Origin: an uncultured Caldilineaceae bacterium
GTDB taxonomy: Bacteria; Chloroflexota; Anaerolineae; Caldilineales; Caldilineaceae
Reading direction: 5' to 3'
DNA length: 64,000 nt
Assembly: GCA_951813625.1 (NCBI GenBank)
Contig: CATOTS010000019.1
Span: forward strand, 62,001 to 126,000
Below are positions 1-64,000 of the stretch, one piece after another; within the stretch, counting starts at the first letter, position 1; each line of letters opens with the position of its first letter. The notes beneath the pieces were generated by a model that saw only the letters and a program-made list of their open reading frames with translations, was not told where the DNA came from and made no database searches. Both the position numbers and the translations under genes were made by a program.

Positions 1-734
1 GCGCTGGCTCAGGCATCGGCCGGGCAACCGCCTCCCTTTTCGCCAGCGAAGGCGCCAAAGTCGTAGTCGCCGATATCAACGCCGAAAGCGGTCAGGATAC
101 CGTGGACTCGATACGCAAGGCCGGCGGCGAGGCGCTCTTCGTTCAGGGCGATGTCGGTAAGCTCGCCGCCGTCGAGGCGATGGTCCGGACCGCCATCGAC
201 CGCTACGGACGCCTCGACATCGTCCACAGCAACGCCGCGACCTACGCAATGGGCACCGCCACAGAGTTGAGCGAAGAGGAATGGGACCTCACGCTCGACG
301 CCACTCTGAAGGCGACGTGGATGCTCGCCCGCTGCGCGCTGCCGCAGATGCTGGAACAGGGCGCCGGCGTATTCGTCATCACCGGCTCGGTCCATGCCCT
401 GCGCGGATACGCCGGCTATACCGCCTACCAGGCCGCCAAGGGTGGTCTGCTCGCGTTGACCCGCGCCCTTGCCGCCGACTACGCGCCGCAGGTCCGGGTG
501 AACACGATTCTGCCCGGCGCGGTCGTGACCGGCCTGTGGGACCCGATTTCGGAAGAAGACAGGAAAAAGATCGCCCGGATGTGCCCGCTCGAGCGCAATG
601 GCAGCCCGGAGGAGATTGCGCAGGCGGCGCTCTTCCTGGCCTCCGACATGTCCAGCTACATGACGGGGAGTCACGTCGTCGTCGACGGCGGGCTGAGCTC
701 GGTCATGACTCTGCCGGAGGACATTTCGCTCTAG
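1..734 (+). CDS. SDR family oxidoreductase, 5'-truncated by window start
   Basis: A short-chain dehydrogenase/reductase, probably an NAD(P)-dependent oxidation or reduction of a sugar or sugar acid in the cytoplasm. The reading frame is open from base 3 and ends at a TAG at 732-734. The visible N-terminus begins inside the Rossmann glycine motif (AGSGIG), followed by the usual acidic end of beta-2 (VVADIN) and the NAA-type motif (HSNAA). The catalytic serine lies in ITGS and the Tyr/Lys pair in YQAAK. The C-terminal MTGSHVVVDGG segment is typical of classical SDRs. Only the first few residues are missing. Sugar-acid and lactone enzymes follow downstream, which suggests a catabolic role, but the substrate cannot be read from the sequence. 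Confidence 0.93.
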   Translation, partial: AGSGIGRATASLFASEGAKVVVADINAESGQDTVDSIRKAGGEALFVQGDVGKLAAVEAMVRTAIDRYGRLDIVHSNAATYAMGTATELSEEEWDLTLDATLKATWMLARCALPQMLEQGAGVFVITGSVHALRGYAGYTAYQAAKGGLLALTRALAADYAPQVRVNTILPGAVVTGLWDPISEEDRKKIARMCPLERNGSPEEIAQAALFLASDMSSYMTGSHVVVDGGLSSVMTLPEDISL

Positions 735-985
735 CCATTCCCTTGGGCTGTGTCACGCGGGGGGTCCATCAAGTGCAGGATCTCCTGCTATAGGCAGCAA
801 TGACCGAAAGCGACTGCCAATGTAGCCGGCTCCCCGTTGGCGTCGCGCCGGAATCGTAGGCCGCTCCTTCCACTTCTCTCCATCCCAATCACCCCCGTCT
901 GTCGGCAGAGGCATCTGGTGGCCGGTAGGCGGCTGAAAGTGGCAAAAGTCTGCGAAGGGTCTTCTTCGCCAATCTTCGTGGAGTG

Positions 986-1225
986 CAGTCCAATATTGGG
1001 CTGCAAATTCCTGTGCCACGGGTACAACGGAGTCACGACCGTTCCACGTTCCATTCTCTGCCAGGGTGGAAGAATACGCCTTCCTGATTCCCTTTGGACG
1101 GTCGGGCCTTCGGCCCTCCCTTGTGCGGGGGGACTCCCCCCGCAACGCCCCCCTGACACCCCTCCTCCCGCCAGGTGTGAGTTCTTATGTAGCCCTGTGC
1201 AACCGGCGGCCCGTCGCCCCGCCAC
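986..1225 (+). repeat. Interspersed hairpin repeat, copy 1 (3' part diverged)
   Basis: It starts with CAGTCCAAT, like copies 2, 3 and 4. The core carries two perfect stem-loops: GGGCC/GGCCC with a 3-nt loop at 1104-1116, and GCGGGGGG/CCCCCCGC with loop ACT at 1125-1143. The stretch after the core (CCCCTGACACCCCTC, then a run resembling 'atgt-gccctg-gcaacc') matches the other copies, but similarity fades near 1225. The full-length copy 2 extends about 170 bp further. No inverted termini, target duplication or transposase is visible. Confidence 0.85.
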
Positions 1226-1511
1226 CGTGCCTGCGCGATTCCAGCGAGTCCCCAACGCGCCGCGTGCCTGTGCCGCCGTGTGTTCCCCTCGCAAGCCGCT
1301 CGCGCGTTCGACCGCCAGCCACCGCCCCCTGCAGCTCCTGCCCCCCAACCCCTGCCCCCTGCCCCCTGTAGTTACGATTCCCCCTTCCGAGCAAGAACCG
1401 CGAAAACGTGCTATGCTGCCGTCGCACAACTGAACGCAGCGCCTGCGTATACCCATCCCGAGAAACCATCAGGCCGCCGCCCATGCCGCCGCCGTACACA
1501 CAGACCTATGT

Positions 1512-1670
1512 CCTGTCACGAAGAGTCCGCCGCAACCCAAAAAACGGGCCAGCTGACCTGCCCCCGCGACTTCAATTGCACAGTCAACGGGCGCAAATGC
1601 GCCAAAAAGGTTCACAAAACGACAAGATCGCTTTCCTGTCACAAGATTCAACCAAGACATCCTGTCACGA
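1512..1670 (+). repeat. Three short direct repeats CCTGTCACRA
   Basis: CCTGTCACGA at 1512, CCTGTCACAA at 1635 and CCTGTCACGA at 1661, in a stretch without a credible gene. The spacing (123 and 26 bp) is irregular, so this is not a CRISPR array. The function is unknown; a repeated protein-binding site is possible. Confidence 0.4.
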
Positions 1671-2086
1671 GAGCCCAAAAGAAAAATTTATTTTCAGGCC
1701 GTTCTGGACAAATCATGCCATCCGATACCCTTTCGATACCCTACCTATCCCCGAATCGGCGTCTCATGCGGACAAAACCGGTCGTCGTCCGGGCCAACTG
1801 TGGACCGTACCCAGGCCAATTGCAACCAAATTGCGTCAAAGCAACGAAATGATGCCGCAATCTCACTCGGGTCGGGTTCAGACGCCTAAACTGCATAATC
1901 GGTGGCTCCCAGCATCAGTAGCTGACTGAATTTGACGACAGACAGCCTAAGCTGTGGCGGATTCTGGTTACAAGTTGGCAGTCTGACAGCGATTCCAACT
2001 CATAGTCACATTCTTATGCTCGAAATCTCGGCGGGAATGGTTTACATATCCAGATGCGTCTGCCCTGACCATCTTTGTGCAACGCG

Positions 2087-2115
2087 GTGACAACCTCCTT
2101 GGAATGTGATAGTAT
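2087..2115 (+). promoter_or_regulatory. Predicted promoter of the cupin-desaturase unit
   Basis: A -35-like GTGACA (2087-2092) is separated by 17 bp from a -10-like TAGTAT (2110-2115), which is preceded by TGA and so resembles an extended -10. It lies about 115 bp before the cupin start. The assignment is by inspection only. Confidence 0.45.
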
Positions 2116-2232
2116 TGCTGTCCAGAAAGTAGACGAAGGCGCCTGCACTGCAAGCGCCATCCAGCGTTCCATAAGGCTGAACTGTCCCGACCGAAACCGG
2201 TTCGGCCGCAATCCGGAAAGCGAGACCCGGCA

Positions 2233-2616
2233 ATGGTCGAAAATAAAGTCCTGCCAGCCACGGAGGCGACAGTGCAGGAGTTCGACTTTGGCGAGTTGGT
2301 CTGGTATGCCAACGGCAAGATCGGCAACAGCGACACGATGACCTTCGGGCGCGCCATTCTGAAAGCCGGGCAGGCCAATTTTCGCCACTACCACCCAAAC
2401 TGTGAGGAGATTCTGCACGTCCTCAGCGGGCAGATCGTCCACTCGCTCGGCGACGACCTATACCCGATGGGACCGGGAGATACGATTGTGGTCCCGCCCA
2501 ACGTCGTCCACAACGCCAGCAACGAAGGCGACGATACAGCGGTCATGTCGATCCTCTTTTCGACGCCGGATCGCGAGACGGTTGTCGTTGACGACAATGA
2601 GAAGGCCGGCGGATGA
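2233..2616 (+). CDS. Small cupin-domain protein
   Basis: A 127-residue single-domain cupin, a beta-barrel metalloprotein family that includes isomerases, dioxygenases and sugar-binding sensors. Cupin motif 1 is visible as HYHPNCEE (His52, His54, Glu58/59) followed by a Gly-containing turn. Motif 2 is GDTIVVPPNVVHN with His93. These residues form the usual 3-His/1-Glu metal site. There is no signal peptide, so it should be cytoplasmic. It is followed 65 bp later by a membrane desaturase with its own good ribosome-binding site, and both may be transcribed from the promoter predicted at 2087-2115. The substrate cannot be told from the sequence. Confidence 0.88.
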   Translation: MVENKVLPATEATVQEFDFGELVWYANGKIGNSDTMTFGRAILKAGQANFRHYHPNCEEILHVLSGQIVHSLGDDLYPMGPGDTIVVPPNVVHNASNEGDDTAVMSILFSTPDRETVVVDDNEKAGG

Positions 2617-2681
2617 GCATTGGCGGAGGTCGCCGAAAACTTCGCATTCAGTTACCGCCGCTGGTGTAAGGAGAGAGCGTG

Positions 2682-3713
2682 ATGCAGTCCACACAGCCAG
2701 GCCTGGAGAGACGCGAGGCACTTAAGATCGATTGGTACCGTGTGCCCGTGGCGCGCGCCGATCTCAACGCGCTCAATCAGCGCAGCGACTGGCAGGGCGG
2801 CCTCCAGGTCGCCGGCCACTTGGGACTGGTGGCAATCACCGGCGTCGCGGCCTGGTACGCGGCCGGGCAATTTCCCCTGGCTGCACTTCTCCTGGTCCTG
2901 CTCCTGCACGGCACCTTCTACTCCTTTCTCTACAACGGTACACACGAGCTCCTGCACAACACCGTTTTCAAGACGAGGGCACTGAATGTCTTTTTTGCCC
3001 GCTTCCTCAGTTTTCTCGTGTGGCGCAACCACCTGATGTTTTCCACCAGCCACATCGAGCACCACAAATACACGCTGCATCCGCCTGACGACCTCGAGGT
3101 CGAGCTGCCCATGGAGCTGACCGTGGCCGGCTTCCTGAAGAACGCCGTCGTGGCCCCTTGGATTTTCTACGACACCATGAGATCGACGATTCGCCTCGCC
3201 TTCGGCAAATTGGAAGGCGAGTGGGAGCATTCGCTGTTTCCCCCGGAAGCGGCCCAGAAGCGGCGTCAGCTATTTGCCTGGGCGCGCTGGCTGCTGCTGG
3301 GGCACGGCCTGATCCTCGCGGTGTCTCTCTACTTCGGCTGGTGGCTGCTGCCCGTTCTGACGACCTTCGCGCCTTTCTACGGCGGATGGCTGCGCTACCT
3401 CTGCAACAATCTGCAGCACGCGGGGTTGCAGGACACTGTGCCCGATTTTCGCCTCTGCTGCCGCACGGTCTACCTCAATCCCTTTACCAGCTTCCTCTAC
3501 TGGCAGATGAACTATCACACCGAACACCACATGTACGCCGGCGTTCCCTGCTACAATCTGCCAAAGCTGCACCGGCTGATCAAGCCGGAAATGCCGGCCT
3601 GCAAACGGGGACTGCTGCCCGCATGGATCGAAATCATCAAGATCATGCGGAAGCAGAAAGCCGACCCCGCCTACCAGCACGTCCCCGAGTTGCCTTCGCC
3701 CGCTCCTATCTGA
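2682..3713 (+). CDS. Membrane fatty acid desaturase-family protein
   Basis: A 343-residue integral membrane di-iron enzyme of the fatty acid desaturase/hydroxylase family. The three histidine boxes are present: HELLH (about residues 88-92), HIEHH (about 124-128) and a C-terminal HTEHH in YHTEHHMYAGVPCYN. Hydrophobic segments surround residues 45-85, 105-118 and 205-230, giving the usual hairpin membrane topology. AAGGAG at 2668-2673 lies 8 nt before the ATG at 2682; a GTG directly upstream (2679) is an alternative start. The family oxidises acyl chains, carotenoids or related lipids using O2. The position of the boxes fits an acyl desaturase, but a hydroxylase activity is possible. The organism is therefore probably able to use oxygen. 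Confidence 0.88.
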   Translation: MQSTQPGLERREALKIDWYRVPVARADLNALNQRSDWQGGLQVAGHLGLVAITGVAAWYAAGQFPLAALLLVLLLHGTFYSFLYNGTHELLHNTVFKTRALNVFFARFLSFLVWRNHLMFSTSHIEHHKYTLHPPDDLEVELPMELTVAGFLKNAVVAPWIFYDTMRSTIRLAFGKLEGEWEHSLFPPEAAQKRRQLFAWARWLLLGHGLILAVSLYFGWWLLPVLTTFAPFYGGWLRYLCNNLQHAGLQDTVPDFRLCCRTVYLNPFTSFLYWQMNYHTEHHMYAGVPCYNLPKLHRLIKPEMPACKRGLLPAWIEIIKIMRKQKADPAYQHVPELPSPAPI

Positions 3714-3841
3714 GCGCGCCCGACATCCCGCGACGCCCTGGTCTTGCCGCGCCGTGAACCAGAAGCGGCAGGCAAGAGCTTGAAGCTGTTCTGATTTCAT
3801 CAGCCAACCAGAAAATTAAGGTCCCCAGTAGGAGAAGCGCC

Positions 3842-4900
3842 ATGACGGAACGCACGCTGTATGTCGGCACCTATACGCAACGAGACAGCAAAGGCATCTA
3901 CATCTATCGTTTTGACGCGGTAAGCGGCGCGTTGCGCCGCGAGGCCGTCTACCCCGGGCTGGACAACCCCTCCTTCCTGGCCCTGCATCCCGGCGGGCAA
4001 ACTCTATACGCAGTAAACGAAAGCGAGGATGCCGGACATGTCAGCAGTTTCGCAATAGACAGTGAATCCGGCGCCCTGCACTTCCTCAACCGGCACCCGA
4101 CGCACGGAAGCTCGCCCTGCCATCTGACGGTCGAACCGGATGGCAATACGCTGGTCGTCGCCAACTACTACAGCGGCAACGTGGCCGTCTTTCCGCTGAA
4201 TGCCGACGGTTCAATCGCTGGGGCGGTGCAGGACATTCAGCACCATGGCAGCGGGCCGAACCAGGAGCGGCAGGAGGCCGCGCACGCGCACTCCGCCACG
4301 GTCAGCCCCGACGGCGCCCGAGTCTACGTCGCCGACCTGGGCATCGACAAGGTGATGATCTACCGCATCGTCGACGGACGGCTGGAAGCCAACGACCCCG
4401 CCCATGTGCCGCTGCGGGCCGGCGCCGGCCCGCGCCACTTCGACTTTCATCCCAATGGGAGCTGCGCCTACATTATCAATGAACTGGACTTGACGGTCAC
4501 GGCCTGTGCCTACGATGGAGACAGCGGGGCCTTGACGCCGTTTCAGACACTCTCCACGCTGCCGCAGGATGTGGAAGATCGCAGTGGCTTCAGTTGCGCC
4601 GACATCCACGTCTCACCCGACGGTCGCTTCCTCTACGGATCGAACCGCGGCCACGATACCATCGCCATCTTTGCGGTAGACGACGTCAGCGGTCATCTGA
4701 CTTCGGCGGGGCATGCTTCAACGCGCGGCAGGACCCCGCGCAACTTTACCCTCGATCCGACCGGCGCCTGGCTCCTGGCCGCCAACCAGGATTCAGACGA
4801 TATCAGCGTGTTCCGGCGAGATTCCGACAGCGGTCAACTGACGCCTCACGGCGAGATGGTCTGGGCGCCGATGCCGGTCTGCCTGCTATTCGGCCCGTAG
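3842..4900 (+). CDS. Lactonase family protein (6-phosphogluconolactonase YbhE-type beta-propeller)
   Basis: A 352-residue protein of the lactonase/cycloisomerase family with seven-bladed beta-propeller fold. The N-terminus (TLYVGTYTQRDSKGIY) is characteristic, and repeated blade signatures with the pattern DG-A-Y-ad follow (for example SPDGARVYVADLG, SPDGRFLYGSNRGHD and DPTGAWLLAANQDSD). It probably hydrolyses a sugar-acid lactone, such as 6-phosphogluconolactone or a galactono/glucono-lactone, in the cytoplasm. AGGAG at 3830-3834 lies 7 nt before the ATG. The nearby galactonate-dehydratase-like enzyme would act on the product of an aldonolactonase, which supports a sugar-lactone substrate, but that link is inference. 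Confidence 0.9.
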   Translation: MTERTLYVGTYTQRDSKGIYIYRFDAVSGALRREAVYPGLDNPSFLALHPGGQTLYAVNESEDAGHVSSFAIDSESGALHFLNRHPTHGSSPCHLTVEPDGNTLVVANYYSGNVAVFPLNADGSIAGAVQDIQHHGSGPNQERQEAAHAHSATVSPDGARVYVADLGIDKVMIYRIVDGRLEANDPAHVPLRAGAGPRHFDFHPNGSCAYIINELDLTVTACAYDGDSGALTPFQTLSTLPQDVEDRSGFSCADIHVSPDGRFLYGSNRGHDTIAIFAVDDVSGHLTSAGHASTRGRTPRNFTLDPTGAWLLAANQDSDDISVFRRDSDSGQLTPHGEMVWAPMPVCLLFGP

Positions 4901-4920
4901 CGGCAACCGGAGAAGTTTTG

Positions 4921-6180
4921 GTGCAATTCGGCATATTCTACGAACATCAGCTGCCCCGACCCTGGGCCGAGGAGAGCGAGCACCGTCTGCTCAAAGAGGC
5001 GCTGGAGCAGGTCGAGCTGGCCGACCGCTTGGGTATCGAATACGCCTGGGAAGTGGAGCACCATTTCCTGGAGGAGTACTCCCATTCGTCAGCGCCGGAA
5101 GTCTTCTTGGCCGCCTGCAGCCAGCGGACAAAGCAGATCCGGCTTGGCCACGGGATCGTGCTTATGCCCAGCGGCTTCAACCATCCGGCGCGGGTCGCCG
5201 AGCGCCTCGCCACTTTGGATCTGATCAGCGACGGGCGCGTCGAATGGGGTACCGGCTCATCCAGCAGCCGCAGCGAGCTCGAGGGCTTCGGCGTCGACCC
5301 CGAGCAAAAGCATCTGATGTGGGAAGAAGCCGTGCGCGAGGCGGCCAAAATGATGGTGATGGAACCGTACGCCGGCTTCAGTGGGCAGAGCTTTGCCATG
5401 CCCGCGCGCAACGTGGTGCCCAAGCCGCTGCAGAAACCGCATCCTCCACTGTGGCTGGCCTGCTCGAACCGCGAGACGATCAAGATCGCCGCCCGCTACG
5501 GCATGGGCGCGCTCACCTTCGCCTTCATCGATCCTGCCTCCGCCGCCCAATGGGTGGAAGAGTACTACGAAACGTTTCAACGCGAGTGCAGGCCGATAGG
5601 CAGGGCCGTCAACCCGAACATAGCCGTCGTCGCCGGCTTCATGCTGCATGAGGACGCCGACGAGGCCGTGCGCCGCGGCGCGCGCAACTTTCAGTTCTTC
5701 GGCTACGCCTTAAGCCATTTCTACATCAGCGGCAGCCACCTGCCCGGCAACTTCGACCTTTGGGAAGACTTCCAGCGCAATATGCCGCCAAAAACTGAGC
5801 CTGCTGCCGGCATCGGCAGTCCCGACCAGGTGCGGACGAACCTGGAGGCGCTCGAGGCCGCCGGTGTCGACCAGGTCGTGTTTGTGCAGCAGGCCGGCAA
5901 CAACCGCCACCAACACATCTGCGAGTCGTTGGAACTGTTCGCCGCGCGGCTGCTGCCCGCGTTCAAAGAGCGGGACGAGGTCCACCGGCAAGGCAAAGCG
6001 AAAAGGCTCGCGCCGGCCGTCGAGCGGGCCATGAGCTTCGTGAGTGATCTGCCGCCGGTCGAGGAACTGCCCCCTCTGGACGCTTATCCTCTGCAGGCCG
6101 CCAAAGCCGGGCTCGCCGAAGAGCCGCAACGCCCTGTTGACGGCGACAATATCGTAACCGCAATCGCAGGCCGCGGCTGA
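4921..6180 (+). CDS. LLM class flavin-dependent oxidoreductase
   Basis: A 419-residue luciferase-like monooxygenase (bacterial luciferase/F420 TIM-barrel fold). The N-terminus MQFGIFYEHQLPRPW is typical for this group. Further family features are EVEHHFLEEYSHSSAPEVFLAA, LGHGIVLMPSGFNHPARVAE and the GRVEWGTGSSSSRSE phosphate-binding region. The open frame extends far upstream of the real gene; I chose the GTG at 4921 because GGAGAAG (4909-4915) lies 5 nt before it and because homology begins there. It starts 20 bp after the lactonase stop, so the two are probably one operon. The family oxidises organic substrates with reduced flavin; the substrate is unknown here. Confidence 0.9.
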   Translation: MQFGIFYEHQLPRPWAEESEHRLLKEALEQVELADRLGIEYAWEVEHHFLEEYSHSSAPEVFLAACSQRTKQIRLGHGIVLMPSGFNHPARVAERLATLDLISDGRVEWGTGSSSSRSELEGFGVDPEQKHLMWEEAVREAAKMMVMEPYAGFSGQSFAMPARNVVPKPLQKPHPPLWLACSNRETIKIAARYGMGALTFAFIDPASAAQWVEEYYETFQRECRPIGRAVNPNIAVVAGFMLHEDADEAVRRGARNFQFFGYALSHFYISGSHLPGNFDLWEDFQRNMPPKTEPAAGIGSPDQVRTNLEALEAAGVDQVVFVQQAGNNRHQHICESLELFAARLLPAFKERDEVHRQGKAKRLAPAVERAMSFVSDLPPVEELPPLDAYPLQAAKAGLAEEPQRPVDGDNIVTAIAGRG

Positions 6181-6249
6181 CATCGCACCGTTGTCCCATT
6201 GGCACAAGCAGTCCGGAGCTGTCCCCGGCCCTGCTCCCGGACCTGCAGC

Positions 6250-8067
6250 TCAGTCCCCTTCGATCGCCGCACGCCTCTGCTGCGCCGCCCTGATCCGCTC
6301 CATGTCGAATTTCGCCGAACGGTCGAAGCCGTAGATGCCGTTCTGCTCCTGGAAGATATCCGTTAGCTGCGTGTAGCAGTAGCCGAAGTGGGCCGGGTCG
6401 TCGAGCAATATGGCGCACAACTGCGTGAAGCGTTCATAGAACTCCTCGATCGAACGCGGGCGTTCGCCGTAGCCCCATGAGTACTCCTCCTCACCGGCTT
6501 CTGGATTCCACCAGATGCCGCCGAACTCGCTGACAAAAAACGGCTGGCCCCGGTAGGGAACTGAAAAAACCATCCCATCGCGTTCGTTGTAGTAGGGCTG
6601 ACCGTCGCCGACGCCGGCATGGTGCGCGGCAAATGTGTCGAGGTCCTGCGTGTAGTCGTGGCAGTCGTAGACATCGGCCTCGGGCACACGGTGGGCATAG
6701 CCGGACGTATCCAGCACCGGCCGCGTCAGGTCCATCGCCTTGGTTGCCAGAAAAAGGCCGCGCGTCACCTCGTCGAGTCTGGTGATGCGGTCGTGCAGGG
6801 GTTGCCAGGTCTCATTCAAGGGGCACCAGCCGATGATCGAAGGGTGGGAATAGTCCCGCTCCAGCACTTCCAGCCATTCGGTGATGTAGGAAGCGGTCGG
6901 CTGCTGATGCGTCTCCTGCGCCCCGTAGCCCCGGCAGCCCCAGTCGCCGAACTCGCCCCAGAGCAGGTACCCGAGACGGTCGGCGTGATAGAGGAACTGT
7001 TCTTCAAAAACCTTCTGGTGCAGCCGCGCGCCGTTGAATCCTGCCTCCATGCTCAGCTCAATGTCGCGCCGCAGCGCTTCGTCGCTCGGCGCGGTCATGA
7101 TGCCGTCCGGGTAATAGCCCTGGTCCAGCACCAGCCGCTGGAAGACCGGCCTCCCGTTGAGCGTGATCGCCCTTCCATCGATCGCGACGCTCCGCAGTCC
7201 GGCGTAGCTGCTGGCTTCGTCCACGGTTGCCCCGCCCCCATCCACCAGCCGCAGGACGACGTCGTAGAGATGCGGGTCCTCGGGCGACCACAACCTTCGT
7301 CGCTCTTCAGGCACTTCCAGGTCCAGGCTTAACCCAAAATCCAACGCAGCCGAACACGCCGACTCGCTTACAACGCCGGCGCCGTCGAGCAGTTGTGCCT
7401 CCAGCCGCAACCCCTTTCGGCTGACCGGCATCGCGTGCCCCGCTACGCCCGGTCGATGAACGAGCGGCTGTTCCAACCGGATTACGCCGTTTGCGACATC
7501 GGGCGTGAGCCTTGGACGCCCAAGATGTATGTGTGGAACGGGCTCCATCCATACGCTCTGCCAGATGCCGGTCGTCCGCACGTAAATTGCCCCGCGCGGT
7601 GCATACGTCTGCGCCTGTTTCCCGCGCGGCTGCGGATCGCGCTGGCTGTCGCGGGCGCGTACGACGATCTCAGCGCGCTCGCCCGGCGCGGCCGCCCCGC
7701 TCAGGTCACAGGTGAAAAGGCTGAACCCGCCCCGGTGCCGGCCGACCTCCTGCCCATTGACCCACACCGTGGCATCGTAGTCGACCGCCTGAAAGTGGAG
7801 CAGTACGCGCCGCCCCTTCCACCCGCTGGGAATCTCGACCTCGCGGCGGTACCAGACGGCCTCCAGGAAGTCGTTGTTCCCCACGCCGGAGAGTTGCGAC
7901 TCCGGGCAGAAGGGAACGATGATGCTGCCCGCCAGCGGGCGGTTCAGCAACCCTCGTTCGAGCCCGCTGTCACCCTGGTCGATTTCAAACTCCCAGGCGC
8001 CGTTGAGGCAGAGCCAGTCCTGGCGGACGAACTGCGGACGCGGGTATTCGGGGCGCGGGATCGACAT
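6250..8067 (-). CDS. Glycoside hydrolase family 2 (beta-galactosidase/glucuronidase-like)
   Basis: A 605-residue GH2 enzyme that should cleave terminal beta-linked sugars with retention. The N-terminal sugar-binding jelly roll (residues about 1-190, with RPEYPRPQFVRQDWLCLNG) is followed by the immunoglobulin-like domain and a TIM barrel. The acid/base is Glu419 in CPLNETW and the nucleophile is Glu514 in FVSEFGG. No signal peptide is seen, so it acts inside the cell on imported glycosides. The frame is open further upstream, but ATG at 8065-8067 has a GGAGG-containing ribosome-binding site and matches the family N-terminus. It follows the zinc dehydrogenase gene by 38 bp on the same strand, which indicates co-transcription. 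Confidence 0.93.
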   Translation of the reverse strand: MSIPRPEYPRPQFVRQDWLCLNGAWEFEIDQGDSGLERGLLNRPLAGSIIVPFCPESQLSGVGNNDFLEAVWYRREVEIPSGWKGRRVLLHFQAVDYDATVWVNGQEVGRHRGGFSLFTCDLSGAAAPGERAEIVVRARDSQRDPQPRGKQAQTYAPRGAIYVRTTGIWQSVWMEPVPHIHLGRPRLTPDVANGVIRLEQPLVHRPGVAGHAMPVSRKGLRLEAQLLDGAGVVSESACSAALDFGLSLDLEVPEERRRLWSPEDPHLYDVVLRLVDGGGATVDEASSYAGLRSVAIDGRAITLNGRPVFQRLVLDQGYYPDGIMTAPSDEALRRDIELSMEAGFNGARLHQKVFEEQFLYHADRLGYLLWGEFGDWGCRGYGAQETHQQPTASYITEWLEVLERDYSHPSIIGWCPLNETWQPLHDRITRLDEVTRGLFLATKAMDLTRPVLDTSGYAHRVPEADVYDCHDYTQDLDTFAAHHAGVGDGQPYYNERDGMVFSVPYRGQPFFVSEFGGIWWNPEAGEEEYSWGYGERPRSIEEFYERFTQLCAILLDDPAHFGYCYTQLTDIFQEQNGIYGFDRSAKFDMERIRAAQQRRAAIEGD

Positions 8068-8105
8068 TGGTGGCCTCCAGTTTAGGGTCTTTGAGAGAGG
8101 AAAAC

Positions 8106-9155
8106 TCAGTTGCTGTAAGGCGCCAGCAGCACCTTTGAGACGTTGCCCGGGCTGTGGACGAGCCGGTGAAACCAGTCGCCGCCGTCTGCAAGCGGGGCTT
8201 CGACAATCCACGGGTCAAGGCGGTAGTTTCCGGCGTGGAGCTGTTCGAGACCTTGCGCGAAGTCAGCCGCGCCGTAGGCAAAGCTGCCCCGCACCGTCAG
8301 CTCCTGGCGGATAATCGCCGCGGCCGGCATCGGGCTTGTCTCCTCGTGCAGACCCGAAAGGATCAGCGTGCCGGCGTTGCGCGTGGCGGCCACGCACTGG
8401 CCGCGCGTCCCGCCCGTGCCGACCGCGTCAACCGAGACGGCAACGCCGTCGCCTGCGGTTTCCTCTTTGACGAATTCCACGAGATCCGGGCCCTGGCCGG
8501 CCGCGCCCGGTCCCCGCGCCCCGGGCGAAAACGTTTCGCCGCCCAGCGCCCCGCCCATCGCCAGCCGCTCAGGATCGAGATCGGCGATAAAGATCCGCTC
8601 CGCGCCTGCCAGCTTTAGCGCCTGCAACGCGAGCAGCCCGATCGGTCCCGCCCCGACAATCAGCGCCGACTCGCCCGCCACTTCTCCCGCCAAAGCGCCG
8701 ATGCGTACGCCGACTCCCACCGGCTCGGTCAGCGCGCCCGTGCGCAGCGCCATCCCTTGCGGCAGCTTGTGGACCAGGAACGACGGAATGCTGACAAACT
8801 CGGCAAACGCGCCGGGCCGGTGCGCGCCCACCAACCTCCGCTCCGGGCAGAGTTGGGTCAGCCCCAAACGGCAGGTGCGGCACTGGCCGCAATAGGTCAG
8901 CGGGTTGACCGTCACCCAGTCTCCGGTCTCGAAACCGCTCACGTCGCGCCCGAGTTCCACGATCTCGCCGGCGAACTCATGGCCCATGACGAGCGGCGGC
9001 GTGCGCAGGGCGTTGTGGCCTAGGTAGCCGCTCAACTCGGAGCCGCAGATGCCGGCATAGGCGACGCGGATGACGACTTCTGAAGCCGTCGGCGCAGGGT
9101 CGGGCTGCTCCTGCATCTCCATCTTTTCCGGCGCGGTCCATACGAGCGCTCGCAT
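8106..9155 (-). CDS. Zinc-binding medium-chain dehydrogenase (polyol/threonine dehydrogenase-like)
   Basis: A 349-residue MDR-family alcohol/polyol dehydrogenase. The catalytic zinc region shows GICGSEL and GHEFAGEIV. The structural zinc lobe has four cysteines spaced C-x2-C-x2-C-x7-C (CGQCRTCRLGLTQLC). The Rossmann motif is VGAGPIGLLALQ. It probably oxidises a sugar alcohol or sugar with NAD(P). GGAGG lies 7 nt before the ATG. It is the first gene of a two-gene unit with the GH2 glycosidase, so it may process a sugar released by that enzyme. It is divergently transcribed from the galactonate-dehydratase-like gene. Confidence 0.92.
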   Translation of the reverse strand: MRALVWTAPEKMEMQEQPDPAPTASEVVIRVAYAGICGSELSGYLGHNALRTPPLVMGHEFAGEIVELGRDVSGFETGDWVTVNPLTYCGQCRTCRLGLTQLCPERRLVGAHRPGAFAEFVSIPSFLVHKLPQGMALRTGALTEPVGVGVRIGALAGEVAGESALIVGAGPIGLLALQALKLAGAERIFIADLDPERLAMGGALGGETFSPGARGPGAAGQGPDLVEFVKEETAGDGVAVSVDAVGTGGTRGQCVAATRNAGTLILSGLHEETSPMPAAAIIRQELTVRGSFAYGAADFAQGLEQLHAGNYRLDPWIVEAPLADGGDWFHRLVHSPGNVSKVLLAPYSN

Positions 9156-9399
9156 CGAAATCCTCCACAGCTTGGTTGGCGTAACCTATGGCAACATGAT
9201 ACGGAATCGCAGCGCGAACTGCAATTAGGACCGAACGTCAATTCGCTGCCAACGGCGCTTTCCCATCGCTCATTCACGCCCCGTTCCCAGTGGTTACGGC
9301 TTGCGTCAATCCCGGCTTACGGGTAGGCTTTGATAGGCGAAACGCCGCGCGCGCGCCCCGCCCTACATCCAGTCTTGCCACATCTCCGAGGAGCGTTCC

Positions 9400-10539
9400 A
9401 TGAAGATCACCGACATTACCGCCTACCCCGTCTGGGCCGGCCACCGCAACTTTCTTTTCGTCGTCGTCGACACCGACGAAGGCATCTACGGCGTGGGCGA
9501 GTCCGGCCTTACAGGCCGCGAAGAAGCGGTAATCGGCGGCATCAGCCATTTCAAGGATCTTCTCGTAGGCCAGGACCCCTTTCGCATAGAGCATATCTGG
9601 CAGTCGATGTTTCGCGGCGGCTTTTTCCCCGCCCAGCGTGTGCTGAGTTCGGCAATGTCCGCCATCGACATCGCCCTGTGGGATATCAAAGGCAAGGCGC
9701 TGGGCGTACCAATCTACGAGCTGCTCGGCGGACGCGTGCGCGACAAGGTCGTCTGCTACCCCCACAACCATACCGACGCGCTGGAGGTGGAGCCGCTCGT
9801 CCAGAGCTGCCTGGAGACGAAAGAACAGGGCTGGAAATTCGTGCGCTGGGGCCTGCCGCAGGACGGCGACATCCTCGAACCGCGCGATTCAGTGCGCGCA
9901 GCCCTACGCCAATTTGAAGCGGTGCGCGCAGCCGTCGGCGACGAGATCGGCATCTGCTTCGATGTGCATACCCGCCTGGACCTGCCCGACGTCATCTGGC
10001 TCTGCCGCGAGGTTGAACAGTACGCGCCTTTCTTTATCGAAGATCCGCTGCGCAGCGAGAATCCGGACTCCTTCAAGACATTGCGGCCGCGCACGCACGT
10101 CCCCCTGGCCGCGGGCGAGCAGTTCTCATCCAAGTGGGAGTTTCGCCAGCTGATCGAGGAGGAGTGGATCGACTATGCCCGCGTCGACATGTGCATCGCC
10201 GGCGGATTCACCGAGGCGCGCAAGATCGCCGGCTGGTGCGAGACGCATTACATCAAGCTGGTTGTTCACAACCCGCTCGGGCCGGTCTCCTCGGCGGCCT
10301 GCCTGCAGATGAACATGGCCACCCCAAACTTTGGCGTTCAGGAGCAGCCGCGCAAACCGGGCGAGACTCTGCCAGAGATTGTGCCCGTCTTCCCCCACTG
10401 GGATGACGGCTACATGACACCGACCGACCTGCCCGGCCTCGGCATCGAATTCGACAGGGAGGAAGCCGGCCGCAATCCCTACCGCAAACGCGATATGCCG
10501 AGAGTGTGGCGGCAGGACGGGTCCTTCACAAACTGGTAA
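9400..10539 (+). CDS. Mandelate racemase/enolase superfamily, D-galactonate dehydratase-like
   Basis: A 379-residue acid-sugar dehydratase of the enolase superfamily. The three metal ligands are visible as Asp188 (FDVHTRLD), Glu214 (IEDPL) and Glu240 (AAGEQF), with His190 and His290 (VVHNPLGP) as likely acid/base groups. This D-H-E-E-H layout and its spacing are those known from E. coli DgoD, and the total length is nearly the same, so a galactonate- or related aldonate dehydratase is the best guess. The start has GAGGAG 7 nt upstream. It precedes a zinc dehydrogenase by 53 bp. Specificity within this superfamily cannot be settled by inspection. Confidence 0.88.
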   Translation: MKITDITAYPVWAGHRNFLFVVVDTDEGIYGVGESGLTGREEAVIGGISHFKDLLVGQDPFRIEHIWQSMFRGGFFPAQRVLSSAMSAIDIALWDIKGKALGVPIYELLGGRVRDKVVCYPHNHTDALEVEPLVQSCLETKEQGWKFVRWGLPQDGDILEPRDSVRAALRQFEAVRAAVGDEIGICFDVHTRLDLPDVIWLCREVEQYAPFFIEDPLRSENPDSFKTLRPRTHVPLAAGEQFSSKWEFRQLIEEEWIDYARVDMCIAGGFTEARKIAGWCETHYIKLVVHNPLGPVSSAACLQMNMATPNFGVQEQPRKPGETLPEIVPVFPHWDDGYMTPTDLPGLGIEFDREEAGRNPYRKRDMPRVWRQDGSFTNW

Positions 10540-10592
10540 GCAGACCGGGCGGTCTGGCCGACGAAACTGCCGGGCCAAAAGGAACGAGTAAG

Positions 10593-11615
10593 ATGAAAAA
10601 AGCAGCCGTGTTCGGACCGAATCAGGGGGGCGTCGTGGACGCGCCCGAGCCCAAAGCGTCGCAAGAGTGGGTCGTCGTCAAGATCCATTCGGCGCCGATG
10701 TGTACCGAATTCAAGACATACATGAGCGGGGACGAGGCGCCCTACCTTGGCCATGAAGCAGCCGGCGAGGTTGTTGCCGTGGCGCAGCCCTGCCGCGTCA
10801 AAGTGGGCGACCGCGTCGTGGTGATGCCGCAAACGCCCTGCGGCCACTGCGAACTCTGCCTCGATGGCGAGTACATTCACTGCCAGGACATCGCCTCGCC
10901 GCCATTGCAGTCCGGCGATGAAGAGGGCCGGGCAACGATGGCGCAGTTCATGCTCAAGCAGGACTGGCTGTTGGTCCCCATCCCCGATGGCATCTCTTAC
11001 GACCATGCGGCCATGGCCTGCTGTGGGCTTGGTCCGACATTCGGCGCCGTGCAGCGGGCCAGCTTAGGCCCGGACGACACGCTCCTGATTACCGGGTTGG
11101 GACCGGTAGGCCTCGGCGGCGTCATTAACGGCGCCCATCGCGGGGCATCCGTCATCGGCGTCGACACCAACAAGTACCGGGCAGCTGTAGCCCTCGATCT
11201 GGGCGCGACCGCCGTCATCGACCCGACCGCTCCCGATGCGCTCGCAGAGGCACTGGACCTCACCAGGGACGGACGCGGCGTCGACCACAGCATCGACTGT
11301 TCCGGCGTCGTCGCGGCGCATCGCTTCTGCATCGACGCCACGCGCCGTAAAGGCACCGTCAGCTTCGTCGGCGAGAGCCGTCAGGAGACGCCGATCACGG
11401 TGAGTTCCGACATGCTGCGCAAGGGGCTCAGCCTGCACGGTTCGTGGCACTACAACATGGCCGACACGCCCCAGATCATGCGCGTGATCGCGGCCAACCG
11501 CCAAAAGCTGGACCGGCTGATCACCCACAGCTTCCCCCTTGATCGTGTGGCTGAAGCCTGGGAACTCCAGGCAACCGGCGAGTGCGGCAAGGTACTGCTC
11601 AAACCGTGGGCGTAG
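10593..11615 (+). CDS. Zinc-binding dehydrogenase
   Basis: A 340-residue medium-chain dehydrogenase. The catalytic zinc site is represented by PMCTEFK and GHEAAGEVV, and the structural zinc site by CGHCELCLDGEYIHC. The nucleotide-binding motif is GLGPVGLGGV with a downstream acidic residue in GVDTNK. The frame is open upstream to 10506, but homology starts at MKKAAVFGP, so ATG at 10593 is chosen; GGAACGAGTAAG upstream provides a weak ribosome-binding site. It follows the galactonate-dehydratase-like gene closely and probably belongs to the same sugar-acid pathway. The substrate is unknown. Confidence 0.9.
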   Translation: MKKAAVFGPNQGGVVDAPEPKASQEWVVVKIHSAPMCTEFKTYMSGDEAPYLGHEAAGEVVAVAQPCRVKVGDRVVVMPQTPCGHCELCLDGEYIHCQDIASPPLQSGDEEGRATMAQFMLKQDWLLVPIPDGISYDHAAMACCGLGPTFGAVQRASLGPDDTLLITGLGPVGLGGVINGAHRGASVIGVDTNKYRAAVALDLGATAVIDPTAPDALAEALDLTRDGRGVDHSIDCSGVVAAHRFCIDATRRKGTVSFVGESRQETPITVSSDMLRKGLSLHGSWHYNMADTPQIMRVIAANRQKLDRLITHSFPLDRVAEAWELQATGECGKVLLKPWA

Positions 11616-11669
11616 TTTCGGAAGAGTTACGATTCGGTCGTGTTTACTTGAAAGGACAAGCAATTCCCC

Positions 11670-13829
11670 ATGCGAGACCTCCTAAGGCAATACTTCGGAT
11701 ATGACGAGTTTCTCCCGCTTCAGTCAGAGATCATTTCCAGCGTTATGGATGGAAAGGACGCCGTCGTCCTCATGCCGACCGGCGGGGGCAAATCACTGTG
11801 CTACCAGTTGCCCGCGCTGCGGCTTGACGGGCTGACCCTGGTTATCTCGCCCCTGATCGCGTTGATGAAGGATCAGGTCGACGCGCTGCGCTCGAACGGT
11901 ATCGACGCGGCATTTGTCAACAGTTCGCTCTCTTACCAAGAGGTCAGCCGCGTCCAGGACCAAGCCCAGCAGGGCATTCTCAAGATCCTTTACGTCGCGC
12001 CGGAAAGGCTGGCACAGGCCGGTTTCAAATATTTCCTTTCCCATCTCAAAGTCAGCCTTGTTGCCGTGGACGAGGCCCACTGTATCTCAGTTTGGGGGCA
12101 TGATTTCCGCCCCGACTACCGCAGGCTGGGCGAACTTCGCCAAAATCTCCCGCAGGTGCCTTTCCTGGCGCTGACGGCGACGGCCACCGAGCGTGTCCGC
12201 AAGGACATCGTCGAACAGTTGCGACTGGACCAGCCCCAGCAGTTCATCGCCAGCTTCAACCGTCCCAATCTCAGCTATAGCGTTCTCCCCAAGGGCAGGA
12301 GCACCTTCGATACGCTGGCTGATCTGCTCCAGAAGCACAAGGGCGAGTCTGCCTTGATCTATTGCACTTCGCGTAGCGATACCGAGGGCCTGGCGGACCG
12401 TTTGCGTCAAAAGGGCTTCGACGCTCAGCCGTACCATGCCGGCCTTGAAAGCGCTTTACGGCGCACAACCCAGGAGCGCTTCATTCGCGACGAGCTCTCG
12501 ATCGTCGTAGCGACAATCGCCTTTGGCATGGGCATCGACAAGCCCAATATCCGCCTGCTTGTTCACTATGACCTGCCCAAGTCGCTCGAAGGCTACTACC
12601 AGGAGACGGGACGCGCGGGACGCGATGGGCTGCCGAGCGAGTGCGTTCTCTTCTACACCTATGGCGACGCCGAGAAGCAAAGGTTTTTCATCGAGAGGAT
12701 AGAGGATGAGGCGGAACAGACCAACGCCCGCGAAAAGCTGGCGCAGGTTGTCGAGTTCTGCCAGCTTCAGGAGTGCAGGCGGAAACACGTCCTTGGTTAC
12801 TTTGGAGAGATTTGGCACGAGGAAAACTGTGGCGGCTGTGACTTCTGTCTGACCCCCAGGGAGGAGTTTGACGCAACCGTCAGTGCGCAAAAGATCCTGT
12901 CGGCGGTGATCCGCACTGACGAACGCTTTGGCATCAACCATGTCTGCGCCGTGCTGCGCGGGGGAAACACGAAGGGCATCAGGCAGTGGAAACACAATGA
13001 TCTCAGCGTCTATGGAATCGCCAAAGAGGTCTCTACCGCAGAAATCAAGGAGATCTTCGGTCTGCTGGTCGCCGAGGGTCTGCTCTACAAGAAAAGCGGC
13101 GACTTCCCAACCTTTGGCGTCACCCAGGCGGGCAGAAGTTTTCTCGCGAACCGCGAAACATTGACACTCACCAGACCCAAGCGCGCGGAGGAGAAAGCCT
13201 CAACCGCCAGCCGCGCCGCGCTGGACTACGATCAGTCACTTTTCGACTCGTTGCGAGAACTGCGGCGCCGGCTGGCCGCGGAGAGGGATGTGCCGCCCTA
13301 CGTTATCTTTGCCGACGCAACGTTGCAGCAGATGGCGCACTACTTTCCGCAGAGCCGCGAGAGCTTTTCCCGCATTTCGGGCGTGGGCGCGACGAAACTC
13401 GAACAGTTTGCCGAAGCGTTTCTGCCGGTCATCCAGGATCACGCCCGCGTGCACCACCTGGAGGAACGTGAGATCCCAACTAGGAGGGTCAAAAGGAGCC
13501 AAGCGGAGGCGCAGGCGGGCTCGACCTACGACCGGACAAAACAGTTGTTGGAGCAAGGGTTGACGATTGCCCAGATCGCCCAACGGCGCGGCCTGGCCAG
13601 TAGCACGATTGAGGGACACCTGGAGCGTCTGATTCGTGAGGGCGAACAGATCGATCTCCAACCGCTTATGCCGCCGCCGCAGCGGTTCGAGAATATCAGA
13701 AAGGCTTTCGAGCAATCGGGAGGCACTCTTCTGTCGCCGGTCAAGGAAATCCTTGGCGATGATTACTCCTACGAAGAGATCAGGCTGGTTTGGATCTACC
13801 TGAGCCAGATGGTCGACAAGACCCAGTAA
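11670..13829 (+). CDS. recQ: ATP-dependent DNA helicase RecQ
   Basis: A 719-residue 3'-5' DNA helicase for recombination and repair. Motif I is MPTGGGKS (GGGKS at 38-42), motif II is VDEAHC, and the RecQ-specific aromatic loop HDFRPDYRRLG follows. Motif VI is YQETGRAGRDG. The zinc-binding region is CRRKHVLGYFG...CGGCDFC, followed by a winged-helix RQC domain. An HRDC domain lies around residues 520-590. The protein is about 110 residues longer than E. coli RecQ; the extra end (about 615-719) has a helix-turn-helix-like segment (GLTIAQIAQRRGLASSTIEGH) of the kind annotated as HTH_40 in many bacterial RecQ proteins. Confidence 0.97.
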   Translation: MRDLLRQYFGYDEFLPLQSEIISSVMDGKDAVVLMPTGGGKSLCYQLPALRLDGLTLVISPLIALMKDQVDALRSNGIDAAFVNSSLSYQEVSRVQDQAQQGILKILYVAPERLAQAGFKYFLSHLKVSLVAVDEAHCISVWGHDFRPDYRRLGELRQNLPQVPFLALTATATERVRKDIVEQLRLDQPQQFIASFNRPNLSYSVLPKGRSTFDTLADLLQKHKGESALIYCTSRSDTEGLADRLRQKGFDAQPYHAGLESALRRTTQERFIRDELSIVVATIAFGMGIDKPNIRLLVHYDLPKSLEGYYQETGRAGRDGLPSECVLFYTYGDAEKQRFFIERIEDEAEQTNAREKLAQVVEFCQLQECRRKHVLGYFGEIWHEENCGGCDFCLTPREEFDATVSAQKILSAVIRTDERFGINHVCAVLRGGNTKGIRQWKHNDLSVYGIAKEVSTAEIKEIFGLLVAEGLLYKKSGDFPTFGVTQAGRSFLANRETLTLTRPKRAEEKASTASRAALDYDQSLFDSLRELRRRLAAERDVPPYVIFADATLQQMAHYFPQSRESFSRISGVGATKLEQFAEAFLPVIQDHARVHHLEEREIPTRRVKRSQAEAQAGSTYDRTKQLLEQGLTIAQIAQRRGLASSTIEGHLERLIREGEQIDLQPLMPPPQRFENIRKAFEQSGGTLLSPVKEILGDDYSYEEIRLVWIYLSQMVDKTQ

Positions 13830-13845
13830 TTGGCAAAATTACTGG
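13823..13845 (+). terminator. Perfect 9-bp inverted repeat overlapping the recQ stop codon
   Basis: CCAGTAATT (13823-13831) pairs perfectly with AATTACTGG (13837-13845) around a 5-nt loop. The recQ TAA lies within the left arm. No T-run follows, so it is not a canonical intrinsic terminator; it could protect the mRNA 3' end, terminate weakly or bind a protein. Confidence 0.35.
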
Positions 13846-13877
13846 TCCAGCGAAGAGTCCTGGAGATCTGACATTCC

Positions 13878-14912
13878 ATGCCATACAAATGCGCCATCGT
13901 CGGCGTCAGCGGCGGACGCGCCAACGGCCATGCCGCCGCCTACATCCACATCCCCCGCGGCAACCTGGCCTGCATCGCCACGCGCAACCGCGAAAATCTG
14001 GACGCCTTCGGTGAACGCTGGTCGGTCGGCTGCCGCTATACCGATTATCGCGAGATGTTCGAACGCGAAAAGCCGGACCTCGTGCATGTCAACACGCCGC
14101 CCGACGTACGCCTGGACGTAATGCAGGCTGCCGAGGCCGCCGGCGTCGGCGCACTGATTTTCGAAAAACCGCTCGCGATCCAGGCCGAGGACTACCTCGC
14201 CATCCTCGAGTTCTCACGCCGCTCCCGGCTGAAGGTTGCCATCAATCACCAGCTCCACTTCCATCCCCGCCGCCAGCGCCTGCAGGAACTGGTCGGCGCG
14301 GGCGCCATCGGCGAACTGCGTTTCATCGACGCCGGCGCCCGTATGAACATGGCCTACCAGGGCACCCATGTCCTGCAATCCATCGCCGCCTTCCATCCAC
14401 AGGGCGTGCCCAGCGCCGTCTTCGCCCAGGTCTCCGGCACAGATGGCCTGCAGGAGAGCCCGCGCAAGCACTACGCGCCCGACGCGACCGCGGCCGCGAT
14501 CCGCTACGAGGATGGCGTCAGCGCGCTGCTGCGCTGCGGCACAAACGGCGCCTTCGTGCTGGCCGGCGATGAACGCGTCAACGTCCACAAGCAGCTGACC
14601 GTTTACGGCGCTGAAGGCCACGTCCACTGGAGTATGTGGGGCTGGGAGACACTGGTGCGGGGCCGGCGCGAGCGCGGAGAACACAACTATCCCGACGAGG
14701 ACATTCTGGGCCAGGCCGCCATGACCGAAGCGGCCTTCGACTGGCTGCAGGACGACAGCCGGCTGCATCCGCTCAATCTCGACGCGGCTCTGCGCGACTT
14801 TCACATCGTGCTCAAGGCCTACATGAGCGCACTGCACCGCGAAGAGGAAACGCTCGCCAGTGACCTCCAGCCAGGCCTGATCAATGCACTGCGCCAGGAG
14901 CTCGCCGGCTAA
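13878..14912 (+). CDS. Gfo/Idh/MocA family oxidoreductase
   Basis: A 344-residue NAD(P)-dependent sugar or inositol oxidoreductase. The N-terminal Rossmann domain has the family's glycine-rich strand in degenerate form (VGVSGGRANGHAAAY). The signature lysine motif EKP appears in LIFEKPLAI (near residue 96), and the second-domain active-site region includes AINHQLHFHPR. The second domain (about 125-344) is the alpha/beta dimerisation and substrate domain. The ATG at 13878 has GGAG about 12 nt upstream. It follows recQ by 48 bp, but function suggests it belongs with the sugar-catabolism genes. The substrate is not evident. Confidence 0.87.
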   Translation: MPYKCAIVGVSGGRANGHAAAYIHIPRGNLACIATRNRENLDAFGERWSVGCRYTDYREMFEREKPDLVHVNTPPDVRLDVMQAAEAAGVGALIFEKPLAIQAEDYLAILEFSRRSRLKVAINHQLHFHPRRQRLQELVGAGAIGELRFIDAGARMNMAYQGTHVLQSIAAFHPQGVPSAVFAQVSGTDGLQESPRKHYAPDATAAAIRYEDGVSALLRCGTNGAFVLAGDERVNVHKQLTVYGAEGHVHWSMWGWETLVRGRRERGEHNYPDEDILGQAAMTEAAFDWLQDDSRLHPLNLDAALRDFHIVLKAYMSALHREEETLASDLQPGLINALRQELAG

Positions 14913-14947
14913 GCCAGGATATGCCACTGTTCATCGGCGACGGTCCC

Positions 14948-15985
14948 TTACCGGCCGCGAAAGCCCTTGACGCGCGTGCTGGCGTAGCGCAGCGCCAGCT
15001 CCGGCTCCGCCCGCTGCATGCGTTGCGGCGGCATGCCGTTGCCGATCGCCTCCAGGTCGTCCAGCACCATCTCGCCGATCTCCCACAGCGCTTCCCTCAC
15101 CGTGCCGGCGCGGTGCGCCGACAATACGACGTTGGGCGCTCTGCGGATCGGATGGTCCGGGTCGAGCGGCTCCTGCGGGAAGACGTCGATCGCGGCGCGG
15201 AACCTGCCCGCCTGCAAGAGTTCGGTCAGGGCGTCGAAATCAACCAGGTGGGCGCGGCTGACGAGGATCAGCGCCGCGTCCGGGCGTAGTCTCTCCAGCA
15301 GGGACCGGTCGAGCAGGGCGCGGTTCTCGCTCGACGGGACCGCCAGCACAAAGATCACCTGCGACGTCGAGACCAGCTCCTCCAGCGGCAGCGGCGTGAC
15401 GCCCTGGCGGCGCAGGGTGCGCTCGCCCAGCCAGGCGTCGTATGCAGTGACATGGCAACCGAACGGCATGAGCAGCGGGTGCAGACAGCGCGCCAACCCC
15501 CCATAACCGATCAAGCCGACCTGCTTTTCGTATAGAGTGAACGTCCCGACGTTGCCCCCATGAAGATACGCCTCGTCCCCCTTTTGCATCGCCGTATGTC
15601 CGTCGACGATCTCGCGTCCGCACGCGATCGCCATGCCCAGCGCCATCTCCGCAACTTGGCGGCCAAACGCCGGCGCTGCCGAAAGGACCCGAATCCCGTT
15701 GCCAAAACAGTATGCATAGTCAAGACGGGAGGGGAACGCGCCCGAAACGGAAAGGATAGCGCGCAGATTCTCTAACTGGGGAAGCACGTCGCCGTAGCGC
15801 CACTCCGAGCACACCACCGCGTCCGCGCCGGCGAGCGCATCGACCGCCTCCTCCAGCGGCATCTGTTCCGACCTGCCCCACACGACATCGACGACTTCGG
15901 GCAGGCACCGCCGGTCGGCCGGAGAAAAGATCTCTTCCATCCGTCGGAAGTAGGGGTCCACGAGCACTGTTGGCTTTCTGGGCAT
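14948..15985 (-). CDS. D-isomer-specific 2-hydroxyacid dehydrogenase family
   Basis: A 345-residue NAD-dependent 2-hydroxyacid dehydrogenase, converting a 2-keto acid to a D-2-hydroxy acid or the reverse. The nucleotide-binding region is GLIGYGGLA, the arginine region is VSRAHLVD, and the catalytic His is in LSAHRAG. The frame is open to 16228, but those extra residues are encoded by the interspersed repeat; ATG at 15983-15985 has AGAGGA upstream and matches the family N-terminus. The gene converges on the Gfo/Idh gene. It is probably another sugar-acid enzyme; the substrate is unknown. Confidence 0.87.
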   Translation of the reverse strand: MPRKPTVLVDPYFRRMEEIFSPADRRCLPEVVDVVWGRSEQMPLEEAVDALAGADAVVCSEWRYGDVLPQLENLRAILSVSGAFPSRLDYAYCFGNGIRVLSAAPAFGRQVAEMALGMAIACGREIVDGHTAMQKGDEAYLHGGNVGTFTLYEKQVGLIGYGGLARCLHPLLMPFGCHVTAYDAWLGERTLRRQGVTPLPLEELVSTSQVIFVLAVPSSENRALLDRSLLERLRPDAALILVSRAHLVDFDALTELLQAGRFRAAIDVFPQEPLDPDHPIRRAPNVVLSAHRAGTVREALWEIGEMVLDDLEAIGNGMPPQRMQRAEPELALRYASTRVKGFRGR

Positions 15986-16053
15986 ATTCGTTCCTCTGTG
16001 TGCGAACCGGCTCCCAGGACTGGCGCCTGCTCTCAGAACCGGCCGTATCGGGA

Positions 16054-16450
16054 CAGTCCAAAATTGGTGTACAGATTCCCATGCCTGTGATTGCAACGAA
16101 TTCAGGGCCGGTCCACGCCCCTTTCTCGGGCAGAGTGGAGGGATACGTTTTCCTGAATCCTTTTGGACGGTCGGGCCTGCGGCCCTCCCTTGTGCGGGGG
16201 GACTCCCCCCGCAACGCCCCCCTGACACCCCTCCACTCGCCGAGTGTAGGATCTAATGTCGCCCTGCGCAACCAGCAGCCCAACGCGCCGCCCCCAAGAT
16301 TCAGCGAACGTCGCGGCCACGGTAAGTGCAGGCCCCCTGCCGGCTCTACTCCTGCCCTGTGCTTCTCCCCAAAGCGGCTAAGCGATTTCAGCCACCGTTG
16401 GCGTGAATCCCACGCCAAACGATTCCCACCCCAAAAGTGGGCCGCACCCG
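16054..16450 (+). repeat. Interspersed hairpin repeat, copy 2 (fullest copy)
   Basis: About 400 bp, from CAGTCCAAAATTGG to CCCACCCCAAAAGTGGGCC. The core has GGGCC/GGCCC and GCGGGGGG/CCCCCCGC stem-loops identical to the other copies. The downstream part (GATTTCAGCCACCG, then an internal GGCGTG/CACGCC pairing) is shared with copies 3 and 5. It lies between divergent genes, so it could affect expression of the hydroxyacid dehydrogenase or the Nudix gene. Confidence 0.88.
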
Positions 16451-16623
16451 GCCGTATAGTTCACTTGATTTGTGCTGCAGTGACGACTAGAATAGTTTGC
16501 ACCGCGTCATCCGGCGTCACAATTGGTACTGCACTATCCCAACAGCGATTCTGCTTTCGTATAGAAAGTCAAGACCTCTGTATTCACACCATTCCAGGAA
16601 CCGATGCAACCAGGAGTTCGTTT

Positions 16624-16675
16624 GTCCCATGAGTCCGCGTCTGCAAACGCGTGCAGGTGACGAAAGTCATGGGAC
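16624..16675 (+). promoter_or_regulatory. Structured leader upstream of the Nudix gene
   Basis: GTCCCATGA (16624-16632) is perfectly complementary to TCATGGGAC (16667-16675). Inside the 34-nt interval a second pair, CTGCA/TGCAG (from CTGCAAACGCGTGCAG), can form a nested stem. It ends 41 nt before the Nudix ATG. It may be a structured RNA leader or a protein-binding palindrome; I do not recognise a known riboswitch class. Confidence 0.45.
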
Positions 16676-16716
16676 GCCCCCTCTGCTAGTCCGTTCCAAA
16701 TCCACAGGGTGAACCC

Positions 16717-17472
16717 ATGAACATTCTGCCACACGCTGTCAACCGCTTCAACGGCATCGAGATCAACACCGATGAGCTGCCCGACGATGCCGCCGCATTT
16801 GAGCAGGACCTGTCCGCTTCGCTGATCAAATGGGTCCAGGACGCGCGTTTTCTGGTCTGGCTGCATCTGCCCATAGAGCGGGCCGCGCTGGTCCCGATCG
16901 CGACCGCGGCCGGTTTCGTCTTTCACCACACCGAGCCCAACTATGTGCTGCTCATTCGCAAGCTGCAGGAAGACACGCTGGTCCCCGGCTACGCTACCCA
17001 CTACATCGGCGCCGGCGGCGTCGTCATCAACGCCCGGCGCGAGCTGCTCGTCGTCTCCGAGCGGCACCGCGGCTCGGCGCGGCCCTACTACAAGCTGCCC
17101 GGCGGCGCGCTCCATCCCGGCGAACACCTGGCCGCGGCGGTTATCCGCGAAGTCTACGAAGAGACCGGTGTCGAGACCGAATTCGAAGCTGTCGTCTGCT
17201 GGCGCCACTGGCACGGCTACCGCTACGGCAAGTCCGATATCTACTTTATCTGCCGCCTTTCGCCCCTGACCGAGGAGATCGAGCGCGACGACTGGGAGAT
17301 CGACGAGTGCCTGTGGATGCCGGTTGACGAATACTTGCAGCACGAGCTTGTAGGCGAATTCAACCGCGCCATCGTCGAGGCCGCCATCAAGACGCCCGGC
17401 CTAAAAAATCTGTGGATGGACGGCTACGACGACCCAACCAAGCGGGAGTTCTACTGGCCAGATTTTGACTAG
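16717..17472 (+). CDS. Nudix hydrolase with N-terminal pre-Nudix domain
   Basis: A 251-residue pyrophosphohydrolase. The Nudix box lies at about residues 130-152, with Gly130, Glu136 and the REVYEET core (Arg144, Glu145, Glu148, Glu149) that binds metal. The N-terminal 95 residues (FNGIEINTDELPDDAAAFEQ onward) resemble the acetyltransferase-like pre-Nudix domain found with NUDT6 and plant Nudix proteins. It should hydrolyse a nucleoside-diphosphate derivative in the cytoplasm; the exact substrate is unknown. The preceding DNA has a nested inverted repeat that might act in the leader. The LRR cluster starts 27 bp after its stop. Confidence 0.92.
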   Translation: MNILPHAVNRFNGIEINTDELPDDAAAFEQDLSASLIKWVQDARFLVWLHLPIERAALVPIATAAGFVFHHTEPNYVLLIRKLQEDTLVPGYATHYIGAGGVVINARRELLVVSERHRGSARPYYKLPGGALHPGEHLAAAVIREVYEETGVETEFEAVVCWRHWHGYRYGKSDIYFICRLSPLTEEIERDDWEIDECLWMPVDEYLQHELVGEFNRAIVEAAIKTPGLKNLWMDGYDDPTKREFYWPDFD

Positions 17473-17499
17473 CCGCTCCCTGCGTAAGGAGAAGCCACC

Positions 17500-20400
17500 G
17501 TGAGAACCATGAGCGAGAACTTCCGGCAACTGAAGGGTGTACGCTCGGTGTTGAAACGCGGCCGGCCTATTCCTTACCTGCAACGGCAAGTCCCCCCGCA
17601 GTGGTCATGCCCGCATAGACCGCTGTTTCTCCTTCTTTGCACGGTCCTTTCCCTTCTTCTGGCAGCCGCGTGCTCCGACGCCGACACTGCCCTCTGCCCG
17701 ACCGGACTCGACCACGACGCCGGCGAACAGGCCGGCCCCGGAACAGTCGAAGACTGCGAGATCCTTCTCAGCATCAGGGATACTCTGGCTGGCGATGCCT
17801 CGCTGAACTGGAACGAAGACTTCCCGATCGGCGAGTGGGAGGGTGTCGAGTTCGACGCCTCAACGCTGCCCGCGCGCGTAACGGAGCTTGCTCTCGTCGA
17901 CAAGGGCATGACCGGGACAGTTCCCCCGGCACTGGGCAGCCTCCCCCATCTTGAGCTTCTCGATCTCGCCCACAACGAGTTGACCGGCGAGATCCCGGCC
18001 GAATTGGGCAATCTCTCAAACCTGGGCGAGCTCAATCTGCCTTACAATCGCCTGACCGGCGCGATTCCCCCCGAGTTGGGCAGTCTTGCCGGCCTGAGGC
18101 TGCTGAGCCTCGCCTGGAACGACCTTGCAGGCGAGATTCCGCCCGCGCTGGGCAACCTCGAAGACCTGGAAGGGTTGGACCTGAAGGACAACACCCTGTC
18201 GGGCCTCATCCCCGCCGAAATCGGCCGCCTCTCCAAGCTGAGAGACCTGATCCTGAACGGCAACGAGTTGTCCGGGTCGGTCCCGTCAGAACTAGGCAAC
18301 CTCTTCCAGCTGCGCCATCTTCATCTGTTCAGCAACCAGCTGTCGGGAGAGATCCCGGTCGAACTGGCCCAACTCCCCAACCTGGAGGGCCTCTACCTCG
18401 CCAACAACCAGCTGACCGGGCCGATTCCAGTCGAGTTGGCCCAGATTCCGGTTCTCAAGTGGCTCTACCTGTCAGACAACAAACTGGAGGGCTCGATTCC
18501 GCCCGAACTGGGCAGCATCAGCACCCTGAGAATCCTTGGAATCCAGAACGCCAATATGACCGGCGAAATTCCACCTGAGTTGGGGCGTCTCTCCAATTTG
18601 CAGTCTCTGCGCCTTGAAGGAAACAATCTTTCCGGGCAGATCCCTCCAGAACTGGGCAATCTGAAGAACCTGGGCGACCTGGTCCTGGCCGGCAACAGCC
18701 TGACCGGCCCGATCCCGGTAGAGCTGGGCCGCCTCTCCCAACTCGATCAGCTGTGGCTTGCAGGCAACAAGCTGACCGGGGAAATCCCGACCGAACTGGC
18801 CCGCCTCACTGAGCTACGCTGGCTGGGCCTCAACTTGAACGACCTGTCAGGGCCGGTCCCGGCTGAACTGGGACACCTTTCCAATCTTGAGATTCTGGAC
18901 CTGTCCTACAACTATCTGGTGGGGCCCCTCCCGGCAGAGTTCGGCAATCTCGCACATCTGGAGAGGCTGCTCCTGGCCGGCGCCGGGCTGAATGGCGCCA
19001 TCCCGCCCGAGCTGGGCCGCCTTTCGAGACTCAAGGAGCTGCTACTCAACGGCAACAATCTGACCGGGAGCATCCCCCCCGAGTTGGGCGACCTGGCGAA
19101 CCTGGAAAAGCTGCACCTCTTCAACAACCATCTGCAGGGGGCGATTCCGCACGAGTTGGGCCGACTGGTCAACCTTCAGGAGCTTGCCCTCGACAGCAAC
19201 AGGCTTACCGGGACGGTTCCTGCCGAGCTTACGAACCTGGCAAACTTGCGGGAGTTCAGGGTTGTGTCCAATCCTCTGAGCGGCTGCGTTCCCGAGGCCT
19301 TCCGCGGACGCAGCAGCAATGATACCTTCAGCCTGGGGCTGCCCTACTGCGACGAGGTCACGCACGTTACGCTCTGCTCCAACGGTATCGCGATCGCCAA
19401 TCCCGGCCGCAATCCCGGCCTGGTCGAGGACTGCGCCACATTGCTGGAGATCAGGGACCTCCTGGGTGGGTACTATCCGCTGAACTGGACCGAACAGAGT
19501 TCCATTTACACGTGGCAAGGTGTTGGCCTGGGCGGCGAGGGAGATCTGTTGCGCGTGACCGCGCTTCGGCTTGAAGGCGCGGGTCTATCGGGGGTAGTGC
19601 CGCCCCAGCTGGCGCGGCTTACTCAGCTGGAGGGGCTGTGGCTCCAGGATAACCAACTCACGGGCGAAATTCCCGCCCAGTTGGGCCGGCTCGACAACCT
19701 GGAGTGGCTGTGGCTCCACGGCAACCAGTTGACCGGTCCAGTCCCCCCCGAACTTGGACGCCTGGCAAAACTGAAGGGGCTGAGCCTGCGCGACAACCGG
19801 CTGACCGGTACCATTCCGTCGCAGCTCGGCCTGCTTTCGCAGTTGGAGTGGCTGCGACTCGACGGCAACGGCCTCGAAGGCGAGATTCCCGCCGCGCTTG
19901 CCAACCTGGCGAACCTGCAAGGGCTGGGTTTGCACAGAAACCGGCTGACCGGAACGGTTCCGCCCGAACTGGGGCGTCTCCTCAACCTGGAGTGGCTGCG
20001 CCTCGACGACAACCGCCTTGCCGGTAGCATACCTTCCGAGCTGGGAAATCTGACGAAGCTGACCGGGCTGGGACTGCAGCAAAACCGTCTCTCGGGGCCC
20101 ATCCCCCCAGAACTGGGCAATCTCATCCTCCTGGAATGGCTGCACCTCTATGACAATGAGCTGACCGGACCGGTGCCGCCCGAACTGGGCAATCTCGCCC
20201 GGCTTGAGTGGCTGCGGCTCGACGGCAACCGCCTCACCGGGGAAATACCGTCCCAATGGGGCCAGCTTTCGAAATTGCGCGAGCTGCGCCTCTCGCAAAA
20301 CCAGCTGACGGGCCCCCTGCCGGCCGAGTTGAGCGCACTTCCCATTCTGCGCGAGCAAGATCTCGACGCCGCGCCGTTGAGCGGCTGCGTCCCCGATAGG

Positions 20401-21414
20401 CCGGGCGCTGCGACGAGCGCTGAACAGACCGGAATCGGCCTGCCCATCTGCGGCCTGGTCGAGCAGTGCTCCCTCGGCGTCGCCGTCGCCAATCCGCACG
20501 CGGATGCAGGTCTGGTCGCGGACTGCGCCGCGCTGCTGGAGATCAGGGACGAGTTGACGGGAGATCCCGCCCGCCCGCTCCTGAACTGGAGCGCCCAGCT
20601 CTCGATCCGCGAATGGGACGGCGTAGTTGTCGAGCTGACCGCGGACGGCCCACGCGTGGCCAGGTTGTGGCTGTACGGCAAGGGGCTGTCCGGCGCTGTT
20701 CCGCCCGGCCTGAGCCGGCTCCCCCGCCTGAGAGTGCTGGTCCTGCACGAAAACCTACTGTCGGGCGGCATCCCATCGGAACTGGGCCAGCTCAGCCAAC
20801 TGGAGTGGCTGCGCCTCGACGCCAACACTCTGACCGGCAGAATACCTGCAGAACTGGGCGCCCTCTCCAGCCTGTTGGGACTGGGGCTGCAGGAGAACCG
20901 GCTGACTGGTGGCATACCGGCCGACCTGGCAAATCTCTCGCAGTTGGAATGGTTGCGCCTCGACGGCAACCTGCTCACGGGGACCATTCCGCCCGAGCTA
21001 GGCCGCCTGACCTGGCTCGAGGGGCTGGGGCTGCAACAGAATCTCCTGACCGGCGCGATCCCAGCTTCACTCGGCGCCCTGACACGTCTCGAATGGCTGC
21101 ATCTGTTTGACAACCGTCTGTCCGGTCCGATCCCGCCTGCACTCGGCAATCTCGCCAATCTCCAATGGCTCCGTCTCGACAACAACGCACTGACCGGCGC
21201 GATTCCGCCCGACCTGGGCAACCTCGTCAAGCTGCGCGAGCTGCGCCTGAACGCGAACCAGCTGACCGGCGAAATCCCCGCCGGACTGGAAGGCCTCCCG
21301 TTTCTTGGCGAGCTCCGCTTGGCCGGCAACCGTCTTGGCGGCTGTGCGCCCGCCGGACTGCGCGCCCTGGATGAGAGCGACCTGGCGCAGACCGGTCTGC
21401 CGTTCTGTGAGTGA
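17500..21414 (+). CDS. Exported three-cassette leucine-rich-repeat lipoprotein
   Basis: A 1304-residue exported protein, the largest of six paralogues. GTG at 17500 has AAGGAG (17486-17491) 8 nt upstream. After a basic N-tail comes a hydrophobic segment ending in LLLAAAC, a good lipobox with Cys58. Three cassettes follow. Each starts with a Cys-containing N-cap (pattern LVEDC...LLEIRD...LNW...W-GV) and ends with a C-cap (GC-P...GLP-C). I count 19, 11 and 9 plant-type LRRs of 24 residues (consensus N-LTG-IP-ELG-L). Cassettes 2 and 3 alternate LEWL- and GLGL-type repeats, giving a 48-residue superrepeat. Such LRRs form curved binding surfaces; ligand and role are unknown. Adhesion or recognition outside the cell is plausible. 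Confidence 0.9.
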   Translation: MRTMSENFRQLKGVRSVLKRGRPIPYLQRQVPPQWSCPHRPLFLLLCTVLSLLLAAACSDADTALCPTGLDHDAGEQAGPGTVEDCEILLSIRDTLAGDASLNWNEDFPIGEWEGVEFDASTLPARVTELALVDKGMTGTVPPALGSLPHLELLDLAHNELTGEIPAELGNLSNLGELNLPYNRLTGAIPPELGSLAGLRLLSLAWNDLAGEIPPALGNLEDLEGLDLKDNTLSGLIPAEIGRLSKLRDLILNGNELSGSVPSELGNLFQLRHLHLFSNQLSGEIPVELAQLPNLEGLYLANNQLTGPIPVELAQIPVLKWLYLSDNKLEGSIPPELGSISTLRILGIQNANMTGEIPPELGRLSNLQSLRLEGNNLSGQIPPELGNLKNLGDLVLAGNSLTGPIPVELGRLSQLDQLWLAGNKLTGEIPTELARLTELRWLGLNLNDLSGPVPAELGHLSNLEILDLSYNYLVGPLPAEFGNLAHLERLLLAGAGLNGAIPPELGRLSRLKELLLNGNNLTGSIPPELGDLANLEKLHLFNNHLQGAIPHELGRLVNLQELALDSNRLTGTVPAELTNLANLREFRVVSNPLSGCVPEAFRGRSSNDTFSLGLPYCDEVTHVTLCSNGIAIANPGRNPGLVEDCATLLEIRDLLGGYYPLNWTEQSSIYTWQGVGLGGEGDLLRVTALRLEGAGLSGVVPPQLARLTQLEGLWLQDNQLTGEIPAQLGRLDNLEWLWLHGNQLTGPVPPELGRLAKLKGLSLRDNRLTGTIPSQLGLLSQLEWLRLDGNGLEGEIPAALANLANLQGLGLHRNRLTGTVPPELGRLLNLEWLRLDDNRLAGSIPSELGNLTKLTGLGLQQNRLSGPIPPELGNLILLEWLHLYDNELTGPVPPELGNLARLEWLRLDGNRLTGEIPSQWGQLSKLRELRLSQNQLTGPLPAELSALPILREQDLDAAPLSGCVPDRPGAATSAEQTGIGLPICGLVEQCSLGVAVANPHADAGLVADCAALLEIRDELTGDPARPLLNWSAQLSIREWDGVVVELTADGPRVARLWLYGKGLSGAVPPGLSRLPRLRVLVLHENLLSGGIPSELGQLSQLEWLRLDANTLTGRIPAELGALSSLLGLGLQENRLTGGIPADLANLSQLEWLRLDGNLLTGTIPPELGRLTWLEGLGLQQNLLTGAIPASLGALTRLEWLHLFDNRLSGPIPPALGNLANLQWLRLDNNALTGAIPPDLGNLVKLRELRLNANQLTGEIPAGLEGLPFLGELRLAGNRLGGCAPAGLRALDESDLAQTGLPFCE

Positions 21415-21502
21415 GTAGAAACGGCTCGACTTGACTTCCTAAATGCCCTCTGCGTCCGGCGCCGGCGCAAGATGCTCCGGACACATTCTGGGAGGCGCGA
21501 AG

Positions 21503-23413
21503 ATGAAATGGGGACCTTGTAGCTCTTTGTTGCCCTTGGCGGAGCAATGCCGGCTCGAACCCGCAGGTTCGCTGCCTGCTAGCGTTCCGAAACGGCGTCA
21601 AAGCCGAAGATCTGTTCTTGCCGCCATGGGCGTTCTGGCGGCGTTTCTCTCCGCGTCGACCTGGCTGGGCTGCAACGGATGGTCTCCTTCATCTCCGTAT
21701 ACCCCTCCCCCTACCCCGGTTATCCCGACCCAATGCACAAACGGCATCGCCGTCGAGGACCCGCTGGAGCATCCCGGCCTGGTCGAGGACTGTGAAACGC
21801 TGTTGCGGCTGCAGAAAGCATTGGGTGGAGGCGTGCTGACCTGGAGCGACAATACACCCATTCAGGGTTGGCAGGGCATCACCGTCGATCCAACCGGGCT
21901 GCCACTGCGAGTTTCTGGCATGGATTTCAGTCGGGACCCGGGCTTCCGCCATCTGCGCGGACTTGTTCCGCCCGAATTGAGCAAACTCAAAGGGCTGAGA
22001 GTGCTGGATCTCTCCGGCCACTATCTGAGAGGCAGAATCCCTGCCGAGCTGGGAGACCTTCCCGAACTGGAAGTGCTGACTCTCGGCGACAACCTTATTA
22101 GGGGGGAAGTCCCGCTTTCGCTGGGCCGCCTGTCAAATTTGCGGCATTTGGACCTGGGAAACAATCGGCTGGAGGGGGGCATACCGCCCGAACTCGGCAG
22201 TCTTGCGAATCTCAGATTTCTGGACCTCAGCCAAAACGGCATCACATCGCCGATTCCTGGAATGCTGGGCGGCATCGTCGGGCTGAACACCTTACATCTG
22301 CACGAAAACGAGCTTTCTGGGAGCATTCCTTCAGAGTTGGGCAACCTCGTCGGGCTGGTCAAGCTGACCCTGCACGACAACAATCTGACAGGCGGCGTTC
22401 CTTCAGTATTGGGCAATCTCCCCGGGCTGAGCGAGCTGACCTTGAATGACAATAACCTTTCCGGCGGCGTTCCTCCGGAGTTGGGCCGTCTGTCCGCCCT
22501 GCGCGCGCTGGATCTTTCTCGCAATCAGTTGTCGGGTGAGATCCCGGCAGAGCTGGCCAATCTTTCCAATCTTCGGGAGTTGCACCTCGACAGGAACGGT
22601 CTGACAGGTAACATCCCGGCTGAGCTTGGTAAACTCAGCCAACTTCAGCTGCTGAACATCGCCTCAAACCGGTTGACCGGTGAGATACCAACCGCGTTGG
22701 GAAACCTGAGATTGCTTCAGGAGTTGGGCCTAAACCGGAACCAATTGACGGGAAACATACCGCCACAACTGGGCCGGATTACCCGGTTGAACATAATAGA
22801 CGTCAGCGGAAACCAGTTGACCGGCGACATACCGGACGAGTTCGGCACGCTTTCCCAATTGTGGTGGCTGTTTATGGGGGATAACCAATTGAAGGGCTGT
22901 ATCCCTGCACCGTTGCGTTCTCTCTCGAATAATGTCCTTTCAGAAACCGGGCTACCGTATTGCGACCTGGCCGCCATCTGTTCCAATGGGAAAGCGGTTG
23001 CCGATCCAGAAGGAGACGTAGGGCTTGTCGCAGACTGCGCGCTCCTACTGGAGGCCCGGGACTTGTTGACCGGCAACTCTGTTCTGAACTGGAACGAGCA
23101 GCTTTCCATCCGCAGATGGAGAGGCGTCGGCATTGACGATTCGATGGACAAGCCGCGTGTGACGGCACTGACTCTGGTAGACAGGGGCCTGACGGGAGAG
23201 GTACACCCTGCGCTCGGGGGCCTCCCGTTTCTCCAGACGTTGGACCTTTCCTGGAACTATCTGAGCGGAGAGATCCCGGAGAGCCTGGGCCGCCTGACCG
23301 AACTCAAGGAGCTGCGGTTGGAAGGCAACCGGTTGACAGGGTGCCTTCCCCACATCTGGCGAGATATCGAAGTCAACGACTTGGCCGAAACAGGACTGGA
23401 GTTCTGCAATTGA
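21503..23413 (+). CDS. Exported two-cassette LRR lipoprotein-like protein
   Basis: A 636-residue LRR paralogue. ATG at 21503 is preferred over upstream in-frame starts because GGGAGG (21490-21495) lies 7 nt before it. A basic N-tail (RRQSRR) precedes a hydrophobic stretch ending in ASTWLGC, with Cys57, then a Pro-rich linker (PPPTPVIPT). The first cassette has a Cys N-cap (CTNGIAVEDPLEHPGLVEDC) and about 13 LRRs. The second is a small cassette of 2 LRRs ending in GCLPHIW and LEFCN. WLGC is not a textbook lipobox, but its conservation among four paralogues suggests lipid attachment or another specific signal. Its TGA overlaps the TTG start of the next gene. Confidence 0.9.
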   Translation: MKWGPCSSLLPLAEQCRLEPAGSLPASVPKRRQSRRSVLAAMGVLAAFLSASTWLGCNGWSPSSPYTPPPTPVIPTQCTNGIAVEDPLEHPGLVEDCETLLRLQKALGGGVLTWSDNTPIQGWQGITVDPTGLPLRVSGMDFSRDPGFRHLRGLVPPELSKLKGLRVLDLSGHYLRGRIPAELGDLPELEVLTLGDNLIRGEVPLSLGRLSNLRHLDLGNNRLEGGIPPELGSLANLRFLDLSQNGITSPIPGMLGGIVGLNTLHLHENELSGSIPSELGNLVGLVKLTLHDNNLTGGVPSVLGNLPGLSELTLNDNNLSGGVPPELGRLSALRALDLSRNQLSGEIPAELANLSNLRELHLDRNGLTGNIPAELGKLSQLQLLNIASNRLTGEIPTALGNLRLLQELGLNRNQLTGNIPPQLGRITRLNIIDVSGNQLTGDIPDEFGTLSQLWWLFMGDNQLKGCIPAPLRSLSNNVLSETGLPYCDLAAICSNGKAVADPEGDVGLVADCALLLEARDLLTGNSVLNWNEQLSIRRWRGVGIDDSMDKPRVTALTLVDRGLTGEVHPALGGLPFLQTLDLSWNYLSGEIPESLGRLTELKELRLEGNRLTGCLPHIWRDIEVNDLAETGLEFCN

Positions 23414-25863
23414 AGCCTGACGCTCCCGCCCCCAAGTCGCTGAGACGACGTCAGACCCCCGACAGGCGAAAACAGTTTGTCCGGGCCCCTATTGTCTGGT
23501 TGGCAGCAATTGCGGCTCTGTTCCTGTCAGCGCGGACAGGGCATGCCCTGGCGCAGTCCTCCGCAAATCCCTGTTCCAACGGCACTGTCGTTGCCGAACC
23601 GGAGGTAAACGCCAAACTGGTCGCCGACTGCGTCGTCCTCTGGCAGATAAAGGACGCGCTCGCCGGCGTTGCCGAGCTGAATTGGGGCCCGCTACTGCCC
23701 CTGGATGACTGGCAAGGGATCGGCGCCGGCGGTGAAACCAGCCCCGCGCGCGTTTGGGGGATATCGCTGGTCGGGCACGCCGAAACAAACTTCCTCACCG
23801 GAGAGTTACCGGCCGTACTGGCCGGCCTCACAGGGCTTGTGCACCTGAACCTGTCCGGCAACCGCTTGACTGGCCCCATTCCTCCCGAGTTGGGACACCT
23901 CCTCAACCTCCAGTCCCTTCGGCTGAACCACAACCGCCTGACCGGCCCGATTCCTCAGGAGCTGGGGGCGCTCGCCGGCCTGCGCGCGCTGGCCCTGAAC
24001 GACAACATGCTGACGGGATTGATCCCCGCCAGCCTCGGCCGCCTCACCAATCTGGAGTCGCTTCACCTTGACGACAACCACCTGACGGGAGACATCCCGG
24101 CCGCCCTGAGCAACCTCCGCAATCTTTGGGTGCTATGGCTGGGCGGCAACTGGCTGGCCGGATGTCTTCCCAAGGGCCTGGACAGTCGCGGCGGCAACGA
24201 TCTCGCGCAGCTGGGAATGCCGTCCTGCTCCTATCAGGCCCGGCTGGACGCCTGCCGCGCAAGCCCCGCCTTTGCCGTACACCGGGAGAACGAGGGCCTG
24301 ATCGAAGACTGCGCAACGCTGCTGGAGGTTAGAGATCAGCTGGCAGGGTACGCAACTCTCAATTGGAGCGCCCAGCTCCCTGTCGAAGATTGGGAGGGAA
24401 TCAGGGTCAGCGCGAACAATCTTTCCGGCATGCCCCGGGTTTCCGTACTGGCGCTGGCCAAACGGGGACTGACCGGATTCATCCCGCCCGAAATTGGAAA
24501 GCTTACCCATCTGTATTCACTGTGGCTCGGTGGCAACGAACTATCCGGCGAGCTTCCGGCGGAGCTGGGCAACCTGACCGAAATGGGCCTACTGCAGCTG
24601 CATACCAATGACTTTACAGGCGAGATCCCGCCCGAAATGGGTCAACTCTACAGAATGTTTGGAATGTCCCTGGAACAGAGCGGGTTGACCGGCCAGATTC
24701 CGCCCGAACTGACCGCCATGCAAGGTCTCGAAGGACTGTGGCTCCAAGGAAACAGCTTCGAGGGATGCATTCCGCACTCGCTGCATGGGTCGCTCGACGA
24801 CCTGTACTTGCTGGAACTGCCTTCCTGCCCCGGATGGCAGCATTGGGGCAGCTGCTTCTACAACGGTGCGATTGATGAGCCAATCTACAACCCTGGCCTC
24901 GTTCACGACTGCTCGGTCCTCTTGGAGGTCAAGGAGAACCTTGGCGCCGGAGCCTTGCTGAACTGGAGCGAGGCACTCCCGCTGCGCGAGTGGGACGGCA
25001 TAACCATTGGCCAACGGCGGAGCTGGCTTCGGGTTACCGAGCTAAGGCTTGAAGGCAGGGGACTCTCGGGCCCTGTCCCGCCGGCGTTGAGCGCGCTGAA
25101 CATGCTCGAAGAGCTGTGGCTCAGCGAAAACAGCCTGTCGGGCACAGTCCCGGCTGAGCTCGGCAGGCTCACGAGACTGAAGTGGCTATGGCTGGCCGGT
25201 AACCAGTTGACGGGAGACATACCCCCCGACCTGTCAAGGCTCACCCGCCTGGAGGGCCTGGGCCTCCACCACAACCTGCTGACAGGCCCCATTCCTCCTG
25301 ATTTGACCGACCTCGGCCAATTGCGCTGGCTGCGTCTCGATCACAACGGTCTATCGGGGACCATCCCAGCCGGTCTGGGCAATCTCAACGGCCTGGAGGG
25401 ACTGGGCCTGCACAGAAACCGTCTGACCGGAGAAATTCCCCCCGATCTGGGCAGGCTGAAGAAGCTCAAGTGGCTGCGGCTGGACGGCAACCAACTGACC
25501 GGCCCTATCCCGGCCGCGCTGGGCGGCCTGACCAGCCTGGAAGGCCTGGGCCTGCAGGAAAACAGGCTCAGCGGCCCCATTCCAACTGCCCTGGGCTTCC
25601 TTGCAACCCTGGAATGGCTGCACCTCTTCGACAATGCGTTGACAGGCAAAATCCCGGCTGAACTGGGTGGTTTGTCCAACGTGAAGTGGCTTCAGCTGGA
25701 CGGCAACCAACTGACCGGCGAAATACCCGCCGAATTGGGCCAACTCGCCCATCTCAGGGAACTGAAGCTCACAGGCAACCGCTTGCACGGCTGCATCCCG
25801 CAGTCGCTTCGCTCACTGGAGGACAGCGATTTGGACGAAACCGGGCTGCCTTTCTGTACGTAG
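23410..25863 (+). CDS. Secreted three-cassette LRR protein
   Basis: An 817-residue LRR paralogue that lacks the conserved Cys signal of its neighbours. I chose the TTG at 23410, which overlaps the upstream stop (TTGA); GGAG at 23398-23401 lies 8 nt upstream. The N-terminus has a basic region, a hydrophobic core and GHALAQSS, which looks like a signal peptidase I site, so this member may be released rather than lipid-anchored. Cassettes carry about 5, 4 and 10 LRRs with Cys N- and C-caps. The third cassette shows the same alternating LKWL/GLGL superrepeat as in the 1304-residue paralogue. Translational coupling to the upstream gene is likely. The ligand is unknown. Confidence 0.88.
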   Translation: MKPDAPAPKSLRRRQTPDRRKQFVRAPIVWLAAIAALFLSARTGHALAQSSANPCSNGTVVAEPEVNAKLVADCVVLWQIKDALAGVAELNWGPLLPLDDWQGIGAGGETSPARVWGISLVGHAETNFLTGELPAVLAGLTGLVHLNLSGNRLTGPIPPELGHLLNLQSLRLNHNRLTGPIPQELGALAGLRALALNDNMLTGLIPASLGRLTNLESLHLDDNHLTGDIPAALSNLRNLWVLWLGGNWLAGCLPKGLDSRGGNDLAQLGMPSCSYQARLDACRASPAFAVHRENEGLIEDCATLLEVRDQLAGYATLNWSAQLPVEDWEGIRVSANNLSGMPRVSVLALAKRGLTGFIPPEIGKLTHLYSLWLGGNELSGELPAELGNLTEMGLLQLHTNDFTGEIPPEMGQLYRMFGMSLEQSGLTGQIPPELTAMQGLEGLWLQGNSFEGCIPHSLHGSLDDLYLLELPSCPGWQHWGSCFYNGAIDEPIYNPGLVHDCSVLLEVKENLGAGALLNWSEALPLREWDGITIGQRRSWLRVTELRLEGRGLSGPVPPALSALNMLEELWLSENSLSGTVPAELGRLTRLKWLWLAGNQLTGDIPPDLSRLTRLEGLGLHHNLLTGPIPPDLTDLGQLRWLRLDHNGLSGTIPAGLGNLNGLEGLGLHRNRLTGEIPPDLGRLKKLKWLRLDGNQLTGPIPAALGGLTSLEGLGLQENRLSGPIPTALGFLATLEWLHLFDNALTGKIPAELGGLSNVKWLQLDGNQLTGEIPAELGQLAHLRELKLTGNRLHGCIPQSLRSLEDSDLDETGLPFCT

Positions 25864-25865
25864 TA

Positions 25866-25897
25866 AGAATTGCACATGGTCAGAATTGCACATGGTC
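25866..25897 (+). repeat. Two-copy 16-bp tandem repeat after LRR gene
   Basis: AGAATTGCACATGGTC occurs twice in direct tandem just after the stop codon at 25861-25863. It marks the start of a 1.4 kb gene-poor, repeat-bearing gap. Confidence 0.7.
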
Positions 25898-26470
25898 AGA
25901 CGACGTGAAGTCGACTATCTCCGCGACTGGGAGCCGCGCCGGTTCTTCTGTATGGCACTGCAGGAGCAACGGTACCGTGCGGAGTGAAGCCAAAGGCCGG
26001 CCGTACTGCGAAGAAGAGGGTCCCGCCCCCCATGAACATCACAGAGGCTGAAATAAATGTGCAGCCTGCTCCAAAAGAACCTCATACAGATCGAATCTGA
26101 GCTGCTTCCCCAACGAAACCCGGAGATTCCGCCCAACGGTCGTACCGGCGGATCGCCCAAGAATCCAGCCCGCCCCCTCTTCTGAGAGTCCGCCGTTCCA
26201 AGAAGGACCCCGATGAGAAACCAGGCACGCATAACAAGAATTGACCCAAATACCGGGTTCCCGTGCAAGAGCCAGCCGCGCGCGCTATAGTTGGACCATG
26301 ACCCGCGCGACATACGCCGGCAATGACACAAGAAACAACAGGGCAGGCGCCGCGCAACCCGATTTCACGCAACTCCGGGCAAGAGAATTGAAACCGTACT
26401 ACGCTGTCATCATCATGCCAGTCTAACCGAGGGATTCCAGCCAGGATCGGCCAAAAAAACTGGATCGACC

Positions 26471-26520
26471 CGACCTGACCGGACCTGACCGGACTTAACC
26501 GGACCTGACCGGACTTCGCT
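26471..26520 (+). repeat. 10-bp tandem repeat, five units
   Basis: Five consecutive 10-bp units related to GGACCTGACC (variants CGACCTGACC and GGACTTAACC; the last unit is degenerate). No coding frame uses it convincingly. Confidence 0.7.
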
Positions 26521-26882
26521 CGACTTCGGCCGCACAAGACAATCGCTAGGGATACCATACGACCTTGACTGATCTCACATCACAAAGACACAGCCGCAGC
26601 CAGCCCGGCAGCACACAGGAACAGTCCGCCAAAACGACCCGCTCATGAATTGAAACGGCAAAACAAGGCGAAATCCAGTGCAAGAGCTTTCCGACCATGC
26701 TACTCTGTAAACCATCATGAGAAACTGTCCACCCGCTCCGGCCCTAATCGCACCAATAAACAGTTTTCCAAATTCCTGCTACGCTGCAAACGTCATGCAA
26801 TTCAAGCCGCCAAATTCCGTCCGAAATACGCTCCAAATACCGCCAATCCCGGCGCCCGATACCCCCGCCCAAAAGAAAAAAA

Positions 26883-26925
26883 ATTGGACGACATTGACTG
26901 ACATCGGACGCTATTGGACGACATT
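26883..26925 (+). repeat. Repeated 14-mer ATTGGACGACATTG
   Basis: The same 14 bases occur at 26883-26896 and 26912-26925, separated by a partly similar spacer (GACATCGGACG). Origin and role are unknown. Confidence 0.6.
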
Positions 26926-26966
26926 GGTCGACCTAGAGCGGATGCTTGCCCTACCTTATCCACATA

Positions 26967-27014
26967 AACAATGACGACGACTCGCCCCTGCTGGGAATCC
27001 CCTACTGCGAGTAA
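26967..27014 (+). pseudogene. Remnant of an LRR-protein C-cap
   Basis: One frame reads NNDDDSPLLGIPYCE and then TAA at 27012-27014. This closely matches the end of intact paralogues (pattern NDL--TGLPFC/E-stop). No LRRs or start codon precede it in frame, so it appears to be the last fragment of a deleted gene. Confidence 0.55.
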
Positions 27015-27098
27015 ACCTTTCCCGTCATTGGGCGGGAACGATTCCAGCGCCCTTCTTTGGGCGCGTTAACAATGCTCCCATATTCATTTTGTTTGCTC

Positions 27099-27194
27099 CA
27101 GGGGATCGAGGCGGGGACCATTCCGGTGGAACTTGGCAAGAATGCGCCCATTGAAGTACTGTCTCTACGCGGCAATCAACCGCGAGGAACAGTC
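27099..27194 (+). pseudogene. Remnant LRR unit upstream of the 27.3 kb LRR gene
   Basis: The frame that is continuous with the downstream LRR gene reads AGTIPVELGKNAPIEVLSLR then GNQPRGTV. This aligns with one LRR plus the start of the next (G-IP-ELG-L--LEVLSL-GNQL-G-VP), with decayed consensus positions. It lies before the signal sequence of the next gene and cannot be part of a normal exported protein, so I treat it as a decayed fragment. Confidence 0.55.
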
Positions 27195-27305
27195 GCCTCC
27201 GCCCCGAGACCCATGCATTGCCCGGATTCCAGGCTGCTAAGCAAAGACAGACCGAAAGGAAGCCGTTTCGGACGTAAGAGAAGCAACGCCAGGAGCGTGG
27301 ACACC

Positions 27306-28634
27306 GTGCCAGGCCAGGCCGAAAGTCTGTCGGAATTCGAGAAGCTCACCGACACTCCGCACGCCGCGTCCTGGCTGCAACGTGATGCCGGAGTGCGCCA
27401 AGCAGCCAGAAGGACCATCCTGTCGGCGCTGCTCCTCCTGCTGTTGTTCCTCACCGCGTCCACCTGGCTGGGTTGTTTTCCACTTCCACCTCCACTCCGT
27501 CCTCCGCCGCCTACCCTGCCCCCCGCCGACCCGAACGAGTGCTCCAATGGCATCGCAGTCCCTCACCCGTCCTATCACTTTGAGCTGGTCGACGACTGCG
27601 AAACCCTCCTGCTCGTCCGCGACAGGCTCGCCGGAGACGGTAGGCAGTTGTACTGGAGCGGGCAAAATTCGATCCTGGAATGGAGAGGCGTAGAGGTCGA
27701 CGATTCAGACGATTCAGACGGGTCAGTGAGGGTTGTTTCGCTGCGTCTCTATAGCTCTGGCCTCGAAGGCGATATCCCACCGGACCTGGGCAAGCTCTCC
27801 CATCTGTCCGCGCTTACGCTCTACGAAAACCGGCTGAAAGGAACCATCCCACCAGAATTGGCCAACCTCTCCAAGCTGAAGTGGTTGGATCTCGATCACA
27901 ACCGGTTGACAGGTAGCATACCGGAAGAGCTCGGCACTCTCACCAACTTGAGGACCTTTAGCGCCGGCGCCAATCAACTGACAGGCGCCCTGCCCGCATC
28001 CCTCGGCAACCTCTCCCTGCTTTGGAAGTTGAACCTCGCCGCCAATCAACTATCAGGTCCGATTCCCGCCGAGCTGGGCAATCTCTCCAATCTGGAACAT
28101 ATGGACCTTGCCCACAACCAGTTGACGGGAAGCATTCCGCCAGAGCTGGGTCTTCTCGAGAACCTGCGCTACCTGTACTTGGCCGACAACCAGTTGACCG
28201 GAGAGATTCCGGCAGAACTGGGCAGACTTGCCAACCTCATGTTATTGGAACCGGCGGTGAACCAGTTGACAGGTCCGATTCCGCCTGAGCTGTCCAATCT
28301 CACAAATCTGTACTATCTGCACCTGCATGAGAACGACCTCTCGGGGGAGATACCCCCTCAGCTGGGAAGCCTCGCATCACTAGTCTCGCTGGAACTATCG
28401 CATAACCAGTTGACCGGCGAGATCCCTGGGGAACTGGCCACCCTCAGCAAGCTGAGGCTTCTGAACCTCTCCGACAACCGGTTGGAGGGAGCGATTCCGG
28501 CTGAACTTGGCACACTGGCAGAACTGGCGCAGCTGTTCATCGCCGGAAATTTTCTCGACGGCTGTCTGCCGCCAACCTGGCGAACAATTGACAAAAACGA
28601 CCTGGCCAGGTCCGGGCTGACCTTTTGCGAGTAA
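27306..28634 (+). CDS. Exported single-cassette LRR lipoprotein-like protein
   Basis: A 442-residue LRR paralogue with one cassette of about 11 LRRs. The frame is open from 27057, but the upstream part contains a decayed LRR; GTG at 27306 has AGGAG 10 nt upstream and gives a 57-residue leader to Cys, the same length as in the paralogue at 21503. The leader ends LTASTWLGC and is followed by a Pro-rich linker (PPPLRPPPPTLPP). The N-cap is CSNGIAVPHPSYHFELVDDC, with an Asp/Ser insertion after the W-GV motif (DDSDDSDGS). The C-cap is GCLPPTW...SGLTFCE. The start is the least certain among the six. Confidence 0.85.
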   Translation: MPGQAESLSEFEKLTDTPHAASWLQRDAGVRQAARRTILSALLLLLLFLTASTWLGCFPLPPPLRPPPPTLPPADPNECSNGIAVPHPSYHFELVDDCETLLLVRDRLAGDGRQLYWSGQNSILEWRGVEVDDSDDSDGSVRVVSLRLYSSGLEGDIPPDLGKLSHLSALTLYENRLKGTIPPELANLSKLKWLDLDHNRLTGSIPEELGTLTNLRTFSAGANQLTGALPASLGNLSLLWKLNLAANQLSGPIPAELGNLSNLEHMDLAHNQLTGSIPPELGLLENLRYLYLADNQLTGEIPAELGRLANLMLLEPAVNQLTGPIPPELSNLTNLYYLHLHENDLSGEIPPQLGSLASLVSLELSHNQLTGEIPGELATLSKLRLLNLSDNRLEGAIPAELGTLAELAQLFIAGNFLDGCLPPTWRTIDKNDLARSGLTFCE

Positions 28635-28766
28635 ACAATGAAAGGTGCGCCAAAGGGACATCTTCTCGACCCGTCGCCCTCACTGGAAGGAATTCAGGAT
28701 CCGCTTGCTGAAGGGGGCCTGATAGTTCACACCGGTCTTCGCGCTGCAACAGGGAGGACGGCAAGG

Positions 28767-30404
28767 ATGGCTGACGATGCAATGACTACAATCAATCACA
28801 TCCAACCGCGACGGAAGACCAGAAGAAGGGTTCTGATTCCGCCGCTCGTGCTTCTCCTGTTCCTCAGCATGTCCACCTGGCTTGGGTGCAACATGGGGTA
28901 TGCATCCCTACTGCCGCCTACCACTATCCCAGCCGATCCAAGCGAATGTTCCAATGGGATCGCAGTTCCCGACCCCTTGGAGAATCCCGGCCTGGTGGAG
29001 GATTGCGAGATTCTTCTGGGCATTAGAGATTCCCTCGCCGCCAGAGCTCGGTTGAATTGGAGCCAGAAGCAATCAATCTACCACTGGGAAGGCATAGGCA
29101 TTGACACGGCAACGCTACCCTTGCGAGTAACATGGCTGCGGATCAATCATAAGTTTCTGGCGGGAACCATTCCTCCGGAACTGGGGAGCCTCTCAAGTCT
29201 TGCAGTACTAGATCTCAGCAAGAACGACTTAATCGGAGAGATTCCGGCCGAGTTGGGAGATCTGGCCAACCTGGTTGAGCTCAGACTCGCTTCCAATGAA
29301 CTAACCGGAATTCTGCCGCCCGAACTGGGGAACCTTTCCAATCTGCTGGTTCTGATGGTTTCCTGGAACGATCTGACAGGAGAGATCCCCGCAGAGTTTG
29401 GGAATCTATCCGGGCTGCAATGGCTTAGGCTCGACGACAACAATCTTTCAGGATCCATTCCACCCGAATTGGGGAAACTCTCGAATCTATTGGGTCTCTA
29501 CCTTTCCAGGAACCCCCTTGAAGTAGCCATTCCGTCAGAGCTGGGCAATCTTACAAATTTGAAGGGCCTGTATCTGGAGGAAAACTATCTGACGGGGGAG
29601 ATACCGCCGCAACTTGGCAACCTCTCTAATCTCGAGGGAATGTACCTCACCACGAACCAGCTGACCGGAACTCTTCCGGCTGAACTGGCCCAACTCACAA
29701 AGCTCCGCTGGCTCGACCTCTCCAGGAACGATCTGACCGGCGGGATCCCTCCGGAGTTCGCCGGCCTCTCCAGCCTCAGTTCGCTTGAACTCCCCTGGAA
29801 TCAGTTGTCGGGTGCCATCCCCGGGCAGCTGGGCGACCTACCCTCATTGACCCGGCTGCGACTCTTTCCTGGAAACCGGTTTAGCGGCTGCATTCCTGTG
29901 AAGCTGCGGCAGATATTTGGTGAATATATGGGGCCGCCCGTTCTACCGTTCTGCGACCGTATTCGGACCTGTTCCAATGGCGTAGCCGTCGCCCAACCGC
30001 AGGAAAACGCAGCGTTGGTCGCGGACTGCGCTTTACTCCTCGATGCCCGCGACACGCTGGCCGGCGATGCCTCCCTCAACTGGACTGCAAGCGTACCCAT
30101 CAGCCTCTGGCAGGGCGTAGAGATTGGCGCTTCCCTGGAGCAGCCGCGCGTGACGAAAATTCGGCTCATCGACAGAGGACTGACCGGCCGGATTCCTTCC
30201 ATGTTGGCAGGCCTCGACCGCCTGGATACCCTGGGCCTGGCCTGGAATCACCTGCAAGGGGACGTTCCCGAAGACCTGAAACGATTGGACGGTCTACGGG
30301 AAATCCGTCTTGAAGGCAACGCGTTGAGCGGCTGCCTGCCGCAGAATTGGCAAACAATAGAGGTAAGCGACTTGTCCGAGTCAGGGTTGCGCTTCTGTCA
30401 GTGA
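28767..30404 (+). CDS. Exported two-cassette LRR lipoprotein-like protein
   Basis: A 545-residue LRR paralogue. The frame opens at 28638, directly after the previous stop, but ATG at 28767 has AGGGAGG (28751-28757) 9 nt upstream and gives a compact signal: basic RRKTRRR, a hydrophobic core and MSTWLGC with Cys41. The first cassette has the N-cap CSNGIAVPDPLENPGLVEDC and about 10 LRRs, one of them degenerate (NPLEVAIPSELG). The second is the small two-LRR cassette ending GCLPQNW and LRFCQ. Cap cysteines are retained in both cassettes. The role is presumed extracellular binding. Confidence 0.9.
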   Translation: MADDAMTTINHIQPRRKTRRRVLIPPLVLLLFLSMSTWLGCNMGYASLLPPTTIPADPSECSNGIAVPDPLENPGLVEDCEILLGIRDSLAARARLNWSQKQSIYHWEGIGIDTATLPLRVTWLRINHKFLAGTIPPELGSLSSLAVLDLSKNDLIGEIPAELGDLANLVELRLASNELTGILPPELGNLSNLLVLMVSWNDLTGEIPAEFGNLSGLQWLRLDDNNLSGSIPPELGKLSNLLGLYLSRNPLEVAIPSELGNLTNLKGLYLEENYLTGEIPPQLGNLSNLEGMYLTTNQLTGTLPAELAQLTKLRWLDLSRNDLTGGIPPEFAGLSSLSSLELPWNQLSGAIPGQLGDLPSLTRLRLFPGNRFSGCIPVKLRQIFGEYMGPPVLPFCDRIRTCSNGVAVAQPQENAALVADCALLLDARDTLAGDASLNWTASVPISLWQGVEIGASLEQPRVTKIRLIDRGLTGRIPSMLAGLDRLDTLGLAWNHLQGDVPEDLKRLDGLREIRLEGNALSGCLPQNWQTIEVSDLSESGLRFCQ

Positions 30405-30525
30405 AAAGTGGAGATCGCGGTTCCGTCAGTGCCAGATAAAACGACGAACTGGTTCATCACGCCCTGCACCCGCCGACAATGCTGACGTTCGAATCGACAT
30501 CAAATAGAAACAAGGAGTTGCCAAG

Positions 30526-32673
30526 ATGGAACTACCCAACGGGAGAGTAATGCAAGTGTCAGTAGCGGAGCGCCAGTCCCCGAGCCAGGCCTCCATCTTT
30601 GCCGACCAGCGCAGGGAAACGCGTGAACGCAGTCGCAAAAGGGTTGCCGCTGCACTGCTTGTGCTGGTGACATTCCTCACTGCCTCGATCTGGCTAGGCT
30701 GTGTGCAACCGCCGCCACCGCCGTCACCGCGGCCACCGCCGCCGACTCCGATCCCAACACCTTTCCCAGCTGACCCGGCCGCGTGTTCCGCCGGCGTCGC
30801 GGTCGAGACGCCGCTGGAGAATCCCGGACTGGTCGAAGACTGCGTAACACTCTTGAAGATAAGAGACAACCTGGTGGGCGAGGGAAGGTACTTGTACTGG
30901 AGCGGCGAGACTTCCATTCTGACTTGGGAAGGGGTTGTTGTCGACACCGAAGCAGAGCAGCCCAGAGTCGTAGGCCTCAACCTTTATGCGTACGGGCTGG
31001 GGGGAGAAATCCCTCTGCAACTTGGCTCTCTTGCCGCATTGCAGGAACTGGTCCTGGGCAGAAACAGTCTGACCGGGGCCATCCCGACACAGCTGGGCGA
31101 TCTGTCCAATCTGGAGGTCCTTGCCCTCTTCTCCAACGACCTGACCGGAAGCCTGCCCGCTGAACTGGGCCAGCTCTCCAATCTTTCGTCACTGCTTGTC
31201 GAGGAGAATGAGCTAACCGGCGGAATTCCGCAGGAGTTGGGCAATCTCTCTGATCTGATCTGGCTGAATCTGGGACACAACCAGTTATCTGGTGAAATCC
31301 CCGCCGGGCTAGGCAGGCTTTCCAGTCTCCAGGGTTTTGACGTCGGCGGCAACCGGCTGACTGGACCAATCCCACCCGAGTTGGGCAGGCTTTCTGAGCT
31401 GACCGGACTCATACTCGAAGACAACAGATTGACGGGAAGCGTTCCAACAGAGTTAGGCAATCTCTCGAGCTTGGAGCGGCTTGACCTCTCCCGCAATCAG
31501 CTTACAGGTGGCATTCCATCAGAATTGGCCCGTCTTTCAGTCCTGCGCCATCTTCGCCTTTCCTCCAACCAGTTAACGGGCGGCATATCTGCCGGGCTGG
31601 GCAGTTTAACTAATCTGGAGTCCCTGCACCTGGAGGCCAACCAGCTGTCGGGAGGCATTCCTGAAGAACTGGGCAATCTCAATGGTCTGTACGGGCTATA
31701 CCTGCACGAGAACGAACTCTCAGGAAGCATACCCGGCGAGCTGGGCAGTCTTGCAGAGTTGCGACGGCTCTCAGTCTACTCCAACCGCCTGACGGGCGAG
31801 ATTCCGGCAGAGTTGGGCAGTCTCAACCGTCTGTGGGAGTTGAAGCTCGCCGGGAACGAACTTACAGGAGTCATTCCTCCAGAGTTGGCCCGCCTTTCCA
31901 GCGCAGAGCTGATAGATCTCTCAGGCAATGACTTTTCTGGGCCCATTCCTCCTGAAATGGGTGGACTCTCGCGACTGGGCCAGCTGAAGCTCTCGGGCAA
32001 CCAACTCACGGGAGAGATTCCTGTAGAACTGGGTGGTCTCCGCTGGCTCTACGAATTGGATCTTTCCGACAACAAGCTGGATGGAGAGATTCGAGCGGAC
32101 CTGAGCCCCCTGTCGGATCTGGGCGCGTTGTTCGTTTCCGGCAATCAATTGGGCGGGTGCTTCCCCGAAACCTGGCGTAGCATCAATGAGAATGACCTTT
32201 TGGACGCAGCAGTTCCCTTCTGCAGCCGCCAGGCCCTTTGCTCCAACGGCGTTGCCGTTGAAAATCCAAACGAGAATGGCGGGCTGGTATCGGACTGCGC
32301 CCTGCTTCTGGATCTCCGCGACACACTGGCCGGCGCGGGCTCGCTGGACTGGAGCGAAGATGTCTCCATCGACACCTGGAAAGGGGTAGAGATTGGCGCC
32401 TACGATGAGGAGCAGCGGGTAACCGCGCTCCAGCTTGTCGACAACGGGCTGACAGGCCAGGTTCCCGCACAGCTGGCAGGCCTGGACGGCTTGCAGACCC
32501 TGGATCTCTCCTGGAATCTGCTAGGGGGAGAGATTCCGGACAGCTTGGGCCGGCTGGACAGTCTACGGGAACTCCGTCTCGAAGGGAACCAGCTGTGGGG
32601 ATGTTTGCCGTCGAAGTGGCGCACACTCCACGACAGCGACCTGGCCGAGACAGGGCTGCCCTTCTGCCGATAG
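30526..32673 (+). CDS. Exported two-cassette LRR lipoprotein-like protein
   Basis: A 715-residue LRR paralogue. ATG at 30526 has AAGGAG (30512-30517) 8 nt upstream. A basic N-tail is followed by a hydrophobic stretch ending LTASIWLGC (Cys59) and a marked Pro-rich linker of PPPPPSPRPPPPTPIPTP type. Cassette 1 has about 16 LRRs, cassette 2 has 2 LRRs and ends GCLPSKW...GLPFCR. One repeat is altered at the conserved IP positions (GGISAGLG), another at GEIRADL. This is the last gene of the LRR cluster; the next gene is unrelated. Confidence 0.91.
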   Translation: MELPNGRVMQVSVAERQSPSQASIFADQRRETRERSRKRVAAALLVLVTFLTASIWLGCVQPPPPPSPRPPPPTPIPTPFPADPAACSAGVAVETPLENPGLVEDCVTLLKIRDNLVGEGRYLYWSGETSILTWEGVVVDTEAEQPRVVGLNLYAYGLGGEIPLQLGSLAALQELVLGRNSLTGAIPTQLGDLSNLEVLALFSNDLTGSLPAELGQLSNLSSLLVEENELTGGIPQELGNLSDLIWLNLGHNQLSGEIPAGLGRLSSLQGFDVGGNRLTGPIPPELGRLSELTGLILEDNRLTGSVPTELGNLSSLERLDLSRNQLTGGIPSELARLSVLRHLRLSSNQLTGGISAGLGSLTNLESLHLEANQLSGGIPEELGNLNGLYGLYLHENELSGSIPGELGSLAELRRLSVYSNRLTGEIPAELGSLNRLWELKLAGNELTGVIPPELARLSSAELIDLSGNDFSGPIPPEMGGLSRLGQLKLSGNQLTGEIPVELGGLRWLYELDLSDNKLDGEIRADLSPLSDLGALFVSGNQLGGCFPETWRSINENDLLDAAVPFCSRQALCSNGVAVENPNENGGLVSDCALLLDLRDTLAGAGSLDWSEDVSIDTWKGVEIGAYDEEQRVTALQLVDNGLTGQVPAQLAGLDGLQTLDLSWNLLGGEIPDSLGRLDSLRELRLEGNQLWGCLPSKWRTLHDSDLAETGLPFCR

Positions 32674-32766
32674 GGTATCGCTGCCTCTTGTCGTTTACTT
32701 CAAGAGCGTTCCAAAACAGTGCTATCCTTTTCCGGGAAGGCCCCGCCATCTACCAGGCAGGAGCAA

Positions 32767-34983
32767 ATGACAATCCCATCCGACTACACCGAGCGCGTCT
32801 ACGCCGGCGTCCTTGGCAAACTCATCGGCGTCTACCTCGGCCGCCCCTTCGAGGGCTGGACCTACGAGATGCTCAGCGACAAATTCGGCGAAATCAACTA
32901 CTACGTCCATGAGGCGCTGGACGTGCCCCTAATCGTCACCGACGACGATCTCTCGGGCACCTTCACCTTCCTGCGCGCCCTGCCCGACTACGGCAACCGC
33001 CGCGACATAACGCCCGCGCAGATCGGCCAGAGCTGGCTCAACTACATCATCGAGGAACGCACCATCCTCTGGTGGGGCGGCATGGGCAACTCGACCGAAC
33101 ACACCGCGTTTCTGCGCCTCAAGGAGGGCGTCCCCGCCCCCCGCAGCGGCTCGATCGCCCTCAACGGCCAGGTCGTCGCCGAGCAGATCGGCGCCCAGAT
33201 CTTCATCGACGGTTGGGCTATGGTTGCCCCGGGAGACCCGGAGCTCGCCGCCGAGCTCGCGCGCAATGCCGGCAGCGTCTCCCACGACGGCGTCGCCATA
33301 CACGGCGCGCAGGTGCTGGCCGCCATGGAGGCGCAGGCATTCGTCGAGAGCGACATCAACCGCCTGATCGACACCGGACTCGCAGTCATCCCCGCCGACT
33401 CTCTTATCCGCACAATGATCGACCAAATCCGCGAATGGCACGCAGCCAACGGCGACAACTGGCGCGCGACCCGCCAGAATATCGCCGCCAACTTCGGCTA
33501 CGACAAGTACGGCGGCAACTGCCACATGCTGCCCAATCACGCCCTGATAATCCACGCGCTCCTCCACGGCGACGATGACTTCCAAAAGTCTCTCATGATC
33601 GTCAACACCAGCGGCTGGGACACCGACTGCAACTCCGGCAACGTCGGCTGCCTCCTCGGCATCAAGAACGGCCTGGCCGGCATCGAGAGCGGGCCCGACT
33701 TCCGTGGCCCCGTCGCCGACCGCCTCTACCTGCCAACGGCTGACGGCGGCCGCGCCGTCACCGACGCCGTGACCGAGAGCATCCGCGTCGCCAACGTGGG
33801 CCGCGCCCTGGCGCAGGAGCCCGCCCTCGCGCCGAAGAACGGGGCCCGCTATCACTTCGAGCTGCCCGGATCGGTCCAGGGCTTCATGCCCGACGAAAGC
33901 CCGGCCAGCCGCGGAACGCTCACGCTCGCAAACACCGCCGGCCACAGCCTGAACGGCAACCGTAGCTTAGCGCTCCACTTCAACGGCGTCGCCGCCGGTC
34001 GCGAAGCGCGCGCCGCTACGCATACCTTCATCCCTTCCAGCGAGATCGCCAACTACTTCGAGCAACGCGGCTACGCTCTGCTCGCCTCGCCTTCCCTCCA
34101 CCCCGGTCAGACCGTCTCAGCCGCGCTGCAGGCAGGCGCCGGCAACGCGCACACCGTCAACGCCGCCCTCTTCCTGCGCCGCTACGCCGCACAGGACGAC
34201 CGCCTGATCCTGGTCCACGGGCCCTCGCAAATGCTCAAACCGGGCGCACGCCATACCTTCACCTGGCAGTTGGACGGTGCCGGCAACGAGCCAATCGCGG
34301 AAGTCGGCGTGGCGATCAGCAGCCCCGTCCGCACACAGGGGAGCATATATCTCGACTACCTCACCTGGTCGGGAGAGCCAAACGTCTCCTTCAGCCGCCC
34401 TGACGCCGCACCCGACCGCAGCCGCCCGTCGTCAGCGCCCCGGATGTGGCGCCGCGCCTGGGTAGACGCTGTCGACAGTTTCGATCCCCGCTGGCCGGAA
34501 GCCTTCCGCATCGTCCAGAACCGCGGCCGCGGCCTCCTGATGACCGGTACACGCGAATGGCGTAACTACACCGTCCAGTCCGCGCTGACCCTGCACTTGT
34601 GCACAGCCGCAGGCATCGCCGCGCGCGTGCAGGGCATGAGACGCTACTATGCCCTGCTCCTCTGCCGCGACGCCGGCGGAAACGGAGTCGCCAGGCTCGT
34701 GCGCGCCCTCGACGGCGATACGGTCCTCGCCGAGGCCCCCTTCGCCTGGGAGTACGGCGAGACCCGCAAGTTTCAGCTGCGCGTCACCGGCAACCGCATC
34801 CGCGCCGCTATCGACAGCCTCGAAGAATCGCTTTTCGATGTCACCGACGACGCGCTCGACGGCGGCGGCGTCGCGCTCGTTGTCGAGGAGGGCCGCGTCA
34901 TGAGCGACGCTGTGATCGTTCAGCCCTGGCCGGCAAGCACGGGAGCAGTCCACAATCGGTATTCAGATTCCTGTACCTCATGA
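32767..34983 (+). CDS. ADP-ribosylglycohydrolase-family protein with large C-terminal extension
   Basis: A 738-residue protein. The N-terminal about 340 residues match the ADP-ribosylglycohydrolase family (PF03747): LGKLIGVYLGRPFEGW, an acidic metal site VTDDDLSGT (Asp59-Asp61), and GWDTDCNSGNVGCLLG (Asp285, Asp287). These are the Mg-binding motifs of enzymes that remove ADP-ribose. The remaining 400 residues look all-beta and contain two possible carbohydrate-binding or concanavalin-like sections; no domain name is certain. ATG at 32767 has AGGAG only 3 nt upstream. The last 12 or so codons and the TGA are supplied by the interspersed repeat (starts at 34946), so the native C-terminus may have been replaced. 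Confidence 0.85.
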   Translation: MTIPSDYTERVYAGVLGKLIGVYLGRPFEGWTYEMLSDKFGEINYYVHEALDVPLIVTDDDLSGTFTFLRALPDYGNRRDITPAQIGQSWLNYIIEERTILWWGGMGNSTEHTAFLRLKEGVPAPRSGSIALNGQVVAEQIGAQIFIDGWAMVAPGDPELAAELARNAGSVSHDGVAIHGAQVLAAMEAQAFVESDINRLIDTGLAVIPADSLIRTMIDQIREWHAANGDNWRATRQNIAANFGYDKYGGNCHMLPNHALIIHALLHGDDDFQKSLMIVNTSGWDTDCNSGNVGCLLGIKNGLAGIESGPDFRGPVADRLYLPTADGGRAVTDAVTESIRVANVGRALAQEPALAPKNGARYHFELPGSVQGFMPDESPASRGTLTLANTAGHSLNGNRSLALHFNGVAAGREARAATHTFIPSSEIANYFEQRGYALLASPSLHPGQTVSAALQAGAGNAHTVNAALFLRRYAAQDDRLILVHGPSQMLKPGARHTFTWQLDGAGNEPIAEVGVAISSPVRTQGSIYLDYLTWSGEPNVSFSRPDAAPDRSRPSSAPRMWRRAWVDAVDSFDPRWPEAFRIVQNRGRGLLMTGTREWRNYTVQSALTLHLCTAAGIAARVQGMRRYYALLLCRDAGGNGVARLVRALDGDTVLAEAPFAWEYGETRKFQLRVTGNRIRAAIDSLEESLFDVTDDALDGGGVALVVEEGRVMSDAVIVQPWPASTGAVHNRYSDSCTS

Positions 34984-35385
34984 AGCAACGCCCCCCTGAC
35001 CCAACCCGCAGTTGGCGTTCTTCGTGGAGATTCGTGCGGCCTCGTGGATTAGGCCTTTGACGTTGCAGTTCGAGTTTCGGCCATTCCGAGTTCCGGCAGT
35101 TCCGGCCGTTCTGGACGGTCGGGCCTGCGGCCCTCCCTTGTGCGGGGGGACTCCCCCCGCAACGCCCCCCTGACACCCCTCTACCCGCCGAGTGTAGGAT
35201 CTAATGTCGCCTTGCGCAACCCGCGGCCTAACGCGCCGCCCCCATTTCAGCGAAAGCCGCGGCCGCGGCAGGTGCAGGCACAGGGCCTGCCCCTCGCCCC
35301 ACCAGAAATGGAAGACTATTTCAGCCACCGCTGGCACGAAGTCCCAGCCAGACGATTCCCACCCCAATAGTGGGCTGCGCTCCGA
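34946..35385 (+). repeat. Interspersed hairpin repeat, copy 3
   Basis: It begins CAGTCCACAATCGG inside the ADP-ribosylglycohydrolase frame and ends near CACCCCAATAGTGGGCTGCG. The core at about 35115-35180 has the same two perfect stem-loops. Compared with copy 2 it carries a replaced or inserted stretch at about 34985-35110. It fills the gap up to the Dam gene; I see no other feature there. Confidence 0.88.
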
Positions 35386-35465
35386 GGGTGCCAACCGGTT
35401 GAAACGGTGGATCAACTATGCGATAATGGATCGGGAATCCGCCTCTTTCGCGCCTGTTGACCGCC

Positions 35466-36425
35466 ATGCCCGGCTCTTACCCAACCCAGCTCGCATTTCC
35501 CTTCTCACATAGCCGCGGCCCCGGCGCGAGACCCTTTCTCAAATGGGCCGGCGGCAAGGGCCAGCTTCTCGATCAGATTGGAAGACACCTGCCCCCGGAG
35601 CTGAGAGAAGGCCGCATAACCAAGTACGCCGAGCCGTTCATCGGCGGCGGCGCGGTCTTCTTTTCTATCGCCAACCGGTTCGGCCTGCGCAAATGCTTCA
35701 TCTCCGATATGAACGAGGACCTGATCCTGGCCTACCGTACGATTCAGCAGCAGGTCGAGGCGCTGATCCATCGCCTGGAGGAGATCCAGCGTCATTACTA
35801 CGGCCTGACGCCGGGTGCCCGGAAAGAGTTCTTCTATGAAGTCCGGCAGAAATTCAATCGAGCCCGCGGCCGCAGCGACGGTTCCTTGTGGCGCCACGAC
35901 GCGGCCATCCAGGTAGCCCGCCTCATCTTTCTGAATCGGACCTGTTTCAACGGGCTCTACCGGGTCAATTCTCGCGGCGACTTCAACGTTCCCTTCGGAA
36001 ATTACCGCAACCCGAGAATCTGTGACGCGCCCAACCTGCGCTCCGTTTCGCACTCGTTTCAGAATGCAGAGATTCACTTCGGCGATTTCACCGCCTGCAA
36101 AGCCTTTGTCGACGAGAGGACCTTCGTCTATCTGGATCCTCCCTACCGCCCGATCAGCCGCACCGCCAGCTTCAACGCCTACTACAAGAACCCCTTCGAC
36201 GACGCCGAACAACGGCGTCTGGCCGGCTTCTACCAGCAGTTGGGCAGCGCCGGCGCCAGGCTCATGCTCAGCAATTCGGACCCGCACAACGAGAACCCGC
36301 AGGACATGTTCTTCGAAGAACTCTATGCCGGATTCAGCATCCACAAGGTGGTCGCGAGCCGCCGCATCAACAGCAACGGCGCAAAGCGCGGGCCGATCAC
36401 GGAACTGTTGATTACGAACTACTGA
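35466..36425 (+). CDS. Dam-type N6-adenine DNA methyltransferase (D12 class)
   Basis: A 319-residue SAM-dependent adenine methyltransferase. The SAM-binding motif is PFLKWAGGKGQ near the N-terminus, followed by the EPFIGGGAVFF segment; the catalytic motif is DPPY (in FVYLDPPYRP). Full-length domains are present and the C-terminal NSNGAKRGPITELLITNY is typical for the family. TTG at 35457 is an alternative start; no strong ribosome-binding site is seen. No restriction endonuclease is adjacent, so it is probably a solitary methylase (GATC-type by family, not proven). It stands next to a toxin-antitoxin pair, a common accessory-region neighbourhood. Confidence 0.94.
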   Translation: MPGSYPTQLAFPFSHSRGPGARPFLKWAGGKGQLLDQIGRHLPPELREGRITKYAEPFIGGGAVFFSIANRFGLRKCFISDMNEDLILAYRTIQQQVEALIHRLEEIQRHYYGLTPGARKEFFYEVRQKFNRARGRSDGSLWRHDAAIQVARLIFLNRTCFNGLYRVNSRGDFNVPFGNYRNPRICDAPNLRSVSHSFQNAEIHFGDFTACKAFVDERTFVYLDPPYRPISRTASFNAYYKNPFDDAEQRRLAGFYQQLGSAGARLMLSNSDPHNENPQDMFFEELYAGFSIHKVVASRRINSNGAKRGPITELLITNY

Positions 36426-36513
36426 GGGGGCGAAAGCAAGTTGCCGGTTTCATCTGATCTAGCGGTAAGATGGAGAGAGCGTAGGGTCAGGACCCGTTCA
36501 CAGGAGGCCACTC

Positions 36514-36828
36514 GTGAAGGCACGCATTGACATTCCGCCCGAAAAGCTCGCTGCGTTCTGCCAGCGCAACCAGATTGTGCGCCTGGCGCTGTTCGGCTCG
36601 GTGTTGCGGGACGACTTCACACCGGAGAGCGATGTGGACGTCCTCGTCGAGTTTGCGCCGGACGCGCGCGTCGGGCTGGCGTTTATCAGGGTTCAGGCAG
36701 AGCTGTCAGAGGTATTCGGCCAGCGGGTGGACTTGCACACATTCCAGGGAGTTGAAAGCAACAGGAACTGGCTGCTCCGGGAGGAAATACTTGGTTCTGC
36801 GGAGGCAGTTTATGACAAAGCGGGATGA
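36514..36828 (+). CDS. mntA: MntA-type nucleotidyltransferase antitoxin
   Basis: A 104-residue minimal nucleotidyltransferase. The polymerase-beta-like motif GSVLRDDFTPESDVDVLV shows Gly28-Ser29 and the metal-binding Asp40 and Asp42. In characterised HepT/MntA systems this protein neutralises HepT by transferring AMP onto a HepT tyrosine. GTG at 36514 has AGGAGG (36502-36507) 6 nt upstream. The end overlaps the hepT start by 17 bp, which indicates coupled translation. Function is assigned from motif and gene arrangement. Confidence 0.9.
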   Translation: MKARIDIPPEKLAAFCQRNQIVRLALFGSVLRDDFTPESDVDVLVEFAPDARVGLAFIRVQAELSEVFGQRVDLHTFQGVESNRNWLLREEILGSAEAVYDKAG

Positions 36829-37183
36829 CCGCGTTAGCCTGGTTGACATGTTGGTCTACGCTGAAGAAGCAATGGAGATTCTGGGCGACACCACCAGAGA
36901 CGCGATGAAAGGCAACCGGATGATGCAACTTGCCCTGCAGCGACTGGTGGAGATTGTGGGGGAAGCAGCCAGACGAGTTTCTCAGAGGACCCAACAAGAA
37001 TATCCGGCGATTGCCTGGAGCGAAATCATCGGAATGCGGAACCGTCTGGCCCACGTCTATGATCGGGTTGATCTCGACGTGCTCTGGGACGTCATCGTGG
37101 ATGACCTGCCGCCGCTGGTCGAGCAACTTGATGCAATCGTCGGCAGAGACCCCGGCCGGCCCGCTCCCGGCGACAGGCCATAG
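36812..37183 (+). CDS. hepT: HepT-type RNase toxin (DUF86)
   Basis: A 123-residue HEPN-family toxin. The catalytic RX4HXY motif is clear as RNRLAHVY (Arg76, His81, Tyr83); the tyrosine is the residue AMPylated by MntA in studied homologues. ATG at 36812 has GGAGG (36801-36805) 6 nt upstream. The upstream frame in this register is open to 36527 but is a shadow of mntA. The final residues (RDPGRPAPGDRP) are a low-complexity tail. The family cleaves RNA; the target here is unknown. Confidence 0.91.
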   Translation: MTKRDDRVSLVDMLVYAEEAMEILGDTTRDAMKGNRMMQLALQRLVEIVGEAARRVSQRTQQEYPAIAWSEIIGMRNRLAHVYDRVDLDVLWDVIVDDLPPLVEQLDAIVGRDPGRPAPGDRP

Positions 37184-37188
37184 CCGCA

Positions 37189-37845
37189 CTACCTCGCCAG
37201 CATCTCCTCAGCACGGATCACATCGCGCATCGCCACATCCAGGTAGGGATAGGCCAGCCAGACCGAAGCGCCGCCAAAAAGCCCGCCGGTCACCGTACGC
37301 AGCCACCAGTTGCTCTCGCGCAGGCCGAAAAGCTGGCTCACGCCGTCGAGCGCCATGGGGACCAGAAGCAACAGATAGATCTTCAGGTTCGGCGACCGCA
37401 GCCTGCCGCGCTGAAGCCCGAAAAGCAGACCGGCCAGCACGACCGAGCCATAGATGGCTACGTCCCGTTGGCAGATCGCGATCTTGTAACCGCTGACCTC
37501 ATTTCCGCGGAATCGCCGCCGTTGAAACAGCCCGGCGTCCTCTTCCAGTCCCCCCGCCTGCAATGCCGAAAGACTGTACAATGGCCGCTCGCCAAACAGG
37601 AAGTAGCTGCGGTCCGGCAGCTGGTGGCAGGTCACCGAGTAGGCAGAGTAGATGAGCGAAGCCTGCGCAGTCAGGCCTGCGCTCGCAAGCGCAGGAGCCA
37701 CGACTGGCAGGAGCAGGTATACCCCCACAACCGAGTTGAAGAGCGCCAGCCAGTGGCGTGCAATCCAGATGACGACGCCGTCGATGCGGCGGGCCAACTC
37801 AGTCTGTACTCGGTCCGCTGGAGGCTGGCTGGGTTGCTTTTCCAT
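37189..37845 (-). CDS. DUF2085 family membrane protein
   Basis: A 218-residue integral membrane protein. The family features are CHQLPDRSYFLFG after the first long membrane segment and CQRDVAIYG at the start of the next, so two conserved cysteines and a histidine face one membrane side. About four hydrophobic segments are seen (around residues 33-60, 128-146, 156-172 and 186-206). The molecular role of DUF2085 is unknown. It lies 8 nt downstream of a glutaredoxin-like gene and at the end of the thiol-redox unit, so a link with redox or haem protein assembly is possible but only by context. Confidence 0.85.
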   Translation of the reverse strand: MEKQPSQPPADRVQTELARRIDGVVIWIARHWLALFNSVVGVYLLLPVVAPALASAGLTAQASLIYSAYSVTCHQLPDRSYFLFGERPLYSLSALQAGGLEEDAGLFQRRRFRGNEVSGYKIAICQRDVAIYGSVVLAGLLFGLQRGRLRSPNLKIYLLLLVPMALDGVSQLFGLRESNWWLRTVTGGLFGGASVWLAYPYLDVAMRDVIRAEEMLAR

Positions 37846-37853
37846 CGAAGGAG

Positions 37854-38141
37854 TTAAGCTCCTGTGCCGGCCTGCCGTCCCATTTCGGCACGGATGGCGC
37901 GGCGCAATTCTGCCTGCTTCACCGGGAATTCAAATCGTACGGTTGAGCCGTCCGCCCTTTCGATGTCGACAGACGGTACGAGCGTTTCCACGTCCTCGCC
38001 GCAGCCCTGCTCGTCCTCCACAAGCTGCTCGCCGAAGCCGAATCCGTACTCGCCCTGCAGATCGAGCAGCTCGTACTTTATAGCATCGCAGAGCTGGCAG
38101 TTGTGTTTGGTGAACAAAGTCACCTGCATCGCGCCGCTCAC
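37854..38141 (-). CDS. Glutaredoxin-like (DUF836) thiol protein
   Basis: A 95-residue thioredoxin-fold protein. The N-terminus MQVTLFTKHNCQLCDAIKYE has the redox CxxC motif (CQLC) at the expected place, and VPSVDIERADGSTVRFEFP replaces the usual cis-Pro segment. The GTG start overlaps the TGA of the tlpA-like gene as GTGA, so translation is coupled. An internal ATG four codons later is an alternative start. It probably handles thiol-disulfide exchange or small-molecule thiols in the cytoplasm, supplying electrons to the neighbouring CcdA/TlpA system; that role is inferred from context. Confidence 0.85.
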   Translation of the reverse strand: MSGAMQVTLFTKHNCQLCDAIKYELLDLQGEYGFGFGEQLVEDEQGCGEDVETLVPSVDIERADGSTVRFEFPVKQAELRRAIRAEMGRQAGTGA

Positions 38142-38743
38142 TGTGGTGTGACCTGTTCGACGAATTCGGTCAGCTGTTCGCCGGTAAGAAGACCGGCCCA
38201 GCGCGCGTCGATCGTGCCGTCCGTGCCGACAAAAACAGTCGTGGGCATGTTGCGTACACCGTAAGCGCGGCCGATCGCGCCCTCCGCGTCCAGGATGACA
38301 GGCATGTTCATGCCGAACTCTGCAGCAAATTCCTCGACCGCGTCAGACTTCTCACGGACGTTGACCTCGAGCACGACGACAGCTGGATTGTCCTCGTGCA
38401 GCGCGACCAGCTCCGGCATCTCGGCCCGGCACGGCCCGCACCAAGTGGCCCAGAAGTTGATGACGACTGGCTTCCCCTGCAGTGATGCCAGGTCTGCGCC
38501 TCGGCCGTCGGCCAGGAAGAAGGCGAAGTTCGGGGCGGGGTCGCCTACTGCCGTGTCACCCTCTTCGACGCGGTCGGCAACGGGGAAGCCGGCGCCCAAA
38601 CCGTCCGGAAACTCTTCGAGCGGGATGGCGGCAAAGCCGTCCGGCGGACTCTCATCTGGCCCGTCTGGTACGCAGGCAGCGACCGCGAGCGCGGCCAGGC
38701 TGACCAGTGTAACGACCAACAGGAGCGCCGGCCACTGTCTCAT
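38138..38743 (-). CDS. TlpA/ResA-like thioredoxin lipoprotein
   Basis: A 201-residue exported thiol-disulfide oxidoreductase. The hydrophobic N-terminus ends in VAAC, a lipobox with Cys24, so it should be anchored outside the cytoplasmic membrane. The thioredoxin domain has WCGPC (Cys102, Cys105) and the cis-Pro segment MPTTVFVG. Such proteins reduce apocytochrome c haem-binding cysteines, receiving electrons from CcdA, which is encoded 18 bp upstream. I chose the ATG at 38743, with AAGGA 7 nt upstream, rather than the GTG at 38761. It is the middle gene of the ccdA-tlpA-glutaredoxin unit. Confidence 0.92.
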   Translation of the reverse strand: MRQWPALLLVVTLVSLAALAVAACVPDGPDESPPDGFAAIPLEEFPDGLGAGFPVADRVEEGDTAVGDPAPNFAFFLADGRGADLASLQGKPVVINFWATWCGPCRAEMPELVALHEDNPAVVVLEVNVREKSDAVEEFAAEFGMNMPVILDAEGAIGRAYGVRNMPTTVFVGTDGTIDARWAGLLTGEQLTEFVEQVTPQ

Positions 38744-38761
38744 CTCAGGTTCCTTGGACAC

Positions 38762-39691
38762 TCAGTTCTGGCTGCCCGAGAGCGCTGCGCCGCTCAGGTA
38801 ACCGATATAGGCCGGGATGAGCGGCAGTACGCACGGGCTGATGAAACTGATGATCCCGGCCACGAACGAAAGCGGGGCCGCGCTCAGGGCGCCGGCGCTG
38901 AAGGCGGAATTGACTTCCACCGTCTGCGAGACGCTGTCCTCGAGCAGGAAGACCCACTGATTCAGGAACGCAAACTGCGACGCCAGCATGGTGAGCTGGT
39001 CGCTCCAGAGCAGCCAGGCTACGTAGAGGAGGAATATGCCGCTGATGACACTGACGATGTTGGCGTGTCGATTCAGACGGCGCAGCAGCAGTGTCGCCCG
39101 GCTGAACGCGGCGCCGGTGATCAGAAAGGGCAGGCCCAGGCCCAAGCTATAAATAGCAAGCAGCAGCGCGCCCTGCGCGGCCGTAGCGCTGTCGCTGGCC
39201 AGAAAGAGGATGCTCGCCAGAATGGGGCCGACGCAGGGCACCCAGCCGGCGCTGAAGCTGACACCCATAAGCGCGCTGGTCATATAGCCCCAGCCCCGCT
39301 TCACCTTGTGCAATTCGGTCACGCGGCGCTCGGTGTACATCAGCGCATTGAAAAAACTCAGGATATCCACCAGCGCGGCCACGGCCGGATTGGCCGCCAG
39401 CCTCGCGTTCCCCTGGATTCGCCTGACCACCCATCCCAGGACTCCCAGTGTTGTCAACCCGAAAATGAGCAGGAGAACCGCGCCAACCCGCTGTATGAAC
39501 GGCAGGAACTCGTTCAGATTCTGCCCGATGAGCCCGGCGGCAGAGCCCAGCAAGGTGAAAATCGCGCCGAATCCCAGTACGAAGGCCAGCGAATGGAAAA
39601 ACGTGCTGCTGCGACTGACCGGCGCCGCCGGTACGGTCGAGCCCTGCGCGCCTGCCTCAACTTTTCCTGCACTGCCTACATTCTGTACCAT
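38762..39691 (-). CDS. CcdA-family thiol transporter with permuted segment order
   Basis: A 309-residue membrane protein of the CcdA/DsbD-beta family, which passes electrons from cytoplasmic thiols to exported thioredoxins for cytochrome c maturation. In normal CcdA the first membrane segment carries SPCVLPL-PAY and the fourth carries AGW-PC-GP. Here the protein starts with what is normally segment 2 (FHSLAFVLGFGAIFTLLGSA, residues 32-51). AGWVPCVGP (Cys153) sits in the middle, and FISPCVLPLIPAYIGYLSG (Cys287) is at the extreme C-terminus. A 45-residue linker joins old segment 6 to it. Both catalytic cysteines are retained and the topology works out. The ATG at 39691 has AGGA 7 nt upstream. 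The neighbours (TlpA-like, Ccm genes) support the function. Confidence 0.88.
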   Translation of the reverse strand: MVQNVGSAGKVEAGAQGSTVPAAPVSRSSTFFHSLAFVLGFGAIFTLLGSAAGLIGQNLNEFLPFIQRVGAVLLLIFGLTTLGVLGWVVRRIQGNARLAANPAVAALVDILSFFNALMYTERRVTELHKVKRGWGYMTSALMGVSFSAGWVPCVGPILASILFLASDSATAAQGALLLAIYSLGLGLPFLITGAAFSRATLLLRRLNRHANIVSVISGIFLLYVAWLLWSDQLTMLASQFAFLNQWVFLLEDSVSQTVEVNSAFSAGALSAAPLSFVAGIISFISPCVLPLIPAYIGYLSGAALSGSQN

Positions 39692-39762
39692 GGTCCCATC
39701 CTGCCTTCTGCGAAGTGCGCCAATGCTACTCTGTGCCGGCCCTGCCCCACACCGGTGGCACA

Positions 39763-39790
39763 ATTATACGGGTATCCGCTCGTTCAGGAA
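39763..39790 (-). promoter_or_regulatory. Predicted promoter of the ccdA-tlpA unit
   Basis: On the minus strand a perfect -10 TATAAT occupies 39768-39763 and a -35-like TTCCTG occupies 39790-39785, with 16 bp between. It lies about 70 bp before the ccdA start, inside the gap after ccmD, suggesting that the thiol-redox genes can be transcribed separately from the ccm genes. Confidence 0.5.
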
Positions 39791-39800
39791 GTAAACATGC

Positions 39801-39959
39801 TTACGAAGAGCTGGAATCTCGGCGTGCGCGATCTTCCTGCCACTGCTGGCGCAAACTCTCTAAAGCCCTTTCCAACGCCCGCTGGCGGTTCAGCAAAAAA
39901 ACCAGGTAGCCGCCAACCAGCACCCAGAGCAGGATCAGCACGGATGCCAGGTAGATCAT
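39801..39959 (-). CDS. ccmD: Haem exporter accessory protein CcmD
   Basis: A 52-residue protein. It has one N-terminal membrane segment (MIYLASVLILLWVLVGGYLV) followed by a charged helix rich in Arg, Glu and Gln (about 24-48), which is the layout of CcmD. CcmD helps release holo-CcmE from the CcmABC complex. Its ATG overlaps the TGA of ccmC as ATGA (39959-39956), so translation is coupled, and the position directly after ccmC is typical. Primary sequence conservation in CcmD is low, so the call rests on topology, size and context. Confidence 0.8.
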   Translation of the reverse strand: MIYLASVLILLWVLVGGYLVFLLNRQRALERALESLRQQWQEDRARRDSSSS

Positions 39960-40693
39960 TCGTCTCTCTCCATTTGCAGCTGTTCGATTTGTGCCTCCAA
40001 CGAGAGCTGTCGTACTCGATGAAACAACAGCGCCAGGAACAGGACCGCAAAGCCAACTGTCGAAATCGTCAGTGCCTGCCCCATCGTCGCACCAAGGGCA
40101 AAGTCGCCTTGCGACTCCTGGTTGGAACCGGCGACGATCACCGGATGTATCGAACGAAACAAGCGCGCGCTGTAAAAGGTGAGCGGCACACTCAGAAAAG
40201 CGAAAAGCGCGTAGATGCTGGAGAAAAGGGCACGCGTCGCACGACTTTCAAAACCGTTGCGGAACAGCATGTAAGCGATGTAAATCAATACCGTGATCGC
40301 CGCCGTCGTCAATCTCGGGTCCCATGTCCAGTAGGTGTTCCAGGCCGGCTTGGCCCAAATCGAGCCGGAGAGGAGCACGAAGAAGCCGAATATCGTGCCT
40401 ATCTCTACACTTGCCGCTGCCCAACTGTCCCAAACCAGGCGCCGGGTGAGCAAGTATCCGGCGCTGCCTACAACCGAGCCCAGAAAGCCCAGGAGCGCAG
40501 CGATATTGCTGCCTATGTGAAAATAGAAGATGCGCTGCGCGACCTGCTCTTCGCCGGCAAGGTTGATAGCGTCGCCCGCGTATATCAGCCCGGCCCACAT
40601 TGCCAACGCCATCGTCAGCACAGCCAGGATATCAAGGAGCAAGAGCGGCCATTGGCGCGTGTCCGACCGCGCAGCCTTTGACAGGGTACTCAA
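39956..40693 (-). CDS. ccmC: Haem transporter CcmC
   Basis: A 245-residue six-helix membrane protein that loads haem onto CcmE. The tryptophan-rich haem-handling motif WAKPAWNTYWTWDPRLT lies at about 113-129. Candidate axial histidines are His59 (YFHIGSN) and His183 (SIHPVIV), on either side of that motif as in known CcmC. The C-terminus is extended by a charged coiled region (LSLEAQIEQLQMERDE). The start codon is probably TTG at 40693 with AAAGG nearby. It stands 21 bp after ccmB and overlaps ccmD. Confidence 0.95.
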   Translation of the reverse strand: MSTLSKAARSDTRQWPLLLLDILAVLTMALAMWAGLIYAGDAINLAGEEQVAQRIFYFHIGSNIAALLGFLGSVVGSAGYLLTRRLVWDSWAAASVEIGTIFGFFVLLSGSIWAKPAWNTYWTWDPRLTTAAITVLIYIAYMLFRNGFESRATRALFSSIYALFAFLSVPLTFYSARLFRSIHPVIVAGSNQESQGDFALGATMGQALTISTVGFAVLFLALLFHRVRQLSLEAQIEQLQMERDE

Positions 40694-40714
40694 TGGACCT
40701 TTCTTCCCACCTGT

Positions 40715-41443
40715 TCAGCCCTGCTCCCAGATCAGATCGAAGAGCAGGAGCGCTATGGCCAGGAAAAGCGCGTCGTAGAGCGCCAGAATGCCGACCCAGC
40801 GCCATGCCTCGCCGGCCGGCCGGGCGTCCAGCACGACTGCCGTCAGGCTCACGCCGGCGATGAAGAGCGGCGCCAGCACTGGCAGCAGCAAGACCGGCAG
40901 TAGCGCCTCCCGTGCCCGGCTGCGAACCGTAAGCGCCGCGAACAGTGTGCCCACGATGGCGTAGCCGAGCGTGCCCATAAGTAGCCCCAGCAGAATTATG
41001 GGCTGCGCCAGGTTGACATCGAACAAGATGAGCAACGTCGGCGCCAGCAGCGCTTCAACAATCAGAAAGTAGAGCAGATTGGCGGCAACCTTGCCAAAAT
41101 AGATCGCCGATCGCTCCACCGGGGCCAGCAGCAGGCCGGTCAAAGTCCCCCTGTCGGTCTCCGAGCCGAAGGAACGCTGCAAGCCCAGCACGCCCGTAAA
41201 GAGGACGATAACCCACAGAATTCCGGGCACGACAAGCTCGGCACGGGGCACGCGCAAGTCAAAAGCCAGGCCGAAGACCACCGCGGCCAGGACGGCAAAG
41301 GCGGCCATAGTGACCACGATCTCCCTGGCCCGCAGTTCGGTGCGCACATCCTTTGCCGCCACAGCCCAAACTCTGCGCAAATAGGCGGCAAACCCGCTCT
41401 TCTTCTCGGAGACCGCGCCGCGCCCCGTAAGCTCATCCATCAT
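40715..41443 (-). CDS. ccmB: Haem exporter ABC permease CcmB
   Basis: A 242-residue membrane permease. The cytoplasmic N-terminus is followed by KDVRTELRAREIVVTM and about six hydrophobic segments. The region RSFGSETDRGTLTGLLLAPVERSAIYFGK is characteristic of CcmB proteins. It partners with CcmA to form the ATP-driven part of the system that releases haem-loaded CcmE. It starts 51 bp after ccmA and is followed by ccmC, the normal ccm order. Two ATG codons in tandem begin the frame; either could be used. Confidence 0.95.
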   Translation of the reverse strand: MMDELTGRGAVSEKKSGFAAYLRRVWAVAAKDVRTELRAREIVVTMAAFAVLAAVVFGLAFDLRVPRAELVVPGILWVIVLFTGVLGLQRSFGSETDRGTLTGLLLAPVERSAIYFGKVAANLLYFLIVEALLAPTLLILFDVNLAQPIILLGLLMGTLGYAIVGTLFAALTVRSRAREALLPVLLLPVLAPLFIAGVSLTAVVLDARPAGEAWRWVGILALYDALFLAIALLLFDLIWEQG

Positions 41444-41494
41444 ACCACGCGCGCGACGTTTGCAGACGATTTCGGGTGCCGAATTTCGTCATGT

Positions 41495-42172
41495 CTACTG
41501 CTCACTACGTTCCAAGTCCGTGATTGGGTGCAGCCGCCCTTCGCGCAGTTCGCAAATCCGGTCCGACCAGGCGGCTGCACGGTTCCGGTCGTGGGTCGAA
41601 ATCAGAACGGCCCGCTCGCCGCGCCGGAACTCTGCCAACAGCCCGGCCAGCATGGCAAGACTTTCACGGTCCAGCCCGGAATCCGGCTCGTCCAAGATTA
41701 GGACCGGCGGTTCGTGCAGGATCGCGCGCGCGATGGCGAGCCGCTGTAGCATGCCGCGGCTGAACGTACGGACAGGGTCATCGCGCCGCGGCCACAGCTC
41801 GAACGCGTGCAAGAGGCGCGTGATGCGGTCCTCCGCGGCGGCCAGATCGTACATGCGCGCAAAGAACTGCAGGTTCTCCACTGCCGTAAGGCGATCGTAG
41901 AGAAGCGGCGCGTGGTCCACGACACCGATGTAGCGGCGGATCTCGTGGTGGGCAGCTGAGAGAGGCACCGGCCCCAGCCACACCTCGCCCGCATCCAATC
42001 TTTCCAGCCCTGCGACGATTCGCAAAAGCGTCGTCTTTCCCGAACCGTTGGCGCCCACCAGCGAGAGAATCTCTCCGCCCGAAACGGAGAGGCTGACGTC
42101 GCGCAGCACGCGCTTGCCGCCAAATCGTTTTGTCACCTTGTCGCAGCGGATCAGTGGTGTCTGGCCGGTCAA
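41495..42172 (-). CDS. ccmA: Haem exporter ABC ATP-binding protein CcmA
   Basis: A 225-residue ABC ATPase. The Walker A motif is GANGSGKT, the signature is FSRGMLQRLAIARA, and the Walker B region is VLILDEPDSGLD with switch His in ISTHDR. It drives CcmB in cytochrome c maturation. The likely start is a TTG that overlaps the TGA of the upstream cytochrome gene (TTGA), so it is translationally coupled to it. No strong ribosome-binding site is visible before that TTG, which is consistent with coupling. Confidence 0.95.
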   Translation of the reverse strand: MTGQTPLIRCDKVTKRFGGKRVLRDVSLSVSGGEILSLVGANGSGKTTLLRIVAGLERLDAGEVWLGPVPLSAAHHEIRRYIGVVDHAPLLYDRLTAVENLQFFARMYDLAAAEDRITRLLHAFELWPRRDDPVRTFSRGMLQRLAIARAILHEPPVLILDEPDSGLDRESLAMLAGLLAEFRRGERAVLISTHDRNRAAAWSDRICELREGRLHPITDLERSEQ

Positions 42173-44082
42173 CGCGGCAGTTCCATTTCCTGTGCGGCCT
42201 GGGCGACATCGAGCAGTTCCCGCTTGAGTTGCGCCCTCCTTCGTTCCCAGGCCCGCTCGTCCAGTTCGTTCAAAGAGCGCAAATCGTCCAACCTGGCGAT
42301 CTCAACAACCAGCTCCTCTCGGCGCGCAGCCAGCTCTTTCCCTGTCGGTGCGCTCCCATTCCGCTCGCGGCGTATGAGCAGGACAGTCGCCGCCAGCAGA
42401 ACGACTGCTGCGACACTGCCAAAGCCAATCGGTATCCGCGGGTCCAGCGGGGGCTGGGCAACCGGCAACTCTCGATTCAGCTGTGTCTCTCCACCGGGAC
42501 GCGGATCGCGCCCGCCGGGCGCAATCAAACCACCCAGGGCGACCTGCACGGGCGCGTCAGCCGGCAGGGGCGCGCTCCAGCGTCGGAACAGGACGCCCTG
42601 GATAGTATCCTGACCTGTCGACGAGCCGGAACTGCCGCCGAGCGAGACGTCTGCTTCGAGATTGGGCAGGTCGGCAACAAGCAAGTTAAGCAGCTCGATG
42701 TCATAAATGACGGGAAAGGTGATTGCGGCTGAACCTCCGTCGAAAGGAAGATGATAGCGTGCGAATACTTGGCGCGATACTTCCCCCGGCGGGACGGGGC
42801 GCGTGTCATAGATAATTTCACCCTTCCGCCGGTAGACTTCGCCGACCGCGCCGTCCTGGAAGTCGACGTCCACCGCGTTAGACGGCAGTGGGATCGCCAG
42901 CGTAACCGGGCTGTCAATGCCGTCAACCAGACTGCCGACGAAAGTCCGGTCGCTGCGGTTTGCAAAACTGTACACCTGCCCGATCAGCAGCGAGCCCGGC
43001 TCGTGTTCGACAATCCAATTGGCGCGAATAACGTATAGGCCGGACGCGTCGGTCGTCGTCTCGTAAACCGAGAGCGAGGTGACGATGCTGTCCGGAGTTG
43101 CCCTGCCTTCGGTGAAGTCCGGCCCGCTGAAGGCCAGGATCGGCGAGGTATAGCGGATGTCTCGATGCTCGGTCTCGACAAGATAATAGTAGCCGGCGTC
43201 GACCGGCAGGTCTTCAAAGCGAAAGTAGCCTTCAGTGTCGACAGCAGCCGCGCGCGTCGACAGCTGCTCCGTCTGTTGATAGATGTTGAGTTGGACTTCA
43301 GTTTGGGGCGGCGGCGGGCCATCTGCCGTACCCTGCAGCAGTTGGCCCGTGATCGCGCCCGGCCCGGTCAGAGAGAGGGGCGCCCATTGCGGCTGGTAGG
43401 TGAACGTGCGGATGTACTCGAGTGCGGCCGTGCGCTCGCCATCCGACCACGCCGCGCCGGCGTCAGGGTGCGCGTCTTGCCAGCGAAGCGCAAGGTCGGC
43501 CTGGCTGATGAAAATCATCGACGCCTGCGATGAGAAATCCGGCACCTCCTCGGCTGCGTCGGGACCGTCTCCGCGACCGTTTTCGCCGTGGCAGGCAGCG
43601 CAGGACTGGGCATAAAGGGCAGCGCCGGTCGAAATCTCGGCCTCGGAAACGTGCAGATTCCAAGCATAGTACACCGCCTGCCAGATCTGCTCGTCAACCA
43701 GGCTATTGCGCCAGGGTGGCATCAGGTTTTCGATGCGGCCGAACTTTGTGACGAAGAATTGCTCAGCGGGTGACCGTTCCCAGGCGGAGTCAGGATCGGA
43801 GAATATAGTCGGTTCCATGGCTGCACCGGCCCCTGCGGGCCCGTCGCCATCGCCGCTGATTCCGTGGCACGGTGCGCAGTTCTGCGCATAGACCTCGGCG
43901 CCGAGGGCGGCAACCGGTAGGCGTTCAGGAACGGAAACTTGCTGCGGGTCGTAAGGCGGGGAGGGTTCTTGCGCCCGGGCGCTTCCCGTCGTAAGAGTCA
44001 CTATCATTGCCACTATGCAAGCGGCTAGGAAGTGCGCGTAACGGAACCATTTGGCATGCAATCGAATCTTTTCCCTACGCAC
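42169..44082 (-). CDS. Membrane-anchored dihaem c-type cytochrome with carboxypeptidase-regulatory-like domain
   Basis: A 637-residue exported protein. A signal segment near residues 16-38 ends in ARAQE. Two class I cytochrome c domains follow, with haem sites CAPCH (69-73) and CAACH (161-165) and the Met-ligand candidate in MPPW. The middle (about 240-320) resembles a carboxypeptidase-regulatory-like beta domain (TEGYFRFEDLPVDAGYYY). A membrane helix is at about 555-580, and the C-terminal cytoplasmic tail (LAARREELVVEIARLDDLRS) is a coiled coil. A GTG at 44082 is the apparent start. It overlaps ccmA by 4 bp, so the maturation genes are co-expressed with one of their likely substrates; the electron-transfer role is unknown. 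Confidence 0.88.
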   Translation of the reverse strand: MRREKIRLHAKWFRYAHFLAACIVAMIVTLTTGSARAQEPSPPYDPQQVSVPERLPVAALGAEVYAQNCAPCHGISGDGDGPAGAGAAMEPTIFSDPDSAWERSPAEQFFVTKFGRIENLMPPWRNSLVDEQIWQAVYYAWNLHVSEAEISTGAALYAQSCAACHGENGRGDGPDAAEEVPDFSSQASMIFISQADLALRWQDAHPDAGAAWSDGERTAALEYIRTFTYQPQWAPLSLTGPGAITGQLLQGTADGPPPPQTEVQLNIYQQTEQLSTRAAAVDTEGYFRFEDLPVDAGYYYLVETEHRDIRYTSPILAFSGPDFTEGRATPDSIVTSLSVYETTTDASGLYVIRANWIVEHEPGSLLIGQVYSFANRSDRTFVGSLVDGIDSPVTLAIPLPSNAVDVDFQDGAVGEVYRRKGEIIYDTRPVPPGEVSRQVFARYHLPFDGGSAAITFPVIYDIELLNLLVADLPNLEADVSLGGSSGSSTGQDTIQGVLFRRWSAPLPADAPVQVALGGLIAPGGRDPRPGGETQLNRELPVAQPPLDPRIPIGFGSVAAVVLLAATVLLIRRERNGSAPTGKELAARREELVVEIARLDDLRSLNELDERAWERRRAQLKRELLDVAQAAQEMELPR

Positions 44083-44174
44083 AGCAGCGACCCGACAGGG
44101 GATGCAGATGTTAAGGACCCGGGACCTGCTGCCGGCGGGTCATTTTTCATTGCCGCCGACGGCCGCGACTCTCC

Positions 44175-44687
44175 TCAGCGCGCAGACTGACGCAAGATAC
44201 CCTGTGGGTCTTCCTCGTAGCGGCTGGGACACTTGAGGAGGAGAACGTCGGCAAGAAACGTGCCGTCGTCGAGAAGCTCACCTTCCGCGATGACAGAGGC
44301 CGCCCGGTGGAAGTTGTCGGGTCGCGGCTCGTAGAAAACGACAGGCAGCTGATGGTCAGGATTCTCATCATCTTCGATCATGAACTTGAGCGTAACCTGC
44401 TCAGCATTCCAGTTCTCGCTGCCATCGACCACGACGCCGTTCACCCGTATCCGTTGCGAAACCAGCGCGTTACCCTGCTCCATCACCTCGTCGACCGTGA
44501 GCCAGTAAGCCTTGGCGGTCGTAAAGCCGTATATGATCAACGCCAGGATGACCCCGATGAGGATGAGTCCGGCCACCAGGAACTGCGGCCTCAGGCCCGA
44601 CCGCCTACGTGTCAGGCTTGACGGAATCGGCCCTTCCCAGAATTCGTCCTGGGCCATACTGTCTTGAACAGAGGAGGCTGTTGTCAT
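44175..44687 (-). CDS. ccmE: CcmE haem chaperone, Cys variant
   Basis: A 170-residue membrane-anchored haem chaperone. One membrane helix (about 36-56) is followed by an OB-fold domain. The haem-attachment motif is LLKCPSRYEE, with Cys153 and Tyr157, where most CcmE proteins have His in HxxxY. The CxxxY form is known from archaea and some bacteria. ATG at 44687 begins the frame. It is the first gene of the minus-strand ccm group. TATAGT at 44764-44759 could be its -10 element, but a clear -35 is missing. Confidence 0.93.
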   Translation of the reverse strand: MTTASSVQDSMAQDEFWEGPIPSSLTRRRSGLRPQFLVAGLILIGVILALIIYGFTTAKAYWLTVDEVMEQGNALVSQRIRVNGVVVDGSENWNAEQVTLKFMIEDDENPDHQLPVVFYEPRPDNFHRAASVIAEGELLDDGTFLADVLLLKCPSRYEEDPQGILRQSAR

Positions 44688-44794
44688 TGGATCAATTGTC
44701 TGCCTTTGCTAAACACCGGCCGCCGCCCTCAGCGATGCGCCTACTCGAATCAGGCCGCACTATACTTCTCTAGACCGGCGATTCCGAAAACCGG

Positions 44795-45157
44795 CTACTC
44801 TTCTTCTTCGCCATCCTGCGCCCACTGGACTTCCTCGGACAACAGGTCGCGGGCAGTCTCGGCCAGTGGCCCCGGCACCAGTACATCCCGCTCAGCCAGA
44901 CCGCCGTAGACGAAACCGTAGATCCGACCCATGGCTTCGCCTTTCACAATGGCGGGGATTCCGGCGCTCAGCAGACGGCCCTTCACGATCTGCGCCTCCA
45001 TCGGATTGGCAGCCTGCCAGACGACCACCGGCTCCTGAGTGACCGAACCGCCTGTCGTGGCCCCGGCCTTCGAATTCCCCTGCTCAAGCGGCTGGTCCCT
45101 TTCGCCGCGCTTTCCCCACAGTCTCTGGAGGCCCTGGGCAACTATCGACATGGGCAT
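44795..45157 (-). CDS. DUF2007-like small protein
   Basis: A 120-residue protein. The central part (VVVWQAANPMEAQIVKGRLL and the following SAGIPAIVKGEAMG) resembles DUF2007, a putative signal-transducing domain with a ferredoxin-like fold. The N-terminus is low complexity and polar, and the C-terminus is acidic (QDGEEEE). No signal peptide or membrane segment is visible. It sits 11 bp downstream of the MBL hydrolase and may be in the same transcript. The function of the family is not established. Confidence 0.7.
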   Translation of the reverse strand: MPMSIVAQGLQRLWGKRGERDQPLEQGNSKAGATTGGSVTQEPVVVWQAANPMEAQIVKGRLLSAGIPAIVKGEAMGRIYGFVYGGLAERDVLVPGPLAETARDLLSEEVQWAQDGEEEE

Positions 45158-45168
45158 TCATTCCTGTA

Positions 45169-45831
45169 TTACAAGCTGGACAGGGTTGCTGTCCGTCCCA
45201 CAAACGGGTTGCTCTCTCGTTCGACTCCGATCGTCGTGGCTTCTCCGTGGCCGGGGTAGACGACATACTCGTCCGGCAGGGTCAGCAGCTGTTCGCGGAT
45301 GCTGCGCAGCAGGGCTGCGCCGTCCGCCAGGGGCAGGTCGTAGCGTCCGATGCTGCCGCGAAAAAGGGTATCGCCCGCGAAGACCTGCCGGTTGCAGTGA
45401 TCGACAAAGATCACGTGCCCCGGCGAATGCCCGGGGGCCAGGCGCACCTCAAGCGACTCGTCTCCGAACTCAATCTTCTGCCCGTGCTCAAGAAAACAGT
45501 CCGGCTCCACGATCGGTTCGACGCGCGCGCCCAGCCATTCGCGTACGCGATCGGGCGCCGACCGCAGGATGGGCAGATCGTCCTCGTGCAGGTGAAATTC
45601 GGCGCCTGTTGCCTCGCGCACCGCATTGACGGCAAGCACGTGGTCGAAATGGGCATGCGTATTGATGATCTTCTCGATCGAAAGCCCCATCTCGTCGGCC
45701 TCTTTGAGAATAGCACGCGCGCTGTCGCCCGGGTCGACAATCACCCCGCGCAGGGTCTCCTCGCAACCCAAAATGTAGCAGTTCTCCTGCAGCAGGCCCA
45801 CTGTGAGACCGGTAATCAACATCCTCTTCAC
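45169..45831 (-). CDS. MBL-fold metallo-hydrolase (glyoxalase II-like)
   Basis: A 220-residue zinc hydrolase. The metal-binding motif is THAHFDH, followed by the further ligands in PGHSPGH, an Asp in FAGDTLF and a terminal His in YPGHGEAT. The N-terminus MLITGLTVGLLQENCYIL is usual for the small glyoxalase-II-like/YcbL group. It probably hydrolyses a thioester such as a glutathione or bacillithiol/CoA adduct in the cytoplasm. The frame starts at a GTG; an ATG three codons later is as good. The DUF2007-like gene follows 11 bp later. Confidence 0.93.
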   Translation of the reverse strand: MKRMLITGLTVGLLQENCYILGCEETLRGVIVDPGDSARAILKEADEMGLSIEKIINTHAHFDHVLAVNAVREATGAEFHLHEDDLPILRSAPDRVREWLGARVEPIVEPDCFLEHGQKIEFGDESLEVRLAPGHSPGHVIFVDHCNRQVFAGDTLFRGSIGRYDLPLADGAALLRSIREQLLTLPDEYVVYPGHGEATTIGVERESNPFVGRTATLSSL

Positions 45832-46096
45832 GCTCCCCTGCCGGCCGTCGCGACAACACGATTGGCGGCCCGCGTCGTCCCAGTTGATGTCGTGCCGCCT
45901 TCGGAGCCGGTCAAAACCGGCTTCGCCGCCGGCCGCCCCGTTTACACGCCGGAAGCGCCGCCGGCTGGCAACATCCTACTATGCGCGCCGCACCTTGTCA
46001 AAGGAAAAGCAGATCGTCTTCGAAGACGTTTGGCCGCGCCCATTCGCGCCGGCAGGGCCGCGCCGCATCCGGACCAGCAGACGCGTTGCCGCGTGC

Positions 46097-48529
46097 TTAT
46101 CTTCCTTGAGGGATCTTTCCCATCTCAACACGTGCCTCCCCGATCTCCAGCCACAGGGCCGGGTCAGAGCCGTCAAAGGGAATGTCGAACAGCGCGCGCA
46201 CCAGTTCTCCCGCGTGCCATTGGGCGGTTGGAAATCCGCCTCCCGCCAGCGGAGCCTCGACAACCTGCTCGCCCAACTGGAGTCGCAAACGCAGGTCCTC
46301 CGGCCAGTCCGCGGGAAGCGGATCCGGGGCTTGCCAGTAAAGGTTTACCTGGAGGAAATCTCCCGGCGCAAGCGCGGTGGCCGGCGCATGGGCAAAAGCC
46401 TTGCGGTAGAAGTCGTAGCCGGCAAGCGTGAGTGGACCCAATTTGCGATCTACCCGGAACTGCATCGGTACGATCGAAACCGGCACCGGGCGCGCAGGGC
46501 GGGTCAGGGCCTGCCTGGCAATCTCTGCCGAATCGCCGGCGGCGGTCGTAAGGCGGACGCCGCTCTCCGCATCGTAAAGGGCAACGATTAGCCGATAGTC
46601 GCCAGGCGGCGTACCCGGCGGCAGCGGCAGCCCGTGGTTGTCGGTCACGACTTCGCCTGCCTTCCAGTCCAGAGTCGGCAGCGAGCCGCCGCCCGGCTCG
46701 CCATCGCGCTGGACAATCACCTGGTCGCGCTGGTCCAGCAGCTGCACCGAGACAATGAAACGCTGTTCCGGCGTCGACAGAGGCAGCCAGCGCAATCCGA
46801 CCAGAAGCGTATCTCCGGCCGCGAGTTGCCGCGTGCCGAGGCAGACTTCCGCCAGTTCGGCCATTTCATCGAAACGGTGCGGCTGTTCCAGCGCGCCGCA
46901 GCTCAGGTCCCGCGCAAGCGAGTAGGTCGCAAAGCGAACATTGCCCTGCCAGCTTTCAAGCCCCTTGAAGGCGTGCCGGCCCAACCAACTCTCCACGATC
47001 CCTTCGCTGTCCGACTGCTCTGTGGCCCACAATATCGCAAACAGATTCCGCCGGCTGGCCGTCTCTCGCTCAAGCGCAGCCTCGGTCCCCGCCCGGTCCG
47101 GGGGCCGTTCAGCCGGCAGCGGCAGCACGCTCAACCCCGGATCGTAGAACCTCCAAATGTCTGCCTGTCCTGGCGCGTTCAGGATAACGAGGTCCAGTTC
47201 CGGGTCGCCGAGCGCGGCGACAGTGCGGGCGATTTCGGCGTAATTGTCGCGCGCGGCCGGGTCGGCGTAGTAACCCGGGAGGACAGCCAGGGCCAGCGCC
47301 ATTCCCAGTGCAGCGACAGCGCCGGGCCCGGCATAGCGCTGGAGAAAGGCGAACCAGGGCGCGTCCGTAAGCGCGGCCGCGGCATCCCTTGCGCGCCAGT
47401 AAATGGACCCCTCATGTGCAGACTGGCCATGTACTGGAAGTGTGGCCGCCGCCGTAAGCAAACACCAGGCCGGCGACAATACCAATAGAAACTTGAGGAA
47501 TGCGGGGCTGAAGAGACCGAAGACGAACATAGCGCCGATCGGCAGCAGCGTCCACAAGAGCAGCGCCGCGCCAGCGGCTGTTCGCCGCAGCCGCCAGAGC
47601 CCTACCAGAGGCAGCAGTCCGACGACAAGCATCCATCCCCAAGCCAGCTGGGGGCCGCTGCGGATGGGGCCGGCCGCGAGCGTCTGCAAGATCAAACGTA
47701 ACCCTTCGATCGCACCGACAAAGCCGTTCTGCGCAGGCCAGTTCAGCAGGCGCTCAAACGCAGTAGGCAGCCAGGGCAAAAAGGAGACCAGCGCCAGCCC
47801 GTTGATGAGGAGGAAGAGTAGCAGCGGCATCCGGAGAGGAGAACGGCCCGATCCGCCTGGCTGACCGCTCCCCTGCTGGTAGCGGCTCTCCCTGCCCGCC
47901 GAAACAAGCCACCATGCTAGAGCGCCCCAGGAAGCGGCCAGGACCGCGGCAAAAGTGTAGTGTGTCCACAGGCCGGAGGCAGCCGCAGCCAGGTAGACAA
48001 CCGCGTATGCGGCAACCTGCCCGGGACCGGCGCCAGCCTCCCAGCGTCTCCTCGCCGCCGCCAATGCCCAGATCAGCGCGGCCGACTCGAGCATCAGCAG
48101 CGCGTACATGCGCGCTTCCTGGCTGTAAAAGACCTGGAACGGATTGAGCGCCGCAAGCAAGGCGGCGAGGAGGGCCAACTGCATCCGTTCGCCGCGCCGC
48201 CCTTCGCCGGTCTCCAGCCCCAACCGGTAGATGACCGCTACCGTCAGCAGGCCGGCCAGCGCCGAGAAGCCCCGCATCCCCCACGCCGAGTAGGCGAAAG
48301 GTGCCCCCCACAGTTTAAGCAGCCAGTAGTAGCCGGGCGGGTGGATGTCGGCGGCGGCGTCGACAGCGATGCGGGCAAAGCCGCGCTGCGCCAGAGCCCA
48401 GGCGTTGCCCTCGTCGTGCCACAGAGAGGAACAGGTCAGGCAGTGTAAACGAAGAAATGCTGCCAGCGCCAAAACGAAGATGAAGCCGGCCGAAAAGAGG
48501 ACGGAGGTCCGAACCGTCTTCTTCTTCAT
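46097..48529 (-). CDS. GT39-like polytopic membrane glycosyltransferase
   Basis: An 810-residue membrane protein of the ArnT/PMT (GT39/GT-C) type. The N-terminal catalytic loop contains SLWHDEGNAW (the Asp-Glu pair after the first helix) and DIHPPGYYWLL, both typical of the family, and FYSQEARMYALLML follows. About ten to twelve hydrophobic segments extend to residue 430. The C-terminal 380 residues are soluble, probably outside the membrane, and seem to include two beta-rich repeats. It should transfer a lipid-linked sugar to a lipid, protein or polymer. It starts 3 bp after a clan-A glycosidase gene on the same strand, indicating an operon. Confidence 0.87.
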   Translation of the reverse strand: MKKKTVRTSVLFSAGFIFVLALAAFLRLHCLTCSSLWHDEGNAWALAQRGFARIAVDAAADIHPPGYYWLLKLWGAPFAYSAWGMRGFSALAGLLTVAVIYRLGLETGEGRRGERMQLALLAALLAALNPFQVFYSQEARMYALLMLESAALIWALAAARRRWEAGAGPGQVAAYAVVYLAAAASGLWTHYTFAAVLAASWGALAWWLVSAGRESRYQQGSGQPGGSGRSPLRMPLLLFLLINGLALVSFLPWLPTAFERLLNWPAQNGFVGAIEGLRLILQTLAAGPIRSGPQLAWGWMLVVGLLPLVGLWRLRRTAAGAALLLWTLLPIGAMFVFGLFSPAFLKFLLVLSPAWCLLTAAATLPVHGQSAHEGSIYWRARDAAAALTDAPWFAFLQRYAGPGAVAALGMALALAVLPGYYADPAARDNYAEIARTVAALGDPELDLVILNAPGQADIWRFYDPGLSVLPLPAERPPDRAGTEAALERETASRRNLFAILWATEQSDSEGIVESWLGRHAFKGLESWQGNVRFATYSLARDLSCGALEQPHRFDEMAELAEVCLGTRQLAAGDTLLVGLRWLPLSTPEQRFIVSVQLLDQRDQVIVQRDGEPGGGSLPTLDWKAGEVVTDNHGLPLPPGTPPGDYRLIVALYDAESGVRLTTAAGDSAEIARQALTRPARPVPVSIVPMQFRVDRKLGPLTLAGYDFYRKAFAHAPATALAPGDFLQVNLYWQAPDPLPADWPEDLRLRLQLGEQVVEAPLAGGGFPTAQWHAGELVRALFDIPFDGSDPALWLEIGEARVEMGKIPQGR

Positions 48530-48532
48530 TCT

Positions 48533-49822
48533 CTATTCTTCGCCGTGGGCGCCGGCGATATAGGTTCTGATCGATTCGAAAACTGGCTGGGGCGTGAAGT
48601 CGGGCGCGAGCAGTCGGAAGTAGGCCTCGGGCTGGCAGTTCAACTCCCACAGATCGGTGGCCCGTTTCATGAACCAAACGTTGGCCACGCCTAACCAGGG
48701 CCAGTCGGCGCCGACGCGTTCGAAGGCAAGCGGCAGATTGGCGGCCTGTTCCTCAAGGCTGACCCGCCCGTAGCGCGGCTCAGCGCAGTCTGGGGCCGCG
48801 TTCCAGTTCATCTCGCTGAGCCAGACAGGCTTGTGCGCGTCGCCGTTGGCGACCATGAGGTCGCGTATGTACTGCGGCCGCCCGAAGTTGATCACGCGTG
48901 GATGCATGCGGCGGTCGCTCGGGCCCGACCACAGGCCGTAGCCCTGGGCCGCCATCACGTCAAAATAGGGCGCGGCGCCCGCGTCGTACATCCTCTGCAG
49001 GAACAGCAGATCCGAAAAGTTGCGGCCGCCTATCGTTGTGCCGTCGAGATCGATGGTGGCGGCGAGCGCGCCGGCGACGATGACGGCCTCGGGATCGGCG
49101 GCGCGAACCGCGGTCGCCCCGGCCTTGAGCAGCTCGGTGTAGGCCTCAGGGTTGGTTGGGTTGATGCCCCATTCGGGGTATATGTTTGGCTCGTTCCAGA
49201 TTTGATAGAAGCGGACTCTGCCGCGGTAGCGCTCGGCGACCGCAGCGGCGAAATCGAAATAATCCTGCAGGTCGTCGGGCGGGCCGTAGCCGCCGGCGTC
49301 GTTGCCTTGCGCGCGACTCCAGGCCGGCGGGTTGGAGAGGCGCACGATCAGCTCCATGTCGTACTGCTCGGCCAGGGCGACGATGTGGTCGTACTTCTCC
49401 CAAGCCGAACGGGCCGGTTCGTTGCGGCGGTCCTCGAAATCGCCCTTGCCATGGATCTCAATGTCCTCCCAGGGGAACTCCTGCCGCAGCCAGGTGAAGC
49501 CGGCCTCGGCCGCCATGCGCACGACCCGCTCGCGCTTGGCAAGCTCGACCTCCTGTTCAAGGAAGACGTTGACGCCGTACGGGGAAATTTCGGCGTGGGC
49601 CGTCACCTCTTGTGGCGCCAGCTGCAGCCGCGGGCGCAGAAGACCGCCCGCCAGGTCCGTCAGGCCCTTGACCTGCGGCAGAAACGCGGTCTCGCCGGTC
49701 TGCGCCTGCAGCCAGCCGCGGCTGGGGCCGAGCGCCAATATCAAGAGGGCCAACCCGCCACTCAGTAGCAAGCCGGCCCACAGGGTCAATGCTTCTCTAA
49801 TGGCAGTTTTCAAGTAGTCCAA
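48533..49822 (-). CDS. Exported clan-A (GH39/GH5-like) glycoside hydrolase
   Basis: A 429-residue protein with an N-terminal hydrophobic segment (about 13-35) acting as signal or anchor. The TIM-barrel has the acid/base Glu211 in IWNEPN and the nucleophile Glu337 in WLSEMNW, as in clan-A families such as GH39. Aromatic and basic residues around WLRQEFPWEDIE and RLSNPPAW also fit. The apparent start is TTG at 49822, with GGGAA just upstream. It probably trims or remodels an extracellular polysaccharide made with the glycosyltransferase encoded next. The exact family is uncertain. Confidence 0.83.
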   Translation of the reverse strand: MDYLKTAIREALTLWAGLLLSGGLALLILALGPSRGWLQAQTGETAFLPQVKGLTDLAGGLLRPRLQLAPQEVTAHAEISPYGVNVFLEQEVELAKRERVVRMAAEAGFTWLRQEFPWEDIEIHGKGDFEDRRNEPARSAWEKYDHIVALAEQYDMELIVRLSNPPAWSRAQGNDAGGYGPPDDLQDYFDFAAAVAERYRGRVRFYQIWNEPNIYPEWGINPTNPEAYTELLKAGATAVRAADPEAVIVAGALAATIDLDGTTIGGRNFSDLLFLQRMYDAGAAPYFDVMAAQGYGLWSGPSDRRMHPRVINFGRPQYIRDLMVANGDAHKPVWLSEMNWNAAPDCAEPRYGRVSLEEQAANLPLAFERVGADWPWLGVANVWFMKRATDLWELNCQPEAYFRLLAPDFTPQPVFESIRTYIAGAHGEE

Positions 49823-49855
49823 TTCCCTACAGAGTGAACGCCGGCAATCGACAAT

Positions 49856-50830
49856 CTATCTCTCTTGGAAGTCAATGCTGTTACACTGCGTGCTTTCGGT
49901 CAAAGTTCTAACCCACTTCTCGGAAATGGGAGTGAGGTCGTCGCCGGCGAAATCGCTCTTGGAGAATACTTTCCCTCCACGTTGACCTACCTGCAATTCG
50001 GCAGGACAGTTGACCATATAGATTTCGACCGTAACAGGGAATCCGTCGTACTGTAATTTGCCGTCTGCTCCCGGTCCACCAAAGGGCGTGAATTCCCAGG
50101 AGCCATGCGGTTTACCTTCGTCGGTTGGACACCCCGTACAAACAGTCTGGCGCGGCTGGTAGAAAAATACGTGGACGCACATGTCATTGCGCTTGCCCCC
50201 CGCGCGGTCGACAACAACCCCTTTGAAGATAGTAGCTGCTTCGTTTCTGTGACAATCGCCGCGATTGCCAACAAACCACTTGTACTGCGGCGCCGGCGGC
50301 TGTGTCGGCGCCGGTATGGGTGTCGCAGTCGGGGGAGGTACAGGTGTGCGCGTCGGCTCGGCCGGTATCACGGCGGCTATAGTTACGTTCTGTGTGTCCC
50401 TGGGCGTCACCAGCTGGCTGAATACCCAGCCTCTCACCTCATCCGATCTGTATTTGATCTCCCACCAGTCGCCGAGCCCCGGGTTCTTGCCTGTCACTTC
50501 GAACTCTTCGCCAGGGAAGGCCTGGCCAATAATCTGGTACAGCAGGCTCGGGCCGGCGCGCACGTTCATCTGCGTGCCGCCGATCGTCACCATCGGCGGT
50601 ACCGGCGTCGCAGTGGCCGCCGGGACAGCCGTGGCCGCCGGCTGGGCCTGGGTCTGCTGGCTGTCCTGGCCGCTGCTGACGACAACCGCTGCGCCGGCCG
50701 GGGTCAACGTAAAAGTCGGCACTGGCGTGATGGTGGGCCGGGGTGCCTCCACCTGCGCCCGCTGCCGCGAGCCGCACGCTGCCAGCAGCACGATGGCAAT
50801 CACGACGGTGAGAATATGTGTCCAGCGCAT
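49856..50830 (-). CDS. SH3-domain lipoprotein
   Basis: A 324-residue predicted lipoprotein. The signal ends in LLAAC with Cys19, then a long Thr/Pro/Ala-rich linker. A bacterial SH3 domain (about 82-142) has MNVRAGPSLLYQIIGQAFPG and GWVFSQLV. A second Pro/Thr linker (about 160-182) leads to a C-terminal domain of about 140 residues with several cysteines (GDCHR, DMCVHVF, CTGC, NCPAELQ, QCNSID), which I do not recognise. GGAGGG lies 8 nt before the ATG, and an extended -10 promoter lies upstream. Its domains point to cell-wall binding. Confidence 0.85.
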   Translation of the reverse strand: MRWTHILTVVIAIVLLAACGSRQRAQVEAPRPTITPVPTFTLTPAGAAVVVSSGQDSQQTQAQPAATAVPAATATPVPPMVTIGGTQMNVRAGPSLLYQIIGQAFPGEEFEVTGKNPGLGDWWEIKYRSDEVRGWVFSQLVTPRDTQNVTIAAVIPAEPTRTPVPPPTATPIPAPTQPPAPQYKWFVGNRGDCHRNEAATIFKGVVVDRAGGKRNDMCVHVFFYQPRQTVCTGCPTDEGKPHGSWEFTPFGGPGADGKLQYDGFPVTVEIYMVNCPAELQVGQRGGKVFSKSDFAGDDLTPISEKWVRTLTESTQCNSIDFQER

Positions 50831-50903
50831 CGGTCGGGACCCTCCGGATTGTTACAGTAACCAGTTCATCTTGCGGCATTCCTGGGGGCGCAAGATCGGC
50901 TAA

Positions 50904-50912
50904 ATTATATCA
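50904..50912 (-). promoter_or_regulatory. Extended -10 promoter of the SH3 lipoprotein gene
   Basis: The minus strand reads TGATATAAT here, a perfect extended -10 element. It is about 75 bp before the ATG. A convincing -35 is absent, which is common for extended -10 promoters. Confidence 0.6.
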
Positions 50913-51466
50913 CATGCCGCGATGAAGGCTAAAGCGACATCTTTTTTCCCGGTCGCTGCACAGAACGGCTCCTGATTTCTCCCTGGTCCGCGCCTGCGGA
51001 CGGCATGGGCAGGACTCGACGGCCTTGCTGTCGAAGCCGGCTCGCACGCCGCTCCCGGACGGCGAGAAATGACGAAAGGGCTTGTCGTTCGCGCCGGCTA
51101 GGGCAAGTCCGCGGCTGGTCGCGGCTCGCAGCGTCAATGGAGGAGCACATTTGCTGCCATGGCTTGACCGCAAGACCCCAGCGCGGGAGCGCGGGTGTTG
51201 TTGCTGGCCCGGCGCCAAGCTGGCTGGCATCTTCGTTCCATGCTTCCTCATCTGCCGAAAGCATTGTACTGCCGCCGGTTGAACGCTCAGACCGGAGAAC
51301 ATCGGCGAACGGGGTACAGTCACACCAGGGGCTTCATTCGCGGCCCTTCATGCAACTTCTTGAAAAGTCCCGAAAGGACGGGAGAATCGGTGCTCCTGGT
51401 TTCCCACAAGAAATAGAATCGTTGTTTTCCTCCTCCGCCGGAGTTGAATCCGCCGGCTCTCTCCGC
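50913..51466. other. Intergenic region without a recognised gene
   Basis: About 550 bp between the loader gene and the SH3 lipoprotein promoter. Open frames exist on both strands, but their translations are Arg/Ser-rich without domains or good ribosome-binding sites, and I regard them as chance frames. No strong hairpin with T-run was seen. Confidence 0.5.
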
Positions 51467-52981
51467 TCACTCCCGCCAGACCTTCGGATCGGGCTCTTCC
51501 CGCTTCAGCAGCGAGGACCCATGCCCGCCCTGCACGGCACGGCCCCCGTGGCCGCCGGTCTTGAGGACAAGCACTTGGCAACGCGATCGGTCGCGTATGC
51601 GCGTGCGCAGCCAGGGTTCGAGCTTATCCTGCTCGATTCTGGTGGTGATTACCGTCGGCAGCATGGCGTTGTAGCGGTAGTTCAGCAGCTGGTAGAGTTT
51701 CTCCCTTGCCCAGGGGGTCGCGCTCTCCGTGCCCAGGTCGTCGAGCACGAGCAGGTGCGTGCGCTTCAACTCGTCGAAACGCCGGTCATAGGGAACGGGC
51801 GACTGGGGGTTGAAGGCAGCGCGCAGGTGGTCGAGCAGGTCGGGAACGACCACAAACATGATTTCGTCCTGTCCCAGCGCACGCCATGCGTTGGAGATCG
51901 CCGCAGCCAGATGCGTCTTGCCCGCCCCGCTGGACCCTAGGAGCACGAACCAGCCGTGCGGGTTGTCTACGAAGTCCTCTGCTGCCTTGCAGGCATCGCG
52001 CAGACTGGACAGGCCTTGGTGCCCAGTGTTCGGTCGCTGCAGGTCAAGCGAGGTGAAAGTCTGCCCGGCGTGAAACGAGAGAGTGCTCAAACCGCCCTGG
52101 CCTTCATTTGCGCCGACGCGGAAGTCGGGCGCGGTGATCGGGATTCGCTTCACCAGGTCCATGTCCTGCAGGCGGCTGCGTAGTCGCTGGTCGAGCTCCT
52201 CCAGGCGCTGATTTGTCGTCAGGACGGTGGGCAAGCGGCTGTTGTAGCGGTGGTTAAGAATCTGAAATAGTTTCTCCTGCGCCCAAGGCGTTGCGCTGTG
52301 CGCGCCCAGGTCGTCGAGGATGAGCAGCTCTGTGCGGCGAACTTCGTCGAACAGTTCGTCGTAACTGGCTTCGCTGTTGGGGCCGAATGTCATACGCAGA
52401 TGGTCCAACAGGTCGGGCACGACGACGAAGATAGCCGCCTGGCCGCTTTCCAGCCGACGGTTGGCGATGGCGCCGGCCAGGTGTGTCTTGCCGCAGCCAA
52501 AGCGGCCTGTGAAGAGGAGCCAGCCGCGCGGCTCCTCGGCAAAGCCGGTTGCGGCGTGGTATGCCGCCGCCAGCGTACTGCGCTTGTCGGGAGGCAGATC
52601 CGACAGCCCCGGATCGAACGAATCGAACGTGAAACGGGCCAGCGCGTCGAGCTCGTTCACGCCCTGAAAGCGGCTGCTGCGTCTCTGACTCCGTTCTTCC
52701 AGCTTACACTTGCAGGGGACTGGCGTCCCGTATTCAGGATGTCCCAGCGGTAGATCGTCGAGGAGAAAGCCTGCCCCGCCGCACAGCTCGCATGGTTCAG
52801 CCTGGGCGCCCTGCAGCCGTTGCGAACGCGGCTGCAGGCCGGGCGGCGCGGGACGGTCCAGGTTCAGCCGCCTGTCCGGGCCGGATCCCGGCGCCCCGCC
52901 GTCAGAGGCGTGCGAAGAGGCGTTGGCGCCCCTCCCCATCTCCGGCGTTAACTTTCGCAGCAGCTCGCTGATTTCATCCAT
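51467..52981 (-). CDS. Double-ATPase DnaC/DnaI-like helicase loader
   Basis: A 504-residue protein. A zinc-ribbon-like N-terminal part (CELC at 64-67, CKC at 90-92) precedes two complete AAA+ domains of DnaC/IstB type. The first has Walker [10 protein letters not shown] (159-167) and Walker [16 protein letters not shown]; the second has GSSGAGKTH (349-357) and [26 protein letters not shown] occurs in both, so the second domain arose by tandem duplication. Normal DnaC/DnaI has one domain and about 250-310 residues. Arginines in LDQRLRSRL and LEPWLRTRI are possible fingers. It overlaps the dnaD gene by 8 bp, and DnaB is encoded just upstream, which supports a role in loading DnaB at replication origins or forks. 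Confidence 0.9.
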
Positions 52982-53684
52982 GGCGGTTGTCCTTGCCCTC
53001 GACTTCCCAGCGCCGCAGTACGGCCCGAATGTAGTTCAAATGACGCTTGTTGTTGAGCAGTGCAATCTCCATCGCCTCGACGATCCAGTTGGGCGGGTAG
53101 CTCTTTTCCAAGTCCCTCAGCTGGTCGGCGATCATGGCCGTCATCAGCCCGAAGTTCTGTTCGTATAGGACGAAGACATTGGGCCGCTCCACCTGCAGAC
53201 GCGCCTCCGCCGGCACGACGGACTGCAGTTCGGCGAGCCTTCCCTGGCGGATGGAGGCAACCGACTGGCGGCCCTTGGCCGTGTTGAGGAAGTACCAGTC
53301 CTCTGTGTGGGCCTCCCCACCGGCCGCTTCCCGGTCCGCACTGGGCGTCTGCTGCGGAGGGCCGGTCTCGACATCCAGGCGCAGCAGCGTATTGCGCGCC
53401 ACCGCCCGCTGCAACGCGTCTTCGAGCGCGGCGAGGGGGCTTCGCAGGTCGCTCTCCAGACTGAGGCTGTGCAGCAGCGTCTCGTCGCCGCGCATATCCT
53501 CGCCGCGAACATAGCGCAGATCGCCTTCCCGCTCATTGAGCAGCCAGAAAAAGTAGACCGTCACCTTGAGCTCGGCCAGGTCGTCGATCTGGGGCAGCAG
53601 GTCGACAAAGAAGAGGTCCGGCACCGTGACGGCCAGCATCTTTGCGTCGGGGAAGCCAACGAATCCGGGCAGCGTTTTGGACAT
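52974..53684 (-). CDS. dnaD: DnaD-like replication initiation protein
   Basis: A 236-residue protein. The C-terminal region [20 protein letters not shown] continuing to [20 protein letters not shown] is the DnaD/phage-associated DnaD domain, which binds DNA in Firmicutes-type primosome assembly. The N-terminal part (about 1-120) is probably a winged helix, with acidic stretches. ATG at 53684 is preferred over an upstream TTG (53690). It overlaps the loader gene by 8 bp. DnaD, a DnaC-like loader and DnaB in one cluster form a primosome locus. Confidence 0.88.
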
Positions 53685-53928
53685 GCTCAATCCAAGTCGG
53701 GCGGGATAGGCGCGCCAGGAACAGACCGGCCCCGAACTTCCATCTGTGTCTCTGATTCAGATCCAATATCCATCTGCGATTCTTCCGCAAGTCCGCCAAA
53801 TCCTACCAAGAGTCTTCTGCGCGTCCCTTCGTGTCTCTTCGTATTGGTTAGAAAAAATCCTTGGAAACTCGAGGAAAGTTTCGAAATGACTCATACAATA
53901 GGTGCCGGCGACTTCATAAGAATGAAGC

Positions 53929-55293
53929 CTAATACTCCAGGTCCTCGCGCCGCAGCTCCAGGTCGCGGAACTGTGTCAGCTCCTTGCGGAAATAGAGGCT
54001 GATGGTGCCCGTGGTCCCATGCCGGTGCTTGGCAACCATCAGGTCCGCGATATTCTGACGGTCGGTCTCCTCATTGTAGTAGTCTTCGCGATAGACGAAG
54101 ACAACGACGTCGGCGTCCTGCTCGATCGACCCGCTTTCCCGCAGGTCGGACAGCACCGGCTTGTTGTTAGCGCGGCTCTCGACCGCGCGGCTTAGCTGGC
54201 TGAGCGCGATGACGGGCACATTCAGCTCTCGGGCCAGGCCCTTGAGCGACCGGCTGATGAAGCTGATCTCCTGCTGCCGGTTTTCGCCTCTGTGTCCGCT
54301 GCCGCCGCCGGACATCAGCTGCATGTAGTCGACGAGGATCAGATCGATGCCGCGCTCAGCGTAAAGACGGCGGGATTTAGTGCGGATCTCCATCATCGTC
54401 GCGCCGGGCGTGTCGTCGATGAAGATGTTGGACCCGGCCAGCGTATTCGCCGCGTCGACCAGCACAGGCCACTCCTCTTCGTCGATCTGGCCGAGACGCA
54501 GGCGGTGGCTGTCGATGGCAGTCTCGATGGCCAGCAGACGTTGGACGACCTGTTCACTGCTCATTTCGAGGCTGAAGACGGCGACGCGCGCGTCGTGGCG
54601 CATGGCCGCGTTCTGCGCAATCGAGAGCCCGAGGCTGGACTTACCCATGCCCGGGCGGCCGGCGACGATTATCAGGTCGCTCTTCTGGAATCCTCCGAGC
54701 ATCTTGTCGAGGAGCACGAAACCTGTGGGAACGCCCATCACCCGGTCCTGGTGGCGGGCGAGAAAATCTATCTGATCGACCACGTCGGGCATCAGTTTGG
54801 ACAGCGGCGTGAGATCGCGGTGGATGCGGCTCTCACTGATGCCGAATATGAGGCGTTCGGCCCTGTCGACGACATCGTCAGTATCGTTGCTCTCGTCATA
54901 TGCCATTTCGGCAATCTGGCCGGCCGCGCCAATCAGGCGCCGCAGAGTGGCGGTACGTTCGACGATGCGCGCGTAGTGGTCGACGTAAATGGCCGTGGGC
55001 GTGCTGTTGATCAACTCGGTGATGTACGCCGGTCCGCCAACGCCGTCCAACTGCTCGTTGCGTTCGAGTTCGTCGACCAGCGTTACGAAATCGGCCGGCT
55101 CGCGGCGCTCGTGCAGCGCCAGGAGCGCACTGTAAATCCACTGATGGCGTTCGCGATAGAAGTCGGTGTCGCGCAGCGTGGTCGAGATCTTGATGATGGC
55201 GTCGGGATCGATCAGAAGCGAGCCGAGCACCGCCTGCTCGGCTTCCAGATTGGCGGGGACAGTCTTGATCGGGGCTTCAGCGATTTCGCTCAT
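53929..55293 (-). CDS. dnaB: Replicative DNA helicase DnaB
   Basis: A 454-residue hexameric helicase. The N-terminal DnaB domain ([19 protein letters not shown]) is followed by the RecA-type core with Walker [10 protein letters not shown], Walker [11 protein letters not shown], and the [20 protein letters not shown] motif with the arginine finger region. No intein is present. It unwinds DNA ahead of the fork. The gap of 244 bp to dnaD may contain a separate promoter for the dnaD-loader pair, but I see no good consensus there. Confidence 0.97.
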
Positions 55294-55633
55294 CGTCAGT
55301 GTTCGTGCGAGAAACTGATTCGGTCCTTGTCAGAATTAGGTCGACCGCCCATTCAATTCGTTCGACCCGCTTCCCAGCAGGTCGATCTGGTCGCCGGCGC
55401 AGCGGCCTGGGGCCTAAGGTCTGCACTTGTAGCTAGGCCACCGCGGCGCCGAGGGTAACAACGCGAACGTGCGATTCAAAGCGAACAGGCGCCAGGGAGC
55501 AAAAAACGGCGAGAACCGCATGGTCGCGACTCCGCCGCCGTCTGAAACGCCGCCTCATTTGATTACGCAGTCAACCCTTGCGCGCGGCTCCCTGCCAATT
55601 TGAGGGCGGGCGGCCAGCCCTTCGCCGGTCCTG
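55294..55633. other. Intergenic region upstream of dnaB
   Basis: 340 bp between the bifunctional-nuclease-family gene and dnaB, both on the minus strand. It should contain the dnaB promoter, but no strong -10/-35 pair was seen. No gene is recognisable. Confidence 0.45.
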
Positions 55634-56152
55634 CTAATTGTCGATATCGAGCCCTTCGATGAAATCGCGGAAAACATCCAGGTCTTCATCCCCGGTTTCG
55701 CCGGGCTGCTCTTCCGTCGCCTCGCCGTCGCGGTCAAGCGGGCCCAGCTCCTCTTCCGGTTCCATGCCCGCTTTCTCCATGACCTCGTCGGCAACATAGA
55801 TCGGCACGTTGACGCGCACGGCCAGGGCGACCGCGTCGCTGGGCCGGCTGTCGATCTCAAGCGTCTCGCCGTTGGCCTCCAGGACAATTTCGGCGAAGAA
55901 GGTCTCGTTCTGCAGGTCGCTGATGACGACGTGAGTGATTTCGCCGTCGAGCGACTCGGCGATCTGCCGCAGCAGATCGTGGGTCATAGGCCGGCCGGCC
56001 TCTATGCCCTGTAGTTGAATGGTGATGGCGTCGGCCTCGAAAGGGCCGATCCAGATGGGAAGATAACGTTCACCGCTCTCCTCGCGCAGGACGACGATAC
56101 GATGCTGGGACATCAGGCTGACGCGCACGCTATCGATCACAACTTCAATCAT
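55634..56152 (-). CDS. Bifunctional nuclease family protein (DUF151)
   Basis: A 172-residue protein. The BFN/DUF151 domain spans about 1-130, with [28 protein letters not shown] and [20 protein letters not shown], all characteristic. The C-terminal 40 residues are strongly acidic ([20 protein letters not shown]). The fold has been linked to nuclease activity in plants and Thermotoga, but the bacterial role is unclear. AGGAG lies 5 nt before the ATG. A good promoter is at 56255-56282, about 100 bp upstream. It precedes dnaB on the same strand. Confidence 0.93.
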
Positions 56153-56254
56153 TCCCGACTCCTGCTCTCGACTGTCAAGAACTGCTCAACGATATCTCAC
56201 ACATCTGTCCGCATCTGCTGACGCTGACAGGTACAACTGCGAGCGTCGCGCGGC

Positions 56255-56282
56255 ATTATAGCATAGCCGCGAAATGGCGCAA
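56255..56282 (-). promoter_or_regulatory. Promoter of the bifunctional nuclease gene
   Basis: On the minus strand TTGCGC (56282-56277) and an extended -10 TGCTATAAT (TATAAT at 56260-56255) are separated by 16 bp. This is the best promoter match in the window. Confidence 0.65.
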
Positions 56283-56304
56283 AGTGATCTGCTTCGGCAG
56301 GGTA

Positions 56305-56545
56305 CAGTCCAAAATTAGGGTTCAAATTCCCATGCCTCTGGTTGTGACGATGTCATGGCCGGCCCCCGCTGCACTCCCTGGCGAAGGGGGGAATACGCTT
56401 TCCTGGATCCCTTTGGACGGTCGGGCCTGCGGCCCTCCCTTGTGCGGGGGGACTCCCCCCGCAACGCCCCCCTGACACCACTCCACTCGCCGAGCGTGAG
56501 GTCATTGCGACCCAGTATTACATGCGGCCCAACGCGCCCCTCCCC
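56305..56545 (+). repeat. Interspersed hairpin repeat, copy 4
   Basis: It begins CAGTCCAAAATTAGG and contains both core stem-loops; its 5' half is most like copy 2. It ends near GCGCCCCTCCCC, lacking the 3' part. It stands only 92 bp from copy 5, in the same orientation. Confidence 0.85.
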
Positions 56546-56552
56546 GGCAGTT

Positions 56553-56632
56553 CCTGGCCACTGGCCTTTGGAAACTGGCCACTGGAAACTGGCAGCTAGT
56601 GACTGTCAACCGGCCACTGGCCACCGGCAACT
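56553..56632 (+). repeat. Imperfect simple repeats between repeat copies 4 and 5
   Basis: Short units related to GGCCACTGG and GGAAACTGGC recur at least six times (ACTGGCC, GGAAACTGGCCACT, GGAAACTGGCAG, CGGCCACTGGCCACC). No gene uses the stretch. Confidence 0.6.
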
Positions 56633-56636
56633 GCAG

Positions 56637-56912
56637 TTCCGGTCGTTCGGGCCTTCGGCCCTCCCTTGTGCGGGGGGACTCCCCCCGCAACGCCCCCCTG
56701 ACACCACTCCCTCCGCCGAGTGTGCGGTCATTGCGACCCAGTGATACCTGTGGCCCAACTCGCCGCCCCCAAGTCAGCGACCGTCGCGACCACCGTAGGG
56801 GCAGGCCCCGTGCCTGCCCTGTGCCTCTCCCAAGAGACGGTTGACAATTCCAGCCACCGTCGGCATGAAGTCCCCACCAGACGACCCCCACCCCAGAATC
56901 GGGCTGCACCCG
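56637..56912 (+). repeat. Interspersed hairpin repeat, copy 5 (5' part missing)
   Basis: It starts within the core (TTCCGGTCGTTCGGGCC) and runs to CACCCCAGAATCGGGCTGCACCCG, the same right end as copy 2. The two core stem-loops are intact. Copies 4 and 5 together look like a left part and a right part in tandem. Confidence 0.85.
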
Positions 56913-57081
56913 TTTCGGCGTGGAGGCCGGGGCCGGCCGCGTTCCTGTTGCGCGGCCGGCCGGCGCGGCGTTTGCCGCTGGGCAAAACTTGCCCACTCGA
57001 CCGTGACCGCGCTGGTCCGCGCAGCGCGGACGCAGGATGCCGCTAAAACTCATGCCGAAAAGCGATTATCGCCATTTTCGG

Positions 57082-57109
57082 TTTGCGATATATCGGTTTG
57101 CGATATAAT
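57082..57109 (+). promoter_or_regulatory. Predicted promoter within a direct repeat
   Basis: CGGTTTGCGATAT occurs twice in close succession (from 57079 and from 57094). TATAAT (57104-57109) with TTTGCG (57082-57087) at 16 bp spacing gives a promoter-like pattern. No intact gene lies downstream on this strand. Confidence 0.4.
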
Positions 57110-57331
57110 TGTAGGACACGGTCGAAACGGTCGGGTAGATCGACACGTCGAGAACCAGGACAATTCCCCCCAAACAGCGAGAATAGGGGGCAGCCAAAGA
57201 CCCGGAAAGAAGGATGATTCAAGCCCAACCTTGTAAAGGGGTCGTCCCAGAGATGAAGATCTGCGTCAAGATTTCAGCAGGGCTCCTTGCCCAGTTCTGT
57301 TCCACCGGGCGCACTCTGAATCGCTTCTCGT

Positions 57332-57682
57332 GTGCCCGTTGCGATGGCAACGCGGTCTTCACTGCCTGCCGTCAACCTGGTGCAGGAAGGGACTGACGTG
57401 CGAGCGCCCGAAGCAATGTCGGCTCCGAAAGAGCCGCACGGAATTAGGAGTGCTGGACAATCCTCGCGGCGGGCGCAGAATATTGCAACTGCAGGCATCC
57501 TACTTGCCTCGGCCAACGAAGAGGAGGCCCGGTTGGCAATCGACGGCGACCCGGAAACCCACTGGAATGCCAATCTCCTCGAGATGCAGTGGCCCTTGGA
57601 AACGCTGGCAGAAAGCCAGTTGCAGGAAAGCCGCAACGGAAGGAATGTGGCGTTCGGCCCTCGACCGGCTGCTTCCTTTTAG
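57332..57682 (+). pseudogene. Possible remnant of an F5/8-type-C domain protein
   Basis: The 116-residue frame contains ATAGILLASANEEEARLAID followed by GDPETHWNA. This resembles the start of a discoidin (F5/8 type C) domain (A-A-S--...A-DGD--T-W). After that the frame loses similarity and ends. No signal sequence, ribosome-binding site or remaining domain is evident. It may be a decayed fragment or a coincidence. Confidence 0.35.
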
Positions 57683-58315
57683 GCGACGGCGACAAATGGG
57701 TGTCGTCGTCATCACCGGACACGAGCCGCGCGCATTGCCGGGCAACAAACTGAGGACAGATGTGGGGTCCCGCCCCACGCCGCACCGCGTTCAGTCGGAG
57801 ACTCCCTGTTTTACTGCCGCTTGCCGTCGCAGTGCGACCTGGGCCCTCGGCCTGCCGAATCCGTCGGGATTGGCCTTTGATCGCGAGATTGGCGGCCTAA
57901 ACATTCCCGGCGTTGGTGGCTCGTGGCCGGCTCTGACCTCAGGTTATGGAAAGCCGAAGAGGGTCTTACTTCGGGCTCCTGCGCGGAACAATCTGAGCGG
58001 TCGCGAGAGTCTGAGCTCTCAGTCAAAGAGGGGAAACTGTCTAGAACCTTAAGAGCTGAATTCTGAGAACCAGGAGCCAACTCTGCCCTTAGTTCATCTG
58101 TCTTAGGGGTACTTCGTGGATGGATCTGAAAAAGCGTCGAGAATCGTGGTTTGCGGTTTCAAAAGGGAAACAGTCTGGTTCTAAGCCATTCAGGTTAGGC
58201 TTGAGCCCTCCCTTCTGACGCCCGGTAGCTGCAGCACAGAGAGGACTGTTGCCTTTACGCTCCTGCACCGGCTCTGATTCCAGGGGCCAAGTGCCCCACC
58301 GCGGCAGGCGGTTGG
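57683..58315. other. Intergenic region, nothing recognised
   Basis: No frame on either strand has a domain or good start signals. The part after about 58030 is less GC-rich. It may be the rest of a decayed gene begun near 57.2 kb. Confidence 0.4.
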
Positions 58316-59050
58316 CTACCAGTCAATGTGAGTAACGCCATGGTCGTCGTCAACGGTGAAGACATAAGGTTTGTCGGTCGAGGTATCCGTGTCGGCATAG
58401 TAGGTGTTGATTCGAAGCAACTGCTGATCTGGCAGATATTCGATTGCGACCGATTTGGAAGTCAGCGGGTTCTGACCGCGGTATAGTTCGATTGCGTCGG
58501 AACCGGTTGGATGCAGTTCGGACAGCGCGCCGACCGTTGCCAGGAAGGGCCCGGTCCCAATCTGGTCCGTGCCAATGAAATAATATTGGTAACCGTCCTC
58601 GACGATGCAGAGTTGCGCGGGCGTCGCTTCGTGCGCCACGATGCAATCTGCCGACTCGACCGCTTCGACTGTTCTCGAATATCGATTCAAGCAGCCCGAG
58701 CCATCCGTCCTCGGCCCCGGTGCCGTGCGGTTTCTGTCGGTGGCCTGGGACAAAATAGGTCGATCGATAAGGCTGACAAGCTCCATGGCATCCAGACATT
58801 CCGGCCTTGGCGTGGGTGCCGGCGTCGGCGTCGGCGTATGGGTGGGCGTCGGCTGGTTTTGGCCAGGAGGATCGGTATACGCGAATAATGTGGATCGGTC
58901 CCTGTACGCATTGCGCGCTTGAATGCCCGCCGCGAACAGGATCAGGATTGTCAGGGCCGCGGCCCCAGCGGCCAGGGCGCCCCTGGAGGTCAGCATCTTC
59001 CAGGGGGAGGACGAATATGAAGCGAGCGGAAATTGCGGTGGCTTTGACAT
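58316..59050 (-). CDS. Membrane-anchored protein of unknown function
   Basis: A 244-residue predicted protein that I do not recognise. A hydrophobic segment (about 27-44, LAAGAAALTILILFAAGI) probably anchors it, followed by a Thr/Pro-rich linker (about 62-82, repeating TPTP). The outside domain of about 160 residues has cysteines at about 85, 120, 135 and 148 (PECLDAME, SGCLNRYS, SADCIVAH, QLCIVEDG), perhaps in two disulfides, and a beta-rich C-terminus. Ser/Thr/Pro linkers of this kind also occur in the SH3 lipoprotein. A start at the ATG near 58996 (MLTSRG) is an alternative. Confidence 0.65.
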   Translation of the reverse strand: MSKPPQFPLASYSSSPWKMLTSRGALAAGAAALTILILFAAGIQARNAYRDRSTLFAYTDPPGQNQPTPTHTPTPTPAPTPRPECLDAMELVSLIDRPILSQATDRNRTAPGPRTDGSGCLNRYSRTVEAVESADCIVAHEATPAQLCIVEDGYQYYFIGTDQIGTGPFLATVGALSELHPTGSDAIELYRGQNPLTSKSVAIEYLPDQQLLRINTYYADTDTSTDKPYVFTVDDDHGVTHIDW

Positions 59051-59423
59051 TCTACGGCGCGAATCCGTTGTTTCTTTCAGAACGCGGACCTCACGATGCG
59101 CAAGTCGTGCGCCTCTCGGGCCGACACGATTCGCTTGGCTTCAGAACCGGCTTCCTTCAAGCCGGCCGGTGTCGATGGCAGATCTGTTTTCGGCCGAATC
59201 GTACACCCCAAAGTAAGCGTGGCGCGCGGCTCCTGTCAAGCAAATTATCGCAACGAAGCGGCGTTATTTCGGCGTTTCTGAGAAATGCCTGCAAGTCGTC
59301 GAAATGGCGTAGGCATAATGCCGCAGATACATCGAAAACGGGTCTGCGCCGAAAGTGTCACAGAAATGGGCGCAGAAATCCCATTGAGATGGCTGAATCA
59401 GTTTCCAGGGAAGAGGAGGGGCG
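59051..59423. other. Divergent intergenic region
   Basis: About 370 bp between the unknown membrane-anchored gene (minus) and the mannosyltransferase-like gene (plus). It should hold both promoters, but no convincing pair was identified. A small hairpin-forming GGCAT/ATGCC sits near 59313. Confidence 0.4.
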
Positions 59424-60569
59424 GTGGCCCAATTTCAGACAGAGCACCGAATCGAGGCCGAACCAGCATTGAAAATCTGGCTGCTCTCACCTTACCATAC
59501 CGGCAGCCACCGGGCGTGGGCCGAAGGCTACCAGCGCCACAGCAAGCATTCTGTGCGCCTCTTGACCTTGGCAGGCCGCTTCTGGAAGTGGCGCATGCAG
59601 GGAGGCGCGATCGATCTGGCGGCGCAGATTCAAGCCGAACTCGCTTCCGGTCCGCCCGACCTGATTCTCGCGACCGACATGACAAACCTTGCCGCCTGGC
59701 TGGCGCTCTCCCGCCGAACGCTGCCGTCAGATGTGCCGGTCGTCCTCTACATGCACGAAAACCAGTTGACCTATCCCTGGCAAGAAGGTCAGAAGCCCGA
59801 CCTGACCTATGCGATGATCAACTGGCTGAGCCAGCTTTGCGCCGACCGGGTCTTGTTCAATTCCGAGTTCCATCGCCGCAGTTGGTTCGGGGCGCTGCCA
59901 AACCTGCTCAAGCATTTCCCGGACTACAACCACCTGGAGCGGATCGAAGAGGTGAGAGCACGCGCGATTGTCCTGCCGGTCGGCGTGGAACCCCTGCAGG
60001 ATTTCGGACGCCGAAGGCAGGCCGGCGCGCCGCTGATCGTCTGGAATCAGAGATGGGAATACGATAAACGGCCCGGGGCGTTCTTTGAGCTGCTCTACAG
60101 GCTCGACGAGGACGTTTACGACTTCTCGCTGGCAGTCGCGGGCGAAAACTTTCGCAACTCGCCGGACGAGTTCGAGGAAGCACGGCGGCGGCTGGCGCAT
60201 CGCATCGAACATTGGGGCTACCTGCCGTCTCGTCAAGCCTATCTGGACCTGCTGCAGAGGGCCGATCTTGTCATCAGCACGGCCGCCCACGAGTTCTTCG
60301 GCATCAGCATTCTCGAAGCAGTGCAAGCCGGCGCCTTTCCCCTGCTGCCCAACCGACTCAGCTACCCGGAGCTGATCCCTGCAAGCCTTCACCCGGCCTG
60401 TCTCTACGACGACGAAGAAGAGCTGTTCAGCATGGCGGCGGCGCGATTGAAGATGCCGCGCCCGGCGCCGCCTTCGCTGCGACGTGCGCTGAGCGAACGC
60501 TTCAGCTGGCCCGTCGTCGCCGCGGCCTACGATGGCTTTTTCGAAACACTTGTAGATGCAGGAGGCTGA
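59424..60569 (+). CDS. tRNA-queuosine alpha-mannosyltransferase-like protein (DUF3524)
   Basis: A 381-residue glycosyltransferase. The N-terminal domain ([17 protein letters not shown], then [12 protein letters not shown]) is the DUF3524 region of the family that includes the enzyme adding mannose to queuosine in tRNA-Asp. A GT4-like C-terminal domain has [21 protein letters not shown], which binds the sugar nucleotide. GTG at 59424 has GAGGAGGGG just upstream. Its 3' end overlaps the convergent cold-shock gene by 43 bp. The family name rests on similarity of these two regions; substrate identity in bacteria should be regarded as inference. Confidence 0.82.
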
Positions 60570-60973
60570 ACCGCGGCGGCCGCGGCGCGATTCCCGGCTC
60601 GACCGGAAGTGTCTTGCCCCGCCTCCGATCGACGCGGTCGGGAAAGCAGTCGGACGTCCACGGCTTCCGGTCCCCTCTCGCTTTGCGCGATTGAGAATTC
60701 GACCAGGTCGCCCTGCCGTAGGCGGCCGACGTCAATCAAGCGGGAACGGTGGGCGAAGAGTTCCGGCCCGGAGCGCGGCGTGATGAATCCATACTTCCTG
60801 CGCGCGCTGTACCACTTGACCAGCCCTCTTTCTCTCTCCGCGGCGGGCAGTAGCAATGCGCAGCCCATGCACAGGGGGCGCGTCTTAAGCCGGCCCATCG
60901 CTTCCCTTTGGTCTTCGATGGTCCATAGAAAAGTGACGCCGCATCGTTCGCACAGGATCATCTGGTCATTCAT
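60527..60973 (-). CDS. Zinc-ribbon cold-shock-domain protein
   Basis: A 148-residue protein. The N-terminus has two CxxC pairs (CERC and CMGC) that could bind zinc. A cold-shock domain follows, with [25 protein letters not shown] and [23 protein letters not shown]1 is close to consensus (KYGFI) while RNP2 (ELFAH) is altered. A Ser/Arg/Ala-rich tail ends the protein. ATG at 60971-60973 fits the domain; the longer open frame to 61285 is an antisense artefact of tRNA-Cys. It probably binds RNA or single-stranded DNA. Confidence 0.82.
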
Positions 60974-61108
60974 GGCGATTTCGCAAAAATGTATCCAAAT
61001 CGTTTCAGTTCCGGCGTTCGGGCGTACAGGATACATCTGCCGGGCGCATTTGACAATCGGGGGCGGTCCTGCTAGCATATTTGCGAGGTGTATCCCCTGT
61101 GGCAATGC

Positions 61109-61179
<71 letters not shown>

Positions 61180-61180
61180 C

Positions 61181-61206
61181 AAACCGCTCTAATGGGCGGT
61201 TTTCTT
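61181..61206 (+). terminator. Intrinsic terminator of tRNA-Cys
   Basis: ACCGCTC (61183-61189), loop TAAT, and GGGCGGT (61194-61200) form a 7-bp stem with one G-T pair, extended by A-T pairs, then a T-rich tail TTTCTT. Confidence 0.8.
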
Positions 61207-61220
61207 GTCTGCGGACTCTA

Positions 61221-61298
61221 TACTGTGTTTGCATGTCACTGTGTTTGCACATCACTGTGTTTGCAACATTGTGTTTGCACATCACCGTGTTTGCACGT
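61221..61298 (+). repeat. Five-copy 16-bp tandem repeat after tRNA-Cys
   Basis: CTGTGTTTGCA or a one-base variant starts at 61223, 61239, 61255, 61269 and 61285, giving a 16-bp period with one 14-bp step. The linkers vary. No coding frame explains it. It lies between the tRNA terminator and the penicillin-binding protein promoter. Confidence 0.8.
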
Positions 61299-61348
61299 CT
61301 GTCGGCCTTGCGGTCATTCCGGTCTATTGGTAAGAGTCATTCTTCACG

Positions 61349-61376
61349 CTGACGGACGCTTTTCTTGTGATACAAT
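61349..61376 (+). promoter_or_regulatory. Predicted promoter of the penicillin-binding protein gene
   Basis: CTGACG (61349-61354) and TACAAT (61371-61376) are 16 bp apart; TGA before TACAAT makes an extended -10. It implies a leader of about 225 nt before the ATG. Confidence 0.5.
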
Positions 61377-61609
61377 TTAAGTTCCGGCAATCCACTTCCT
61401 TTAACCCCCGAGGTGGGGATGGCGGGCCGACCGGCGCCACAGGCGCGGCCGGGGCAGTTGCCCCAGACAATCTGCGAAGGGTCGCTTCAGTTCGAGTGAA
61501 GGAAGAGTGCAGGCTTTGGCGGGAGAGGCTAACGCAGATCTGCCGCAACGGTACAGATGTTCGCGCCCAGAGCACACGTACGCATTGTAACTGTTAGGCA
61601 GGTTCTCCA
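61377..61609 (+). other. Long 5' leader of the penicillin-binding protein gene
   Basis: About 230 nt between the predicted transcription start and the ATG. It is rich in GGC/GCC runs that can fold, but no known riboswitch was recognised. The open frame in it lacks a domain. Confidence 0.4.
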
Positions 61610-64000
61610 ATGAAGAACACGCAAGAGTCATTCTACTCCCGATTACAGTCGGTTAAGCTGTCGGCCGGGGTTGGCCGCTTGTGGGTCGCGGCGCTGGTTG
61701 CAATTCTGGTGTTGGCCAGCTGTTCCGACGGGGATCCCCAAGAGGCGGAGGGAGCCCTGGAGAATCTGCCCTTCGGCCTCAACGGGCTTGAAGCTCCGCC
61801 AATGGATGAGCTCGTTGCCTGGCGATTGGGCCCGCGGCCGAACGGCTCGATCAAGACGGTGGTGGAACACTATCTTCAGCAGTATCAACCCGAAGGAAAG
61901 CTTCCCAAACTCTTCGAAACCACGCGCCTCTACGATCGAAACGGGGTCCTCTTGGCCGAGTTCTACGAAGAGGGCCGCCGCACTTGGGTCACACTGGACC
62001 AGATGTCGCCGGCGCTGGTCTCTGCAACCGTCGCAACCGAGGACGCCTCGTTCTTCACCAATAGGGGCGTGGACAGCCGCCGTATCGTCGGCGCGGCGCT
62101 GCAAAACGTGCAGAGCCAGTCGATCGCATCCGGCGCAAGCACGATCACGATGCAGCTCGCCCGTAACCTTTTCCTGGATCCCAGCGAGCGGTTTGAACAG
62201 ACTGTCGATCGCAAGTTGCAGGAAATTGGCCTGGCCTACGACCTTACGATCTTGTTCAGCAAGGAAGAGCTGCTGGAAATCTATCTAAATCTCGTGAACT
62301 ACGGGCATCAGGCCTACGGTCCCGAAGCAGCCGCTCAAGTCTACTTTGGCAAGAGCGCTATCGACCTGAACTGGGCCGAGGCGACCATACTGGCCGGCGT
62401 TCCGCAGCAGCCGGCAGCCTACGACCTCTTCAACAATTTCGACGCCGCCAAGGAGCGGCAACGCGTTGTGCTGGACTTGCTTGTCCGCCACGAAATGCTG
62501 TCGCAGGAGGACGCAGACGCCGTCTTCGAGGAGAAGATCCTGCTGATTGGGTCCTCGCAAAAAAAGGACCTTCTGGCGCCGCACTTCGTGTTTTACGTCG
62601 AAAAGGCGCTTGAAGAGCAGATGGCTGAAGCGCTCGGCATTGAAGTGGGACGTTGGGAGATGCGCCGCTCCGGCATGCACATCATTACGACGCTGGATAT
62701 GCCGATGCAGTGGCTGGCCGAGCTTGAGCTGCGTAAGTGGATCGACAGGGTCGGCGAAGCCTATCGCATGACCAACGGCGCGCTCGTCGCCATCCAACCG
62801 CAAACCGGCGAGCTGCTGGCGATGGTAGGCGGGGTCGATTTTAACGAAGAGGGTGCGGGACAGGTCAACCTCTCAACAAGTCTCCGCCAGCCCGGCAGCT
62901 CCTTCAAGCCAATCCTCTACGCGACTGCGCTCAGCGAGGACATGATCTCTCCGGCGACCGTGATATGGGATACCCCGACCTCCTTTACTGTCGGCATGGG
63001 CCACACCTACGTGCCGCGCAACTACGACCGCAAGTTTCACGGTCCCGTAACCGTCCGCACTGCACTGGCGAATAGCTACAACGTACCGGCCGTGAAGCTG
63101 CTGGCTTCGCTCGGCAACGAACACCTGGTGGCCAAAGCCAAAGAGTTCGGCATCACGAGCTTTACCAGGGAGCCGAACTCGTACGGACTGAGCATTTCGC
63201 TTGGAGCGGCCGAAGTTTCGCTGCTGGAGCTGACGAATGCCTTCCGCACCTTCGCCAATCAGGGACTCTATTCGGAACCCAGGTTCGCGCTCTTCATGGT
63301 GGACGACCTCGGCCGCTACCGCTCGACGCCCGAGGTCGAGCTCAAGAGAATAATCTCGCCCGACGTCGCCTTTCTGGTTGCCGATATTCTCAGCGACAAC
63401 CAGGCCCGCAAGCCGGCCTTCGGCCTGAACAGCTCACTGCATTTGAGCATGCCGGCCGCTGCCAAAACCGGCACGACCACCAACTTCAAGGATAACTGGA
63501 CCGTCGGTTTCACACGCTACCTGGTCGCCGGCGTCTGGACCGGCAACAGCGACGGTCAGACTATGTGGGGAAATAGCGGCGCGGCCGGGGCGGCCCCACT
63601 GTGGCGGAATTTCATGGAGGCGGTAATCGAAGACAAGGGAATGCGCGAGTTGATCGGCGCGCCGGATGACCCCAGCTTGTGGGCCTTCGAGGCGCCGGAT
63701 ACGGTTGTTCAGCTGCCGGACTGCCCGCCCGCCGTGCAATGCCGTGAAGGAGGCGAATTCTTCAGCTCAAGCTGGCTGAGCAAGACGCGCGGCAATGGTC
63801 TGCTGGCCGGTACCGTAGTAACGGCCAGCACTCTCCCCACCCATTTTGCGCGTGCAAACGACTTCGTCGACTATTCTTTTTGTACCTTGGACGGTGAGGC
63901 CGCCGCCAACAGCGGAGGAAGGACGTCCGGCCCGGCGGAAATCCGTTCTCTCCTGCGGCTTTCGAGCATGGTAGGACTCTCCTTCCCGCCCGGTTACAGC
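61610..64000 (+). CDS. Class A penicillin-binding protein, 3'-truncated by window end
   Basis: A bifunctional peptidoglycan glycosyltransferase/transpeptidase; 797 codons are visible and no stop is reached. The N-terminal hydrophobic region ends LVLASC with Cys38, a perfect lipobox, where these enzymes usually keep an uncleaved anchor. The GT51 domain has TEDASFFTNRG (Glu144, with Asn where His is usual) and GASTITMQLARNLF. The transpeptidase domain has the SxxK motif at Ser430 (SSFK), SYN at 489-491 and KTGT at 619-622. A beta-rich part follows. It polymerises and cross-links the cell wall outside the membrane. The ribosome-binding site before ATG 61610 is weak. Confidence 0.93.
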   Translation, partial: MKNTQESFYSRLQSVKLSAGVGRLWVAALVAILVLASCSDGDPQEAEGALENLPFGLNGLEAPPMDELVAWRLGPRPNGSIKTVVEHYLQQYQPEGKLPKLFETTRLYDRNGVLLAEFYEEGRRTWVTLDQMSPALVSATVATEDASFFTNRGVDSRRIVGAALQNVQSQSIASGASTITMQLARNLFLDPSERFEQTVDRKLQEIGLAYDLTILFSKEELLEIYLNLVNYGHQAYGPEAAAQVYFGKSAIDLNWAEATILAGVPQQPAAYDLFNNFDAAKERQRVVLDLLVRHEMLSQEDADAVFEEKILLIGSSQKKDLLAPHFVFYVEKALEEQMAEALGIEVGRWEMRRSGMHIITTLDMPMQWLAELELRKWIDRVGEAYRMTNGALVAIQPQTGELLAMVGGVDFNEEGAGQVNLSTSLRQPGSSFKPILYATALSEDMISPATVIWDTPTSFTVGMGHTYVPRNYDRKFHGPVTVRTALANSYNVPAVKLLASLGNEHLVAKAKEFGITSFTREPNSYGLSISLGAAEVSLLELTNAFRTFANQGLYSEPRFALFMVDDLGRYRSTPEVELKRIISPDVAFLVADILSDNQARKPAFGLNSSLHLSMPAAAKTGTTTNFKDNWTVGFTRYLVAGVWTGNSDGQTMWGNSGAAGAAPLWRNFMEAVIEDKGMRELIGAPDDPSLWAFEAPDTVVQLPDCPPAVQCREGGEFFSSSWLSKTRGNGLLAGTVVTASTLPTHFARANDFVDYSFCTLDGEAAANSGGRTSGPAEIRSLLRLSSMVGLSFPPGYS

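What the first reader, a model, noticed from the sequence alone, without database searches (positions are those of the whole stretch)
17500..32673. Cluster of six exported modular LRR proteins with 13 capped cassettes
Six same-strand paralogues (1304, 636, 817, 442, 545 and 715 residues) are built from one repeating unit: a Cys N-cap (LVEDC...LNW...W-GV), a variable run of plant-type 24-residue LRRs, and a Cys C-cap (GC-P...GLP-C). I count about 114 LRRs. Cassette number per protein (1-3) and LRR number per cassette (2-19) vary widely, as expected for a locus that diversifies by recombination to bind different ligands. No system built this way is known to me by name in bacteria.
Basis: partly seen in the sequence, partly recalled or inferred. 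Interest (0 to 1): 0.8.

Follow-up and report, generated by a model that had tools for sequence, protein, structure and literature searches.

The report
Cluster of modular LRR surface lipoproteins
A bacterium carries six neighbouring genes for exported binding proteins built from plant-receptor-like leucine-rich-repeat modules; related species have zero or one such gene at the same spot, so the spot gains and loses receptors over evolution, but it is not an actively shuffling diversity generator.

Summary
Window 17500-32673 holds six same-strand genes with 13 cassettes and 114 plant-type 24-residue LRRs. All 52 cysteines from the first cap onward sit at four fixed cap positions per cassette, and none lies in an LRR. 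Five proteins have a lipobox and one a plain signal peptide. One two-cassette protein models well (pLDDT 89) as two plant-receptor-like solenoids.

Between the same flanking genes, the 16 other species of the genus hold one 20-LRR lipoprotein (7), a remnant (4, including the sister species) or nothing (5). Only this genome has six genes. Cassette content therefore varies by gene birth and death. I found no sign of current recombination: no exact repeat of 28 bp or more lies in the cluster. The single-gene orthologues all keep exactly 20 LRRs, with dN/dS 0.12-0.26 and a conserved inner face.

New here: three of the 13 cassettes (p1c2, p1c3, p3c3) preserve, in order, the first 9-11 inner-face strands of that single-gene protein. 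The other long cassettes do not. I conclude these are tethered ligand-binding (adhesin or receptor) lipoproteins combining a conserved genus-specific binding module with unrelated ones. The ligand is unknown.

The parts
16717..17472 (+). NUDIX hydrolase gene, left border of the slot, single-copy and syntenic in all 17 genomes of the genus
   Evidence: Pfam NUDIX 1.5e-18; 81-96% identity in 17 of 17 genomes
17500..21414 (+). p1, 1304 aa, lipobox LAAAC, three cassettes (19, 11, 9 LRRs)
17695..19350 (+). p1c1, cassette with an inner face unrelated to the slot gene; its N-cap groups with the G011 remnant
19375..20451 (+). p1c2, cassette keeping in order the inner-face strands 1-11 of the genus' single 20-LRR protein (56-65% of inner-face residues)
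20467..21408 (+). p1c3, cassette keeping inner-face strands 3-11 of the same protein (53-60%)
21503..23413 (+). p2, 636 aa, lipobox TWLGC, cassettes of 13 and 2 LRRs
21734..22963 (+). p2c1, cassette with its own inner face
22979..23407 (+). p2c2, terminal 2-LRR mini-cassette (QTLDLSW/KELRLEG)
23410..25863 (+). p3, 817 aa, plain signal peptide (no lipobox), cassettes of 5, 4 and 10 LRRs
24853..25857 (+). p3c3, cassette keeping inner-face strands 1-10 of the 20-LRR protein (60-64%); its N-cap groups with that family's C54/C59 clade (99/96)
26102..26935 (+). 3'-truncated copy of a dispersed non-coding repeat (full length about 1.13 kb) that splits the cluster 3 + 3
27306..28634 (+). p4, 442 aa, lipobox TWLGC, proline-rich spacer, one cassette of 11 LRRs (27540-28628)
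28767..30404 (+). p5, 545 aa, lipobox TWLGC, cassettes of 10 and 2 LRRs (28947-29954, 29970-30398); modelled
30526..32673 (+). p6, 715 aa, lipobox IWLGC, proline-rich spacer, cassettes of 16 and 2 LRRs (30784-32223, 32239-32667); 3' part survives as a pseudogene in sister species G011
32719..34983 (+). ADP-ribosylglycohydrolase-family gene, right border of the slot
   Evidence: Pfam ADP_ribosyl_GH 9.7e-55; 76-84% identity in 15 of the 16 other genomes of the genus, only a fragment in G004

Best explanation
The cluster encodes a set of exported, mostly lipid-anchored ligand-binding proteins (adhesins or receptors). Each cassette is a plant-type LRR solenoid closed by a two-Cys N-cap and a two-Cys C-cap, and cassettes are strung head to tail behind a signal sequence and, in several, a proline-rich spacer, so that they stand off the cell envelope. 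Two kinds of binding module are combined. Cassettes p1c2, p1c3 and p3c3 are shortened descendants of the single 20-LRR lipoprotein that other species of the genus keep at the same place, and they retain its alternating W-x-R/H-x-D and G-x-G-x-H/Q inner face, probably for the same ligand. The other long cassettes carry unrelated inner faces, probably for other ligands. The set arose by old gene duplication and cassette fusion at a place where the gene is often lost. Shown: anatomy, cysteine pattern, conserved inner face, synteny, gain and loss, lack of recent repeats. Inferred: export, disulfides, surface display, binding function. Unknown: ligand, and whether it comes from a host, other bacteria or a polymer.
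For: Lipobox or signal peptide in all six. All 52 cysteines are at caps, none in 114 LRRs, as expected of extracytoplasmic disulfide-capped solenoids. The p5 model has pLDDT 89 and pTM 0.80; best structural matches are plant peptide-receptor ectodomains, GSO1 Z 39.0 over 310 residues at 1.6 A, and MIK2. In the slot orthologues inner-face positions 2, 3, 5, 7, 8 are conserved (0.67-0.89) while outer positions 14, 17, 21, 23 are not (0.37-0.42), with dN/dS 0.12-0.26. The ordered inner face is shared only by the slot genes, their C54/C59/C10/C144 paralogues and p1c2, p1c3, p3c3 (permutation p at or below 0.0025). Same-type caps elsewhere sit beside LysM, FN3 or PD40 propeller domains and behind lipoboxes. 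Slot content varies 0/1/6 across 17 species.
Against: No ligand, expression or localisation data exist. Signal calls rest on motif and hydrophobicity, not a trained predictor. Cys-Cys distances in the model could not be measured. In G004 the same cassette type is attached to an N-terminal helical domain without an obvious signal peptide, so the cassette itself does not prove surface location. Conservation of an inner face shows constraint, not which ligand.
Confidence: 0.62

Rival explanations
1. An actively recombining diversity generator, like lamprey VLR genes or silent-cassette antigenic variation: cassettes and LRRs are exchanged within the locus to make new binders.
For: Modular capped cassettes, variable LRR numbers and six paralogues; LRR-internal deletions in relatives G001 and G005 and a p1-p6 fusion-like remnant in G011; a relative (G004) has an array with exact repeats of at least 200 bp.
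Against: Window cluster: zero repeated 28-mers, best tandem match 76-77%; orthologous single gene has exactly 20 LRRs in 11 copies; no donor cassettes close in sequence were seen elsewhere in the genome (best about 60% identity).
Confidence: 0.1
2. The proteins are general envelope, matrix or polysaccharide-binding structural proteins. The two-repeat inner-face period of the conserved module (about 10 A if the LRR rise is about 5 A) matches a disaccharide repeat, so the module may run along a linear glycan rather than recognise a protein.
For: Lag-2 excess of inner-face identity in the single 20-LRR proteins (C59 p 0.003, G010 0.018, G002 0.029; G012 0.069) and p1c2 (0.022), absent from outer-face positions; Trp, Arg, Asp and His at the repeated positions.
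Against: Not significant in every copy; a two-LRR ancestral duplication could give the same period; no glycan-binding family match.
Confidence: 0.2
3. Host-association factors: eukaryote-like LRR proteins by which a sponge-associated symbiont binds its host or avoids phagocytosis.
For: A published survey of sponge Chloroflexi found LRR genes only in Caldilineae and SAR202 (PMC6306507), resembling the split distribution of this cap type (own genus plus genera of other classes of the phylum); the nearest named genome hit is an Anaerolineaceae MAG.
Against: The match to the paper is by pattern only.
Confidence: 0.3
4. Recognition part of an anti-phage or self/non-self signalling system.
For: In G004 the same cassettes lie behind PP2C and Ser/Thr kinase genes and carry an adaptor-like helical domain.
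Against: The window genes have no signalling partner nearby, no PADLOC match for the two tested and signal sequences.
Confidence: 0.05

Closest known systems
Ectodomains of plant LRR receptor kinases (GSO1, MIK2, HSL1, PEPR1) and PGIP
   Same: 24-residue LxxLxLxxNxLxGxIPxxLxxLxx repeats, N-terminal helical cap with W...W-GV, solenoid fold (Z up to 39)
   Different: No transmembrane segment or kinase; several complete capped solenoids per protein; lipid anchor; N-cap mostly below Pfam LRRNT_2 detection (2 of 18 members, best E 0.0015)
LRR genes reported in sponge-associated Caldilineae and SAR202 Chloroflexi (Bayer et al. 2018, PMC6306507)
   Same: LRR proteins in what is probably the same phylum; a patchy distribution between classes
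   Different: That paper counts LRR genes; the passages read describe no cassettes, caps, slot or binding face
Listeria internalins and Leptospira LRR proteins (LIC10831, LIC11098, LIC12759)
   Same: Exported bacterial LRR proteins thought to bind host molecules
   Different: Other repeat class and caps; NCBIfam internalin and LIC_11051 models score far below their cut-offs
Lamprey variable lymphocyte receptors
   Same: LRR cassettes with Cys-bearing N and C caps
   Different: No sign of assembly from donor cassettes or of recent recombination in the window
Type-B capped LRR proteins of the same genome (DREALVALYNATDGxNWTxNTNWL...W-GV)
   Same: Same repeat and same cassette logic, up to about 20 cassettes in giant ORFs
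   Different: N-cap without the two cysteines; usually far longer proteins

Membership tests
Plant-type (24-residue) LRR proteins | Repeat LxxLxLxxNxLxGxIPxxLxxLxx in tandem, solenoid fold | tested here: met
   114 repeats of 24 residues; Pfam LRR_1/LRR_8; Z 39 to GSO1
Plant-type LRR N-cap domain LRRNT_2 (PF08263) | Match to the Pfam model above its cut-off | tested here: inconclusive
   Only 2 of 18 N-caps match, best E 0.0015; the p6 N-cap aligns with that of GSO1
LRR receptor kinases | Transmembrane segment plus kinase domain | tested here: not met
   No kinase domain in any of the six
Internalins (NCBIfam InlA, InlH and related) | Score above the curated cut-off | tested here: not met
   Best 127.9 against cut-off 1600 bits
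Bacterial lipoproteins | Charged N-terminus, hydrophobic core, lipobox ending in Cys | tested here: met
   Five of six by pattern; p3 lacks it. No trained predictor was available
Recombining LRR cassette systems (VLR-like) | Near-identical donor cassettes or variants that differ by cassette exchange | tested here: not met
   No repeated 28-mer in the cluster; single-gene orthologues fixed at 20 LRRs
Recombining LRR cassette systems (VLR-like) | Variation between cells or strains of one species | not testable with these tools
   One genome per species is held; no reads
Sponge-symbiont eukaryote-like proteins | Encoded by a sponge-associated bacterium | not testable with these tools
   No habitat or organism name for G000
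Known anti-phage defence proteins (PADLOC) | Model match | tested here: not met
   p5 and p6 have none; the other four were not scanned

The most novel reading that the evidence does not exclude
A single genomic slot works in this genus as a 'receptor port'. One conserved LRR binding surface is vertically kept, often lost, and in this species recycled three times as a ready-made cassette inside multi-cassette lipoproteins beside new surfaces. This would be a slow, modular route by which bacteria build multispecific surface receptors from plant-receptor-like parts.
Probability: 0.3. Interest if true: 0.65.

Novelty: new variant of a known kind. Interest (0 to 1): 0.48.

Why it matters
Plant-type LRR proteins are common in some environmental bacteria, but their ligands are largely unknown. 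Here one inner-face pattern is conserved across a genus, recycled intact in three cassettes of another architecture, and absent from neighbouring cassettes. That gives a short list of residues and of minimal constructs with which a ligand of this class could be found. The slot, with 0, 1 or 6 genes in otherwise syntenic genomes, also offers a natural comparison of what such proteins do.

Tried and rejected
Assembly artefact: rejected, repeats are too diverged to collapse. Recent tandem duplication or conversion: rejected by the same test and by Tandem Repeats Finder. A tree of caps alone (84 columns) was too short to give the full order of duplications; only starred nodes are used. Whether the sister species G011 lost a whole cluster or never had one is not fully settled. 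Its remnant joins p1-like 5' and p6-like 3' ends, which a deletion explains, but the outward ends of a tandem expansion would look alike; deletion is favoured because paralogue caps are far more diverged than the flanking genes. Naming the organism: the single genome-contig scan gave only a distant Anaerolineaceae MAG; the 16S gene could not be compared with named references. No solved structure matches the N-cap profile by sequence. A decayed LRR C-cap upstream of p4 was suspected, but its score of 2.6 bits is too weak. Inner-face rows of p5c1 were one residue out of register and are ignored; the corrected reading is.
Full report
WHAT IS THERE. Six + strand genes fill window 17500-32673 between a NUDIX gene and an ADP-ribosylglycohydrolase-family gene. 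A cap-to-cap parse gives 13 cassettes with 19, 11, 9 / 13, 2 / 5, 4, 10 / 11 / 10, 2 / 16, 2 LRRs, 114 in all. The N-cap consensus is CSNGxAV..P.ENPGLVxDCxxLLxIRDxLAGxxxLNW......W.GV and the C-cap is GCxP......DL...GLPxC. From the first cap on there are 52 cysteines, all at these four positions per cassette, and none in the LRRs. Five proteins carry a lipobox after an Arg/Lys-rich start and a hydrophobic core; p3 has a signal peptide without lipobox. Neighbouring cassettes are only about 5-8 residues apart, Cys to Cys. The assembly is not a concern: no 28-mer is repeated in the cluster.

FOLD. The p5 model (residues 83-588, six-row alignment) has mean pLDDT 89 and pTM 0.80 and shows two solenoids, each with an N-cap helix. 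Its best structural matches are plant receptor ectodomains; GSO1 gives Z 39.0 over 310 residues at 1.6 A and 37% identity. The p6 N-cap aligns with the GSO1 N-cap by sequence, yet Pfam LRRNT_2 detects only 2 of 18 N-caps.

THE SLOT. NUDIX (81-96% identical) and the glycohydrolase gene (76-84%) are neighbours throughout the genus, G004 keeping only a fragment of the latter. What lies between them differs. There are 15.2 kb with six genes in G000. There is one 20-LRR, single-cassette lipoprotein in G002, G006, G010, G012, G021, G023 and G024. Internally deleted or truncated remnants lie in G001, G003 and G005. Nothing recognisable lies in G004, G007, G008, G009 and G022. In G011, the sister species (100/99), there is a pseudogene whose 5' part aligns best with p1 (61.5%) and whose 3' part aligns best with p6 (65%). 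On the tree of the flanking genes these states are scattered, so loss has happened repeatedly. The intact 20-LRR family of G000 itself lies elsewhere, on contigs C54 and C59, with orthologues in G011 and G023.

CONSTRAINT AND SHARED BINDING FACE. The 11 intact copies of the 20-LRR protein have the same cap-to-cap length (575-576 residues; one row was trimmed at an earlier motif in the script) and dN/dS of 0.12-0.26. Inner-face positions 2, 3, 5, 7, 8 score 0.67-0.89 in conservation, against 0.37-0.42 at outer positions 14, 17, 21, 23. Reading the inner-face residues strand by strand, p1c2, p1c3 and p3c3 match the 20-LRR protein in register at 53-65% (offsets 0, 2 and 0 repeats; permutation p at or below 0.0025, the limit of 400 shuffles). 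No other window cassette does (uncorrected p above 0.04). In a scan of all fetched loci the pattern was found only in the slot genes, their C54/C59/C10/C144 paralogues and these three cassettes. The conserved stretch alternates W-type and G-type strands (EWLRLDG, xGLGLHR). The lag-2 excess is seen for inner but not outer positions. The 2-LRR terminal mini-cassettes of p2, p5 and p6 also resemble each other.

RECOMBINATION. In the window the best internal repeats are 76-93% over short stretches and nothing exact reaches 28 bp. In G004, a complete single-contig genome, a different array has 2,320 repeated 28-mers and exact repeats of at least 200 bp. So this kind of cassette can recombine actively, but the window locus shows no trace of doing so at present.

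DISTRIBUTION. The N-cap profile finds 17 sites in G000 (13 of them in this cluster) and sites in 16 of the 17 genus genomes. In the class it was found otherwise only in one species of one other genus of the family (298 genomes). In the phylum it occurs in four more genera of three families outside the class (400 genomes). In those lineages it sits in lipoproteins that are often tandem. In other proteins it is joined to LysM, FN3 or PD40 propeller domains. Extracellular domain company supports surface use. The patchiness suggests horizontal spread. It resembles the published report that, among sponge Chloroflexi, only Caldilineae and SAR202 carried LRR genes (PMC6306507), but neither phylum name nor habitat was shown here.

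MECHANISM. I read these as tethered, disulfide-capped, multi-domain binding proteins: one conserved genus-specific binding module reused in p1 and p3, plus unrelated modules, produced by slow gene birth and death. Export, disulfides and binding are inferred; the ligand is unknown.

Noticed in passing
window 26102-26935; other copies e.g. G000 C28:68409-69252, C18:47804-48648, C4:7529-8374 (L166-L195): Dispersed non-coding repeat, about 1.13 kb when complete, with roughly 25 long copies at 76-83% identity in G000 and diverged ones in G011 and G023, not in the other 14 genus genomes; the 5' end is constant, the window copy is 3'-truncated, no Rfam match. MITE-like element or large repeated RNA.
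   Followed up: partly
L102 (G004 C1:1769000-1786000), also L159-L162: Conserved operon in several genus members: PP2C phosphatase, Ser/Thr kinase, then a protein with an N-terminal helical domain (often two copies, no Pfam match) and a variable C-terminus (LRR, transmembrane or coiled coil). In G004 it carries 13 type-A cassettes in a freshly recombining array with incomplete cap cysteines; looks like an effector-associated-domain (EAD) style conflict system with LRR sensors.
   Followed up: partly
L086-L089 (G000 C10, C30, C34, C39): Giant ORFs of 2,300-4,500 residues with up to about 20 type-B capped LRR cassettes each; the genome has about 110 LRR match stretches to p1.
   Followed up: partly
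L132 (G206 C159:2500-12820): The type-A N-cap occurs near the C-terminus of PD40 beta-propeller proteins with no LRR detected by Pfam in the one tested, so the cap may be an independent two-Cys domain.
   Followed up: partly
L084 2056-4477 and L085 844-3259 (G000 C54, C59): Two 96% identical copies of the 20-LRR lipoprotein region on two contigs; strain redundancy in the MAG or a segmental duplication.
   Followed up: partly
L129 (G010 C119:41000-46000): A 949-residue ORF joins what reads like a RecQ-like fragment to two type-A LRR cassettes; the RecQ reading is by eye.
   Followed up: no
window 30708-30743 and 26467-26514: Short tandem repeats: 9 bp x4 in the proline-rich spacer of p6 (in frame, could vary spacer length) and 10 bp x4.8 inside the dispersed element.
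   Followed up: no
window 35457-36425: D12-class adenine-specific DNA methyltransferase two genes downstream of the cluster, also present downstream in G011.
   Followed up: no

Follow-up and report, generated by a model that had tools for sequence, protein, structure and literature searches.

The single large gap in a cluster of six leucine-rich repeat (LRR) genes is very probably where a non-coding mobile repeat has landed, beside two small LRR scraps. The find is of an ordinary kind, a transposable-element landing site, and it corrects a supposed case of gene decay, as the DNA in question is mostly transposable-element DNA. Our window, the whole stretch of 64,000 nucleotides that was analysed, is G000:C19:62001-126000, from a 5.4 Mb genome in 59 contigs (G000), and represents one assembly of one strain. 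The main points of interest are the turnover of the LRR locus among relatives and the existence of repeat copies that lack terminal inverted repeats (TIRs). A core with paired decamer arrays, found both with and without ISAs1-type ends, lends itself to testing as a case of nested non-autonomous mobility.

Composition of the gap

The six LRR genes occupy positions 17500-32673 of the window, between two flanking genes:

16717-17472, + strand: left flanking gene, conserved, synteny anchor
17500-21414, + strand: LRR gene A, 1304 aa, three cap-LRR-cap modules (ORF, Pfam LRR)
21443-23413, + strand: LRR gene B, 656 aa (ORF, Pfam LRR)
23341-25863, + strand: LRR gene C, 840 aa, borders the gap on its left (ORF, Pfam LRR)
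27393-28634, + strand: LRR lipoprotein-like gene D (ORF, Pfam)
28638-30404, + strand: LRR gene E, 588 aa (ORF, Pfam)
30526-32673, + strand: LRR gene F, 715 aa (ORF, Pfam)
32719-34983, + strand: right flanking gene, conserved, synteny anchor, with close orthologues in 15 of the 16 other same-genus genomes (none in G016)

The right flanking gene, which we take to be an ADP-ribosylglycohydrolase from its appearance, had no match in NCBIfam. The ORF list and Pfam matches of the cluster confirm a point of the preliminary description, namely that its only large gap lies between gene C, with its stop at 25863, and gene D. A DNA search of the genome showed that 834 of the 1442 bp of this gap (25864-27305), at about 26102-26935, are a copy of a dispersed repeat. 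The features of the gap are as follows:

25866-25900, + strand: 16-mer in 2.2 tandem copies, directly after the stop of gene C and outside the element
26102-26935, + strand: copy of the dispersed non-coding repeat core, its last ~283 bp absent, with no ISAs1-type inverted repeats around it
26263-26291, + strand: putative promoter-like block GTGCAA-17-TATAGT, read from the sequence and from invariant alignment columns
26467-26514, + strand: decamer array 1, unit GACCGGACCT, within the element and aligned in family copies
26678-26706, + strand: putative promoter-like block GTGCAA-17-TACTCT, read from the sequence and the alignment
26883-26932, + strand: decamer array 2, unit ATTGGACGAC, within the element and aligned in family copies
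26937-27014, + strand: probable LRR C-cap remnant with stop, SGCLPYLIHINNDDDSPLLGIPYCE-stop, adjoining the truncated element edge (last matching base about 26935)
27114-27194, + strand: probable remnant of a single LRR, GTIPVELGKNAPIEVLSLRGNQPRGTV, from frame reading and profile score

The gap had been described as a graveyard of LRR genes. Of its 1.44 kb, only some 160 bp deserve that label; the transposable-element copy accounts for most of the gap, both tandem-repeat patches included. Those patches and the duplicated 16-mer are present as described; the attribution of the patches to LRR decay was mistaken, as both belong to the dispersed repeat. When the origin of the 5' piece of the gap (25864-26101) was sought by DNA search, the genome showed no significant second copy of 25862-26104. 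The interval 26001-27000 has a GC skew of -0.204 and an AT skew of +0.302, and the element is A/C-rich on the + strand.

A dispersed non-coding repeat

Used as a DNA query against the genome, the gap gave 62 matches including itself. The best non-self matches covered query positions 222-1072 at 79-83% identity, and 25 non-self matches were longer than 280 bp (76-87% identity). Alignment of 20 copies indicated a complete core of ~1.13 kb with sharp family edges, and the window copy, which is 13% off the family consensus, ends ~283 bp before the 3' edge. The full core as query yielded 28 matches in G000, which were joined into 25 loci. Divergent pieces of the core were found in G012 (21 matches) and G013 (1 match), with none at E 1e-10 in the other 14 of the 17 genus genomes and none at E 1e-6 in 29 family genomes outside the genus.

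The two decamer arrays stand at an identical place in all 14 near-full-length copies aligned, an alignment that took in 14 of the 25 loci. A related array unit occurs in G003, G005, G006 and G013, and the two-array layout was present in the three relative copies that were read (L221, L223 and L228, from G003 and G013). The exact array pattern had no match in a wider genome-contig collection, from which records of G000 itself may be left out. Elsewhere in G000, contig C8 carries about seven tandem units of ~79 bp (L057:580-1100), each with a promoter-like block of the element, and further on a decamer array followed by an ORF without assigned function. On contig C9, a core copy (L187) is split by an insert of ~2.6 kb, with consensus positions 963-969 on both sides of the insert, as a 7-bp target duplication would give.

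A coding element was rejected, as variability in the core was nearly equal across the three codon positions (0.168, 0.148 and 0.160) and none of the 52 indels in the alignment was a multiple of three; long open frames are to be expected on its A+C-rich strand, where stops are few. An RNA gene was likewise rejected. Searches up to E 10 returned no Rfam match worth the name, with one chance miRNA match under the gathering score, and the covariation term of RNAalifold (+2.6) gave no support to a conserved fold of the core, so neither of these two marks of a structured non-coding RNA was found.

ISAs1-type ends and mobility

In 12 of the 25 loci, one or both sides of the core carry a 15-bp TIR, CAGGGCAATYGCAYC, at the expected distance. 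About half of the loci hold the core inside a non-autonomous ISAs1-type transposon. With up to one mismatch allowed, the TIR pattern is present in 16 of the 17 genus genomes. With 394 matches, G011 stands many times above the others, which probably reflects a burst of small ISAs1-type elements in that genome. Elements of the ISAs1 group end in CAGGG and generate target duplications of 8-10 bp. Among 16 TIR pairs, a 10-bp target duplication was exact in one, carried one or two mismatches in four and was absent from 11.

A profile search with PF13808, presumably a domain that accompanies ISAs1 transposases, gave three matches in G000 and matches in 9 of the 17 genomes. An intact ISAs1 copy was found in G003 (L235; 1253 bp). 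It has identical TIRs and a 10-bp duplication without mismatches, and its 397-aa frame scored 443 bits with NCBIfam transpos_ISAs1 against a cut-off of 70; in G000, two loci (L239 and L245) retain the TIR span with broken frames. The repeat family shows three traits of a non-autonomous ISAs1-type transposon: TIRs shared with the ISAs1 element, target duplications, and no encoded transposase or coding signal in the core. The TIRs, the target duplications and one empty site described below show that the family is mobile, and an ISAs1 transposase would move the TIR-bearing copies in trans.

Core copies without inverted repeats

At least six loci (L184, L185, L192, L195, L197 and L200) have both core edges with no TIR at the expected distance, and within 250 bp they share no flank with other copies. 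The window copy, which has no TIR nearby and no visible target duplication, is filed in the same TIR-less class as a copy of the core only, because TIRs at both ends are absent. At L185, the flanking matches lie 55 bp apart in the sister genome G012 and 1191 bp apart in G000, which identifies an empty site; no target duplication was visible at this locus when the two were aligned. At L192, the corresponding place in G012 is occupied by a diverged copy; part of the family is therefore old, and where a copy is absent elsewhere, it may have been lost rather than never gained. Another TIR-less core copy (L194, contig C21) adjoins a coreless fragment of the outer transposon, and this fragment gives the joined sequence of that site without the insert. 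Elements of the IS200/IS605 type carry subterminal hairpins at both ends, and this type was rejected for the TIR-less core: five end segments from three copies folded no better than shuffles (z -0.62 to 1.60).

It is conceivable, although we would not presume it, that the core is an independent non-coding mobile DNA without TIRs or target duplication, which inserts alone and also rides inside the ISAs1-type transposon, with arrays that co-evolve with a DNA-binding partner. Insertion alone is considered because one copy has an empty orthologous site, and the partner because the paired arrays keep their layout while the unit sequence changes across the genus.

The repeat might also be a cis-regulatory or RNA-coding module kept for its function at each locus rather than parasitic DNA. 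Such a role would be consistent with the clustering of invariant columns in the promoter-like blocks and arrays, with the recurrence of the paired-array layout in relatives that have a different unit sequence, and with the array that precedes an ORF on C8. However, a consensus scan of the gap found one sigma-70-like promoter against 0.8 expected, no excess, and supported neither promoter-like block; the Rfam and covariation results do not point to an RNA, the core is missing at E 1e-10 from most of the genus, and the TIRs, target duplications and empty site speak for mobility. We therefore consider a retained functional module unlikely, and mobile DNA remains our preferred interpretation of the repeat.

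Probable LRR scraps beside the truncated end

Profiles were built from the 13 C-caps (one false regex match removed) and 77 repeats of the cluster itself, and best-domain scores were compared with those of 3000 dinucleotide shuffles of the whole gap and of the flank (26936-27305). The score of the C-cap scrap was reached by 16 of 3000 flank shuffles and 69 of 3000 whole-gap shuffles, and that of the LRR scrap, for similarity to the 24-residue repeat, by 4 and 11 of 3000, respectively. With the uncleaned C-cap set and full-sequence scores, 7 of 1000 (C-cap) and 0 of 1000 (LRR) shuffles of the whole gap scored as high. The C-cap scrap is only moderately significant. The flank counts place the similarity of both scraps above chance, in keeping with the earlier proposal, and both are probably LRR remnants.

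Several details of that proposal need adjustment. The C-cap frame ending in a stop exists, with its start at 26937 instead of 26967, and the LRR-like frame placed at 27099-27194 extends over about 27114-27194. The latter had been described as fused in frame to the next gene, and an open frame (27057-28634) does run through; from a comparison of STWLGC lipobox-like leaders, gene D likely starts at GTG 27393 or 27306, and the LRR remnant therefore need not be translated with it. As the C-cap precedes the LRR, the two scraps do not form one gene read in order. The loss of a paralogue had also been called recent, which is unsupported: the gap gave no significant blastn match to any paralogue (best E 0.07 in the window and 0.24 in the cluster), and the element copy is itself well diverged from its consensus.

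The two frames could be products of chance in a gap made of the element and unrelated intergenic DNA; the matches are short and lack DNA similarity, and the whole-gap shuffles equal the C-cap score 69 times. Against this, both frames lie on the same strand within the 370-bp flank adjoining an LRR gene, the C-cap begins at the element edge and keeps its spacing to the stop, and flank shuffles rarely reach either score, which together make a chance origin rather improbable. Less probable still is a gap composed mainly of decayed LRR paralogues with the repeat patches as part of the decay: although two LRR-like frames beat most shuffles and decayed LRR genes occur at this locus in relatives such as G012 and G006, the interval 26102-26935 matches the repeat at 24 other loci, which refutes decay there, that repeat includes both patches as conserved elements and no further convincing LRR similarity was found in the gap, so this explanation stands for the ~160 bp of scraps alone.

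Under the landing-site interpretation, the simplest history would begin with insertion of the element next to a former LRR paralogue or inside it. A later deletion may have taken the last ~283 bp of the element and, with them, the greater part of the LRR gene, which would leave the broken element end abutting the LRR C-cap, as it does now. Within the genus, the number of genes at the locus has changed repeatedly, and recombination among the repeats would be the probable cause.

Turnover of the LRR locus in relatives

The stretch between the two flanking genes was surveyed in 15 relatives, with G016 excluded as it has no close right-flank orthologue. A search with the right flanking gene gave Caldilineaceae MAGs (Chloroflexota) as the nearest named relatives. 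There was no LRR match in five of the 15 (G005, G007, G009, G010 and G011), where the anchors lie 77-590 bp apart; three have a remnant or decayed LRR gene (G003, G006 and G012), a single LRR gene, its open frame 642-690 codons long, is present in six others (G001, G002, G004, G008, G014 and G015), and the stretch from G013, which is cut, contains at least one LRR gene. This range, set against six genes in the window, supports the fast turnover of the locus put forward in the preliminary description. The sister strains, where an intact gene had been expected to be informative, hold no callable intact counterpart of the scraps. The repeat was found at this locus in none of the 15 relatives, and, as conservation does not extend to the LRR cluster, no sister shows the pre-insertion site of the window copy.

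The closest sister, G012, carries one decayed gene at the syntenic locus (L096:6547-7995). In its 5' part, which contains a stop, it resembles gene A (51% over 141 aa), and in its 3' part gene F (54% over 270 aa). This hybrid would most simply be read as an A-F fusion that arose by deletion and later decayed, which makes a collapse of the cluster by deletion probable; at least A and F would therefore predate the split of the two lineages. A single LRR locus thus ranges within one genus from no gene through a decayed hybrid and one gene to six, a variation that bears on how symbionts renew their surface proteins. The clade appears to be sponge-associated, judging from the bin names of relatives and from the literature.

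Comparison with known systems

Among the open-licence literature searched, including that on miniature inverted-repeat elements (MITEs) of Chloroflexi and on ISAs1, we found no publication on this repeat, and none that joined sponge, Caldilineaceae and leucine-rich repeat. The likeness to ISAs1 insertion sequences and their MITE-like derivatives lies in the 15-bp TIRs and the 10-bp duplication of the intact ISAs1 copy of the genus. Unlike ISAs1 elements, the repeat has an internal core of ~1.13 kb with two decamer arrays in place of a transposase gene, and this core is also found without TIRs, as in the window. To our knowledge, movement of a core apart from its TIRs is not typical of MITEs.

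Bacterial MITEs are described, in passages of PMC3281130, as non-autonomous elements moved by insertion sequences, and the present repeat is similarly non-autonomous, non-coding, dispersed and presumably moved in trans. In contrast to MITEs, the present elements measure 0.9-1.4 kb, far above the TIR pairs of 174 and 235 bp that also occur in the genus. For the LRR genes, the nearest comparison is with the eukaryote-like proteins of sponge-symbiont Chloroflexi: in passages of PMC6306507, sponge-derived genomes of Caldilineae and SAR202 are described as containing LRR genes, whereas our analysis concerns the turnover of one such locus and the insertion of an element into it.
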